From the NCBI RefSeq assembly GCF_000003815.2, contig NC_049986.1, positions 14,397,933-14,461,932 of the forward strand: a stretch of DNA of 64,000 nucleotides, read 5' to 3'. A program made the position numbers and the translations under genes. Source of the DNA: Branchiostoma floridae. Lineage: Eukaryota; Chordata; Leptocardii; Amphioxiformes; Branchiostomatidae. The notes beneath the pieces were generated by a model. It worked only from the letters and a program-made list of their open reading frames with translations, searched no databases and was not told the DNA's origin. This document shows positions 1 through 64,000 of the stretch, piece after piece (position 1 is the stretch's first letter; the number at the start of each line of letters is the position of its first letter).

Positions 1-2842
1 ATTTTAAGTTGAAACGCTACTAAGTAAGTATGAAAATGAATATCCATTCCTAAGCAAGCCATTGATAGGGAATTTATGCAGAAGGGATTGATGCGGATTT
101 TCATTACCCGAGAAAACGATGAACAAGAAAGCCAACTGTATATGACGTCAGCAAAATTCGATAGCCCAGATCAATGTTTAGCATCTTTTTATCATCAACA
201 GATACATTCTCCTTTATACAATGGTCTTTAGATCCATCTGTTATTTTGGTCTATCGCAGTTTATGCAAAATGTATAGATAGGGCCGTTCAAAAGGCGATG
301 GGGGGCATATTCTGTCATTATTGCTTTTTTTACGACACCGCTTTTTTATTGCTTCTCTAAATAAAAGAAATTCACCCAGACATCAAGTCCATTGCTTCTA
401 TCTATAAGGTATTTTATCGTATATATCGCTTTCTTTATATATGACATATTTGTATAATACATCGTTAATAGGAGCCCTACAGACGGGACGGAGTTTATTG
501 GCCATGTGTTACTTTACAGCACTTGGCATTCTTGAAACAAACACAAACGACAGCTGTGTGAGTTTATGTCCTCCCAATGCGGCAGGCCGTTTTGACGCAA
601 CCACAAAGAATCAATGACCACAATACTTATAGTACATGCAGACTGTTTTATGGGTCCTCCGGGGCCCCAATAAACGTTACAACCTGTGTGGCCAATAAAC
701 GTCATTTTTACAGGGCCTTTGACGACCGTTTTTACTGCATCACAGACATACAAAGCATGACTGTCTCCATGCGGGATATAACGAGCTTCCCTCCGGACTC
801 GGCTGTGATCACGGGAAGATACCATTGCCTGGCCATTCATTTGGTCTATTGTTGCTTGGAGCACGATTGTTGTGCCATAATGTAAGGCACAATAAGGGAC
901 ACAACAGGAGTAGGGAGAATGGCTTATATCCATCATCGATAGTGGAAGGGATGGACAACAATGTTCCCCAACTTCTCTTTTTTATCATAATCTAACCTCT
1001 TTAAATTTAAGGGTCCGTCATGGATGGAGAATGGGAGGGAATGTTTATTGATGGACGTTTAAACATCCTCTTTACTTGCAATTGTCAGAGGATAAACATC
1101 GTGTGTGGCAGAAACTATGGGATCGACGACAATTTCTTCGATACGTTTTACCGTTTGGGTATATGGATACAAGTTACTACGCATAAGTTAGGTCTTTATT
1201 GATGGTAAGGCACCCTTTTGTCAAGTAATTTGAATTTAGAGACTGCATTTAGGCTAGAGTAGTCACATGTCAACATCAACTTTCATGATTCGACTGGATG
1301 CCATCAATCTTGAGAAGACCTCTACAACCCTGTTGTTTCAAGTTGATATGGTAGTATCATGGCACCCGTTGGAATTATGGAAGCTGATGTTATAGTATCA
1401 TAGAGCCAGACGACGTCGACCAATCAGATGACTCCGTATACACCTCAGAGCACCCTATACACCTCAGGGTGGGTCATTAACGCTATATTGTTTGTCCGTC
1501 TGTATTTCCCCTATTACTTGCAATTAGCCTGTGGAAAAGAATTTGCAATAAACTTATCATTATCAAAAAGAACCTTCAAAATGACTGACACTGCAGTAGC
1601 GCTGGCGAGGTGAGAGGGGAAAAAGTTAAGAAGTGGTCTCAAAGATGACATTTCTAATCCACGTCGGTAGAGGCGCCCTTAATTTCCAAACAGATGTTTG
1701 GTTTCCCCACACTTCAAGTTGTGCGTTTGTAATAGAGATACAAGGAAACTAAACCGTTGTCGTTGTAAACATTGTAAATGTTATTTTCACTTCACTACGT
1801 TCACAAAGAGAGAACCAGCAAGAAGGTGTGGCCTTGGAACTAGTAACAACCTTTGTCGAGTTTTAACGACAACGCTAACCGCTTAATTAAACACCGGTCG
1901 GTGATTATATGGACAGTTAACGACTCGCCGGTGATTACTTGGACCATTTCTAATGATCATTGATAACTTACCTGTGTTCATTGGGACCATTGTAAGAAAA
2001 AGATATCAGTAGCAGCAGCATAAAGCGCCGATGGACTGTATGTCCTGTATCATATCGTGATTCAATACCATCTAGATGACCTCTATCTTCTAAATCTAAA
2101 GGCTACGTGAGGAATAGTGCGTCTCTAACCGGAAGTGCCTATTGATCAACTCCGTCTTGGAGTGTGGTGTTTTGGTTTTATTGCCCACGCACTTACAGCT
2201 CCGTGCTTTCTATCTATTACCCGTGGAGGCCGGGGTACTCCGTAAGGCATGCAACGGCTCTTCACTAAACCAGCAGACGTGATCATACAAGAGAATACCT
2301 GTTGCTCATGTCCAACCATAACCGTCAGCATAGACCATGGACGTGACTTCGATGTTGTTATACTGGGCTGAGTAGTATTTATTTTCTTTTATTTATTTAT
2401 TGAGATTTACCACAATTGTGGAAGGATTGACAGAACAGGTGACTATCACCTTTTCAAGATGTCAACACGGAGACCATTCAGTAGGTTTGATCCACTCACA
2501 ACGGAAAGGACCGCTACTCTTTGCGATAAGTGTGGTGGGTTCTTTAACGTGGCGTGGGGTGTGGCTCTCCCCAAACACGGGACCTCCATTTACGCTCTAT
2601 TCGAGGGACGGCCCTAACTAAGGCTAGGTACTAATTTCCACCTTAATTAAGTGAGGAATGTTGTGTAGAGTGCCTTTCCTAAGGAGTAAGGGCACAAGAT
2701 CGGTGACATGGCAGGTCGAACTCGGGACCTCTTGGGCCTCTTGGGTCTGAGCCGAACACCTCAGTACGGCACACGACCCCACAAACCTGCATACCTATGC
2801 TGGCTATGCATATACAAGATTAGTCGTTTACCCTTATGTCTC

Positions 2843-2925
2843 GTTCATTTACATCTTTTTTTCACTTTCTTCCTTCATTTCTCCATTCCTTCTTACATTC
2901 ATTCATTCCTCAATTCCTTCCTCCA
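2843..2925. repeat. CT/ATTC-rich simple-sequence tract
   Basis: A pyrimidine-rich low-complexity stretch with repeated TTCC, TTCATT and ATTC words, including ATTC repeats around 2897-2910. It explains the leucine/phenylalanine/serine-rich short open frame that crosses it. No function is implied. Confidence 0.6.
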
Positions 2926-3682
2926 TGATATTCGGAGTCATACTCTTCCCACGCAGGACTATGGTAATTGTATGTGCCGACTGTATAAAAGTAAATAAAC
3001 AGTCATTCAATCATTCACACCCATGGGTACCTTTTTGACAGTGACTCAATCAGATAGATAAGATCAAAGATGGGTAGATAAAAGTCATTACTAAACATCA
3101 CTCGGACATGCCCATGTGGGCTCCGCTATCCGGGACGTCTGGCGATCACAGGTTTCGGAAAATTGGGTCAGGGACTCCATCATTCATTCATTGACTGTAC
3201 TCAGATTGTAAGTGACTTATATTAAAGTCAATTAACACATCTAGACATATTATAGATCTAGCACGGACATGCCCCTGGGTTTCATTTCGGAAACCCTTAG
3301 TGGCAATTCCCGCCAAAAAATTGGGTCGAAGAAAATGCGGGCTAACTCCAGCTGTGGCCGGACGGATTAACTTCAGATGTGGCCCCAAGCGGAACAGATG
3401 TCTACTTTTTTTTACCGCACTGAGATGTCTTCTTGCTTTACTGTTTCCGGTCCCGAGCGCGCGCTTTGGTGGTGAAGTCATCAATATCGCTAGCTTGGCT
3501 GGCTGTGACAGAGGAAATGAGAAAGTCGTCCTGAATTACTACTGGGTATGCTGAGCACCGGTAGCGTGAATTATCGCGTCTATCTGTCATGGTATGATAT
3601 GACTTATTACTAGTAATAAAGACAGATTTAGATCGCCGACTAAGAGGCTCACTCTCCGGATCAGATGTAAGATTTCATATTA

Positions 3683-3859
3683 NNNNNNNNNNNNNNNNNN
3701 NNNNNNNNNNNNNNNNNNNNNNNNNNNNNNNNNNNNNNNNNNNNNNNNNNNNNNNNNNNNNNNNNNNNNNNNNNNNNNNNNNNNNNNNNNNNNNNNNNNN
3801 NNNNNNNNNNNNNNNNNNNNNNNNNNNNNNNNNNNNNNNNNNNNNNNNNNNNNNNNNNN
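3683..3859. other. Assembly gap (177 Ns)
   Basis: A run of 177 undetermined bases. It may be an estimated-size scaffold gap, and nothing can be said about its content. Confidence 0.99.
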
Positions 3860-6800
3860 GCAAATTCCGTCATCATCATAATCATCAACTACAACAAATA
3901 GCCTGACCTGGCCAGGAAGAATAATCACATTATAAAAGTGACGCCCGTGAAATCGGTTGTTAGGGAGCGGCCTGCCCAAATCTAGTAAATATTCTCTAGG
4001 GCTTTAACGGTTCTGGTCGGAATGTACGCGCTAATTTTTTGTCGGTGCTGCCCGTCACTTTTATATCGTCACGCGGAGAGGGGACATACGGAAGGACTAG
4101 AAAGGTTGTAGATTTGTACATTCTAGGATTTCTGTCTCAACAAGCGAGGAAGATTAAGTTATCAAGTCCACAGATGCAACATGTGTTCACAGGTAGGCCG
4201 CTAGTTTGTTGTGTTTGCTGTTAATTTGTTGTTGTTGTCCCAATCTTTAATCTGTACTCCATTTTCGTCTGGTCACCTTTCCATCTTGCTCCAGTGTGGG
4301 TGCCGGAGTTGTATAAAAAAAAGAATGTGTCAAAACTGCTTTCTTTGGGGAAAATTGCCTAACGTGTCAGAGAAATAACCCTGTTTCAACTTTGTTACTG
4401 TAGCTAAAAAAAGTATACTCTTCACATTTATCAGTTAGCGGTTTTGTGTGGATGAGTGTGAGTAATTGTTTTGAAATGCCCTTTTTTCAACTTAACTACA
4501 ACACTTCTTGTCCACATGTTTCTCTTTTACAACTCCGTGTGCGTCTATTTTTTCCTAGGGGAGCCAATTTGAAAAGTAATGAAATTAGTCTAACCGCCTT
4601 TTATTTTCCCCACACTTCCCCCCTTCTGACTGCCTACACCCAGGCAGTGCGCAGGCCCGGTGTTCGGTATGCACAATCAATTTTCCAGCTCCGCTCATCC
4701 GGTTCACCTATCATATGGAATTCAATTGGCATCATATGTCCCGTCACAAAGGGTTGTTTTCTTCTCAACGGCTGTAAAAACACTTCAGAAATCAAGGCAG
4801 CGAACAGTTAGAGTTAATGTTTTCACAAACACTTGAGTCGAGGACACTGAAGTCAAAGTCGAAGTAGACTCTTATTGATTTCTTTTATTGCGGGCGCGGC
4901 GGCCAGGTCTATTTGTGTAGCCGTTGTGTTGGTGATGACTGGCTATTGCAACAGATGGCGAACTGATTAAAGTGTGTCGCAAAGTTGTCAAACAACCGAA
5001 TCAGGAAAACGTATGTGTCAGCGAAATCGTGCAAGGCGGTAGCATGGGCCAGGCAAGACATAAATGTTGTAGAGGTCGCAACCCAGTATCAAATACCCAT
5101 CATCGCATCCCTGCTTATCTTTTACCATACACGCCTATGTAGAGCCATGCTAAGTATGAAATAAGTCATACTCATAGAGAAGTTTTGTCTGAAGGCGGCT
5201 GTATTGTGATCATCAGTAGTTTGTATACGTGGCCTGCTCAGTTTAACGTGTCGGTCTTTGACATTATCGCTGTGTAAAAAGCGGCCTCATTAGATGTGGA
5301 GTCCGATAATTGGACGGGGGGAAGCAATGGGGCCAATTTGGCAGACTTGGGATATAAGGCAACATGGATTATCCATGACGTCACGTACAGGAAACAGTTT
5401 CCTCGGCAACACAAAGCCATTGAGTAAAGAGGTCGGAGGGATGCAAAGAGGGTCCCTAATACGCTTGCTTTTGGAGGTCTGTGTAAACTTTCATATTCAC
5501 GGCATCGCGGAAAGTGCCCGGGCTATTGTTTGTACGAGCCCGGCTTGCCTACGGGGTAATTCTGTAGTGCTGGTACGTGGTATGACATGACTCGACCAAT
5601 GTTAATGTAATAAATTCTACCACTCCTTTTTCTTACGGAGATTGATTGAAGTTTATTGATAGCTACCCGCATAACCTGTAGCTAACATACATGTCTGAAT
5701 TGCCCGTTGTAACGGTATGGTGTTTCATTGTTGACATACAATCATGCCCCAGTCCTGAGTTCTAATTAGTTTGGAAAGCGGATATGGGAGTATCAGAGCT
5801 CGCCCCCATTCAACTTCCCATTTTCACTCCCTGAAAAGTAAACACACGAGGAGAAAGTGTTTCATTGTCTCGAGTTTTTATGGTGGTCGTAACTTGCAAT
5901 GTGCATGGAGGAATAAAATCCCTTTGCGTGCCTCGCCTTCGATTTTGCTGTATCCTGGGTAATGAGGGCCCTTCTAAGCTGTCATTATGTTGTCAGCTGA
6001 GTCAATCGCCATGTCATAAACATTCACCATTCAAGTCGGGCATGATGGGATATGTAGCGGTGACTCTTTCAAAATGGCGCATGGCGGGAGCGGCGGAGCG
6101 TGAAACTTCGTCGGCAAAACTGCGAACTTCTGACGGCAGGACCACGCCAGTGCCTTCCTCATCTACAGCACAGGTAGGGGACACTGTTCTGCAACTATCG
6201 AGGACACTTTTTGCTATCATGCCCCTCCCCACTTGGTAAGTTTGGCGAAGTGTTCCCCCACGAAATCTCGGAAGACTGGGGCCGGACCCGTCAGTTTGGT
6301 TATGACCCGGGGCTATGCTAATGCCGCGAAGTTTTCATTATCAGTTTTACAGGCGCTGCATCATTGATTTCCAAACGCCTTACGCGGAAAGTGGAGCGTT
6401 TGTCCCCATTTCTCAGTGATCCGTGGTGGCTTCCCAAGTTAAGGAAAGTTGTAGCGCCCGAGTTGATGAGTGTTAGAAGTAAGTGAGCGGAATAGTTGGA
6501 ATGGCCCTTTATTCAGGACGCTGCTTGTATGCAATAAAAGTTGTCATTTGTATTCAAAGCGTCGTCCCGAGCTTTTCACAGCCCTTTATCATTCCGCTTT
6601 GTCCCGCGCAGTTTGCAAGCCGTCCCTGCAAACTTTTTTTGTCTTTTCCTGTCCGTTTCCTCTGAAGTCTGGGACGACTTGGAGTAATGAAAACTCGCAA
6701 GGGGGTATAAAAATCCATCATGGCCTCCTCAATCTGAACTTGACACCTCTAAAGGCGCGTGAAAACTGATAACACACTGCTGATGGGCCCCTCCCCACGC

Positions 6801-7693
6801 ACCAAATCTCTCACGTGAGGGGCACTCAATAGGGTCTTGTTTGAATTGCGGGGTTGGGAGTGAATAAAAATTACCGATGTTTGGATTGCGGCATCGCAAC
6901 GAGTGTAACAAAACACGGCGGGCGAGGAAAGCGTTGTCCCAGACAGTTTGATTACCCCACTTCGGAACAGTCTCCCCGAGTTTGTCACAGAGGCTTTGGG
7001 GGGAATTTCCAGGAGATAACGTGGGATGGGGCGGCATTGGTCGTCCTTGCCTAGGCTTAGAATTAATACGGCCTCTGAATACCGGAGTAGTATTATCAAT
7101 GGCATCATTATGTGGCTGTGCCGCCTGTTGAGTGCTTTGTGGGGATCTTGAATAGGTTCCGTGAAGGGTATATTCATCTGAGTTAATGTTTACGTTCGGT
7201 GTATAACTTAGCGAATTACATCCTTTAATGAAGCGCGCAGTGCCGCTGCTTCCCACGGCACACAGGCGCTTTGTGTTCTCTCGGCGCTGGCAATTTGGAA
7301 ATATAACCATCTTTTTCTCGTCCTTGACTGTTGTGTTTATATGACCCTGAGATTAATCAAACTTGGCCCGCGGGCAGTTAAGTTCTTTGTTCTCTCCTGC
7401 ATATGTTTTGAAGCGCCTAGCCCCGTCTGACATTCTTCTACGGATGCTTGAAGACGACTCACGTTTACAGTATGAAAGAATTTATTGTTCTGGTCTTTAT
7501 TTGCGGGCCATCTTTTGTTTAGGTTTATCTGCCCGACATGGCGTCTCTGTATTTCCGGTCGTCCATCAAAAGTGGCCTAGTCCTGTGCTCGGTGTCCCGT
7601 ATTACATTACAGCACTCCGCTGATGAATTCTCCGCACTTCAGCGCTCCGTGTCGGGGATGCGGAGACATGCAACTTGTTGCATTCATGTATTC

Positions 7694-10282
7694 TTTATGG
7701 CGGGTGGAAGGTACACATGGAATACATCACGGGCCATTCTTCCATCGCTCGCGTTAGACCACCTATCAAGATGATTGAAAGAATCTGCGTATATTTCCCC
7801 CGGGGTTATAAAAATCCCATACACGCAGCGGCGGGACAATGTTGCTTTTAGCCATATCCAACTTCGACGCCCGGAACATTCCAGTCTGTCTCCACCATGT
7901 CGGCAGGAAAAGTCATAAATAGAGAGTTCCGCGATTTTTACTGCGTTATTTGTGCATCGTACAGCTGCCGGGCGAATCAGAAAAATATAGTCTGGCTCGT
8001 AAATTTTACACAAGGAATCGAATGAAAATGTGTCTGGTAACTGTATTGCTGTCACGCAAGTCCTGTCGAGTTGCTGATTTTGATCGCACCATGTTTTTAT
8101 TACCTCCAGATGTGTGGATGTGTCTGTATAAGTATGAGTCATGTGATGGGCACCGGCTATAACTGTAAACAATGATCCTCACTCGAGCCAGAACTTTGTT
8201 GATTAAAGGTCCCAACTCATGTGTCCGTCAGCCACTTGTGCAAACAATTCCAACATTCTTACACCGTCTCGCTAGAGTGGCCCTGCTTACCTTGGACGTT
8301 GAGAGGGCCCTGGAATTTTATTACCTAAAGCGTTCTCTCAACGTTTTTGTCGAGCGCGTGAGAACCGACCCACTGCATATGGATGAGCGACTTTTATGAA
8401 TGCGTCCGCTCCGCGTAATAAGAAGGAACCGAACAAATGCCTCTTTCTTCCCCCCTTTGAAACTTAATGGCGCCATTATGAATTCGTTCCATCTGGGCTG
8501 TTGTTAAAGGGCTCTCCAGCATAATCCGCCCCAGAAAATTTGGGAAACTAAAACCAGACCGGCGGAGGATTGTTTCGCCGGGGCGTCATGAGCGCAACAG
8601 TTGAGGTAAATTTGATTACTTTTCCTTCCGCTCATTTTGGCGATGCGTCATTAGACTTCGCAGATGGTTTCGAAATTCAGCACGGTCCAGATCCGCGAGA
8701 TGAGACCATTCCGAAAGATAAGGGGGCAATTTGGCCGAGCTGTAGTGTAGCGGCAATCAGTTACGGAGCCGGGGCACAGTGTGGAGAGTGGAGGGATTTT
8801 TATGATATGTGTTGGCACGGCGGAATTGTGCCAACGTGCGAGCAAGTTTGATGGCGGAAAGCGGCGCGCTGTTCCTTGTCAGTTGGGACACGTTTAAGGC
8901 ATCAGCTTTCCGTGATTTATCGGGGCTGCGCTACCCCGGTGTCGGAGCCAGCCCTGCTCTTGTTTACTTTATTACCAGAGTAATGGAATGCCCAGCCTAG
9001 CAGAACATCCCACCGCGTCTAATTGTCTCGCCTTTTATCGGACCTGCTTGATGCATAGAGAGGTCCATTTGCACGCTTATTGCATCTCGCTCTAGCAAAG
9101 GTACTGTGTACAAAGGCCCCTTTGTTCTTTCCTGAGCCCTTGCATCTTTGAAACGGCGATTTTATCACTCTATTGAACTAACGACTAACAAATGTGACCC
9201 GACAGGATGGTTATTTTCTTTTCTGTCATCTGCATACGCGGATGCCAAAACCGCCGTCTTCGGTTACCAGGTCTGAGTCCGGCTGTGGCAGCCGTGCCAT
9301 AAACCCCTTCCAAACACTGTCGCTCCGTATTGTGTTTTTATTGCCATCAGGTTACGACCCATCGTAAAATGCAAATACGACAAGTTGGGCAATTTTTCTA
9401 TCTTGGGTCTTTTAATGACCGCCTTATATGGCGTGCTTAGTCTTGTGTGCCACGGGTCAATTGCCGTGCCGTGTGAAACTTGATAGTAGTTATTCTCAGG
9501 GAGCATTGCCCTAAAGTCATCCACGATCCATGAGGCTCTCCTGAATTGCAAACACCGCCCGCAGTGCTCGGCCGCGCCGCCTTCGCCGCGTCACGATGAA
9601 TCCGCGCCCGAGACCGACCCCGTTCCTCCGCTCCCCCGGTAAGCCCGTCTCTTCTTCCGTAGACATGCTGTCTGTGGCGTAGTGCTGTCGTTAGTGGTGG
9701 GTGGGGGAAGGACGGCGTTACGAGCCCGTCTGAGACTGGGTAGCGAGGCCGCGGGGTTTTATGGCGGTTGTAAACAGAGAAGCGAAGCGTGTACATGCGG
9801 TGTGTACTTAAGACCCGGGCTGGCTGGATGAATGACACTCCAAGTTAGTTTGAGGCGCGCAGTACAGAGGCTCCCATGGGGAGACATGTCGAAGTTCATG
9901 CGGTTTAGGAGATGTTCAGACACATTTCGGCAGTCTAGACGACGTCGGGTCATGCCCCACATCTCCGCACTGCGTTGCATGTAATTTAATTGCCCGGTGT
10001 AACCACTGCGCCCCGAGCTCCGTACAGCGGGAGGGCAGACCCGCCGGGGCCGGGGGCCGGGGTTTCTGGTCGGGAAGCCACTTCTGACCGCCCGAGACAG
10101 TCTTGGTGGGGAGGGGGATCCCGGGTAGCCATAAAATCGCGATTCTCAGGAACATCAATGCAATTACTAATGAGCAGTGCAGCAAGGGATCTCATTACTG
10201 TTTGCCAATCGATTTGGTCACCCGAGGCAGTTAATCTTTACTTTGTGACGTCACTCGATGCTCTAATTGACGTGTTTATGGC
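7694..10282. promoter_or_regulatory. Cluster of caudal/posterior-Hox type TTTATKGC sites
   Basis: Exact matches to TTTATGGC or TTTATTGC, counting both strands, occur at 7694-7701, 9296-9303 (reverse), 9337-9344, 9758-9765, 10128-10135 (reverse) and 10275-10282. A related TTTATGGG lies at 10776-10783. Outlying TTTATTGC copies lie at 345-352 and 4884-4891. This word matches the known Cdx/Hox9-13 preference. Six copies in 2.6 kb is far above the roughly 0.2 expected by chance for two 8-mers on both strands, although I picked the motif after seeing it. The cluster sits 1-3.5 kb upstream of the homeobox gene start codon, so an enhancer role is plausible but inferred. Confidence 0.35.
9551..9640 (+). 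promoter_or_regulatory. CpG-rich patch ending in a splice-donor-like site
   Basis: A short G+C- and CpG-dense stretch inside AT-richer DNA. It contains an ATG at 9595-9597 with 14 open codons, then a good donor sequence (G|GTAAGC) at 9638/9639. It could be a 5' exon and promoter of the homeobox gene. Splicing it to the acceptor at 11154/11155 would not keep the main reading frame, so it would be untranslated leader or an upstream ORF. This is speculative. Confidence 0.25.
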
Positions 10283-10848
10283 GCCAGCTAAAATGGAGAC
10301 TAAATGGCCGGAGGGGGGAAACTGAAATCTGTTATAAGTATACTCGATCTCTTACGATCTCTTAAGATACGTTTGGTTCCTTTAGTTTTCACCGCTGTCC
10401 ATCCGCCCTTCATCGCTGCTCGGCCGTTTGGTTACACAAAGTTGGTCACGCTTTACGATATGCTTATAGGACGCTGCCTCTTTTGTGCCGTGTTTTTCGC
10501 TGGCGGAATGTTTATTCCATAAATGAATTAGAAGCTCTGACCTTTGTTGTTCCCAAAAGAGCGCTCGGGGGTGAATGGGCGAGGTTTCCTGCTGCCAATA
10601 GCAATTGTGTTTGTTTATGCTGGGGAATTAACACAGTAACAGCATTACTCATTCGGTATTTGCTTTGTATAGCTTTGTATTCTGTGGAAGATCAAGCCCG
10701 TGTCTCACAAGGGGGCAGGCAGAGGGGCTTTACAGGACGTGACCAAACTTCTGCTGAGCCAAGACGGCCGCTTCTTTTATGGGCCCCATGGCATAGAGCA
10801 TATTGGAATGCAACAGGTTAAGTCACCGCGAAGCGCACTTCATCTGGC

Positions 10849-10866
10849 ATGCAAATACTCTAATTA
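10849..10866. promoter_or_regulatory. Octamer (ATGCAAAT) plus TAATTA pair
   Basis: A perfect POU-type octamer at 10849-10856 is followed four bases later by a homeodomain core TAATTA at 10861-10866, about 360 bp upstream of the start codon. A second TAATTA lies at about 11116, inside the proposed leader intron. Close octamer/TAATTA pairs are typical of developmental enhancers, and auto-regulation by the encoded homeodomains is possible. Sites this short do occur by chance. Confidence 0.3.
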
Positions 10867-11223
10867 AGGCCGGGGTTACCTACTCGGAATCAGATTTAGC
10901 TTTCTTTGTCACATAAACAATGGAGCACAATGACCAGATTTGGGACAGCCTTTTCCCCATGTGGACGTAATAACGCCGTAAAAAGAATTGCCATTCACGG
11001 GGGAGGAATGTTGTGGGCGCTGCGGACGTTTTGGACACCAGCTTGGTAAAAACCGAGCGAACAATGGCGACGGATTGGGTTAGCGTGATAAGACACAAAG
11101 GTAATTTAATAGCCCGTAATTAACCATCTATTTCTTTTGCCATTCTGCCTTCAGGTGCGGGTACACCTGCGTGCGAAGCCAAGCCTGAAACAGCCCCGCC
11201 TGTTACTGGAGTGACACAGCATC

Positions 11224-14200
11224 ATGAACAGAGCTGGACCTGGCTGCAGCCCACGGAAGAAAGGTGAATCTGCGACAGGCAACAGTAACAAGACTTTGAA
11301 CACTTCTCCCGCCAAGAACAAAGCGCCCACCAACAGTACTAGTGTTCCCAAGTTGGGACGACGCAAACAGGTTCTGCAGCCCAAGGCGGACCCAGACGCA
11401 ACAACAATAGGTAGTAAGTCTCCCTCCGTGAACAAAGATTCCAGTGCCATTAAAAGCGAACAAAGACAATTATCCGAGCTTATAAGAGGACACTTCCATT
11501 ACGAGGGCAGTAGTTCAGAACACGACGAGTTAGTCAGAAGGTCGCCACGATTCAAGGCGGATCTAAGTACAACTTCTCAGGACAATTCAGGAGCTGATAG
11601 TGACATTAAGGGTTCTGTGATTTCTGTGACAGGAAGCACGGTAAGCCCCAGGAAGCTGCAAGACCTGGCCACAGCTTTTCAGGTCAGAATAACAAAGATA
11701 GCCTCTCCCGGTAAGGCTGCTCCTGCGGACAGAGAAACGAAGGGTCCGAACAGAAAAACTCTGGGACAGAAACGGCCAGCAAGTAGGTCACCATCCACGA
11801 AACGACAGAAAAAGAAGTCCAAGAAAGTTGAAGACAATACAAAAGTTGACAACAACACATTTAGTCAAATAAAAAAGGCCAGAGGTTCTAGTAAAGGTAG
11901 AAAGAAGACAGAGCAAAAGCAACAAGTTGAACAAGAAAGGAAGGACACCGAATGTGACATATCGTCAAGCGAGACTGTGCTGAATACAGAAAAAAGTGCT
12001 GAAATAAGCGATAAGTTGAAAAAGAAGCCCATAGTTCTGCTAAGACGACTGAAGCAATACCACTTTTCGAAGGAGGACAATAACACAACAGAGATTAAGT
12101 CTGAAGAGAGCATCACTGATATTCAATCAAAAGAAGAAGACCAAGACACAATTGAAGAAGACCAAGACACAGCAATAGAACGCGTTAAAAGGAAATTAAG
12201 TTTCGAGGAAGGTGATCACCTTGTTGAAGACAGTGTTACGTCAGACTCGGCAAACGTGGACAGCCATTCCGAACAGACGAGCGAGTTAGAACAACAGGAC
12301 GAAACACATCACGAAGTGAACACCGAGCCTTCTAGCGATTCCGCACAAAATTGTGAAATTGTACTGGAGAATAAAGATATCCGTAGTGACACAGACAGTC
12401 ACATTACTGCCGAGGATACAAGTTGCAAACTTCCTACTAACGTCATTGAGCCAAGTACAGCACAGGAACCAATGAGTGCAGAGGACACTGTCCAGGAAGC
12501 AGACACAGTAGCAATCACCATGTCTGAAGAGATGGTCAAGAAAGACTTAGCCGTGTCCCAGAAGGAGACACCTGTCCGGAGCCCATCCCCTGCGGTCGGA
12601 TCTACAGATGATGTATCCAAGCCATTAAGATTTCATGACTCACAGATGCCGATGAACGCGGACAAAATAGAACTGAAATTGGACGAAGTCCCAGAAGCAG
12701 ATATCAACGGCGCAGATCAAGACGTTGAAAACGTTCTCCACACTCCACAAGGAGCTGATGACTACTGTTTACCCCTCGTTACAGATAGAGATTCTACGGT
12801 AACGACTGAAGAATCGCGCGTGCCAGGCCCGATCTCCCACCTGCCCGACAGCTTAGAGAGCTGTAGTGTGGAGTCTGAAGGGACCAACGACGCGAGTATG
12901 CCTGCAACAATCCCCGCATCCGAGGAACTGGGGAAGGAGGTGGAAGATGCAGAGCAGAGCAGCACCAGAGACAGTCATTCCAATCATACCATCCCAGAAC
13001 CGGCAGAGTTGCCCAAACCTGTGGTGAAGGAGAGGACGAACAGGAGGAAGGCGAAGTGCCCGGCAAAGATTCCGAGACAGGAGATTATGCTGGAGCACCA
13101 CGACGCTTCCTTCGAGCTCGACGACCACGAAGGAGACATTCCAATGGACGAAGATGAGGAAGAACGTCGGTTCATGATGGAGATGGGAGAGGAGGACATG
13201 AATGACGAAGAGCATTGGATGGAGGATGCAGTGGAGGAGGTGCGCAGCCGGAAGGGCCGGCGCAAGGCCACGACGCCCCGCCCGAACAGACAGGCCGCCA
13301 GCCCGGGACGTCACGACGTGGCCTACGTGTCCTTAAACGAGGCCAACCCACCTGTGCGGCATCTTCTGAACCACGAGTCGCCAGACGACGCCAGCGACGT
13401 CCAGCCCAACTCCGCCAACCAGTACCAGGCTTACCTCAGGGAATTATTACCCCCAATGGCAAATTCTGGGAGCCAGGGACCGACTTCGCCGCCGCCACAG
13501 GGCAGCGACATGCCGCGGCAGCTCGCCATGTACCCCATGCACTCCACAAGGATGCCTCGGCAAGACGAAGAATCACCCGGGGAGGAAGAGCGCTCCTCTC
13601 TCCCGCCGTTTGCAAGGAGGGTTGGCGAAGACGATAACCTACCGCCGAACTTTATGGATAACCGTATGAGGCAGCAGGACATGGGTGAGCAGCAGAGTCC
13701 AGAAGATGGACAACAAGGCAGGTACAGACGGGAGTTTCACCGCGTTCCTTACAGCAAGTGGGTGCTGACGATGCTGGAGCACGCCTATCAGGAAGGGATG
13801 GGGTACGTACGCAGCACGAAGAAGTTCGAGCTTAGCATGGCGACAGGCCTGTCTTCTCGGCAGATCAAGGTTTGGTTCCAAAACAGGAGGGCAAAGGACC
13901 GTAAGCTGAAGAAGAGGGGAAAGTTGCCGTTCAAACCAACGTTCAATCGCGGTAGGAGGTCGCACGAAGAAGAGCACGAGTCTGGAGACGGAGCCGAAGC
14001 AACCGAGTTTGACGTGAAATCTGAAGACGCGCCGGTCTATAGGAAGCCCGTTATTGACACAGACGGCGACGGGGCCGACAGGAGTCATAAACTGCAGATG
14101 CATGCACCGATGGTGACTCCAGCTACGCACAGCCAAGCTTCTGTCGCACCAGTTCACGTGCCAGCAGCAACTTCGTCCGAGAGTAAGGTTCCCGAACCGC

Positions 14201-17200
14201 TCAACCTCGTCCGTCGATCCAGCGACAGTCGCACCGACACCGTGCGAGCACGTCTCAAAGCGATGATGCAAGAAAAATCTGAGCCAATGCCACATCAGCA
14301 GTCAGAAGATCGCCGCGACGACCCGAACAACAACGCCCCTCTAAACCTTGTGGTGCCCAAGTCGCAACCTGAACAGCCCCCTTCTACGTCGGCTAGCAGC
14401 GCCAGTTCTTCTCCACCAAGTTCAGCTCAACAACAACAACAACAACAGATGGACCAAGTCAGGGCTGCCATGATGGGAGCTGCTGGAGCCGCTTCATCTC
14501 CCTTCATTCCCGTTCCAGGAGCCTTCTTCGTCCCAATGATAGACCCAGGATTCGTCTTCTACGGACAGCTCGGTAGCCACATCAGGTGGCACAACCCTCC
14601 AGGCGTGCAGGGAGCCGCCGACATGGCGCAGATCCGACCAAACCTTGCTGCTGCCGGGCCCGGCGGTATGATGGCCCAGGGCGCCAAGCTACCCACAGCC
14701 TCGCCAGGACAACCTCCGCTGCCTCCTCCAGATGAAGTCAAGGCTGCTCAGGCCAAACGTCATCTCCTTCTTCCAGGATACGGCTACAAGGACATGAGGA
14801 GCACACACGAACGCATCCGCACACCCAACCGCTACCGTACACCGTACACAGACGAGCAGACACAGGCTCTAGAGCACGAGTACCGCGCACACGGTGGGTT
14901 CATCAGCATCACGCGGAAGGAAGAACTCAGCAAATCTCTCTGTCTCTCCTACCGCCAGATCAAGATCTGGTTCCAGAACAGGCGTGCCAAAGAAAGGCGC
15001 CAACACAAGCGAGCTGCGAAAGACGGCTTGCCGTACGGCATGGGATCGCCGCCTCGCGACGGCACTTCGTCCAATGACGGCCAAGGGGACAGCATCAACG
15101 ACATGACCAGGTCTCTGACGTCAGACACCGACGTGGACAGACGCGTCATGGAGGACTTCAGAGATGATGACGACTATGATGATGATGATGACGACGACGA
15201 CATGATGGACAGATCGAGAGAATGGGAGTCGGGACCAGACACGTCTCAGGACAGCATCCACATGCAGGACGCACTGCAACCACCAACAGTACAAGAAAGT
15301 GTACCACAACAAGAGCAAGTAGCGGAACCTGCCATCCCTACAAGCCAGAACGTTGCCTCGTCTTCTGAAGAAAAACAGGAGCTTAACTTGTCGCAAACCG
15401 AGAAAGAAGCACAAATCGAGAAAGAAGCACAAATCGAGAAAGAAGCAGTGTCGTCTGCCAAACCAGAAGAAATAGCTGCTGTTAAGGACGACGACGAAGC
15501 CATGTTCTATGACGTAGACAGCGACCACGCCCTCCAAATAGTGGAAGAGCCAGAGGAGGAGGAACAGCAGATGGAGACTGTCAGCGCACCTAAGGTTGAC
15601 AAGCAAGACATCAGAAATGTGAATCCCGACATGACAGCTGTTGTTCCCCAGCCACCAGAGGTGTTCTTCCAGAACCTGGAGCTGATGAGGAGACAGAGGG
15701 TCGACTCCAACCGATCTCAGTACTCCAGGGAACAGATCAAGACTTTAGAGGCTGAGTTCAATGTGCACGCTGGCTTCATCAGCAGCAAGAGGAGGTCCGA
15801 GCTGAGCGAGTCTCTGGGGCTGACTACTCACCAGATAAAGGTCTGGTTCCAGAACAGACGAGCGAAGGAGCGTCGCCATATGCAGAAGTACGGAGAAGGT
15901 GATCCGATCGCACTGAGCTTCCTCACGCCTGGAATGATGGGAAAAGTGCCTATGGTTCCCCTGTCTCCCAACAGGCAGGCCGGCGGTCACCCCCGACTGC
16001 ACGGCACTCCGACAAGCCTGGGAAATGTTACTAAAGCTGGACAAAAAGATGGATACAACAACGTCGTTCGTGCCGCCATCTCTCCCGTCGAGGCAACAAA
16101 GCCAGGAGACATCAAGCTTGGCTCACAGAACCACGGCGTCGTGGTGAAGCAAGAGCCGGAGGAGTCCCGCGACAGCTACAGCAGCCCGCTCGGCCTTGAG
16201 GAGCCCCACAACTCGTGGTTGACCAGGAAGACGAGGACCAAATTTAGCGAAGAACAGATCCTAGTTCTTGAGACGGCGTTCGCCAACAACCAGTTTCCCA
16301 CCGGCTGGGTGAAAGCGCAGTTGTCTCAGGTCACCGGGCTCACAATGAGACAGATCCACGTCTGGTTCATGAATCGCAGGCAGAAGGAGAAACACTCCAG
16401 GAAGAGGGCCGGGCGCGCAGCTACAAGCCCGGGAGGCAGGGGCATGACGCCGTCTCAGTCCCGACGTGTCCACTGGAAGCAGCTAGCAAAAGCCTTGACC
16501 CCGGCACAGATCAGAGAGAACCAGGAAAGGCAGGCTGCTGCAGGAGTGACACCGCAAGCATTGCCTACCACCAGCGTTGTAAACCCGGCACCTGTCAGCA
16601 GAGCAGCACAGTTCACCGCTTCACCTGTCCATCTGCCAGCCCCAGCTACGACACCTCCGACTCGTCGACAGACTCCCGACACTCTCAAGTCCCTGCAACA
16701 AGCCAAACTGGCCGGTGGGGGCGCTCCTGACGCTTCCCCTGCCGACCAAGGGCCGATGGACCTGACCAAGAAGGACTCGCCCCGTGACGACAAGAGTGAC
16801 GTGGCCGACGTCGTGGACATGAGTGGGTCTCCTGTGCCGTTCATCTTTAAAGACGACAAGAAGTACATCCTGATCTGTGACGCGTTACGCCTGCTGTCCA
16901 CGTCACACCTCCAGCTGATGACGGAGTCCCTGCGCGCCCTGGATGTCTACATCCAGCGCTGCTCCGACCTAGACGTCACCAAGTTCAGGGTTCTGCACGG
17001 GGAGGTGCAGCACACAGCCGAGTGCTTCTCCATCGTCAACCTGGACCAGTTCTCCTCCCACCTGCCACAACTCAGGTAAACATTTATGAATGTTAGACAT
17101 CCAAGTTAAGAATATTCAAATACAAATTTAGTCTCTACAAATCGACACTGGATAAAAACTGAGTTTATTTCAGGACATTTCGAGTGACATTCATCACTCT

Positions 17201-18487
17201 TCTTCTTCTACTGACGCTGAAGAAAAGTGATGGATGTCACTCGAGACGTCCGGAAGTAAATCTCAGTTTTTATCCAGTTGTAGAGATTGAATTTGAATGT
17301 AGCCATTTAGTGTGAATGTTGTTGTTATGTTTGAAGCGTGAAACTCAGTAACTCACAACAGGCTGTATTATACATTTGTATCTTAGTCAGTGACAGTGCT
17401 CTTCTAACGTGTTTTGTCCTGCTAAGACCATGATGTGTGTTTGTTCTAACCAGGTACATCATGAAGCAGCACCGTAACGCACAGCCTCCTGAGACGGAAG
17501 TTGACGGAGAGCGGCGGTGTTACCTGCGTGCCGCCTGGGGAGGGAAGGACGCGGAAGAACCCAAGGAGAAGCCGAGGAAGGAGCGTCAGCGCCACGTGTC
17601 TCCCACCACCGGTGCCTTGCCGCCCAGCTCCATCATGAACGCCACCCCACAGCTGCAGCAGACTCACCCCATCGTCATCCCCCCAGGGCTGTCCGGAGCG
17701 TACCCCTTCGGACTGGCGCAGCCCGGGATGGGGCTCCCCTTCCCCATGGCCAAGGTGTCGGCCGTGCCGTCTTCCTACCAGTCCGGCCTGGTGAGCAGCG
17801 CCGCCAGCAGCCAGGCAGCTGTCCGGATCTCGTCCGTGTTCTCGCTCAGCCAGGCTCAGGGAGGAACAGTAGGAAAGGACACAAGTATAGGTCAGTCTTT
17901 TTATATACAGATAGGAGATAAAACATTCATTTTACTTTTAGGCGGTCAACTGTGAAATGTTGATCCATTTATTGCACAAAAATGTTCGTCATCCAATTGT
18001 TTACCATCGTCATCTTTATTGTTGGAGCCCCCGCTGACCAAATGCTGATCGATGTAATTAGTTATAAAAAAAACTTTTGATGTATCGTAAAAGTTCCACA
18101 AAAGTGGTTGTTTGAAATGCTGTGCTTTGCTCATACTTAACAAAAATATCTTTTGTTTCACTCCTTGCAGTATCCAGTAGGAACGAACACGTGAGTCGTC
18201 CACGCATGCGCTTCACCCAGGACGAGGTGGAGGTTCTGGAGGGAGAGTTCCAGCGCACGCCCTGGCCGGACGGGTACGTGCCGTACGAGCGTCGGACCGA
18301 GCTGGCCGTGCAGCTGGGAGTCACCAAGAGCCGCATCGACGCCTGGTTCAACCACAGGCGCACCAAGGAGAAGTACGGCCCGAGGTCCCAGTCTCGCGAG
18401 ATGAGAGAGTCCGGCACCCTGGAGGACGCTACGTCATCATCGAAGCCCGTGACGTCAGAGCCGATGGCCAATGGTGCAATGAGCTAA
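11224..18487 (+). CDS. Multi-homeodomain transcription factor with five homeodomains (Mux-like)
   Basis: Coding exons 11224-17075, 17454-17890 and 18171-18487 join in phase (AG|G, then G|TA) and give 2201 residues. The ATG follows an in-frame TGA at 11212. An acceptor-like site ends at 11154, and 11101-11154 could be a 54-bp leader intron. The first 830 residues are disordered, rich in Ser/Glu/Asp, with a basic KRQKKKSKK stretch. Homeodomains lie at residues ~836-896, 1201-1261, 1493-1553, 1667-1726 and 2104-2167. The first three keep WFQNRR, the fourth has WFMNRR, and the fifth has WFNHRR, which lacks the near-invariant Asn51. Three CtBP-type motifs (PLNLV at 992 and 1039, PMDLT at 1844) suggest a nuclear repressor. 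No zinc finger is visible, unlike vertebrate ZHX. I recall amphioxus Muxa/Muxb as multi-homeobox genes but cannot say which one this is. Confidence 0.9.
12133..12174 (+). repeat. In-frame 21-bp tandem duplication in the homeobox gene
   Basis: Two adjacent 21-bp units encode EEDQDT plus one variable residue. They lie in the acidic disordered N-terminal region of the multi-homeodomain protein. Confidence 0.8.
13729..13911 (+). other. Homeodomain 1 (residues ~836-896)
   Basis: Helix 3 reads RQIKVWFQNRRAKDRK, with Gln50 and Asn51 intact. Counting from the first-helix leucine to Trp48 shows one extra residue, in the loop between helices 1 and 2. Helix 1 is unusual in having Trp (SKW) early in the helix. 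A basic tail (KLKKRGK) follows. Confidence 0.9.
14428..14448 (+). repeat. CAA/CAG run (Gln7) in the homeobox gene
   Basis: Six CAA codons and one CAG encode seven glutamines in the linker between homeodomains 1 and 2. It is a short polyglutamine tract that is likely to vary in length. Confidence 0.85.
14824..15006 (+). other. Homeodomain 2, caudal-like (residues ~1201-1261)
   Basis: Helix 3 reads RQIKIWFQNRRAKERR. By eye the domain resembles Cdx/caudal homeodomains, with YR..YTD.Q near the start, RK.EL in helix 2 and KIWFQNRRAKER in helix 3. It has the same one-residue loop insertion as homeodomains 1 and 3. All DNA-contact residues look intact. Confidence 0.9.
15163..15201 (+). repeat. GAT/GAC run encoding a poly-aspartate tract
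   Basis: Thirteen codons, twelve of them Asp and one Tyr, make an acidic block between homeodomains 2 and 3. Confidence 0.85.
15400..15447 (+). repeat. In-frame 18-bp tandem repeat (EKEAQI)
   Basis: Two complete 18-bp units and a 12-bp partial third encode EKEAQI EKEAQI EKEA. It is a charged, probably helical stretch between homeodomains 2 and 3. The units are identical, so the expansion looks recent. Confidence 0.9.
15700..15882 (+). other. Homeodomain 3 (residues ~1493-1553)
   Basis: Helix 3 reads HQIKVWFQNRRAKERR. It shares the AGFIS / GGFIS loop pattern and the one-residue insertion with homeodomain 2, so the two probably arose by tandem duplication within the exon. Gln50 and Asn51 are intact. 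Confidence 0.9.
16222..16401 (+). other. Homeodomain 4 (residues ~1667-1726)
   Basis: Canonical 60-residue length, with helix 3 reading RQIHVWFMNRRQKEK. Asn51 is kept, but position 50, which sets specificity, is Met instead of Gln. The sequence between helices 1 and 2 (NNQFPTGW) differs from domains 1-3, so this domain has a separate or much more diverged history. Confidence 0.9.
17132..17286. mobile_element. Foldback (MITE-like) element in intron 1 of the homeobox gene
   Basis: The left arm starts TCTCTACAA and continues through ACTGGATAAAAACTGAG. The right arm is its reverse complement and ends TTGTAGAGA. The left copy has about seven extra bases inside the arm. Pairing continues inward (GAGTGACAT with ATGTCACTC; CATCACTCTTC with GAAGAAAAGTGATG). 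The whole 155-bp unit could fold into one long hairpin. I find no clear target-site duplication and no coding capacity. Confidence 0.7.
18191..18382 (+). other. Homeodomain 5, atypical (residues ~2104-2167)
   Basis: Encoded by the last coding exon. Helix 1 (TQDEVEVLEGEF) and the helix 3 region (KSRIDAWFNHRRTKEK) are clear. There are about four extra residues in the loop after helix 1 (PWPDGYVP). Position 50 is Asn and position 51 is His in place of the near-invariant Asn. DNA binding in the usual way is therefore doubtful. Confidence 0.85.
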
Positions 18488-20665
18488 CGTGACGTTGACT
18501 GTGGTGTGAGTAGGCACATCTACGGACGTCATTTGAAGTTGAGGAAATTTAGATAGACCAAGTTACCCTGGACCGCAGACTGTGTTTGGAGCCATACATT
18601 GGCGGGTACTTTAATTATGAATATTTAGGTCTGTGTGGATGGTACATTCTATCAGCATTGTATTCAAACTGTGCCATAAAGTCTGGGGAGTTGTCTTAAA
18701 TGTTTGAACAAAAGCCAAGTAGTATGATAGCTAGACCCGGCCATGGTGCCAACCAGAAGAAAATGGCCACATGACCAGTTGTCGGATGTTGACATGAACA
18801 GTGGATGTAACAACCCCGTCACGTTGTAGGGAATGTGCAAAGTTTCGACGTTTTTCTGTCGTGTGGGAGCAGATTGATTTGTAAGAGAGGTTACCGTCCA
18901 GGTTATCTGGAAAACCTGTCTCGGCGGCTTGCCAAATATTGCCGCAAACGGCTCCGAGAGAGTTGATGGGAATTTCAATATCTATAGTAACTTTCCTGAC
19001 GATAAGTCATTGGGACAAATTAAGCCGGTACAGGGTCATTTTACCGATTTGACTCCCACGTAGAGTCAGTATCATAGCGTCACGCTAAATGTGATATTTT
19101 CCCATGCTCGGCCAGTGGATAAGTGCTTTTATAGCGCGCACAAAGCGCGTGTACTGGTTTGTCATTCCGTAAATCATGTGCAGTAAGAAATGCAATAGAG
19201 ATAGCTATATGTACCAGAGTTCTAACCATAGTTGACTATTAACAAGACCGTATATGGCTAAATTTTCTAACATAGTTGTCGGTTTATGTCGCAGAAAGAA
19301 TGATATAACGTGCCTTGCTCTAAGGATTTTGAAGATCGTTCTATTTTTGTGTATATGGATGGGATATACTATAAGTTGTGCCAGCGAGCTGCAATGATTT
19401 AAACTGCTAGTAGATTCGTGTTCGCCACGTGAAAATATAGATAAAATATATCACTTCTAACCTGTGCCAGAAAAGTACAAGTATATGCCATAACGACCAC
19501 GAACAGATATATGCTATAGTTCAGCAATACCTTACGTTCATTGTTATTGTTCTAAGGTTTCTTTTGTACGATATGTATATATACATATATTTCATGATAT
19601 GTTGGTAAGTAGTTTAGTTAGGTAGTTAATTTCGATTTTGTTCCAAGATGTTGTAGTTCGTCATTACTATTTACTCTGTTGTTACATAGGGATGGTGTAG
19701 CATCCCAGTTGACCACTGCGTTAGAATTCTAAGTGTTGGTAGCCGAGGAAGTGAGGCCTGTGTTACTAGAAATATATATACTCCGCCGCTATGTTGTTTT
19801 CACCATTCACATCACACGATAACACGTTGTTATGGCATCTGTTATATCACACTGAAGATTTGGCGCATGTGCAGTAAGTACCCATATGTGTACGCATGCG
19901 TAGACGATCGTTGCCAACGTTGCTGTTTGTACTTGGTGCATTCCAGTCCGGGATTCTGCTGTAGCCCGTGTCCCTGAATGTAAGAAATATCTCTGTGAGC
20001 TCAGAATAAGAACTGTGATGTCTAAGCCGCTACGTGCTCATGCACTTTGTTTCCCCAAGAATGCCTACATAGCTGCAATGAATGGTGTAATAGTTACATT
20101 GACTTGCCAGTGTTAGTTCTAACCCATAGTATGTAAGGTACTGTTTATATTTTTGTACCCATGGCTATGTCAACTATAGAAGACGCCCAGTTCTGTACCC
20201 CTCACCAGAAATACATATATATATATATTCTTACAGAGAACCCATATTCCTTGTGCCGAGTCTGTTCATCACTCCCGTGCCCATTAGATCCGTGCAGGCC
20301 ACTTCTTCGCCAGCCAGCAACAATGAATATTGCATTAAGAAGATTTATGTTGCGCCTGTCCCCCTTGAATATCCGCCGAACATTTTTCAGTCTGCAATTA
20401 GACGTCTTGGGCGAGAGGTAAATGTCGGGGCTCCGCGCTCCCCAATACTGGAGCATCCATCACGCCGAAAAATCGCTGCGTCCGCACGCCCCGAAACTCT
20501 CTCCTGAACTATTGATCAACTTCTCCCCGCTGATCGATCACCGATCGATGACGTCATCAATCATTGATGTAATGGCCACCCGTTATGGATACCGAAGATT
20601 GAAAAAAAAGTTATAAGGTGAAGGCAATTGTTTCTCCACTAGAAACTTTGTTTGGCATCCTGTAG

Positions 20666-20671
20666 AATAAA
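20666..20671 (+). terminator. Candidate poly(A) signal of the homeobox gene
   Basis: This is the first AATAAA I find downstream of the stop codon at 18487. It implies a long 3' UTR of about 2.2 kb, which is AT-rich and has no supported ORF. It includes an 18-bp palindrome, ATATGTATATATACATAT, near 19571. An earlier variant signal may be used instead. Confidence 0.4.
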
Positions 20672-23560
20672 ACTTATATAGCCCGAGGAGAGGTAACCAT
20701 GACAGCGTATGAAGTTTACAATCGACGAAAAATTAGTACTAACTACGTAATGGTGGTATAGACTTCCGGTTTGGCGATCAAGAGTCAAGGTCTTCTTGCT
20801 TTGAAGCAAACGAGTTATATCTTTCTCATATTTTGGAAAGAGATGGTAAATATGTTGACGGAAGACATGTAATGATATCCCACGTAGCGTAGCGCACGCC
20901 TAATCTGCGAACTTGTACCGTCTTGTCAGAAAACGAAACAATGAAGATAAAGTTGGCGCCGCCTGATTTACCAAAGGAAACCTTGGAAGACGTGTTTTCG
21001 TTTCCCGTCTTGATTTGTCGGCAATGCACTGTAATCTTACGAGCAAGAAATGTCAGCCAGGGACAACCTAAGACCTCGATGCACGCCTGGAAAATTGGAA
21101 AAACAATCTGCACGGAGAAGTTACAAAGCCAAATAAATCCTCACATTTGGACAAATGGGCATGGCCATTCCTCTCAACTGTCCATAAGAACCACTGGCGT
21201 CGGTTCGCCTGGACTTTCCTGGGACGGTGTGAGAGCGGGGAGGCGACAACAGGACATCACAATTGTGACACAGTCAGTGTGTATCTTAGCATATTACATT
21301 CAGAGCATGTAACTTAAGCTAAGATGTGAGTATTATCACAACATTGACCACATGTTTATAGCAATTGTATCATGTCTACCCCCTCTAACATCCTTACACT
21401 GACAGCTGCATGGGGACCGAATGACACGGATTTATTTTGTCCAATCACGACATGATTTACGCGTGATGCTGATCAGTTGATCCCGCTAACAATGAGGGCC
21501 GAGTTTGACCTTGGCGATGACCCAAGGACACCCGACAATGGCGGCGTGTAAATGGGGAATCACGTGAAGGCAAAACGAATGGAAGCAAGCATTAAGACAC
21601 TGTGGGCGCCGGTCTTCTCTTTGTGGGGGAAATTTTCACGCCGTGTGATTTGTCACAGCGAGCTTGTATGGCTGGACCGGGCGGTAATTGCGACGGAGAA
21701 GTATCAAGGGGGATTAAGCCCGGCGTCGCTCCGCAGTATCTAAAGCGACATTACACTGGGATTGATGGTCGCGGACATGCCGGCGCCATATGTGAGGGGC
21801 CCTGGGGGGAGGGGTATCGACTGCCAACTGTGCACAACTGATGATGGCATCGACACAAGACGTGGAGAAAACGGCATAATCGCCGTTTTCATGTCAGTTT
21901 GGCGATGGGTAAACTTCCGGGCGTATCTTTGCGCGGCAGACGGAAGGAAAGGGCACGGCTTTGTAAAGTCCTTGGCAATAACCGGTTGGTGGGAAGTTGG
22001 TGTGATAAGCTTACTCCATATTCATCGCGTCTGCTACACACAAGACACACAATATACATCATAGACAGAAGTCGTGTCAAGGAGGTGTCATCAGGACATG
22101 TGTATAAACGTAAACCTTTAAATCCCCTTTCAAAAGCTTCCCTACTGATGCTGCCATGGCGTCGACGCGTCTGTCAAGACCAGGTCACATTTTGTCTTAC
22201 GATCGTCGTACGATCACAAACTGAGGGTATTCGGACAGTCGTGCATCTGTCGTACGAATTTCTTCTGTCTTGCCAAGGAAAGGGCTGTCTAACTAGATCC
22301 TTGTCGGCGGTTAGTTCAGTCACATTCTGCTTCAATATTCTACATCAACATTGTACGACGATCTACGACGAGTATGACCGCACCGCAAAAGTTACAAATG
22401 CAAATCACGTCATTCAATATAAGCTCTGCGAAAGCTTTCCAACATGTTCAAGTCCCTACCGTATGATAGTTTGGGCAAACAATTTTAGGGCAGCGAGTCA
22501 GCCCCGGCAGAAATCGGATGGTACCCAGGCTATAGGCGCACCTACACAATTCCTCGACAATCACATTTAGATGGACTTGTTTCATTTAAGCTCTGTCGGT
22601 ACTCTTGTCTGTCGCCACACTCTGACAGAACTTGAGCTGAAACAAAGTTCGTCTCGTTATACTATTATTCCTTATCATACATTGTACATGTATCTATCAG
22701 TTTCTTTAAGGTAATGTCTGTCATACGGCACTTTGTTGACAACGTCATCTAACTGTTCAGTTATCTACCGGCCGTCTAATTAAGTAAAGGTATATGTGAG
22801 TGAGTGACTGACGCAGCCAGTGCGGTTTAATATAGATTCTAATGTTGGCAATTGATCACTGAAAAGTCTCCACTTCATCGTCTTTTGAGAGGCCGAAATA
22901 ATGTCTTAATATGAAATGTAAAACTGCTGACTGGATGCAACGCACGTTTTCAGTGATTAATTACTTGCCCCGTAAACAGCGTGAAAAGACTACCATGACT
23001 TCCCCTCGCTGCATGTAGATATCTGCAATTACGAAGTCTCCATAGTTAGGTCCATCCTAATATCTACGTGGGCTAAGCCCTTTGCCATTCGCACCTCCCA
23101 CGCGGGCACCCTGGAAAGTTCAAACGTGAAGTGGTGAATCCCAACTCCGGTGTTGAAACGTGTCCGCAAAGCCAGGGTTGAAGTGACAATGGCAAACAGT
23201 ACTGGGCCATGGATGATATCAAATACTGAGCAGCTTGAGAATAGATTGCTTCATAACGTCTTTATTTCTAATTCTAAACCTCTTGTTCCTCGCACATAAA
23301 GCTACTGCAAGGATCGCTATTTCTTTGCCACTTCTCCCTCTCTCTACCCATCTATTTTTTGTGCCGACTGAAAGTGATACTTGTTGGGTTACTTTACAGA
23401 ACGAATCGATACAACAGGATAAACCATGGACAATATCATGACAAACATCGAGAAGCACTCGCAATTGATACTACATTGCGTTTATAGTTCTGCACTGGGA
23501 AGAGGGTAGGAAAGGGGCAATAAAAATTGCACAGATTGAGGAGGAAATGCCAATATTTCA

Positions 23561-23610
23561 TCTCCTATCTTCTGGAAGACTCCCAAGTTGGGAGTCTTCT
23601 AGGAGATAGG
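23561..23610. repeat. 50-bp near-perfect palindrome
   Basis: The arms (CTATCTTCTGGAAGACTCCCAA and its complement) meet directly at AAGTTGG with almost no loop. The inner 11 bp (AAGACTCCCAA / TTGGGAGTCTT) pair perfectly, and the outer arms pair with two mismatches. It lies in intergenic DNA. It may be a small foldback element remnant. Confidence 0.75.
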
Positions 23611-26600
23611 AAGTTCAAACTTTGGCTTCTATGTACTATTTTGAGACGCAAGAAATCAGTGCTGTGTTATGCGACCAACGTTATCAGTTCAAGATGAAGT
23701 CAAGGATAGTTTCTATCACTGTCGTCCATGCGAGAAGACCGCGCGACTCTTTGTGAATATAGACAGACGCGCGGCGATCAAAGACTCCAGACGAACTTCG
23801 TCGTAGATAAAAGGATAACATGAAACTGTTGACAAATACCAGCATGTCGTAACCTACATCCAGTCGTGTTCCTTCCAAGGCCATTCCGGCAAACAGCTTT
23901 GCGACCAGACCAGAACAATTGTCAATACAACAGGGCTTGGGGGCTAGATAAATCAACGCGAAACGCCGAAAGAAAAAAAAGGCGAATGATGGAAAGTTGA
24001 GATAGATGATAGGCGAAACGAGAATTGAAGGACGACTGGAGGAAAATTGAGAGGGCGTGATGTTGACACATAACACCATATTGACTGATGCCCTATCTAA
24101 GATGGCTAGAACGACATTGCGTGTACATGTATATTTTTCCTGTTCGTATCCTTTCCGTCTTTGTAAGATCTCCAGACAGATCTATGGGTCCGGCTTGTCT
24201 TGCACGTCGTTTTGGTGGTGTGCGTTTTTCTTTGTCAGCTTTACCATAGCTTAGATATCCGTCTCGTCCTATGGAGACCCCCTCCCCTAGTAGTAGTTTG
24301 AGTAGCAGCATTTCGAGGGGAATGGGGCCGTGGTATGAGTTGATGATAATCATAAAACTTATCCAAAACCGTAAAGGACGAGGGAGCAGTCTGCGGTGAT
24401 ATGAGGGGTTGAGGGAAGAGGCAGAGTCGCCTCCGACCCCCAAATCCCCATCATATTTCTAAATAGTAGGTGTAGTTTGCTTTTATTTCTTCCTCTGTTG
24501 TGTTGTGTTGGCGAGGGCCTTCCCTGATCGCACCGGCTTTTCCATCGTTTATTCCGCGCGGGTCGTTCCAGCTCGCGCAGTGATTCGTCTTTTCGTTTGG
24601 CGGCATCCTAATGCGTTATCGTTCTCACTCATTACCCAGAGTGATGCGGCGTGCGATGCATGGTCGGTCGCTTGGCGCCTGGTGCGAGATTTGGGACCCT
24701 CAGACCAATAAATCAGCAAAAACTTCATTTAATGACTTTCTCTTGTCTTCATGTTGTCTCATTCCTCTACCCTTCTTGTATCAGACCTTTCGGCGATGAT
24801 GGGAATGCTGTTATAGGCGTCATAAAAGCCGTAAAACATGACCCGACAATGTATCATCCACACATTTCAAGGCCGCGGAACCTATCTATCTTCGTACTGA
24901 GAACTGACCCGGCCATTTGGAGCCCATTACGCGATTACAGTTCGTCACATGACTGTCCGCTGCACCAGAAAAGCCTTGTCTGATTTGATTGTGCTCAACA
25001 GCACGCTCTGATGATAGTCCGTGCACAAATGACGTTCCTTTTTTGCATGTTTGTTGTTAATTTTTCGGAGATATTCGATGGCGGATTGTTAGCGATGAAT
25101 CCAGTAAACATTTAAGACAGTTAAATCAGTCTTGTCAAGGTTTCATCCAGTCTCAGAGGAGATAACTCCCAGACCTAGAGGTGGAAGACGCATGGAATAC
25201 TCGGTAGAAGAAATTGTCTCTCCCGATCATATTTCATACGCTTCCATCCAGAAAGTACTTTGTCCATGTGAAACCGAACAGCGGTACTCGTTTCTCTTCG
25301 CTTGCAATGCTAGAAATTGGCTTTTTGGCGAGAGTGGTAGGCAGACTGTAGAACGGCAACTCATCTCAATCATACAGGGGGTGTTGACCGGCGTCCTGTT
25401 TTTCTATGACATATTCTAGGAAATGGCAGGGAGCGCATTACCATCGCGCAACCATTTTGGACCCGGCTCTAAAGGTCTGGCCATCACTGTGTCGCAATAA
25501 ACCTCAAAGACTCCATTCAAATTGGCCTAGAACTGCTGCCGTGGTTTGTAACGAAGGCCAGGTTCGTCGGTGACCTAGATTGTCTTGGGACGAGAACCTC
25601 GAACATTAGGCGGAATTGTAAAAGGCTGTTTTATCAAATCTAACAGCAGGTGCAACTAATGTTGAAGCCCCTATGAGAGCTTGCAGACCGCCGGCATACT
25701 TAGGCTCAAAATGAAACAATTTACATAGCGATGGTTAAGGAGATGTGAAAATTAAGTAGGACTATAGCCGCCATGCTTGGCTTTGAAATAAGCGACCAGT
25801 GCTTTAACTGTCTACATGTGCAACTGGCACGCATAGTCTTGCATGATATAACAAGACGATAAATGATTATTACATGACAAGATGAAATATCATATTCGTC
25901 TGTTTGCTGTGTTCGAAAGAAGGGACTACAATGTAAAAGCGGACACCGGTCTGGGAGTCGTATATTTTTTTCGGTTTCAATTTTCCCGTGCCCATCAGTC
26001 TCTAACTCACTGGCAGGTTGCTGAGCTGTAACTTTCCTCCGCTCTTGCGGACCCTGGCAAATCATACAAAGAATGCGATCAGTCATCGGTGCTGCCGAGA
26101 AACGGGAGAATAAGTCTTTCCCACACCTGTCATATCAGGCACATAACTCAGCCACCGTCCGTTAGAATTATGTTTCTTACCTCATTCTCTATCCCACCAA
26201 GGAGTCATTCTTTCGCACACCAGGCGATGTGGGGGAGAGGGAATAACAACGTGGAGTGATGGACGGACAGGAAATACTTTTGAATGGCTTGGTGGAAACT
26301 TTCAACACCGGTGGCCAATTCATCAACGGACGTATGAAGACCAAAATGTGCTGAAAGCCTGTGGGAATGTGCACGTGAATCGGGCCAGTGTAGAAAAGTT
26401 TCTATTGATTCTGTGAACTAACTCCAAGCTACCAATAAAACAAGATTTTAAGAGCTATCTACCACTCGCTCACAGCATGCCCAGAACATGAGATAACAAA
26501 ACCGGAAGTTCCGTTGAAGCGCGCACTTTAGAAAGGTGCGAGGGTGACAAATATCAAATTTGACCTTCGTTTTTCTGACCCCTGCCCACCTGCATCAACA

Positions 26601-27108
26601 GTATCCATCAACTTCTCTCAAAGTAGAGGTCTAACCGCGAAATATAAAGAAAACGGTACAAACAGAAAACACGATAAAAACGCCCAACAAACGTAAAAAA
26701 ACACAACCGGAGTCTAACTTCTGCTTGGAGAGTACGATCGTGATATCAACAAGGCTTCTCCAGTTATGCAGTTCGACAGGCACACACAGAGAGACACACA
26801 CACGTGCAAACGGCAAAGAAAACATAACCTTCTTTGCGATGATCTCTGAATAAAAGCGTGCCGTGGCAAAGTGCGTTTGTATCAGAAATATGCCCAAAGT
26901 GTACTCAATAGCTACGTTGACACTTTTATATACAGGAGGTGTTACATTAGTGCTTCATCCTGACTCTGAGATTGAACAGGTGAGATAGATGGGTATCTGG
27001 CAGATTTTGCCTACTCTACTTACCCTCGTGCCTCTTACATGGGTTCTGCTCTTTTTTTACAGTCCAGCGTAACTCACTGAGTCCTGTTTCCTTGCTTACT
27101 CCTGATTG

Positions 27109-27223
27109 TATTCTCCAAGCAGAGGTTGATTCGCGGATATATAGTAGTAGTCGGGATTTTTACCGGCTCGCTCCTCTCAGACTACTACTATATCTCCGCG
27201 AATCAACCTCTGCTTGGAGAATA
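27109..27223. mobile_element. 115-bp MITE with perfect 9-bp target duplication
   Basis: The element starts TATTCTCCAAGCAG and ends with its exact complement. The inverted repeats extend about 44 bp with one mismatch, leaving about 25 bp in the middle. It is flanked by identical 9-bp repeats, TCCTGATTG, at 27100-27108 and 27224-27232. The length and structure fit a non-autonomous MITE. A 9-bp duplication is typical of Mutator-like transposons. The intact arms and duplication suggest a recent insertion. Confidence 0.9.
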
Positions 27224-28733
27224 TCCTGATTGGTTCTTGTGTCTTTTATACAATCTGACGTTAAGACAATATATAAGTTCAGTCCCAGAGTAGAACGAGG
27301 TTTCCGTAACCGCCAAGCGTAGTGCATCTGCTATCCGCTAGATGACGCAAATCGGATTGTGTCTATGGCCGTTCTCCTCAGCAATTTAAAATTAAAAGGA
27401 AATCTGAAGTGGAAGTTTGAAATAGATTGCAATTTAGTTTCTGTCCTATCTCTCATAACTGATTAACTGCCCATTAACAATAACAGAATGCATAACCAAT
27501 TTATTTCTCAACTTTGTTCCGTTTTATTCGGACCGATCTACTGGATTTCCTGGCTTAATTTCTTCAGGTGCATGTAACGTAGCTGAAACCTCATATGTCC
27601 GAATGTCTTTATTTCCAATGATCACTCATTATGTTGCTTTCTGATGAAAACAATACATCACCTGTCAAAATGTGGCAAACAGAACACTGGTTGTAAGGAC
27701 ACATGGTGCCGTATTTCCCCACAAACGTTCAGTTTGTAGACGGGGTACTGATCTTTGCATTCGTAATCGTCAGAAATGCTTTGAATGTCTTCGGAAAAAA
27801 ATACCATCAACGTTAGTACGTCTGTTCACACCTAACGTTATATGTGATGTGCCAAAATACAGGTTTGTTTACATGCCACCTGACTCCTTTTGCAGACGAC
27901 AGATCAGTTACGCCTGACCCGAGGATCATATGTCGTTGGAGATGTTTTCGAGGTGTCGGTAAGAAAATTAGACGGGTAACGGAGCTACCGTCAGGCTCGG
28001 TTAGACTTTTAAAATCTGCAAATCTGGAGTTTTTCGTTTGACGGCGCTGCCGTTTGTGCCACTTTGCACACAGCGTAAGTGTGGCTGCCAGACCAGAGCC
28101 TCATTGTCTTCCAATCTTGGCGATACGTCGTCTGCAAACTTTGCATTGTTGTCATAACACACGCCTACGGCGTTCAATGATACACCTGCGAACACCTGGG
28201 AGGAACCCCCCATGCCGACTATTCCCAGGGGAGGGCTATTCTTTTTCTGCCACTTGTGGATTCCTCGTCTCTTTTTACGCCTTTCATGACAGGATCAAAA
28301 CATAAATCATACCTAAGTTTGATCTTTCACTAGTTCTGTAATTGCTCCAATAAATGTAACATCGACAACAAAATCCCGATATGTCCGAATTCAAACCCTT
28401 ACACCCCTTCACGAATGGTATCGCCTAAAGGAGGCAGTTACAAACAAACATGGCGATGATGTTGTACGTTTAACGGGACTTTTGTCGGCTGTTGTCGAGT
28501 TAGGGTAGATTTAGTTATTTTTCATCCACGCTGAAAAGTTGCGTCGTCAACTATAATGCTTATTGTACAGCACGGAGTTTCCTTTTGTTGATAAATGGTG
28601 TCGGCAGATTTGTTTTCGATTTAAAATCCAGGTCAGTAGGATCGAGAAACGAGGTGGATCAGATGAAGCCATCTGTGTTTTCATCGCCGTGACCTCCTTT
28701 CTGACAGGACCAGAGACAGCAGACATCAGCAGC

Positions 28734-31700
28734 ATGTCCGTGAAGCTACAGAACATGTCCGACCGCCTGAGTGCCGTCCAGATCCACGGACACGCCATCG
28801 CTGTGCCCGACGGGCCGCAGCACCCTTCCCTACCACGGCCGCGAGCTCGGTCCAAGTCGCCGGCGGTCCACGGGAGGAGGGTCGCCCTGACCCCCATCTC
28901 CATCCCGCCGCGGACACGGACCCCCAGCCCACGGGCCCGGACCCACAGGACGCCCAGCCCCCGCCCCCTGTCCGCCACGGGCTCGAGGCCGGCCTCAGCG
29001 GGGCAGGTGGACGGAGGGGACCTGTTAGGCAGGGCCGCCACCCTGTACCCCACCTCCATGTTCAGTTTCGAGACGTTCCGCAGGAGAGACAGTGGGGACA
29101 CCTTCCGGAGAATTGTGGTGGAGGAAAGTAGCAGGTAGGTTTTATCTTTTACTCTCCAATTTTCCAGAAAAAATGTAAACCTTTGGACTCATGTTATCAC
29201 ACTTTTTAAAACCACCTGCTGTAACCCAAGGTCTGCCATAAGTCATTATTTCCGCATTTAATTTCATTTCCAGTTCACGGGACCCATAAAAGTCATTCAG
29301 CATATTCATTATTGATGTGGGTTGTAACCCGAATATCATGAATCCAGATTTGATTGCTCCCATGCGCATATTGCTGGTATGTTGTGATCTTCTAGATTTA
29401 ATGGTTATAAGGCTTAAGGCTTAAAATAAATAGTTTTTGAATTTCCAATTGGGATCAATTTTTCATTCATGTTTGGAACATGATATGATGATATCAACCA
29501 GAGGCATATCAGTATAATTGATGTAATGAGGGTTACTAGGCCAAAAATTACTTTCGTCAGATTAAGCATTATCAATGATTGATTATATGTGAATTCCTTC
29601 GGCGTTAGTTGCTCAGAAATTCACCTGTGCTGGTACATTGTACAAGTGTTTTATGATGAATGATTTTGCCACGTCAAGGAGATGTGCACCCATTGATGTG
29701 CAAAGTTACTGGCCGCAAAATGTACCTTTATATAAAAAGAGATGTGTGCTTAATATTCATTAAGCAAGAATACAACAAACAGGAAGAATTATAGTCATTG
29801 TAGACATTTGAAAATGCCGTTTTATTACCCTTAAATATGATGTAGAGCAACTATTGGCAGATGGGACAAATAATCAATACTTTATTTTGAAAACGGCATC
29901 GTTCGAACTGTCCTTCATCAGTCTACTAATCATGAAGTATTCCCAGAGACCAGTATTTTATGCACACTAACCAATACCAAAGACATGAAAGGATGCCCAG
30001 GGCATACACCCCACCATCTGTTACAGACAGGCATTTCATGGTCTGGTAGGATTCAGAGTCTCCTAAGTGCCCTTTTTCTCTTGACCTCATCTGTGAATAT
30101 TAATGACTGTGCCCTATTATACCCCTTCAGGGACCTTTATAGGCAGTGGACCATACTTGACATGTCACTTTATTAAACACATACATATTCCAGAGACACT
30201 GTCCAAGTCAGTTGATTTTTGAGTTTCAAAATTCTGGTAGGGTACCTTTCTGCTTAATCAATTATTGATCACGCCAAGCCATAGTCATAAAAAAATCTTT
30301 ACCAGCCCCAAATTTTCCCTCAGGGACAATATTGAAGTCAGCCTGGATCTATTTATACCTGAACTACCATCACAGGTAATAGAAAATATCCTCTAGAGAA
30401 AGTATTGATAGTATTTTGCTGATACAGGCTGAGCTGTACATACTGCATTGTTGATAATGCAGGTAATGTTAATGGTAATGACTAGTAAATGACTGTAGAC
30501 TATTATTTATCCAGGCACACCCTACATACTGTTGCTAAGTTTGTTGCCCCGAAAAGTCCTCAGTATGGTATTTTCTAGAGTACCGTATACTGTGTATAGA
30601 CATACCAGCGAGCTGGGCAACTATACTTTAGAACAGGTTAAGAACACTTGAAATCCTCTTAGAACCCAACAACCGGTGTAAACCGTTCAAGGTAGAGGGA
30701 GTTTCAAGAATATGGTTAGAAAAAGAAACGATCGTCACCTGTGTGAAAAGGGTAGCTTTTTAGCTAATGTCTGAATCAGTGTGAGAATATTGATCGTAAA
30801 CCTAAGTTCTGATTGGCCCAAACACTTTGTCAGTGTTCTGGTTTCCTAGCAATAAAAGACAAGTGACTGGTGAGTCAACAAAATGAATGGTAGTAAAAAT
30901 ATAGAAATGTCCTTGTTTCTTTGTTATGAACCATGTTTTATATATCGGTCCTGACAGTCACAGAAGATGTAGGGATGTCACAGTCCAGAGGATAAGTAGG
31001 AAACCGAAGGATTTTCCTGTAATCTATGTGTCCCCATTCACCTCACATTCTCCAGAGCTGTTTGTGGCCACTCCCTCGTGTGAAGGACTTTTTACCTGGC
31101 CAGAAGTCTTCTCACCTGTCCCAGGTGGAGGTACAAGTCAAAACCATGTATTTTGTTTCCCACTTGGAATGGTTTAAGTTACGTGCACTTCTGTATATAC
31201 AGCCCAGTAGTAGACATTGTGCTGATTCATCTATTAAAACACTATTAGGAAAGTTGATGATGATGCAAGGAGTAGAAAGAAAGAAATCACTCCTACTCTT
31301 ATCAATAGGTGCATTGGGATCTTGAAACTAAATGTTCAGGGATTTCTTCCCTCCATACATAGGATAGAGGGCTTAGAGGGCATTCTGCTAAACTGCAGTT
31401 CTTTCAATGAGTATTCCTAGTCGGTGGTCTGCGGATTCAAACCTACAATCTCAGGGTTACCGCCCTGTATATGTGAAAAGTTGGACTACCAGCCTTCACA
31501 CCACTTGCTCAAACCCTGCCATACACAGGTTTAACAGATGTACTGTAAGAGAAATTTTCTAAACAAGTGAAATCTAGCATGGCAGCTGTGGCTTCAAAGC
31601 AAATCTTAAAGGCTGTAAAGGAGTCCATGTGTGTGTCAGATGCCAAGAGTTGGCAATACATCAGTTATAGTGCAAGTCATGGACTGTTATCACTTGTCTA

Positions 31701-34700
31701 GAGCCTTTGAAACATAAAACCCCAGCCTGGGAGAGGTGCCAAAACTTTTCTCAGTCATTTATTATTTCTAACAGCTTGGGAAGGGGCCAGGTTATGTGTC
31801 ATTACATTCAGAGAACATTGCAAACATGATGTAAATGATTTTTGGGTGGTATATAAGTATAGAACATAACAGAAAGAAAACCTTTTTTTTTCAGATTTGT
31901 CAAGACACAGAGCAATAGAAAACTTACATTATGAGCAATGGTCTGATTTCAGCTGGATATCAATGGAGCCCAAAAGTTTTCGTCTGTGTAAATTGGAAGG
32001 TTTAATCAGATTTAAGCTTTCGAATTTGAAATTGACTTGATATAAGATTAGGAAACCTGGGTGTTTGTACCAATTGTACTAACTGTAGTCGTCTGATGTT
32101 ATATATATATATCGCATTTTTATATGATTCTGACATAAACATTTGCCTCTAAACGGACTATCACCATCTGCTGTTGTTGTTTGAAATTGGGCTAACAGAA
32201 GTCAGACATTGGCATATTGGCTTTGGCTGGTTTGTTCTCACACCCTACACACACTGGGAGTTTACATAGCTCTCTCCCAGTAAAGTTAGCAAATAGTCTG
32301 TATGCTTTTACTGTTAACAGCTTTGTTATTGTCTTAGCAGAGTTCTGCCAAACTCAAAGAATGAATGTTTCTCAGGTATGCATTTGCCTAATGTTATAAG
32401 ACTATTGATTCACATTTATAATATGTAGCATACCAGCTTAGCCTTAGGATTTATCAGTATACAATGTAAACCGTCTTTCTGATTACTTTATCTACATAGT
32501 TTATATACTGTTTATTTACATAGTTTATATCACTAACATTTGAATTGTCCTTTATGGAGTGTCTTAGATTGACATCAGTACAATGAGGGATTGTGTGTAA
32601 AGGCCATAAAATGTTAACAATAGGTCAACAGCTTTTAGGAGTTATAAGACACCATTAAAATGACACCATATCATAATTTATCAATGGCCATGTGTCATAT
32701 TTCAAGCCATTTACTACATTTGTTCAAATCTACATATATATAGTTGTGATATCATCCAAAAGGTTGATATTGTCATCTTTAATGAAATTAATATGTTTAG
32801 TCCCCTGTAAACTAATGTGACTCCAGACCTTAAGGTGACATAAAGAGATGAAAAAGTTTGACAAGTGAAGTATTGAGTTTTCAGAGTCGATTATGGGGCA
32901 TGTGTACAACCATGGGAATAAGAGGTGATCTAGAAAGTGTCAGATAAAATATTTATGACCCCAGGGGCACTGTGAGAGTTATCAATCAGTCTGTACAGCT
33001 AGTTTAACACCAGATTGTATCTACCGTCATTAGAATTTCAACACCATGTTTCGGACATTTTGTATGTTGAAACTGAAATAGGAATAGTTTATACAGTGAT
33101 GATCAGGCCAGATGTCATTCTACATGTTATAAATCTACAATTTTAATTGATATGACCAAGATATGGGTCAACAGTAGATACTGATACAGGCGATTAATTG
33201 GCAGTTCTGTGGTAATGCTTGAAATGGAGGTTTTACAATTAGAATGGAGCACCATTGTGCTACCTGGTATTGATTTGTAGATGGTTTCTACCTGAGGTAA
33301 ATCACTGTTCTCCAATGGCTCCCATGGGGATAGCACAGACCTGGGTCAGACCATCTGGGGTTGCTACAGCAGCCATCTTTAATTGCAGCTTGCAGCCATG
33401 GATACACTGTGGAGGCTACGCCAAACATTACGGTCCGTTATGTTCGTGTCCCGTAGCTGTGCAGACAAAACTGTAGCTTCTGACAATAGCTCGGTATATG
33501 GCTATTATTCGTGCATAATTTGTTGGAGGTTTCACGCAATATTTGACGTTGTGCACAGATGGTTATGATGGTGTATAGAATAGGGTGGTCAACTTCCATG
33601 AATGTACTGTACAGGGAAATCATTGAAATAACAGGTGTTGTAAGAGTTACCTGGTATGTGGGAAACCAGGTGTTGTATGAGCTACCTGTCTCACGCAGGT
33701 CCTAAAAAATGTGTCTTTCTCAGGTGTCCAACAAAAGAATTATTATGTGACAGGGTTGTTGGTGATTCTATAAGTATAACAACATTTGTAGGTAGCACAA
33801 ATTCTGTACTCAATTTCAATTTCTTTAATTCGGAAAAATGCTCTAAATCAACCATTTTTTTTCAAGTTGCATATATATGTAATGAGAGTCATACCATTGA
33901 TGGCTTCTTTCAGATCTTCTAAAGAGAAGCGTCCTAAATCCAGCATGAGCACAGCGGACTCCGAGAAGACAGAGTCGGGTTCCGACGCAGACGTGGACGC
34001 AGAAGGAAGGAAACGTAAGGGGAAGCAGGGGATCGTGCGGAGGCGGCGGTTACCGACAGCACTCGTCGTAACTCTGGACACGACACGAGCACGGAGTCAG
34101 CTGGATGTGATACGGCTGGCACTGAAACAGTTGGGCAGGGGGTGGAGGGAGGTACGTACAACTGGTAGTGAACAAGCCTGGTCAAGTCTTGGAGTAGTGC
34201 TCTCCATCTACAACATCTTTTTAATGATAGTGAGCAGTTTTTATGCCTTTTGAAAATCTTTTCAGAAACTGTCTTTACAATGCTTCTTTTCAAGATACAA
34301 AAATCTAATAGCAAACTGCTATTTTACCATGCTAGTAGTATCTGGACTATAGTTAAGTAAAGGTAGCAGTAAAACAGCAGTATCGAGGATGGTACACCAG
34401 AAAAAAAGGTTAAATCCTCTTGAAATGTTTCTGTCACATCAGCTGGGTGTATTGGAGACAGACAGACATATCAAGGAAGTTGTTTTGATGTCTGTCTGGG
34501 GGAAATATGGTCTGACAAAGGCCTGCAAACAGGTGCCAACATTGGTTTACATCATCCTCACAAAACCTCTTGAACATTGACAAGTAACATGCATTTCAGC
34601 CGTCTTCATGCTGGCACCAACATGGTAAGTGTTAAGGCAGCAGGAAAAAAGGTTAACACGTGTATAATGACATCAGATAAACATGATTGTATAACAGGTT

Positions 34701-37700
34701 GTCTCACTCTATCACATTACAGTAATTGCCTCTTTTCAATACAGTAATTGCCTCTTTTCAAACTGTTTTGTATCTTCTGGAAACGCTATAATAAAAGACT
34801 GTAAGATGTCAACAAGAGAAGTATTTCCGCACCAGTGCAAACAAACACTTAAGTTATTAAACCTGTCTATTGTGCCCCCCAGTTATTAGTCACACCCCAT
34901 TTCCACCTGATCCCCAATCACAACACCCCTCATCTGGCTGTGCACGGCTGATCTTTTAAAAGGCAGTAGATCCCACTTCAGCCCAACTTCCTTCCAGGGG
35001 AAACGGACTGAGAGGATCAGGCTGTGACATGAGGCGGAATGATGAAATCACTCATTTCAATAACTTATTCATGACTACCCCATTTTTCAAGCAATTTGTT
35101 TTGTACAAGCAAATTTTGCCATGTTCAATGCACACCTACATCAAAGATTTATACTTATTGGAATAACTTATGATTTAGAAAATATAACATAGCTATGATA
35201 AACTTGGACAACTTGATCCTTACAAAGATTTTGATTGACTTGATTTACATTTTATGCTCAAGTTTTTTTTAATTATTGCCATGTTTCATACCCTTTGGTT
35301 ACAAGTATAACCAATACTGCCAACAATTGTTAGAATGGAGGGCAAGGAACTTCAAAGATAAATCTCCCATCCAAGCATATTGTTTTGATAATTTTTATCT
35401 TGTATTATAGTTTTTAACAAAAAGGTCATCAGTCATTTTGCATTGCTTTCCTCTGTATTTTCAAACAGTCAGAAATCCCTCAACAGTATTTGCTTTCATG
35501 ATACTCCATGTCCAAGCTGATGTTTTCCCAGAGTAGCTGTATTGTTGTGAGGTGTTGTGATAACCCTCACCTGAGTGTTAGTGTAGGTAGAAGAGTGGAC
35601 AGGGTTGGGTGGTGGTATGTAGGCTTTTCTACACCCTGGTGACATGTAGTGTAAGGTTGGATGGACAACAATAGCCACCGATGGGGGCCATGAAGGAGTC
35701 AAAACTTTAACAGTTTAAGCTCTGAGAATGCCAAGGTCACATTCTAATAGCTGGTTTTGACCTTGTACAAAAGAAAATATAACTTTGTTTGGAGTAAACC
35801 TATTAGTAGGGATATCACTTTTAACAAGAGGATCTCTTGCTGTAAAATGATCTTTGGCTCTGTTTTGTTTTCTGTCAGACCTTCAACTGACATCATTTGT
35901 TGAAATGTTATCCAAACCTTGGCCCCCTTGTTGCAAAACCCCTTTGGGCTCCCTATAATTGTGCTGAGGTACTGTAGAATGGTTTATTTTAGCACTGGAC
36001 TTCTGAAAAAGATTTTGTCATTTTGTTCTTTGCTACTAATATGCAATATCAACTATTCTTGGGAATGGCTTTATTAAGGCAAGCTCAGCCTAGTTACCAC
36101 ACCATGTTTGCTTAAATTCAGCTCTAAAACAGGAAATGTTTTTACAGTGTCTGCCCTTCACCTTCAATCATCTATTTAATCCCTTTCCATGTTGAAGGTT
36201 AATCATAAAGGCCAACGGGGCCCTGGGGCCCTATAGAAGAAAGCAAGCCATATTTCTACTTGACACTCCAATATACTTGGCATTTGCTCTTTTCCCCTTA
36301 TATATTATGTTCTGTATGTTTGTCTTGGGGCTATTTTGGATCAGTCCTCTCAATAAAAAATGACATGACTGAGACATGTAAACTGTTCAAACCTGGTAGC
36401 AACCTTTGTAAGGGACCGTACGGCATTTAGCGAGGGGGGAGGGCCGGTCGCCAGGGGGGGGAGGGCCAAGCAAAAAAATATTTTGCCAGGGGGAGGGCCT
36501 AGCAAAAAAAATTTGACTCGGGGGGAGGGCCAAGCAAAAAAAAAAATAGCTTGGTCTGCCAGCAAAATATGTCCCTTAAAATCCAAGAAACGGCGTTTCA
36601 GAGGGTCAAGATTTCAAACTTTTTCTGGACCTCTGCAAGGGATCGCCCAAGGTTGGCGCTCGGGACACAGTGAAAATGCAAAAGGGAGGGGGCGGGGCTT
36701 ACGCATGACGCCCTCGAAAACCTTTTTCACTTACAGAAATGTTATTAAACTCTAGATTAGTCTGCCAGCAAAATTTACCCCTGTCTTATTGCCCTCAAAA
36801 TGTAAGAAATGGCGTTTCAGAGCTCGAGGGTAAATTAAATATTTGCAAATTTCCCTGGATCCCTTTTGACGTGACCGGCCTCGCGCCTTTGATGACCGAC
36901 ATTGTGATAATGTTTTTGGGGGGTATTCAATTTTGTATTTCTAAATTGAAATGCCATGAAAGTTAGCTTTGTTTGTCAGCAAAATAAATATTTCCTTCAA
37001 ACTGAAGGAAATAGCTTTTAAGAGGGTCAAGATTTCAAAATTTTCCCGGACCTACCTTGCGATTCTTCTTGCCTTTGGCGCCGGACAATATATGGTGTTC
37101 GGAACGTCGTTCTCAAAAACTTGAAACCCTCGTATTTTTTTTTTCATAGAAATGTCATCTAACCAGCAAATTTTCCCATAAAAAAGCAATGCAGGAAATC
37201 GTGGCAAAAAAGCGTGGCATTTCTAAAAGATCTCCTGCAAGTCTGCGTTCTGCCCGCCGGCGGCTAGAGAGAGGCAACCGGACTAACCCTCCGTGGGAAA
37301 ATCAGCGTCACGTGTCGGCGCCCCCCTCCCCACTACAGTTTTGGTTAGTCCAATCGTGCTGTTGTTTTGGTTTTCATTTTTCCCCCCGATTTACCGTAAG
37401 TTATTACCACCACAGAACCAAGAAAAAGTCCAAAATATATGTAAATTGAAAATAGTTTCCGTCAAGCCGATCAGGCCCGCGAGCTTGCAATACGTAAATT
37501 TAGGGAGCGGGGCGCGCGCCGCTTCGTGGCGCAAATCTACTAGAAATCCAGATACAAATGCTTTTTAGGTGTTGTTTTAATATCAAAACAATGAGATAGC
37601 TTCTATAAAGCAAATATTTATGCCTCTATGAAGCAGATATTTATCCCTCTATTAAGCAGATATTTTGAGCCATTCTGTTTTCCTTTTTTTACTAGGGGTG

Positions 37701-40700
37701 AGAGATCTGCTTCTGAGATAAAATCATGAAAAAGTATGACGCAAAGCACATTTCCAAATGGGAGCGCAGTGTTTTATTGGCGTCTTGGATATTTTTTTCA
37801 AAGTTGATAGGAGGGGGGAGGGCCAAGCAAATTTTTTTTTACCTGGGGGGAGGGCCTAGCAAAAAAATTTTTACCTGGGGGGAGGGCCTAGCAAAAATTT
37901 TTTGACCCGACCCTCTGGCGACCGGCCCTCCCCCCTCACTAAACGCCGTACGGTCCCTAATGACATAAATGATAGAAGATTCGTTTTTCTGAAGTAGGTA
38001 TCTGTGCCATATCGAAGGTGTTCTCATCCTCTACTAAGTATTCTGTAAAATGCTCCTTCTTTATGCCTTTATTTGCTATTACCACTGGCTGTGACCTGAT
38101 CAGATTGTATTCCTCTTCACAGAGCAGTAATTTTTGACAAAGCTAGTTTCCTTTACCTGAATGCTTGCGTGCCAACAGTAGCCATTATTGCTATGGAACT
38201 GCCAATGTCAGCTTGTGAAGTACACCTTTGAACAGGACAAAAGCCTTTGTTTTGGTCAGGGTCATATTTCAGAATTATCTAACAACAAACATTTTTCACT
38301 GAAAGGCAGGCATCATGAACTTCACATTGCTCACTTGATGAAATGTTATGGGTATGACACACTTGAAAGTCTACTTAAAATACCTATTAGTATTGGTAAC
38401 CAAGTTGGTGGATTGCTATGCAGTATAGCCTGCTTCAAAATATTTTGATTTAGAATTAAGGAGTTCTTGACATAACCCTCTAAAAAGGTTTTGTAGATTT
38501 TGAATATCAAAAATATTTCCACATCCTTCTTCTTTCTCTTATATAATGCGTAACATTTATGCTAATTTTAAATTTTTTTTTTTGCTAAAAATTGTTCTTT
38601 TGTTTTGCGTCCTCCCCAGTACCCACATGGTAGGAAGGCAGGTTCAGATATGTACTGGTCAGTTCCAGCCTTCAACGATTACGACGACTTTCCTTCAGGC
38701 ATCATCAACAAACTCCCAGGTAAGACTGACTGTTAACAGTCAACCCTCAGTTCTAATTATATTAAATCTGACAATGACATGAGAAGTTAGTCTTAAGCAT
38801 ATCTTAATTAATGGATTTGATGATGTAGCTTACCTTCTTAAGACATCTTAGCCATAAAAAATGTCCCTCATTTTCTATGCCAAATTTCAGATTAGTTTGT
38901 AAAATCGTATGTTCACTTCTCCTGTATTACTTTTACCAATTCTCACTATCAGATATGGAAAGGATATCGTAGACCTGTTTTTCTAGCATGAGTTGTAAAC
39001 AAATTTATATCAACACAAATTGTAAATGTACAATGTTACTTTGCAATTGTATTACTCTAGGCATGAAGGACATGTCCAACAAGGCAAACCTGTCCCAGGC
39101 ACTAGACAGGATGCACCAGCTCTTCCCAGAAGCCTTTGACTTTTTCCCGACCACCTGGCGGCTTCCTGAGGAATTCCACCAATTCTGCGCGGAAGTTCGC
39201 ATCCTGAAGGAAAGACGTGGCAAGCGGTATAAACCGACGTTTATCGTGAAGCCCGACGAAGGCACCCAAGGCGGCGGGATCTACCTCCTACAGGACCCGC
39301 ATGACGTGAAGTCTATCGGAATGGTTCGCCCGGCCGTTGTTCAGGAATATCTCACCAACCCCTATCTCATAGACGGCTACAAGTTTGACCTCAGGATATA
39401 TGTGCTGCTAGGAAACATTGAACCTCTGGAACTTTACATCGGGCGGGAAGGCATGGCAAGGTTCTGTACTGTCCCATACCAGTCACCCTCACGAATGAAC
39501 CTTCACGAGTCCTACATGCACTTAACAAACTACTCTCTCAACAAGTACAGCGACGGATTCATCCATTCTGAGGACGGGGATATAGGTAGTAAGAGGACGT
39601 TGAGTAGCGTGTTGCAGAGACTAAAGCGGAGAGGCAAGGATGTGGACAAACTATGGAAGGACATTGAAGACATTGTCTTGAAGACAATCATAGCCATCTT
39701 ACCTGAGATCAAGACTTTCCACCATGTTATGCTGCCACCGGGGAAGACTCTTGGAGGACCTAAGTGTTACCAAGTAGGTTGGGCCTGGGTGCCATCCTAT
39801 ATACAAGTCTATACAATGTATACAATAGGTACTTTGCCTTCAACCTGGTGATTGTCTATGAAAGAGGGTTGATGGCATCTTGTGAATCATTGTATCTTGT
39901 TGAAAATTAGAAAAAAAGCCAGTAAAAAATCACACGTACAAAGTATCTCATTTGACATTAATGTCATGTTTTTTTGTACAGCTGCTGGGATTTGACATCC
40001 TGCTGACATCTGACCTGAAGCCCATCCTGCTGGAGGTGAACTCTAACCCCAGCCTGAAGATCGACTCGGAGCGCGAGGTGTCGCCGGGGGTGATGGAGTC
40101 CATCCCCAGTCCCGTGGACGAGGAGATCAAGGTGCCGCTGGTGCGGGACGTCCTGAAGGTCATGAAGCCACAGAAGAAGAAACCTGTCTCCAAGTCCCCC
40201 TCCAAGTAAGGCTGAAGGCATTGTATGGCTAATGATAGATTTACATGTAGAATACAGTGTACTAGTATTCCGTATCACCTTGTGTACCAACCCGACTGGG
40301 GGTCAGATCACCTGAAGGCCAGAGGGCAGTCCGACCTGTGGAAGGGCTGGAACCAAAAGTGATGCGGAATACACTGTGTAACATTGTATTTTGTCTATGT
40401 CATATCCACAGAAAAAATTGCGGATTTCAATGCAAAATTTGAGGAATTTTATGTTCTCAAACAAAAAATTGTAACAACATCAATTGCAATGTCCAAATCC
40501 AGTATTCAAATGGTGTGCATTCCAATCATTCTAGTAGGGAAGCCCATGCTATACTCTAAAATACAGGCCAGTCTGGAACACCCATATTGATTGTTACCTG
40601 GCCCTGGTATGACATGATATTAGATACAGGTCTTTTGATGTAGGATGATGATATCTATGTATTATGTTAGACTTGCCTGCTTTCATGAAGTGAAATACAC

Positions 40701-43700
40701 TTGATAAAGAAAGTAATTGGTAACAAACAGCAGCATTTTAAACTGCTGACTCCAAAGATATTCTGGCTCTATTCTGTTCTACATAGAGCCACTAGAAAGT
40801 GACTGGCTGACAAATGAATGCTGACTGACAGCTTTGTTTTGAAATATGCCATAAGTCTTATAATTCATATGTAGTCTTGCTTTAGATATATCTATGATAC
40901 TTCATTGTTTAAAACCATTACAGGGTTTTGGGGTAACATTATATCTTTATATTGGGAACTTAACGACAAATCTCATTTTTCTTTTGTTCTACCATTTCAA
41001 TACCTGTAGTTGGATACGTTCTGTAGATATACATGTTCCAGCCAGTCTTTTGTCAATTTTGTCAATTAAGTGTTTTGGTCTTTGACAATGTGAATATTCT
41101 ACACTGAACACAAGTAACAAAACTACTTTACGATGATTGTTGTATGTAACATGAAAGTTGGTTTGTAAACATTCGTGTGAGACCGTTGTAGTCCATGACA
41201 ACGGCAAGCATTTTTTGTTTGGCAAGGGTTTTGGATTTCAGCCAAGGAACACAAAAAGACATTTACAGCCATTAGGTTTCTTGTGTCAGATCTATTCAGC
41301 AAAGGTCAAGTTCTTGCCTCTAACAACGCTGGTGCAACCAAAATATTTTGCCCTGAAGCACGATTTCTACCTTTTCTGTTCAGGCTGCTACAGATTGTGT
41401 TATAGGGTTGTTTCCTTTGGTACAAGGCTCAACTGTCTCCAAGTATACAAAACATGAAATATACATACTTATGTACGTACGTAACGTCTCTTTTGAATTT
41501 TAGCTTTACTAAGTTCCTTTTTGTTGTGAAATTGAGATTTTATCAGGTGTCAGAATGTTTTTGTACAATCATGATATTTTGAACGGTGAAGAAAACAAAC
41601 GAAATATCTTGGATATTTTTAAAGACGTCAACTTTTATTACATGATCAACCACTCCAACAACAGTATAAACAGTAATAAAACCAAGAAGTGCTATCAGTT
41701 TCAGGAACACCCCCTGCATGCACCATAGTGATGAAACCATGAGATGTAGAACCAGCGTCGCCCTGTCTACTGAAACTTGTTTATTGGGTTAGAGATTGGG
41801 GAGCTGACCTCTGGGCTTGACCTTTGAGTAAAACATCAATAAATATCTGGTTAGCTCATTACTCAGGCAGGAGTGAGTCAACAGCAGAGTCATATAGGGA
41901 TCAGGGACGTGCCTAATGTGGTTAGGAAACGGCTGTTGCCATGTACCTGTTTCTCTGCTGGGGGAATGTTTATTGGTTACACTTGTGGCAACTGGTTAGC
42001 CTGGGTACCATCCGGAAAGTAGTTCGCTCCGGCGTTCATTATATACTATATACAGTCGCTTCTAGCTCTGACATTCATTATACACTATATACAGTCGCTT
42101 CTCTGTGCTTCCGTCTGGGAACACGGACCATCTTAACGTCTGGAATCGTCCAAATTTTGGAAGCAGGCGCTGATTGGTCCCTACACATGAGCGAAATATG
42201 GAATGGATTCAAGAGCTCGTTCGAACAGATGTTCCAACACCAGACAAGCCCTCCGCCCGCTCGTGGGAGGCATGTTGTCATCGAACAAGCGCTCTAGAAC
42301 CTATTCCTAGATTCACTCATTAACTGACGTTACCGCCAAACGGTTTGAATGCGCACATCTCCAGACGGATAGCAGAAGCGAACGTAGGTGCGAACTACTA
42401 TCCGGATGGTACCCAGGCTAGCAACTGGTGGTATCAGTGACTGAATGTAATGAATTACTGTAGACTGAATATGATGAATTAGTGTTATCAAAGACACAAT
42501 CATACCTTTGCCAAGGCAACATTATTTCGTCCATTTGATGAACTTGTCTACAGGGCTCAAAATAACCACCTGTAAATTATCACTGTTCATTGTCACGTGT
42601 ATGTCTCCTATGTACTTGCAACTAAACTTTCATTATAGCAAATTTCACAAATTTCAAAGGTTGCAAAAAAAATTACCAACTTGCAGTTTTGTAGGCAAAA
42701 ACAGTCTCAAAAGAATGGTATGATGCAGAAACAGATAAAAGTATTTTAAGCTGCCTTTGTTTCTTTCGTGTAGTACAGGGGAAAAAGCTGCTGTTTGGAT
42801 GAAAACCTCAATTTTCTGCAATATCTTCCTTCTGTGTGACTCAGCGATAGATGGTTTGTGAATGTTGGTCCTGTATCCAGTTACTTGTGTCCATAAAAGT
42901 CCCATCAAGAAAGCTGAAGACCCAATTTGTAAGAAATCTCCTGAGACTTTTTATTGCCTTGGTGGAGTCTCTTCCTGATTGGAAGGCTGAATCTGACTGT
43001 GGCAATGAACTAGGAAATCAATAAGGAAGGAAGAAGGCCTTTACTTTTATGAGCCAGATCAATGGATATCTGGTTAGGTCTGCATTGAGACATCTATCAA
43101 TTTTCAGTAATGGTTCATTTATTAACAAGGCTTGGGGCCATCTTGGGAAAGAAGAAGTACAGTATGGTGATTTTGATATTCTATTTGCAGTACTCCTCTA
43201 TCAGGCACTTGAAATGTCAATACATTCATCTTCAAATGCCAGACTATAATACCCTGCACTTGAGTATTTCTGTACTGATTGAATGTACATGTAGTTTGCT
43301 CAGACATTTGAGTGACAGAGGCAAAGTCCCTGGTGTAATCAAAGACATAGAAATGTCCTTGATCTAACTCATTGGGCTGCAGTACTTGGAGAGTTACTGT
43401 AGAGGCAGTACTCATTAATGGAGAAAAGGAGAAGATCTCTACTTCTGTCATTGCTTATTCTCATAGTGATGAACACTTCTTCTAATTAAATTTTCACAAT
43501 CTGGCACAAAAGACCAATCTCGACTGTCTGTCAAAATCAGCCTTTCAACCATGTGAAATTGATCCCATGTCATAGAGTTTTTCAATCCCTACTATTTTGC
43601 TAATTGAATTTTGTGTACGGCTATGTGACTGGCATGTCACATGTCAAGAAAATGTTTCAACAATTTGCTTCACTGGTTGCTTGAGTGCTATAAGTATATT

Positions 43701-45126
43701 CGGGTATATTCTGGGCAGGGCTACACTCCTACATCTGATCATTTTTTGTTTCCTTTTGTTTCCTTTCTTCTCCAGGGTTCTAGACAACCTGACAGATGAG
43801 AAGAAGAGAGAAGTAGACGACAACTCCACAGATGAGAACAGGAACCTGTCGGAGGACTCTGCGGGTTCCTCCGACTCGAACGCTAACCTGCTGCGGGAGC
43901 TTCAGCTGGAGGAGCAGCAGGAGAAGCTGGTTCTGCTGGAGCTGTACCCTCGCCTGCAGAAACAGTACGAGCACTTCAGGCTGGTGGAGAGGATCGCTGC
44001 CATGTTCTGTCAGTTTGTGGGGATCCGCTGCACCACCAGGATGGGACCAACCGGCTTCAGGACATTCACAAGGTAATATAGAATACAACACGGTGTATTC
44101 CGTATCACCCGAGGTATCAGCCTGACCCCACCTAAGAAAACCCCTGTTTTGATGCGAAATGCGCCAGAAGTTGAACAAATTTGGTGCCCTCGAACAAAAA
44201 GTGTTGCAACAGTAATGTTCCAACGTCTGAATCAGGTATTCGAACATTCGATGTCGCCGCACTCGGCCCGCTCGAAACAGTTCGATTTATTCAAATGGAG
44301 CCTGTGTGATAGGCCTTTCGAACCGGTCTGATACGGAAGTTATGGCCCGGTCCGGAACACCTGTATGGAACGTTTTCGCGTCACAGGTATGACATAATAA
44401 CTGTTATCATCCCGCAGTAGAACCTTCAGCATATACATTGTATACTGCTGTTTGTCCTACATTGTACAAATCCAAGGACATTTTAACTTCCTTGCAGTAA
44501 CGTAATGAACATTTAATACTGTAAATGCGGATTTGATTGTACTGATTTAATTTTGTGTTATTAAGAAAATGGAGTGTTTGTGGTGGTTTTCAGTTCATGA
44601 TCATAGCACTATAATCACACACTGCTACAGTAATGGAAACTCTGCAACCTTAACAGACATCTACAGTTCGAAACCACCTATGGATGGACAGAAGATTCAC
44701 TTTTGGCAGTGCTAGCATGGTCAACTGTCACACAGTATTCAACCTTGCTGATAAAAATGGTGCAGGATTCCTGTACTAGTGTATGGCATCTAATGTACAA
44801 TATGATTGCCAGTAGCTTTTGTGACTATAAAGTTTTATTTCCCCTCCAGGACTTGCAAGCTGCACAGCAACGGTCTGACGACAGCTGCGATTGATATCCT
44901 GTACATCGACATGGCTCGGCGCTGGGCACACGCAATCCCCGACCGCACGGCCGGCCTGTGCTTTCAGGGATTCATCGACGCCTTCTTCTACATTGCCAAG
45001 CGGAAGTACTTCGCACGCTGCGAGCAGTTTGCAGAGATGGTGGCAGCGTTGATCGACCACTGCGAGGGGAAGTTAGAGGAGAGAGGAACACTGTTCAGGG
45101 CTGGTGTGTTTGCCTCGCCATTGTGA
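28734..45126 (+). CDS. TTLL11: TTLL11-type tubulin polyglutamylase
   Basis: Seven coding exons join in phase: 28734-29134, 33914-34151, 38620-38719, 39061-39773, 39982-40205, 43776-44072 and 44850-45126, giving 749 residues. The family ligates glutamates to tubulin tails on axonemal and spindle microtubules, with ATP. Residues 1-200 are basic, Ser/Pro/Arg-rich and disordered, with RTPSPR-like repeats. The ATP-grasp core follows, with IVKPDEG at 308-314, RPAVVQEYL, KFDLRIYVLL, MHLTNYSLNKYS, then GFDILL and ILLEVNSNPS at 499-508. The C-terminal half matches TTLL11 (GPTGFRTF, AAIDILYID, RRW). Exon 1 begins after an acceptor at 28707 and is open upstream in frame, so the N-terminus could be longer. 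The match to exon 1 rests on splice phase only. The subfamily call rests on the C-terminal motifs, which TTLL5/TTLL9 lack as far as I recall. Confidence 0.88.
29135..33913 (+). other. Intron 1 of the TTLL11-like gene
   Basis: 4.8 kb of AT-rich sequence between a GTAGGT donor and a TTTCAG acceptor. I see no exon-like open stretch in phase. It contains a pair of 22-bp E-box-bearing repeats near its 3' end and a degenerate tRNA-like stretch at 31423-31505, which I did not accept as a gene. Confidence 0.6.
33632..33688. repeat. Duplicated 22-bp unit with CAGGT/ACCTG ends
   Basis: CAGGTGTTGTAAGAGTTACCTG at 33632-33653 recurs at 33667-33688 with two changes. Each unit starts with an E2-box (CAGGTG) and ends with ACCTG. 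The pair lies about 230 bp upstream of exon 2 of the TTLL11-like gene. Snail/Zeb-type factors bind such E-boxes, but any role here is a guess. Confidence 0.5.
34719..34761. repeat. 22-bp tandem duplication in TTLL11 intron 2
   Basis: The 22-bp unit ACAGTAATTG...TTTTCAAT occurs twice in immediate succession, identical over 21 bases. It is a simple recent duplication with no other feature. Confidence 0.85.
36552..37175. repeat. Diverged array of ~200-bp repeats inside the 1.55-kb element
   Basis: Units begin at about 36552, 36762, 36977 and 37162 with a variant of GCCAGCAAAAT. They continue through a shared block (AAGAAAYGGCGTTTCAGAG, then GGTCAAGATTTCAAA, then GGACC) and end in GGCGC-containing sequence before the next unit. 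The second unit is the most rearranged and the fourth is short. Confidence 0.65.
37603..37670. repeat. Three ~25-bp tandem units inside the 1.55-kb element
   Basis: The unit TCTATRAAGCARATATTTAT recurs three times with a period of about 25 bases and a few substitutions. Confidence 0.8.
40253..40380. mobile_element. 128-bp TIR element just after TTLL11 exon 5
   Basis: The left end TACAGTGTACTAGTATTCCG and the right end (…GCGGAATACACTGTGTA) are near-complementary, with a short insertion in the left arm. It starts only 47 bases after the exon 5 donor. It shares the exact 14-mer TATTCCGTATCACC and neighbouring sequence with the element at 44082, so the two belong to one family. No clear target duplication is visible. 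Confidence 0.6.
41997..42420. mobile_element. 424-bp TIR element with perfect 9-bp target duplication
   Basis: Ends TAGCCTGGGTACCATCCGGA and its complement, extending through AGTAGTTCGC. It is flanked by identical GCAACTGGT at 41988-41996 and 42421-42429. It contains a 29-bp sequence repeated with a 39-bp period (42035-42063 and 42074-42102). A shorter copy lies at 57662-57838. No ORF is supported. It is a non-autonomous element, and the 9-bp duplication again points to a Mutator-like source. It lies in intron 5 of the TTLL11-like gene. Confidence 0.9.
44082..44345. mobile_element. Probable second member of the 40253 element family
   Basis: It begins AATACAACACGGTGTATTCCG and shares TATTCCGTATCACC and GTATCAGCC-like sequence with the element at 40253. 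The complement of TTCCGTATCA closes it near 44330. It lies about ten bases downstream of the TTLL11 exon 6 donor. The right boundary is uncertain. Confidence 0.45.
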
Positions 45127-45912
45127 AGCAGAATTACTAATATTTCTTACATGGGAGGACTTGACATATAAAGGGAGCTGAGAATCTGAGCTGAGCCCTC
45201 AATATATTATATGGGTAACATATAGCCATATCATACCTTACAGGTACCAAACGTTCTTTAGTGGAAGATTTTACTAAAATGTTTTCACTCCTGCAAAGCC
45301 ACACTATAGTTTTCCTCACATTGAATGTGAATTTCTGAAAACTGAGTCAAAAGTGCCCACAAAAAGGGCATTGGGGGGGGGGGCACTAAAATCTGGCTTA
45401 TATGAAATATTGTCTAAGGGACCACCAAAAATGGGCACATTGGCCAGGTGGTAGAGGTGGTCACTTGTACAGATTGGACTGTATGTGATAGTTAGGATTC
45501 TTTTTTTGAAATCAAGCCATCTGAAAAACAAACAGGAATCTATTCAGCTGTATCAATATAATCATGGTATGAAAATAACCTGTCATGTCTAATTCCCAAT
45601 CCCTCTATTAAAGTTTTTGTAAACTAAGTGACTTGTGATGGAAGGATATTGCATGAATTGGTGTATCATTTTTAAGTGCCTTAGGCAAAGTTTCTCAAAG
45701 GGGTTTCAGAGGACTTTCAGGTTCTTTGTGGATATGTTTTTAATGTTCTTTGATATGCTTTTTAAGGCCTTTTCCACAAACACTCAAAGACATGACATAT
45801 ACTAATTCAAAAAGATGTTCCAAAAGTTAAATCTCTATCAAGAGTACTAATTGACATTGTGACAGCCACTTTCATGCACTGCTTTTGTATGAATCACATT
45901 GACTAATATGTA

Positions 45913-46132
45913 ACGCTAGTTCACCTTTATCTGTGGGCTTACCTATATCCGTTGCTATCAGATTAGTAGATATTCAGGGATATTGAGTCAATGGACGATA
46001 GTTTCAAAGTATAATATTTGAACATAACTTGAAACTACCGTCCGTCCAGTTGATATCCCTTAATACCGTGTTGGTTAACACAACAAAAATAGGTTACCAT
46101 GTGGATAAAGGTGAACTGGCGTTTTATGACTA
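45913..46132. mobile_element. 220-bp foldback element
   Basis: The left arm ACGCTAGTTCACCTTTATC pairs with the right arm (GATAAAGGTGAACTGGCGT). Pairing continues inward through TTACCTAT/ATAGGTTA, then GGGATAT/ATATCCC and GTTTCAA/TTGAAAC, so nearly the whole element folds on itself. Flanking duplication is unclear. It is non-coding. Confidence 0.75.
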
Positions 46133-46795
46133 CAAGATGTCACCTAAACATGTTGGATTGCAGCTTGACTGATCATTCCAATGCCGGTGCAGCAACAAAT
46201 TGTATAAGATGTCTAAATCTATATCTCATGCACCAGATAATAGGTATTGTACCTAAGTTATTACTCACTTTTTGTAGTTGTCTTTCCATAATTTTTCATC
46301 TGCTACAAGGGACTTTGATCAAGGGGCCAAGCCATAAACTATCATAATGATATTATAAAGAGACTGGGTAATTAAAAAAGACCAGTCCTACCCCGGTACA
46401 TGTAATTTTAGCTAGTTGCCATACTACATGTACGTGTACATGGCTATGAAGGGTTTTCTTAATACATGTACCCATGGCATAGTCAGACAGTGTTTTATTA
46501 CACGAAGGTGACTGTCGCCTACAGCAAATGTACAGCTCATATTGTACCAAGTTGTAACTTTTATCCTCAGCAAAATAACCATGAGTGAAGGGCTTAAACT
46601 ACATGTTTGACATAGTATACATAGTATATGTTCTTACATCCAGGTACAAACACATGCATATTGGAGGCATACAGAAAAGTCATATACAACTCAACAAACT
46701 TGTGTACATTGTATATATGAATTGTCTTACATTTAATTGTGCATGTATCCAACAGATTCATTTTTAAATTGCATATCAATTTTCCAAGATTTATC

Positions 46796-46816
46796 ATTAT
46801 TATTATTATTATATTA
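46796..46816. repeat. ATT microsatellite
   Basis: Five ATT units followed by an imperfect ATATTATAA. It is a short simple repeat. Confidence 0.8.
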
Positions 46817-47353
46817 TAAGTAGCCAACTACCAGGCGTACAATTGTCATGATGATAGTATTTATCTGTCTCTACTAATGAAATTTTCGGGAGAAGTAGAA
46901 ACTTATCATTCTTAATTTAATGCTACCACCAACGTAGAGTCAGTGTATTTCTTCTCATATGTGTCTTTTCCTGCTGTCCAATTCTATAGTTTGTATTTTT
47001 GTACAATTGTTGCTATGTTATCAAGCCTATCTGCCATACTTTGATAACAGAACTATATTTTTACTTTCTAGAGTTACTGCATATAAATGCTGCATAACAT
47101 ATATACTTAAGCCACAGCTATATTGCTCTTCTTAAGTACATTACGTCTTTCTATTCTATTCTTTTAAGTGCAATATTGTTTAATGATCATGACAATTTAT
47201 TTTCTTCAATATCATTGACCATCTTTGTTGGCCTTGTAAAAATTTTGTATGAAGATAAACATTGAACATCAGTATGAATTATGTTGGTACAATGTGAAGA
47301 AATAGAAGACAGCACTGTTACCTTCTGCTTTTCTTTAGCTCATTGACAGTGCT

Positions 47354-47359
47354 AATAAA
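47354..47359 (+). terminator. Candidate distal poly(A) signal for the TTLL11-like gene
   Basis: First exact AATAAA I find after the stop codon at 45126. It is followed by a T/GT-rich stretch. It would give a 3' UTR of about 2.2 kb. ATTAAA at about 45607 is a nearer alternative. Confidence 0.3.
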
Positions 47360-47944
47360 CTGCTGAGTATGAATGTGTGTCAGACTCGGTCTTTCCTGTA
47401 GGTACATTTAGTTTAATTTTCCTTCATAATGCTGTGGTTGTCAAACACGCTGTAGCTGTCAAACTGATGGATATAAAATGTAGACCATGTATGAAAGAAA
47501 CAATAGGTTATTGGTAGTAACATGACATTGGAGTAGTTTTAAGCCAAATCATTGAGGATAAAAAGCTCTCAACATCCCATTCTGAAATGAGAAAAGATTC
47601 ACAGTTAGATGTTATAGTTCATCTTAAGTTCCAGATTTACCAAATATAGGAACTAAAACTACATCTATAACTACTATCATAATTTTAATAATAGCTAGTT
47701 GACAGTAATTCAAGAATAAGAGCAGACAAATGTGTTGATGAACAGTTTATCCTTTATCATTGTGGTTTCATTAGGATGAAGATTATAGGTATGGCCTTGT
47801 ATCATTTCGTGATCCAAATTATAAGCGGCTGAACAATCATCTAAAGACCACGGGATAAGGTCTCCAAGCAGATGTTTTGAGGTGAAAGATCGTGATGACG
47901 ACCAGGCTTCTCTGACAGTTTTTTACCCTTTATAGGCTGATGTT

Positions 47945-49710
47945 CAGATGAATAAAGACCAAAGTAGTTGGGGGAAATGTATTCTGTCAACATAGGTCCT
48001 TAAAATTATATCTACATTCGATACAAGATGTGTACCTGAATGTAGGCGGCGCTTCACGGTGTTACATGGACTCCTCGGACGGGACCTGCAAATCGATATA
48101 TTCTTCGTCAGGTAGCAATTTAAAAGTCTTAAAGGCCATTTTATTGTATGCAAAGACGTCTGAACATGTTTGGGGGACTGTTCCCTTGCTGTAAGCCTAG
48201 CGTCTTATATTTCAAATTTTCAAAAATTCGGACTTCATACCCTAATAGAGCCCGACCTGCAGTACCGCTCCCGGTCGCGGCTGGAAAAGTGGCAAAGACG
48301 ACCGTCAAATTGCCAAATTTCGGTCTTTTCGGGAATGGGGAAATCACGAAGGGCTCGCAAAGGGTTTTGAACATTTTCAGCGTTTTTCACGACAATTCAA
48401 GTACTGATGCCACAATAATGATACAGGCAGATTCTACTTAGATATCATCGATTTGAACATAACATAAAATTTAATGTGTGATCTGTTATTCCCCTGCTAT
48501 GGTGGAGAAAAGTCCCCACCTACTATACTGCACAACTTTGAATCATTTTTCCTAAGTAGATATTTCCAATTTGTGGTTTAAAACTGTAAGGAGTTTGAGT
48601 TTTATGATATCAAAGTTGTCTAACACGCAAATGTAGGAATTTCCCTGAAGTAGGGGCCGTAAAAAACATATTTCCGTTTGGTTTTGGGTCAGGTAGCTTG
48701 TTGCACTTCATGCGCTTTTCCGCTGGGAGCGTTGTTATGAGTTACTAGTACTACATTTGTAGTATTGTTTGCCGCGCATGCACAGCATGGACAATAAAAA
48801 CGCGCTACATAAAGGTCAGTTCTTCTTGCCTTGGTAGGATGTCAGAGGCAGGATGCTAAGATGTTCTGAAATCGACAACAGTGACAAAATATCAGGCTTC
48901 AAGATGCTCCCGATCCTCTCTGTGCTCAATGACTTGGCACTGTACCGTAAGCCATACACCTACCAGCATTTTGAAAGGAAAGTTGGATATATCAATTGAC
49001 AAAACAAAGTTTGTCGCATGTTAATGTCTTCTCCTTTCACGAGAGAATTGATATTTGGAAGTGATAACCATTCAGAACGTAACTGTTTATTGACTACTTC
49101 TATCGGCAAAATACGAAGAAAACGCCTCATCCTAGACCTAATATTCCATTGTCTTATTCATGAAAGGTCTTGTATATTATCATTCTTGTTTTTATGTCGT
49201 CGCATTTTCAACACAACAGACATATAAACCTCAAAACTTTAAACCCCTTTGTGAGCCTTTCGCGATCTCCCCATTCCCTAAAAGACCGAAATTTGGCAAT
49301 TTGACGGTCGTTTTAGGTACTTTTCTGGAGGCGACCAGGACCGGTACTGCAGATTAGGCTCTCATAGGGTATATCCTCCCGACTTGTAAAAATGTGAAAA
49401 TCTACAATGCGTTAGGCTCAAAGCCAGGGACCACATCCTCATACAGGTCCAGGCGTCTTCACACACATTTAGCATTATTTTCAAAACTTGTCAAAACACT
49501 AGTTGGCTTGAAAATGATTGATGTGTAGACGCCGTGCGAGGAGCCCATGTCCCACCAAAGCCTCTCGTTGCAGCGCCACCTATATTCGTGTACACGTACG
49601 TACACACCATTTGTGGGACATATTACTTATCAAATGTGTAGGTTAAAGATCTGTGTGGACATCAGCCACCTTTCCTTGACAACTTTGGCCTTTTCATTGC
49701 CCGTTCACCC
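47945..49710. mobile_element. ~1.8-kb element with long (~420 bp) inverted arms
   Basis: Sequence from about 47945-48375 recurs in inverted orientation at about 49225-49710. Landmarks are GACCGTCAAATTGCCAAATT, GGGAATGGGGA, the GCAGTACCG block, the ACATGGRCTCCTCG block and the GRCCAAAGT block at the outer ends. The arms are roughly 70-75% alike by eye, best near the inner ends. The 850-bp centre has no transposase-like frame. It is probably an old non-autonomous DNA transposon with long TIRs. I could not define exact ends or a target duplication. Confidence 0.65.
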
Positions 49711-50019
49711 GCTTGAGTGACTACCATGTCGACAACCGACCGGACAATGATGTAGCGAAGGGGTTCGAGCTTTTGAAGCAGATTTGACTTTGATGTTGAC
49801 AACACGTACGAATACGGCAACAAGAATAACAACATTCAAGACATCCCAGGAACAAACCAATGGGATATTAGGCCATCAATTGTATGCTCCATTCGCATCA
49901 TTTATGTTAGTTAGGATGTGCATTGAATACATACATGTAAATTATCATGTTCTGAAGGTCTGCCACATCCAACGGTCAATCCTTTTCTGTGAATAAACGG
50001 AGGATTCCAACGGTGATTT

Positions 50020-50215
50020 GCCTACTTTTTATGGGCTCAATTTTCCTTGTTGAACATGGTGTAAGATGTGCGGATATGGACGCCAGTCTCGGCAGAGGAG
50101 CCGTTAGATGGGTCGGAGTTATACACCCAAATGCGTACAGATATAGTGACATAGTGTAAGGATATATGTGGATATCACCCGCTTTCCCTTGCAACTATAA
50201 CACTGTGGTTTAATC
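50020..50215. repeat. Extra partial copy of the long inverted arm
   Basis: Follows the right arm of the 47945-49710 element in the same orientation. Shared blocks include GGACGCC followed by a GAGGAGCC-like word, CGTACA, GTGGATATCACC and TTCCCTTGCAACT. It suggests a nested or tandem insertion of the same family. Confidence 0.5.
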
Positions 50216-51071
50216 ATGGGTGAGGCCCAGCTAGCCAGAGTGCCATTAAATCACCATGGCGAATTTCGCAATTTTCCCACTGGATTAGCGTGAAGAACAA
50301 AAGGGTGTCTGAGGCGATGGAAACCAGATTTTGTTTCTCTTAATTATATTCCAGATCATATTTCATGCCTTTAACATATTGATCAGTTTTTGTCCGCTTG
50401 GACTTGATTACGGCTTGGCGTTGCTAGGCGACGAGGATACACTCCCTACTGTGAGAAATCCACCTTAAGATTAAAAATAAACGGTGCCAAATTTCCAAGT
50501 GGCAGAATTCGTCTGAGGCAGATCTACGACCGGAAATTAAACGAAAGGCTTGACGTTCAGGGTAACCACTTGATCGCTTCCATGTAAACCAAAGCGTTCA
50601 ACTTACTCGTTTTTAGGAGAAATGAACAAGACCTTATTTCTGTAGGTGAAAACTGATCAGTGTTCCTTTGAGTGATTAAATTTTTCATTCTGATGTGGAA
50701 TAATGGTAAACGTTAAGACAAACGGTTACAAACCTATTGTGCGTGTGCTGAGACCTGTATTTTCCATGACTACACACAAATGACATAACAACGCACGGTC
50801 ACGTTATAAGAAATCTTGTAAACAATTCAGAAATCAACAAAAATACTACAAATACCTGCCAATATACCGATATATTCCACCTTTAAAAAACTAGAGCTTC
50901 CGTGCTGATTTAATTTCTGTGACAGAGCCACAGCGGTCAAGTGTAAGGGCGATGGGTCATGGCATAGTGACCGCCCTTGGTGACCGCCCTGAGGGGTAAA
51001 CTCAAAAGCCAACTACCGTAAAACATGATTGTTATGACACGTCACAAATCTGGAACACGTCGAACGCACCG

Positions 51072-51106
51072 ATTGGTCACGGTCTTTGTGCCGTCACCAT
51101 GGCGAC
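51072..51106. promoter_or_regulatory. Alpha-tubulin promoter: inverted CCAAT box and RFX X-box-like palindrome
   Basis: ATTGG lies at 51072-51076 and GTCACCATGGCGAC at 51093-51106, about 195 bp upstream of the tubulin ATG. Both half-sites of the palindrome fit the RFX half-site GTNRCC, with a 2-base spacer. RFX factors drive ciliary genes in animals, so ciliated-cell expression is a reasonable guess. No TATA box is evident. A weaker X-box-like GTTGCTAGGCGAC lies at 50420-50432. Confidence 0.5.
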
Positions 51107-51288
51107 GACCGAGTGTTGTTACGCGTTCCAAACGTTCATATTCGACGCCCGTTTCTAACGACGCAGTTCATTTTTCAGTTGACTCAGATTCGTTAGACAT
51201 CTAAGTTCAACCGCTCCGTTCATTTTTCGTTCAATTTTTGTTTTATTTCCTCCGTTTTCCTCTTCCGTCGTCAAGACAGCCAAGAACA

Positions 51289-56189
<4,901 letters not shown>

Positions 56190-56347
56190 TTTGTTCCATC
56201 CTCAGTAGCCTTTAGTACCATTACAAACATGGCATGTTAGACTCCACAAAAAGTTAACATTGTGATTTGGAACATAATCGGAGCCTAAAAGTACATGTCA
56301 AAAAAGAAAATGATTTCTTTCAATTTTTCACGTTTTTCTACAGCATA

Positions 56348-56353
56348 AATAAA
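56348..56353 (+). terminator. Poly(A) signal of alpha-tubulin
   Basis: AATAAA 159 bases after the stop codon, in a good position for a short 3' UTR. A TG/T-rich stretch follows. Confidence 0.8.
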
Positions 56354-56607
56354 GGTTTTGAAAACACACTGCCTGTCTTTATAGTCATCTTTCAAACTAT
56401 TCTAATTTTGGTATAATTCAGATAAAAGGTTCCTAAGTAAATGTTATTTTACAAGACAATGTCTAGTGAGTGCACATTACCAGAATGGCAAACTAATACA
56501 CCTAGCAGTCTCACTTACAGGTAAGACTACAGCCTTTATTTAGCCTTGATAAAAGCTAGAACAAAACTAGAATAAACTAGGACAACATATGCTTGGAGAG
56601 AGTATGT

Positions 56608-56613
56608 TTTATT
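56608..56613 (-). terminator. Candidate poly(A) signal of OGG1
   Basis: AATAAA on the minus strand, 65 bases past the OGG1 stop codon. Another lies at 56535-56540. The two convergent genes would then end only about 200 bp apart. Confidence 0.55.
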
Positions 56614-56677
56614 GCTAAATCATACTATGAGGTAGTACATGGAAATCATGCTGTATGGTCACATCTTTGAGATGACG

Positions 56678-59600
56678 TCATCTGGACTTTTTCTTCTTCA
56701 TCGACTTCTGTGAAAGGGAAAGAGAGAGATTAGTTTGTAGAATACTACTTTAGAAATGGAGCATGCTGTATACATGACATGCTTTATCACAAAATGCAAA
56801 GGTTAACTAAATGATGCTCCTTTAGTTCTCACCTTTATGTCTCCTTTTTTCTCTGGGGAAGACTTCAGCTCCTGAAACTTACGGAGATCAGCAGCAAAAA
56901 GGACCTGGGAAAGGTTGAACAAAAAGCGTATCAATTCAACAACATACGGACCAGTTTAAGTACCTACATGTGACTAAGGATAAATCCCAGACTTGAGTTT
57001 TTTTACCATGTCTATAACCGGGTTTGAACATAGGAACAGGACTTACTGAATGTGCCCAACCAGCATAGGGGCCCCACAACTGTCTGAAGAAGTCACCTGG
57101 AAGGTAAAGACAGACAGTTATGAAAAAAGGCATCCAATCAAACCTAAACAAGTGATCACCTCAACAGAAGGGCCCTCTGAGCAATGTGACCACTTTTGGT
57201 AGTCCCTTAGATAGTTTCTTCTATACAAGAATCCTGTCTATAGTGACTACCTGTACACATAAAACAATTCTAGCAGCCCCCAACAGTCTTCTTGGGCAGC
57301 TTTGATTGTATCAGGAAGAAAGGTATCTCTGAAATGGCATTCTGCAGATTTTTACTGGTCTTAAAATGTATGCTGTACTTTTATACAAAGTCTGTTCTGC
57401 AAAATAAATAATTCCAGACTTTATCTGTAATACTATTAGTTCTCCCCACCTATTTCCTTGTAGGTTTTGTCAGTGAGTGTTTTTGTTGTGCCCAGTTTGT
57501 GCTTGTAGTCTCTGTTGACTATCTGCCAGACATGCGTGTCCACTGGGATGGCTCCTGTCTTATCCATGGACATCAGGCACACACAGTCTGCTACCTGACA
57601 AGCAGAAAATAACAATCATATGCTTGTCAATATTTCAATCAGGTTTTGCACACAACCACATTAGCCTGGGTACCATCCGGATAACGTTAGTAGTTTGCTC
57701 TGACTTTTATCATACACTCATTGCTGATATTCACTTATTAACTGATGTCACCACCAAACGATTTTAATTCACAGTTCCCCAGAAGGGTAGCAGAAGCGAA
57801 TATAGGAGTGAACTACTATCCGGATGGTACCCAGGCTACTACCAACAAGAAACATTGGTTTCAAGTTTCAACATACCAGTTCTATAGTGAAAACTGATAG
57901 GTTTGGGCTATTGATAGGGCTTGGTGCTGCCCTTCTTTGTGGTAAACAACTTAATGCAGCCAAGGCATTACTCATTAAAAGAGTGTCATTTTGAGAAAGA
58001 GTGCCATTTTGAGAAGCATATTCTATTCTTCAAAACTTTCTATGGGGTGGAAGAAACAAATTTCCCACCTTTGCTCCAACCCCACTGAGCTTTATGAGTT
58101 CAGCTTTAGCCTCTTCATAAGGCAGTGTCCTGAGGTTATACAGCCAACTCTCTCCCCCCTGCTTCATAATGTACTGGGCTGTCTCAGAGATGTACCGTGC
58201 TCTGGAAGGAACAGGGAGGAAAGGTCTGTGAAAAAACCATTCCACTATGGAGAGCTAAAAAAAAAATTTAAAATGTACTACCAGCCAAGAATAAACAAGA
58301 CAATGTGTTTTGATGATATTCATTTAAGGTGATGATGATGATGTTCGTCCATCGGGAGTCAATGAGTACTTAGGTACTTAGCCCATATTAGACAGGAATG
58401 TGACAAGTTAGTAGATTACTGTTGTACAAATACAACAGTAATCTACTGCAATATTCTGATTATATCTGTGCTGTATCATGAACAGCTGCTAAAAGTTTTT
58501 CCAATGCAACTGACACTTCCAAGATGTCAGAAAGCTATGAATATTAAGACTTAGAGTCCTTACATTTTCTGAAATGACTCTCTGAGTAGAACTAGAAGCT
58601 GATGCAAAGTCTTGAGGTTAAAGCCTTAGTATGACTATGAGGTTTAACCTACCTGTAACCAAAACCCAGTTTCCTCAGCCTTTCCTCCACACCTTTCCCA
58701 GCTAGAGCCGACACAGTGGGAAAGGCGTAGTACGTCACCCCGCACACTTCACACAGCTGCGCGCTGTACGCCTCACACAGTCGCTCCACCATGCCACTGA
58801 TCCGTGAGATGTGGTTATTGGAGGAACAGATGAAGGAGAAGAGGTTTTCCACCGGGTCCTGTCTCAACATACGGATCCCTGGAATAGAGGGAACAGTCAT
58901 GATAATTTTGATTCTATGATACGTGAATCAACATAGTTACATGAATGATGCTCCCGTATAATTGACTGATTGACAGGTAAGTGATAGAAGAAAGCAAGGA
59001 CTTAGTTGCATCTTGATTAAGTTGGGGACTAGTATACATGTCACCAAGTACAATAATTGGTGGATTGAGCGTATGAATATAACAATACTTAGGGTCAGTG
59101 ATTAATCTGAGTTTGTCATTATTGGTCACAGAATCTGTTCTAAAGGGTATGATCATTCGTTCGTTCGTTCGTCCCATAGCCTTTTAATCAGCCGTGGGCT
59201 GATTAATCAGCCGTAGGGGCAGCACAACATGTTGTGCTGTATCAATAGGCATTTTTTAGTCCCCTGGTGGCGCCTATCTCCTCTCCGGGGGGTATGATCA
59301 TGAAGGCACATAAAACTATTTGGAGCAGCACTTTGTATAGAAGACCACTTGGAAAACATACAAACCATGTACCTGTAAAGTTGGGTGACACTTGTTTGAA
59401 GTGTGGATCATCCTTACACCACTGTTCATACAGATCTGTTAGCTTCACGTCCAGCTGGAAATAGTCTCGCAGGATAGAGACCTCAATATTTTCCTCTGCT
59501 AAACCATCTTCTGTCTTCAGAGTTATCTCCTCTCCATCTTCTGTTTTTATCTTTGTCACTTTTGTATTTGAAGTCATAGCTTGTGTCATCATCTTGGGCT

Positions 59601-61427
59601 GCTCTTTTGTAGCAGCTTTTTCATCTGATTTGATTTTCTTCTCAACTATCCCATTGTTGGACTCAATCGGAGTATTGCTTTTCCTCTTCTGTTTCTTCCT
59701 CCCAGGCCGGGAAGGCAAGGGTTGGTTGTCTACATGTCCGATAACCTGATAGAGGATGTGTGTGTCTGTTTGTGACAGTCTCCAGACACGCCCAGCCAGC
59801 ACCCCGGTAAGTGCACCTTGTATCTTCGCCCATCTGTAAACAGCAAAACAGTGGACATTTATTGACAATGACAAAGTAAGAGTGTATGGTTCATGAAAAA
59901 GTACTGTATAAAGATTATAAAGGGTATAGATGAAAAAAGTAATACATTTATAACTAATGCAGTACTATCTGGTAGTAGTACCCTTGCCCTTACCAAGGAG
60001 GTTACCAAGGAAGCTCATACATAACGGGAGGGGTCCAAAGTCCGGTAGGGGTCCAAAGTCCGGTAGGATTTTAAAATCATTTTTGCTGAGATATGCATAA
60101 GTGTCTGCACATAATAAGTGCAACTTGTTATTAACTAAACCTTGTTGTAAATAACTGAAAAGTCAGAGTATGTGTCCAAGTTGGTAAGCCCCAACAGATA
60201 ACGATTGAAAAAAGTACACAAGTTTGACGCCTTCCGTGCATGCTGACGAGCGAACATATCGAGAACATGGCCCGGGAAACTATTAAATAATTCATCGTCA
60301 AATACGAAATGTGAAAAGATACCACCACAGATGAGAAGGCTATCTATAAAACTTCCTAAATAAGCACAGCTATGCCATGTCTTTGCTTTTATAGTTGGAT
60401 AATCGGAGCTGAATTATGACGCATGTTCACGGCCCTGTCAACCCCGCCATCTTTGTCAATCACCTATGAAGGAAGCCGAGCGATGCTCAACATGATGGAG
60501 TTAGTCAACCCGTCAGTAGAGTACCAATCATTCAAGAAAATCGATCCCTACCGACTAAAGAAATCCTGTAGTCATTTCTGCTGTTAAAAACGAGGTTGAA
60601 GCAGGAAATACAGAAGCCGAAAGTGAAAAAGTGTAATCGCAGGCAGACGTAAACAAAGTGCCGCCATTTTTATTTTTGGCGACAGGTTGGTTTCACCGTG
60701 AGAGGTTTCCTTGTAAGTAAACGTATTTAAATATGCATCGTAATTCAAAATATTGCATATATTTGTGACAAAAAATAGTATTGCAGAAGCTTAGTGTTAT
60801 TTTGCATGCATAGGATGCTTAAAGATATGCAGAGATGGATTGGTTGTTGACTTATCGGAGTTTGGACCCCCTTTTTTGTGTTAGAACGTTCCACTGAAAC
60901 GCAAGTCCAAACCTGCCAAAACTTTCGCGCGCTGTCAAAGTAAAGTTCGGAATGCTGCCGTTAAAGGAAACATATGTCTGCACAGCTTAAATCACAGTTA
61001 TATGGTTGTTAACAAGATCTTAAATTGTTTTTGATGGGTTCTCAGGAAAACGTACGATGACAAAAGCCATGCGCATTCACTTACAACAGTTACCGGACAT
61101 TGGATCCCCCCCGTTAATGTATAAACTCCTTGCCATAGATTTCTCGGCACTTTTGTCTCACTCTCACATTTATAATTTGGCAGGCCACTCTCCTACCGAC
61201 AAAAAAACTGCATGTAATATACTTGTATTGTGTTTTTTCATCACAGAATATTGAGTCAAAAGGAGGCATATGGTTTTTTAACAACCAAAATAAAGCTTCA
61301 AAGATACCAAAATCAGCCCCGCCCCCCTCCCCACATGTATTCACCTGAAAGACTGGCCGCAAGCGAGCGTCAGACCCAGATCCAGCTCCGCTTTACTGCA
61401 AGGAAACGCCCTCCAGAAAGTAGCCAT
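56678..61427 (-). CDS. OGG1: OGG1, 8-oxoguanine DNA glycosylase/AP lyase
   Basis: Eight coding exons on the minus strand: 61345-61427, 59373-59833, 58653-58878, 58069-58201, 57450-57594, 57047-57096, 56833-56904 and 56678-56707. They join in phase to 399 residues. The enzyme cuts 8-oxoguanine paired with C from DNA in base-excision repair. Exon 1 encodes [16 protein letters not shown]-type sequence, the OGG1 N-terminal signature. CSSNN and the helix-hairpin-helix [11 protein letters not shown] follow, with catalytic Lys301 (human Lys249) and Asp320 in IPVDTH (human Asp268). [12 protein letters not shown] lies near the end, and the tail is KKKKSR. A TGA precedes the ATG directly in frame. An acidic/basic insert of about 75 residues (roughly 70-145), absent from the human protein, carries GRKKQKRK and two IKTE/LKTE motifs. 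Confidence 0.95.
57662..57838. mobile_element. 177-bp copy of the TAGCCTGGGTACC element in OGG1 intron 5
   Basis: It has the same ends as the element at 41997 (TAGCCTGGGTACCATCCGGA and complement) and shares interior sequence (the ACCAAACG block and GGTAGCAGAAGCGAA), but lacks about 250 bp of the centre. The flanking bases do not form an exact 9-bp duplication, so this copy is older or rearranged. It lies in OGG1 intron 5. Confidence 0.85.
58411..58446. repeat. Perfect 16-bp hairpin with 4-base loop
   Basis: GTAGATTACTGTTGTA, loop CAAA, then the exact complement. It lies in OGG1 intron 3. It could be a tiny foldback remnant, or it could form a cruciform or RNA hairpin. Confidence 0.85.
59158..59239. 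repeat. CGTT repeat followed by two palindromes in OGG1 intron 2
   Basis: Four CGTT-type units (about 59158-59172) are followed by AATCAGCCGTGGGCTGATT, whose AATCAGCC and GGCTGATT arms pair, and the start of a third copy of that arm. The perfect 20-bp palindrome CAGCACAACATGTTGTGCTG follows at 59220-59239. The function is unknown. Confidence 0.7.
59834..61344 (-). other. Intron 1 of OGG1
   Basis: Joins exon 1 (donor G|GTGAAT) to exon 2 (acceptor TTTACAG). It contains a tandem duplication of GGGGTCCAAAGTCCGGTA at about 60032-60066. Two reverse YY1-like GCCAT motifs near 60448 and 60662 are preserved in G+C-richer patches. I see no exon I can support. Confidence 0.7.
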
Positions 61428-61776
61428 TCAGTCATAGGCAGTGTACTTTCTCCCAGTGTTAAATATTTCGCGCAAAGCCTTCAGAATCACGAAATCTCAA
61501 GTTTTTATGCACACCATCTATTTGTTCTCGCGATGTTTTGTAAAACGAGATAGCACGAGGTTAGAGGGTCGCAGCGCATCCAAACATACCAGAATAACAT
61601 TACATACTTTACAGAAATTGTTGCATTGTCAGGAAATATTAGAAACAAAAATAATAAGTGCACACTAATGATATAGATTTATAATATCAAATGCCTTTAA
61701 TACCTCTAAAATATTATAATTTCTTTTCAAATGGTCTTCTGAAAATGGACGTATTTATGGTTTTGATGCGGTGCAA

Positions 61777-61810
61777 GTCGCTAGGTAACCATGTAATCAA
61801 AGATGGCGGC
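61777..61810. promoter_or_regulatory. X-box-like and YY1 motifs upstream of OGG1
   Basis: GTCGCTAGGTAAC at 61777-61789 fits an RFX X-box with one mismatch (right half exact). It is followed by a consensus YY1 site, AAGATGGCGGC, at 61800-61810. YY1 sites of this form usually lie at transcription starts. It may be a shared promoter for OGG1 (ATG 370 bp away on the minus strand) and the plus-strand gene to the right. The ATG in the YY1 site opens only a 15-codon frame. Confidence 0.45.
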
Positions 61811-62926
61811 ATTTGATCATTTGAACATTCTGCAACAAGATCGTCCATAAAAGCACCGTTTTCTGACGCAGGACAAAATTTCAGGTACGTAAAATCCAGC
61901 GACGAAGTTGAAAGATACTGCACTAACGTTGTATTTCCCTTTTTTGGCCATCGTCTGTGTTTTGAGTGACATTTTACCCTCTGTTAAAGTTTTGAGATCG
62001 TCGAACCATAACACTGACTGACTGGGCACGCGTTCCTATGGTAGTCGACGGTTAATATGTTGATCCTGTGTGTTCTTTACAAAACTTCAGATTCCCCCAA
62101 ACACATGTCAAAGTGCATTACAATCTGCTACTTGCAATTTTCAATTTAAAGAGTGGGTGCAACTCTACAGGGCCCTAGAAAAATAGATACCGTTGAAAGT
62201 GTGCTGCACCACATGTACGGACGTCCAATACCTGTACGCAGATCCTAGAGGTCATTCACATAACTAGTACATGTTTATACGATCTTCTACGAAAGGGTGC
62301 CTTCTATTTCCTCTAAAACAGCTCAAAACAGGCAGTTACAAGTACAAATAGATAAATGATGATCTATGCGGCTTCTTAATCTTCCAGTTGTGCCCTTGTT
62401 GGTAACCGTGTTGTCAATCTCTTTGAGTTTGACAATTTTGGACTTCTTGACATACTAGTATTTCCAGATATCCTTTCCAGTATCGATCAGTCTCGGGACC
62501 ACACATTAGGAAAGATACCTCGAAATGCTATATTTTGACTTATTCTGTTGAGTTCTAGAATGTATTAACTCCTTACGTGATTCAGTAACGTTACTGGTAC
62601 AGCAAGCAGAGTGTTTTGACTTTTCTTCAGTCACAAGTTTTCTTGTTGTTTTTGATTGTTAAAATCATCTGTCACATGTACCCAACATCAACCAACAGTT
62701 TTTGTGTCTTTAAACACAATAACTAAAAATCAAAGTGTGGTTTCAATGTAGCCTTTAGTCAGTCGTATTTTTTCTGAAGATGAAATATTACGACAGAAGC
62801 AATCTTAAAAGTAAAATAACTGTAGACACCTTTCCATGAGTGCTACTTTTTTTTGCTTTGGGTAAACATGAAGCTTAACTATTTAACCTACTTGGCTTAA
62901 ATGAAAGACTGTTTTTTTTCTTGAAG
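61811..62926. other. Stretch between the OGG1 upstream region and the last gene
   Basis: No exon I can support. A donor-like CAG|GTACGT at about 61893 on the plus strand could end a 5' untranslated exon of the rightmost gene. On the minus strand, ATGTCACTCAAAACACAG near 61960 opens a short basic frame that ends at a GTTAGT donor-like site. Neither can be joined to anything with confidence. Confidence 0.4.
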
Positions 62927-64000
62927 GCAACAGAGTTACGTCTCATAGTGTCAGGTTCCATAGCTACTATCATTTCAGCACCTCCATCCTTCCTGTTTGG
63001 AAAAATACAATTACTGCCTTATAACTGGGAACAAGTAATGCTATTCTGCCGTGTAATTACAAGTTAAATCAGATTACTGTGTTCACAATGCTCAGAAGCC
63101 CAACACTGTGCAAACAGCTTCAACAAGGTGCCGACAACAGGCGTCAGAATAAATGAGTTTGTTTTTCACAGTTGTACACACACAATTCACACACGCTGAG
63201 ACTGATGCCAGATCCATCTGTCAGGTTTCCAGGGCAGTGGTGGAACGGCATCCGTGATGTTGACTTAGGCTGTAGCTTTATTCTCCTGTTTCTGATAACA
63301 CAGAATCGGAAACCAAACTCTCTGCTCTGGGCCACAATTGTTTTGTTTTCTTTACAAATAAGCTAATGTGTGGCATTGTTTTGTGTACAAACAACATTTA
63401 AGTTGACTGTAGCTGGTTGCTGTGAACTACCGTTGTTGGACACTCACTCTTGTGCTGCTTTTGTGTGGTACGTTAGTAGCTTGTGACAGATGTTTAGTTG
63501 AGTGCCTGTATGAGCTGGACCGAGGGTCAAAAATGGCACCAGTCTTCAGGAAGAAGCCGACAGTGGTAACACACGTGTGTAAAGGTGACATGAGCTCCTT
63601 TAATAGCACTTTGTTTCTGGTACTTTTGGACCCTATAGAAGGAGACGTAGCACTGTGTTCTCCCCAAGTACTTAGTGTGTTATTACTGCTTTCAGTACTT
63701 GTCCTCAGACACAGTACCAGGCATATAGTGCAGAACAATTTTTTGTTTCTACCTGACAAGTTTTGGTTTTTCTGTCTGCTGACTTGTGTATGCTTTGAGA
63801 AGAAGATTCTACTTGCGATTGAGAGTCTGACCATAATCAACAAAATTTCATTTTTGTTGCAGAATGCACTGGTGAGAGCATCCACCCAACCATGTTGAGT
63901 ATTCCTGACTGGGTAAGAGGGCGCACGGCAGACACTCCAAAGTCACTGCTGTCTCGCTCACGGTTTGATCGATTACGAGAAAACGATGTCATACGTACAG
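62927..64000 (+). CDS. Unidentified gene, partial: four phase-compatible exons running off the window
   Basis: Exons 62927-63034, 63172-63224, 63490-63584 and 63863 to beyond 64000 have good acceptors with pyrimidine tracts. The three internal donors are CAA|GTAATG, GTCAG|GTTTCC and AAAG|GTGACA. Phases join exactly (0, then AG|A, then G|AA) to give 131 residues without a stop. Recognisable stretches are SAPPSFLFGKIQLLPYNWEQ, RLMPDPSVRCLVECLYELDR, a Cys pair in THVCKECTGE, and a basic SLLSRSRFDRLREND. I do not recognise the family. The 5' end is missing, and a promoter near 61.8 kb is possible. The introns are short (137, 265 and 278 bp). The short-intron, four-exon phase agreement is the main evidence that this is real. 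Confidence 0.6.

Follow-up and report, generated by a model that had tools for sequence, protein, structure and literature searches.

The names Muxa and Muxb have been published for multi-homeobox orphans of amphioxus: the passage of PMC6118893 that mentions them, citing Takatori 2008, describes them as orphan genes with several homeoboxes, and the same source lists multi-homeobox members in the POU, CUT and PRD classes, namely Hdx, dve/Compass and Dux. Some other families combine several homeodomains with zinc fingers. ZFHX3/4 (ATBF1) spread several homeodomains over one long ORF with zinc fingers amid them, and ZHX1-3 have five homeodomains and two zinc fingers, ZHX being described as repressors in transfection assays (in the part of PMC2893186 concerned). 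HOMEZ is described in PMC2211742, in the passage that treats it, as having several homeodomains and no zinc finger, so the statement of the earlier note on this DNA that families with several homeodomains also carry zinc fingers was too strong. In C. elegans, ceh-83, ceh-99 and ceh-100 have 5, 4 and 12 homeodomains; the passages of PMC4448998 that present them are silent on zinc fingers and give ceh-100 no obvious orthologues even among other Caenorhabditis. The protein described here resembles these in homeodomain number, but its homeodomains lie 109-374 residues apart, whereas those of ceh-100 are tightly packed.

The gene analyzed here lies on the plus strand of a 64,000-nucleotide stretch of amphioxus DNA (the window), where a single long open frame and two small exons give an intact gene model of 2201 residues (Table 1). 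From the start ATG (11224), which is preceded by an in-frame stop at 11212, the frame runs for 1951 stop-free codons to the donor at 17076; the longest plus-strand frame in 200 single-base shuffles of 11224-18487 was 285 codons. The predicted splice sites (slash, exon border) are CAG/GTAAAC ... CTAACCAG/G for intron 1 and TAG/GTCAGT ... CCTTGCAG/T for intron 2, which together give exactly 2201 residues. Note that the exon borders are predictions, since nine further GT/AG combinations stay open in the ranges tried. The GC content of the exons (0.65 in exon 2 and 0.63) is well above that of the introns (0.36 and 0.34), and in exons 2 and 3 the predicted frame is the best of three on exon-1 codon usage, without inner stop. 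Codon score alone proves nothing, because one frame of intron 1, with 12 stops in it, reaches the same score (0.163). Pfam finds four homeodomains in exon 1 (E = 1.6e-65) and one in exon 3 (E = 1.1e-13), and with splice sites and frames that fit, the claim that five homeodomains are joined in one frame over three exons holds for the predicted gene model. That the long ORF and exons 2-3 form two genes instead, one with four homeodomains and a separate one with a single homeodomain, is very improbable: exon 3 sits 1.1 kb downstream of exon 1 and the gene model is a prediction from sequence, but frames and splice sites agree with one gene, exons 2 and 3 are GC-rich islands amid AT-rich introns, and no homeodomain of the genome comes closer to HD5 than HD3 of this gene. 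The gene was found once in the genome, no second copy being found with the exon-1 protein and HD5 as queries. The exon-1 protein (1951 residues) scored 4367 bits against itself and then, among the 24 of 96 candidates scored, at most 48 bits, against homeodomain stretches of other genes only. Neither tRNAs nor RNA families at gathering score were found in the window.

Table 1. Features of the five-homeodomain gene, in window coordinates
Feature	Position	Strand	Remarks
Coding exon 1	11224..17075	+	1950 codons plus 2 bases; holds acidic N-tail, HD1-HD4 and part of HD4-HD5 linker
HD1, residues 832-899	13717..13920	+	Q50 N51 A54; one-residue insertion in helix 1-2 loop
ZEB-like CtBP-binding motif PLNLV, residue 992	14197..14211	+	predicted; motif class from part of PMC2749851
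ZEB-like CtBP-binding motif PLNLV, residue 1039	14338..14352	+	predicted
HD2, residues 1201-1264	14824..15015	+	closest outside: CDX1/CDX2 (PDB), Cdx (same genome); one-residue insertion in helix 1-2 loop
HD3, residues 1493-1557	15700..15894	+	one-residue insertion in helix 1-2 loop, as HD1 and HD2
HD4, residues 1667-1730	16222..16413	+	canonical length; M50 N51
CtBP-binding motif PMDLT, followed by K, residue 1844	16753..16767	+	predicted
Folded-like segment, residues ~1860-1950	16801..17075	+	ahead of exon-1 end; found nowhere else in genome; no Pfam match
Coding exon 2	17454..17890	+	HD4-HD5 linker; basis: splice sites, open frame, GC, codon score
Coding exon 3	18171..18487	+	carries HD5; ends with stop codon TAA
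HD5, residues 2105-2169	18194..18388	+	N50 H51; helix 1-2 loop longer by four residues; homeodomain fold predicted

As stated in the earlier note, zinc fingers are absent from the three exons, both as Pfam matches and in a C2H2 pattern scan (0 hits). At E up to 1, zinc finger, POU, LIM and CUT domains gave no Pfam match, nor did a Compass domain, for which the Pfam copy may hold no model. The description of the linkers as long, disordered and acidic applies to the N-tail (19% Asp + Glu) and the HD2-HD3 linker (27%), both disordered-like, but not to the HD1-HD2 linker (borderline), the HD3-HD4 linker or the later stretches of HD4-HD5, which fall on the folded side by charge and hydropathy with 6-14% acidic residues; by these measures the C-tail and the beginning of the HD4-HD5 linker come out as disordered-like too. 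Residues ~1835-1968, which include the folded-like segment, gave no Pfam match (one query, opening with a few wrong residues, was a weak one) and a single chance-level match in the PDB (E = 0.1), and their exon-1 part matches nowhere else in the genome. An AlphaFold prediction without alignment was uninformative for the folded-like segment (mean pLDDT 38.6). A search for linker repeats turned up nothing convincing, its four matches being weak with E of 0.11 or above, and eh1-like, YPWM-like, WRPW-like, LxCxE and PPxY patterns are all missing from the protein.

Internal duplication of a single homeodomain is the best reading of HD1, HD2 and HD3. They group as sisters with UFBoot 96 in a tree of 107 rows and 94 in a tree of 49 complete homeodomains; each has 61 residues, versus 60 expected for the Hox/ParaHox group, and the column of the loop insertion is filled in exactly three of the 107 rows, which are these three. 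Such an insertion is not unique in animals, since a single residue (Gly) is likewise inserted between helices 1 and 2 of SATB homeodomains (CUT class), according to a passage of PMC3784565. The SATB homeodomain differs in having Phe48 and in being accompanied by a CUT/Compass-type domain, whereas position 48 is Trp in HD1-3 and Pfam gives no match to such a domain; the ten-residue insertion that the same source gives for Compass homeodomains falls between helices 2 and 3, and the insertions here between helices 1 and 2. The Cdx contact residues R5, V/I47, Q50, N51 and A54 are kept in HD1-HD3. The best outside matches of HD2 are Cdx in the genome (55.8 bits) and CDX1/CDX2 in the PDB, and those of HD1 and HD3 in the PDB are headed by a tandem Engrailed construct. 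The closest outside row to the triplet is not the same in both trees, being posterior Hox (76) with 107 rows and Cdx (85) with 49 homeodomains. In the best tree, HD1-3 lie within the Hox/ParaHox group (supports 39-94 along the path, 107 rows), and placing them outside the Hox-like group was not rejected by an AU test (p = 0.352, from a constrained search stopped at the time limit). Assignment of HD1-3 to the ANTP class, Hox/Cdx type, is favored but not proven. Among the rows of this genome, those of Cdx and Hox show a single 60-residue homeodomain per ORF, in contrast to three of 61 residues plus two unlike ones in a chain of 2201.

The same genome contains a Zfhx-type ORF with zinc fingers and four homeodomains (L079) and an ORF (L080) with five Pfam homeodomains, no Pfam zinc finger (within the ORF only) and WFSDTRY in helix 3; we take this motif to mark ZHX and hence L080 to be ZHX/Homez-type. 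It is disfavored, and scarcely credible, that the present gene is itself a ZHX/Homez or ZFHX member minus its zinc fingers. Five homeodomains would fit ZHX, the lack of fingers has a precedent in Homez, and the Pfam Homez model reaches 23 bits on exon 1 against a cut-off of 21, with no single stretch passing alone; but the genome already has L079 and L080 to represent both types, and HD1-3 group with Hox/Cdx rows and not with ZHX or ZFHX rows. The WFSDTRY type, typical of ZHX/Homez, is absent from all five homeodomains, and the C2H2 fingers that lie among the homeodomains of ZFHX were found neither by Pfam nor by pattern. As an amphioxus gene that carries five homeodomains, falls into no standard class and has no zinc finger, POU, LIM or CUT match, the locus agrees with the printed description in PMC6118893, in line with the proposal that its architecture fits the Mux class, and the gene is probably Muxa or Muxb. 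A literature search combining "Muxa", "amphioxus" and "homeobox", with subscription literature mostly outside its scope, returned PMC6118893 alone, with no further Mux paper among the matches listed.

A phylogeny of each homeodomain separately, which the earlier note had called for, gives HD1-HD3 as sisters and sets HD4 and HD5 away from them in both trees. The affinities of HD4 point several ways (posterior Hox, Islet/LIM, DUX4), and in the genome, its self-match aside, Hox, Islet and other genes come ahead of HD3, which ranks ninth. For HD5, the best genome match outside itself is HD3 (E = 7.4e-6), at odds with its position among PRD-class rows in the 107-row tree (supports 29-70). These placements bear on how the five domains arose, whether a single ancestral domain was duplicated repeatedly within the protein and HD4 and HD5 then diverged fast, or domains of different classes were fused, and we put the single origin only slightly short of an even chance. 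The affinity of HD5 for HD3 speaks for it, the constraint of a five-homeodomain clade was not rejected (AU p = 0.235), and the scatter of the multiple Zfhx and Zhx/Homez homeodomains in trees is called presumably artefactual in a passage of PMC2211742; the outside matches of HD4 and the separation of HD4 and HD5 from HD1-3 in both trees speak against it. HD1-4 as one clade was not rejected either (p = 0.308). These AU values (0.352, 0.235 and 0.308) come from full constrained searches; an earlier run that rejected three constraints at 5% was discarded, its fast-search constrained trees lying up to 129 log units below the best. A single origin would be compatible with the repressor mechanism proposed below.

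HD5 has His51 in place of Asn51, a residue of homeodomains that normally touches DNA. It is predicted to keep the homeodomain fold, and a homeodomain without Asn51 may still contact DNA. Asn51 is present in 49 of 55 other complete helix-3 sequences, a count that omits one L080 homeodomain missed by the pattern (Asp at 51) and the roughly half of the homeodomains read that end at an intron before position 51, and a Pfam-based census detects homeodomains without Asn51 less easily. Five of the six exceptions lie in the multi-homeodomain ORFs L080 and L081. Spare homeodomains need not lose this residue, since L079 keeps it in all four of its own. The earlier suggestion that the chain could read several sites at once calls for an amendment: with HD5 lacking Asn51, at most four of the five homeodomains look like ordinary DNA readers.

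Three motifs of the class P.[DN]L[STVC], a class picked after the sequence was seen, occur in the protein; 5000 shuffles averaged 0.22, and as many were reached in 0.1% of them. Only PMDLT fits PxDL[ST], two of the three motifs ending in V. ZEB1 likewise has three such CtBP motifs, two PLNLS and one PLDLS in the part of PMC2749851 that describes them, but it is a zinc-finger class gene, and the Zeb-type ORF of this genome (L083, Zeb by our reading) has one Pfam homeodomain with C2H2 fingers and contains PMDLT and VLNLS. Motifs of the class number one each in L079 and L083 and none in L080 and L081. The presence of three ZEB-like motifs suggests that the protein acts by repression.

We infer a nuclear regulator with five homeodomains, and we hold the chances to be even that this amphioxus homeobox gene, probably Mux, encodes a multivalent CtBP-recruiting repressor in which HD1-3 read Cdx/Hox-type sites and HD5 serves protein contacts. 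HD1-HD3, perhaps with HD4, would bind several copies of an AT-rich Cdx/posterior-Hox-type site and, with 109 to 301 residues of linker from one to the next, would prefer clustered sites or bridge separate ones. HD5, without standard DNA reading, would act as a protein-contact module. PLNLV, PLNLV and PMDLT would recruit CtBP, and by this route the protein would repress genes in which Cdx/Hox-type sites are clustered. The acidic stretches could equally well activate. If the protein were an activator, co-activators would be recruited by its acidic N-tail and its HD2-HD3 linker, and the homeodomain array would lift the affinity for clustered sites; the 19 and 27% of acidic residues are in line with this, but with three CtBP-like motifs present, and acidic composition by itself being weak evidence of activation, we regard it as unlikely.

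Extending the repressor reading, a Cdx/posterior-Hox-type homeodomain would have been triplicated within one giant protein and further homeodomains recruited or diverged, the last without its DNA-reading residue, to give a single-chain "Hox array" whose CtBP recruitment would repress genes bearing Hox/Cdx sites in clusters. This scenario is tentative and rather doubtful; if true, the array would compete from within the system against the Hox/ParaHox regulation of a basal chordate. For an orphan gene, the present comparison provides a likely ancestry. Multi-homeodomain proteins are rare. Here, three near-equivalent Cdx/Hox-type domains stand on one chain with one seemingly retired from DNA reading, in an apparent basal chordate, and such a set allows direct tests of multivalent reading of sites and of what becomes of spare homeodomains.

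The reading frame opens at an ATG at 11224, immediately preceded by an in-frame stop at 11212, and runs for 1951 codons without a stop to a good donor at 17076; by chance, when the gene region was shuffled base by base 200 times, plus-strand frames reached at most 285 codons. Frames and splice sites of exons 2 and 3 fit, completing a protein of 2201 residues, and nine alternative splice-site combinations are also open for the gene model. The GC content of these two exons (0.65 and 0.63) exceeds that of the AT-rich introns (0.36 and 0.34), and in both exons the predicted frame is the best of three by exon-1 codon usage; the score is equally high in one intron 1 frame, though with 12 stops. The gene is intact. 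Pfam places four homeodomains in exon 1 (HD1-HD4) and one in exon 3 (HD5), bearing out the earlier reading of five homeodomains in one predicted protein. The only other models above cut-off are Homeobox_KN and Homez, both related to the homeodomain, and by Pfam the reported absence of zinc fingers also holds. The gene is probably already catalogued as a Mux gene; Muxa and Muxb are described in PMC6118893 as amphioxus orphans with several homeoboxes. Three near-perfect 18-nt repeats (15394-15447) encode QTEKEA, QIEKEA and QIEKEA in the HD2-HD3 linker. Intron 1 holds nested inverted repeats (17120-17298; arms of 42, 26 and 20 nt, 86, 81 and 95% complementary) that resemble a small hairpin-type mobile element.

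The PF00046 census of the genome returned at least 135 matches, a lower bound from 150 of 246 candidates scored. Among these matches, several homeodomains share one frame in the gene under study (four in exon 1) and in three other ORFs (L079, L080 and L081). The earlier note held that the multi-homeodomain ZHX and ATBF1/ZFHX families also carry zinc fingers. L080 has ZHX/Homez-type helix 3 sequences and no Pfam finger in its five-homeodomain ORF; a finger-free array is thus not unique even in this genome. A possible further homeodomain lies at C6:23246682 (E 0.84). PMC2211742 counted Zhx/Homez among families without invertebrate orthologues. L081 has one ZNF142-type Pfam finger match, under its cut-off, and inspection by eye shows many stretches resembling C2H2 fingers. 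On the minus strand of C4, about 5 kb (L154 and L155, C4:692597-697725) hold three homeodomain matches, all partial and divergent, which may be either tandemly clustered genes or one more gene with several homeodomains.

Coordinates of the gene, its neighbours and the other multi-homeodomain ORFs (C4, C6: contigs)
Feature	Position	Strand	Description
Coding exon 1	window 11224-17075	+	HD1-HD4
Coding exon 2	window 17454-17890	+	
Coding exon 3	window 18171-18487	+	HD5
Assembly gap	window 3683 onward		run of 177 Ns
Tubulin-tyrosine-ligase-like gene	window 38973-40206	+	neighbouring gene
Tubulin gene	window 54535-55617	+	neighbouring gene, alpha-type by eye
OGG1-type gene	window 59245-59964	-	neighbouring gene
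L079			Zfhx-type; 4 HDs and C2H2 fingers in one ORF
L080	C6:23241500-23249500, ORF 2933-6151	+	1072 codons, five Pfam homeodomains
L081	C4:19714500-19723500, ORF 2181-7889	+	1902 codons, 2 adjacent HDs without Asn51

Of the 130 non-Mux matches, 111 different ones were read out for the trees (112 entries, one in duplicate); removal of ten entries (three duplicates, three TALE, three long-insertion or odd-length, one broken) left 102, one TALE row among them, and 107 rows with our five. HD1-HD3 were monophyletic (UFBoot 96), with HD2 and HD3 paired (87; 55% identity, against 47% for HD1-HD2), and grouped again (94) in a tree of 49 complete domains. Posterior Hox rows adjoin them in the larger tree (76), inside a Hox/ParaHox group with path supports of 39-94, and Cdx comes next in the smaller (85); an AU test did not reject their placement outside the Hox-like set (p 0.352). 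The loop between helices 1 and 2 is one residue longer in HD1-HD3 alone (3/107 rows, dropped TALE and long-insertion rows uncounted); SATB also has a one-residue insertion there, according to PMC3784565.

Outside the protein, HD4 matches a posterior Hox gene best in the genome (42.9 bits), with Islet second (41.3); HD3 (36.8 bits) comes behind these and six further outside matches, and sequence comparison leaves the putative affinity of HD4 between posterior Hox, Islet and others. HD5 finds HD3 nearest in the genome (35.3 bits), then Engrailed (30.5) and HD4 (29.7), with 22-33% identity to the other four domains, but falls weakly (29-70) among PRD rows in the 107-row tree; in the PDB a tandem Engrailed construct comes first, then Pax6 and Aristaless. 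In AU tests, common descent of the five domains was not rejected (p 0.235), nor was that of HD1-HD4 (p 0.308).

Homeodomain positions 5, 47, 50, 51 and 54 touch bases. HD1-HD3 carry R5, V/I47, Q50, N51 and A54, matching Cdx of the same genome (R5, I47, Q50, N51, A54), and the Cdx site is AT-rich. HD4 has M50, found otherwise in one of 55 other complete helix-3 sequences (Onecut-type by reading of the sequence). HD5 has N50 and H51; N51 stands in 49 of those 55, five of the six exceptions belong to L080 and L081, and L079 keeps N51 in all four domains, which suggests that Asn51 loss mostly, not always, marks proteins with spare homeodomains in this genome. Structure prediction still gives HD5 a homeodomain fold (pLDDT 77), the alignment used consisting of just the five HDs, and the best 50 of 382 Foldseek rows were homeodomain entries, judged by titles and PDB matches, none of these 50 reaching E 0.001.

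The window lies at C8:14397933-14461932. Homeodomain searches, with genes named by reading of the sequences, place Hox-type genes on C16 (10.1-10.6 Mb), whereas those of Cdx/Xlox/Gsx type share a stretch of C7 (10.65-10.69 Mb).

The protein also contains PLNLV, PLNLV and PMDLT, similar to the PLNLS-PLDLS-PLNLS set through which ZEB binds CtBP (PMC2749851). Three such CtBP-like motifs arose in 0.1% of 5000 shuffles, the motif class having been fixed after the sequence was seen. Relative to the consulted portions of the literature cited, the additions are the kinship of HD1-HD3 with one another and with Cdx/Hox, the Asn51 loss in HD5 and the CtBP-like motifs. We infer that the gene product may act as a repressor and would bind DNA multivalently.
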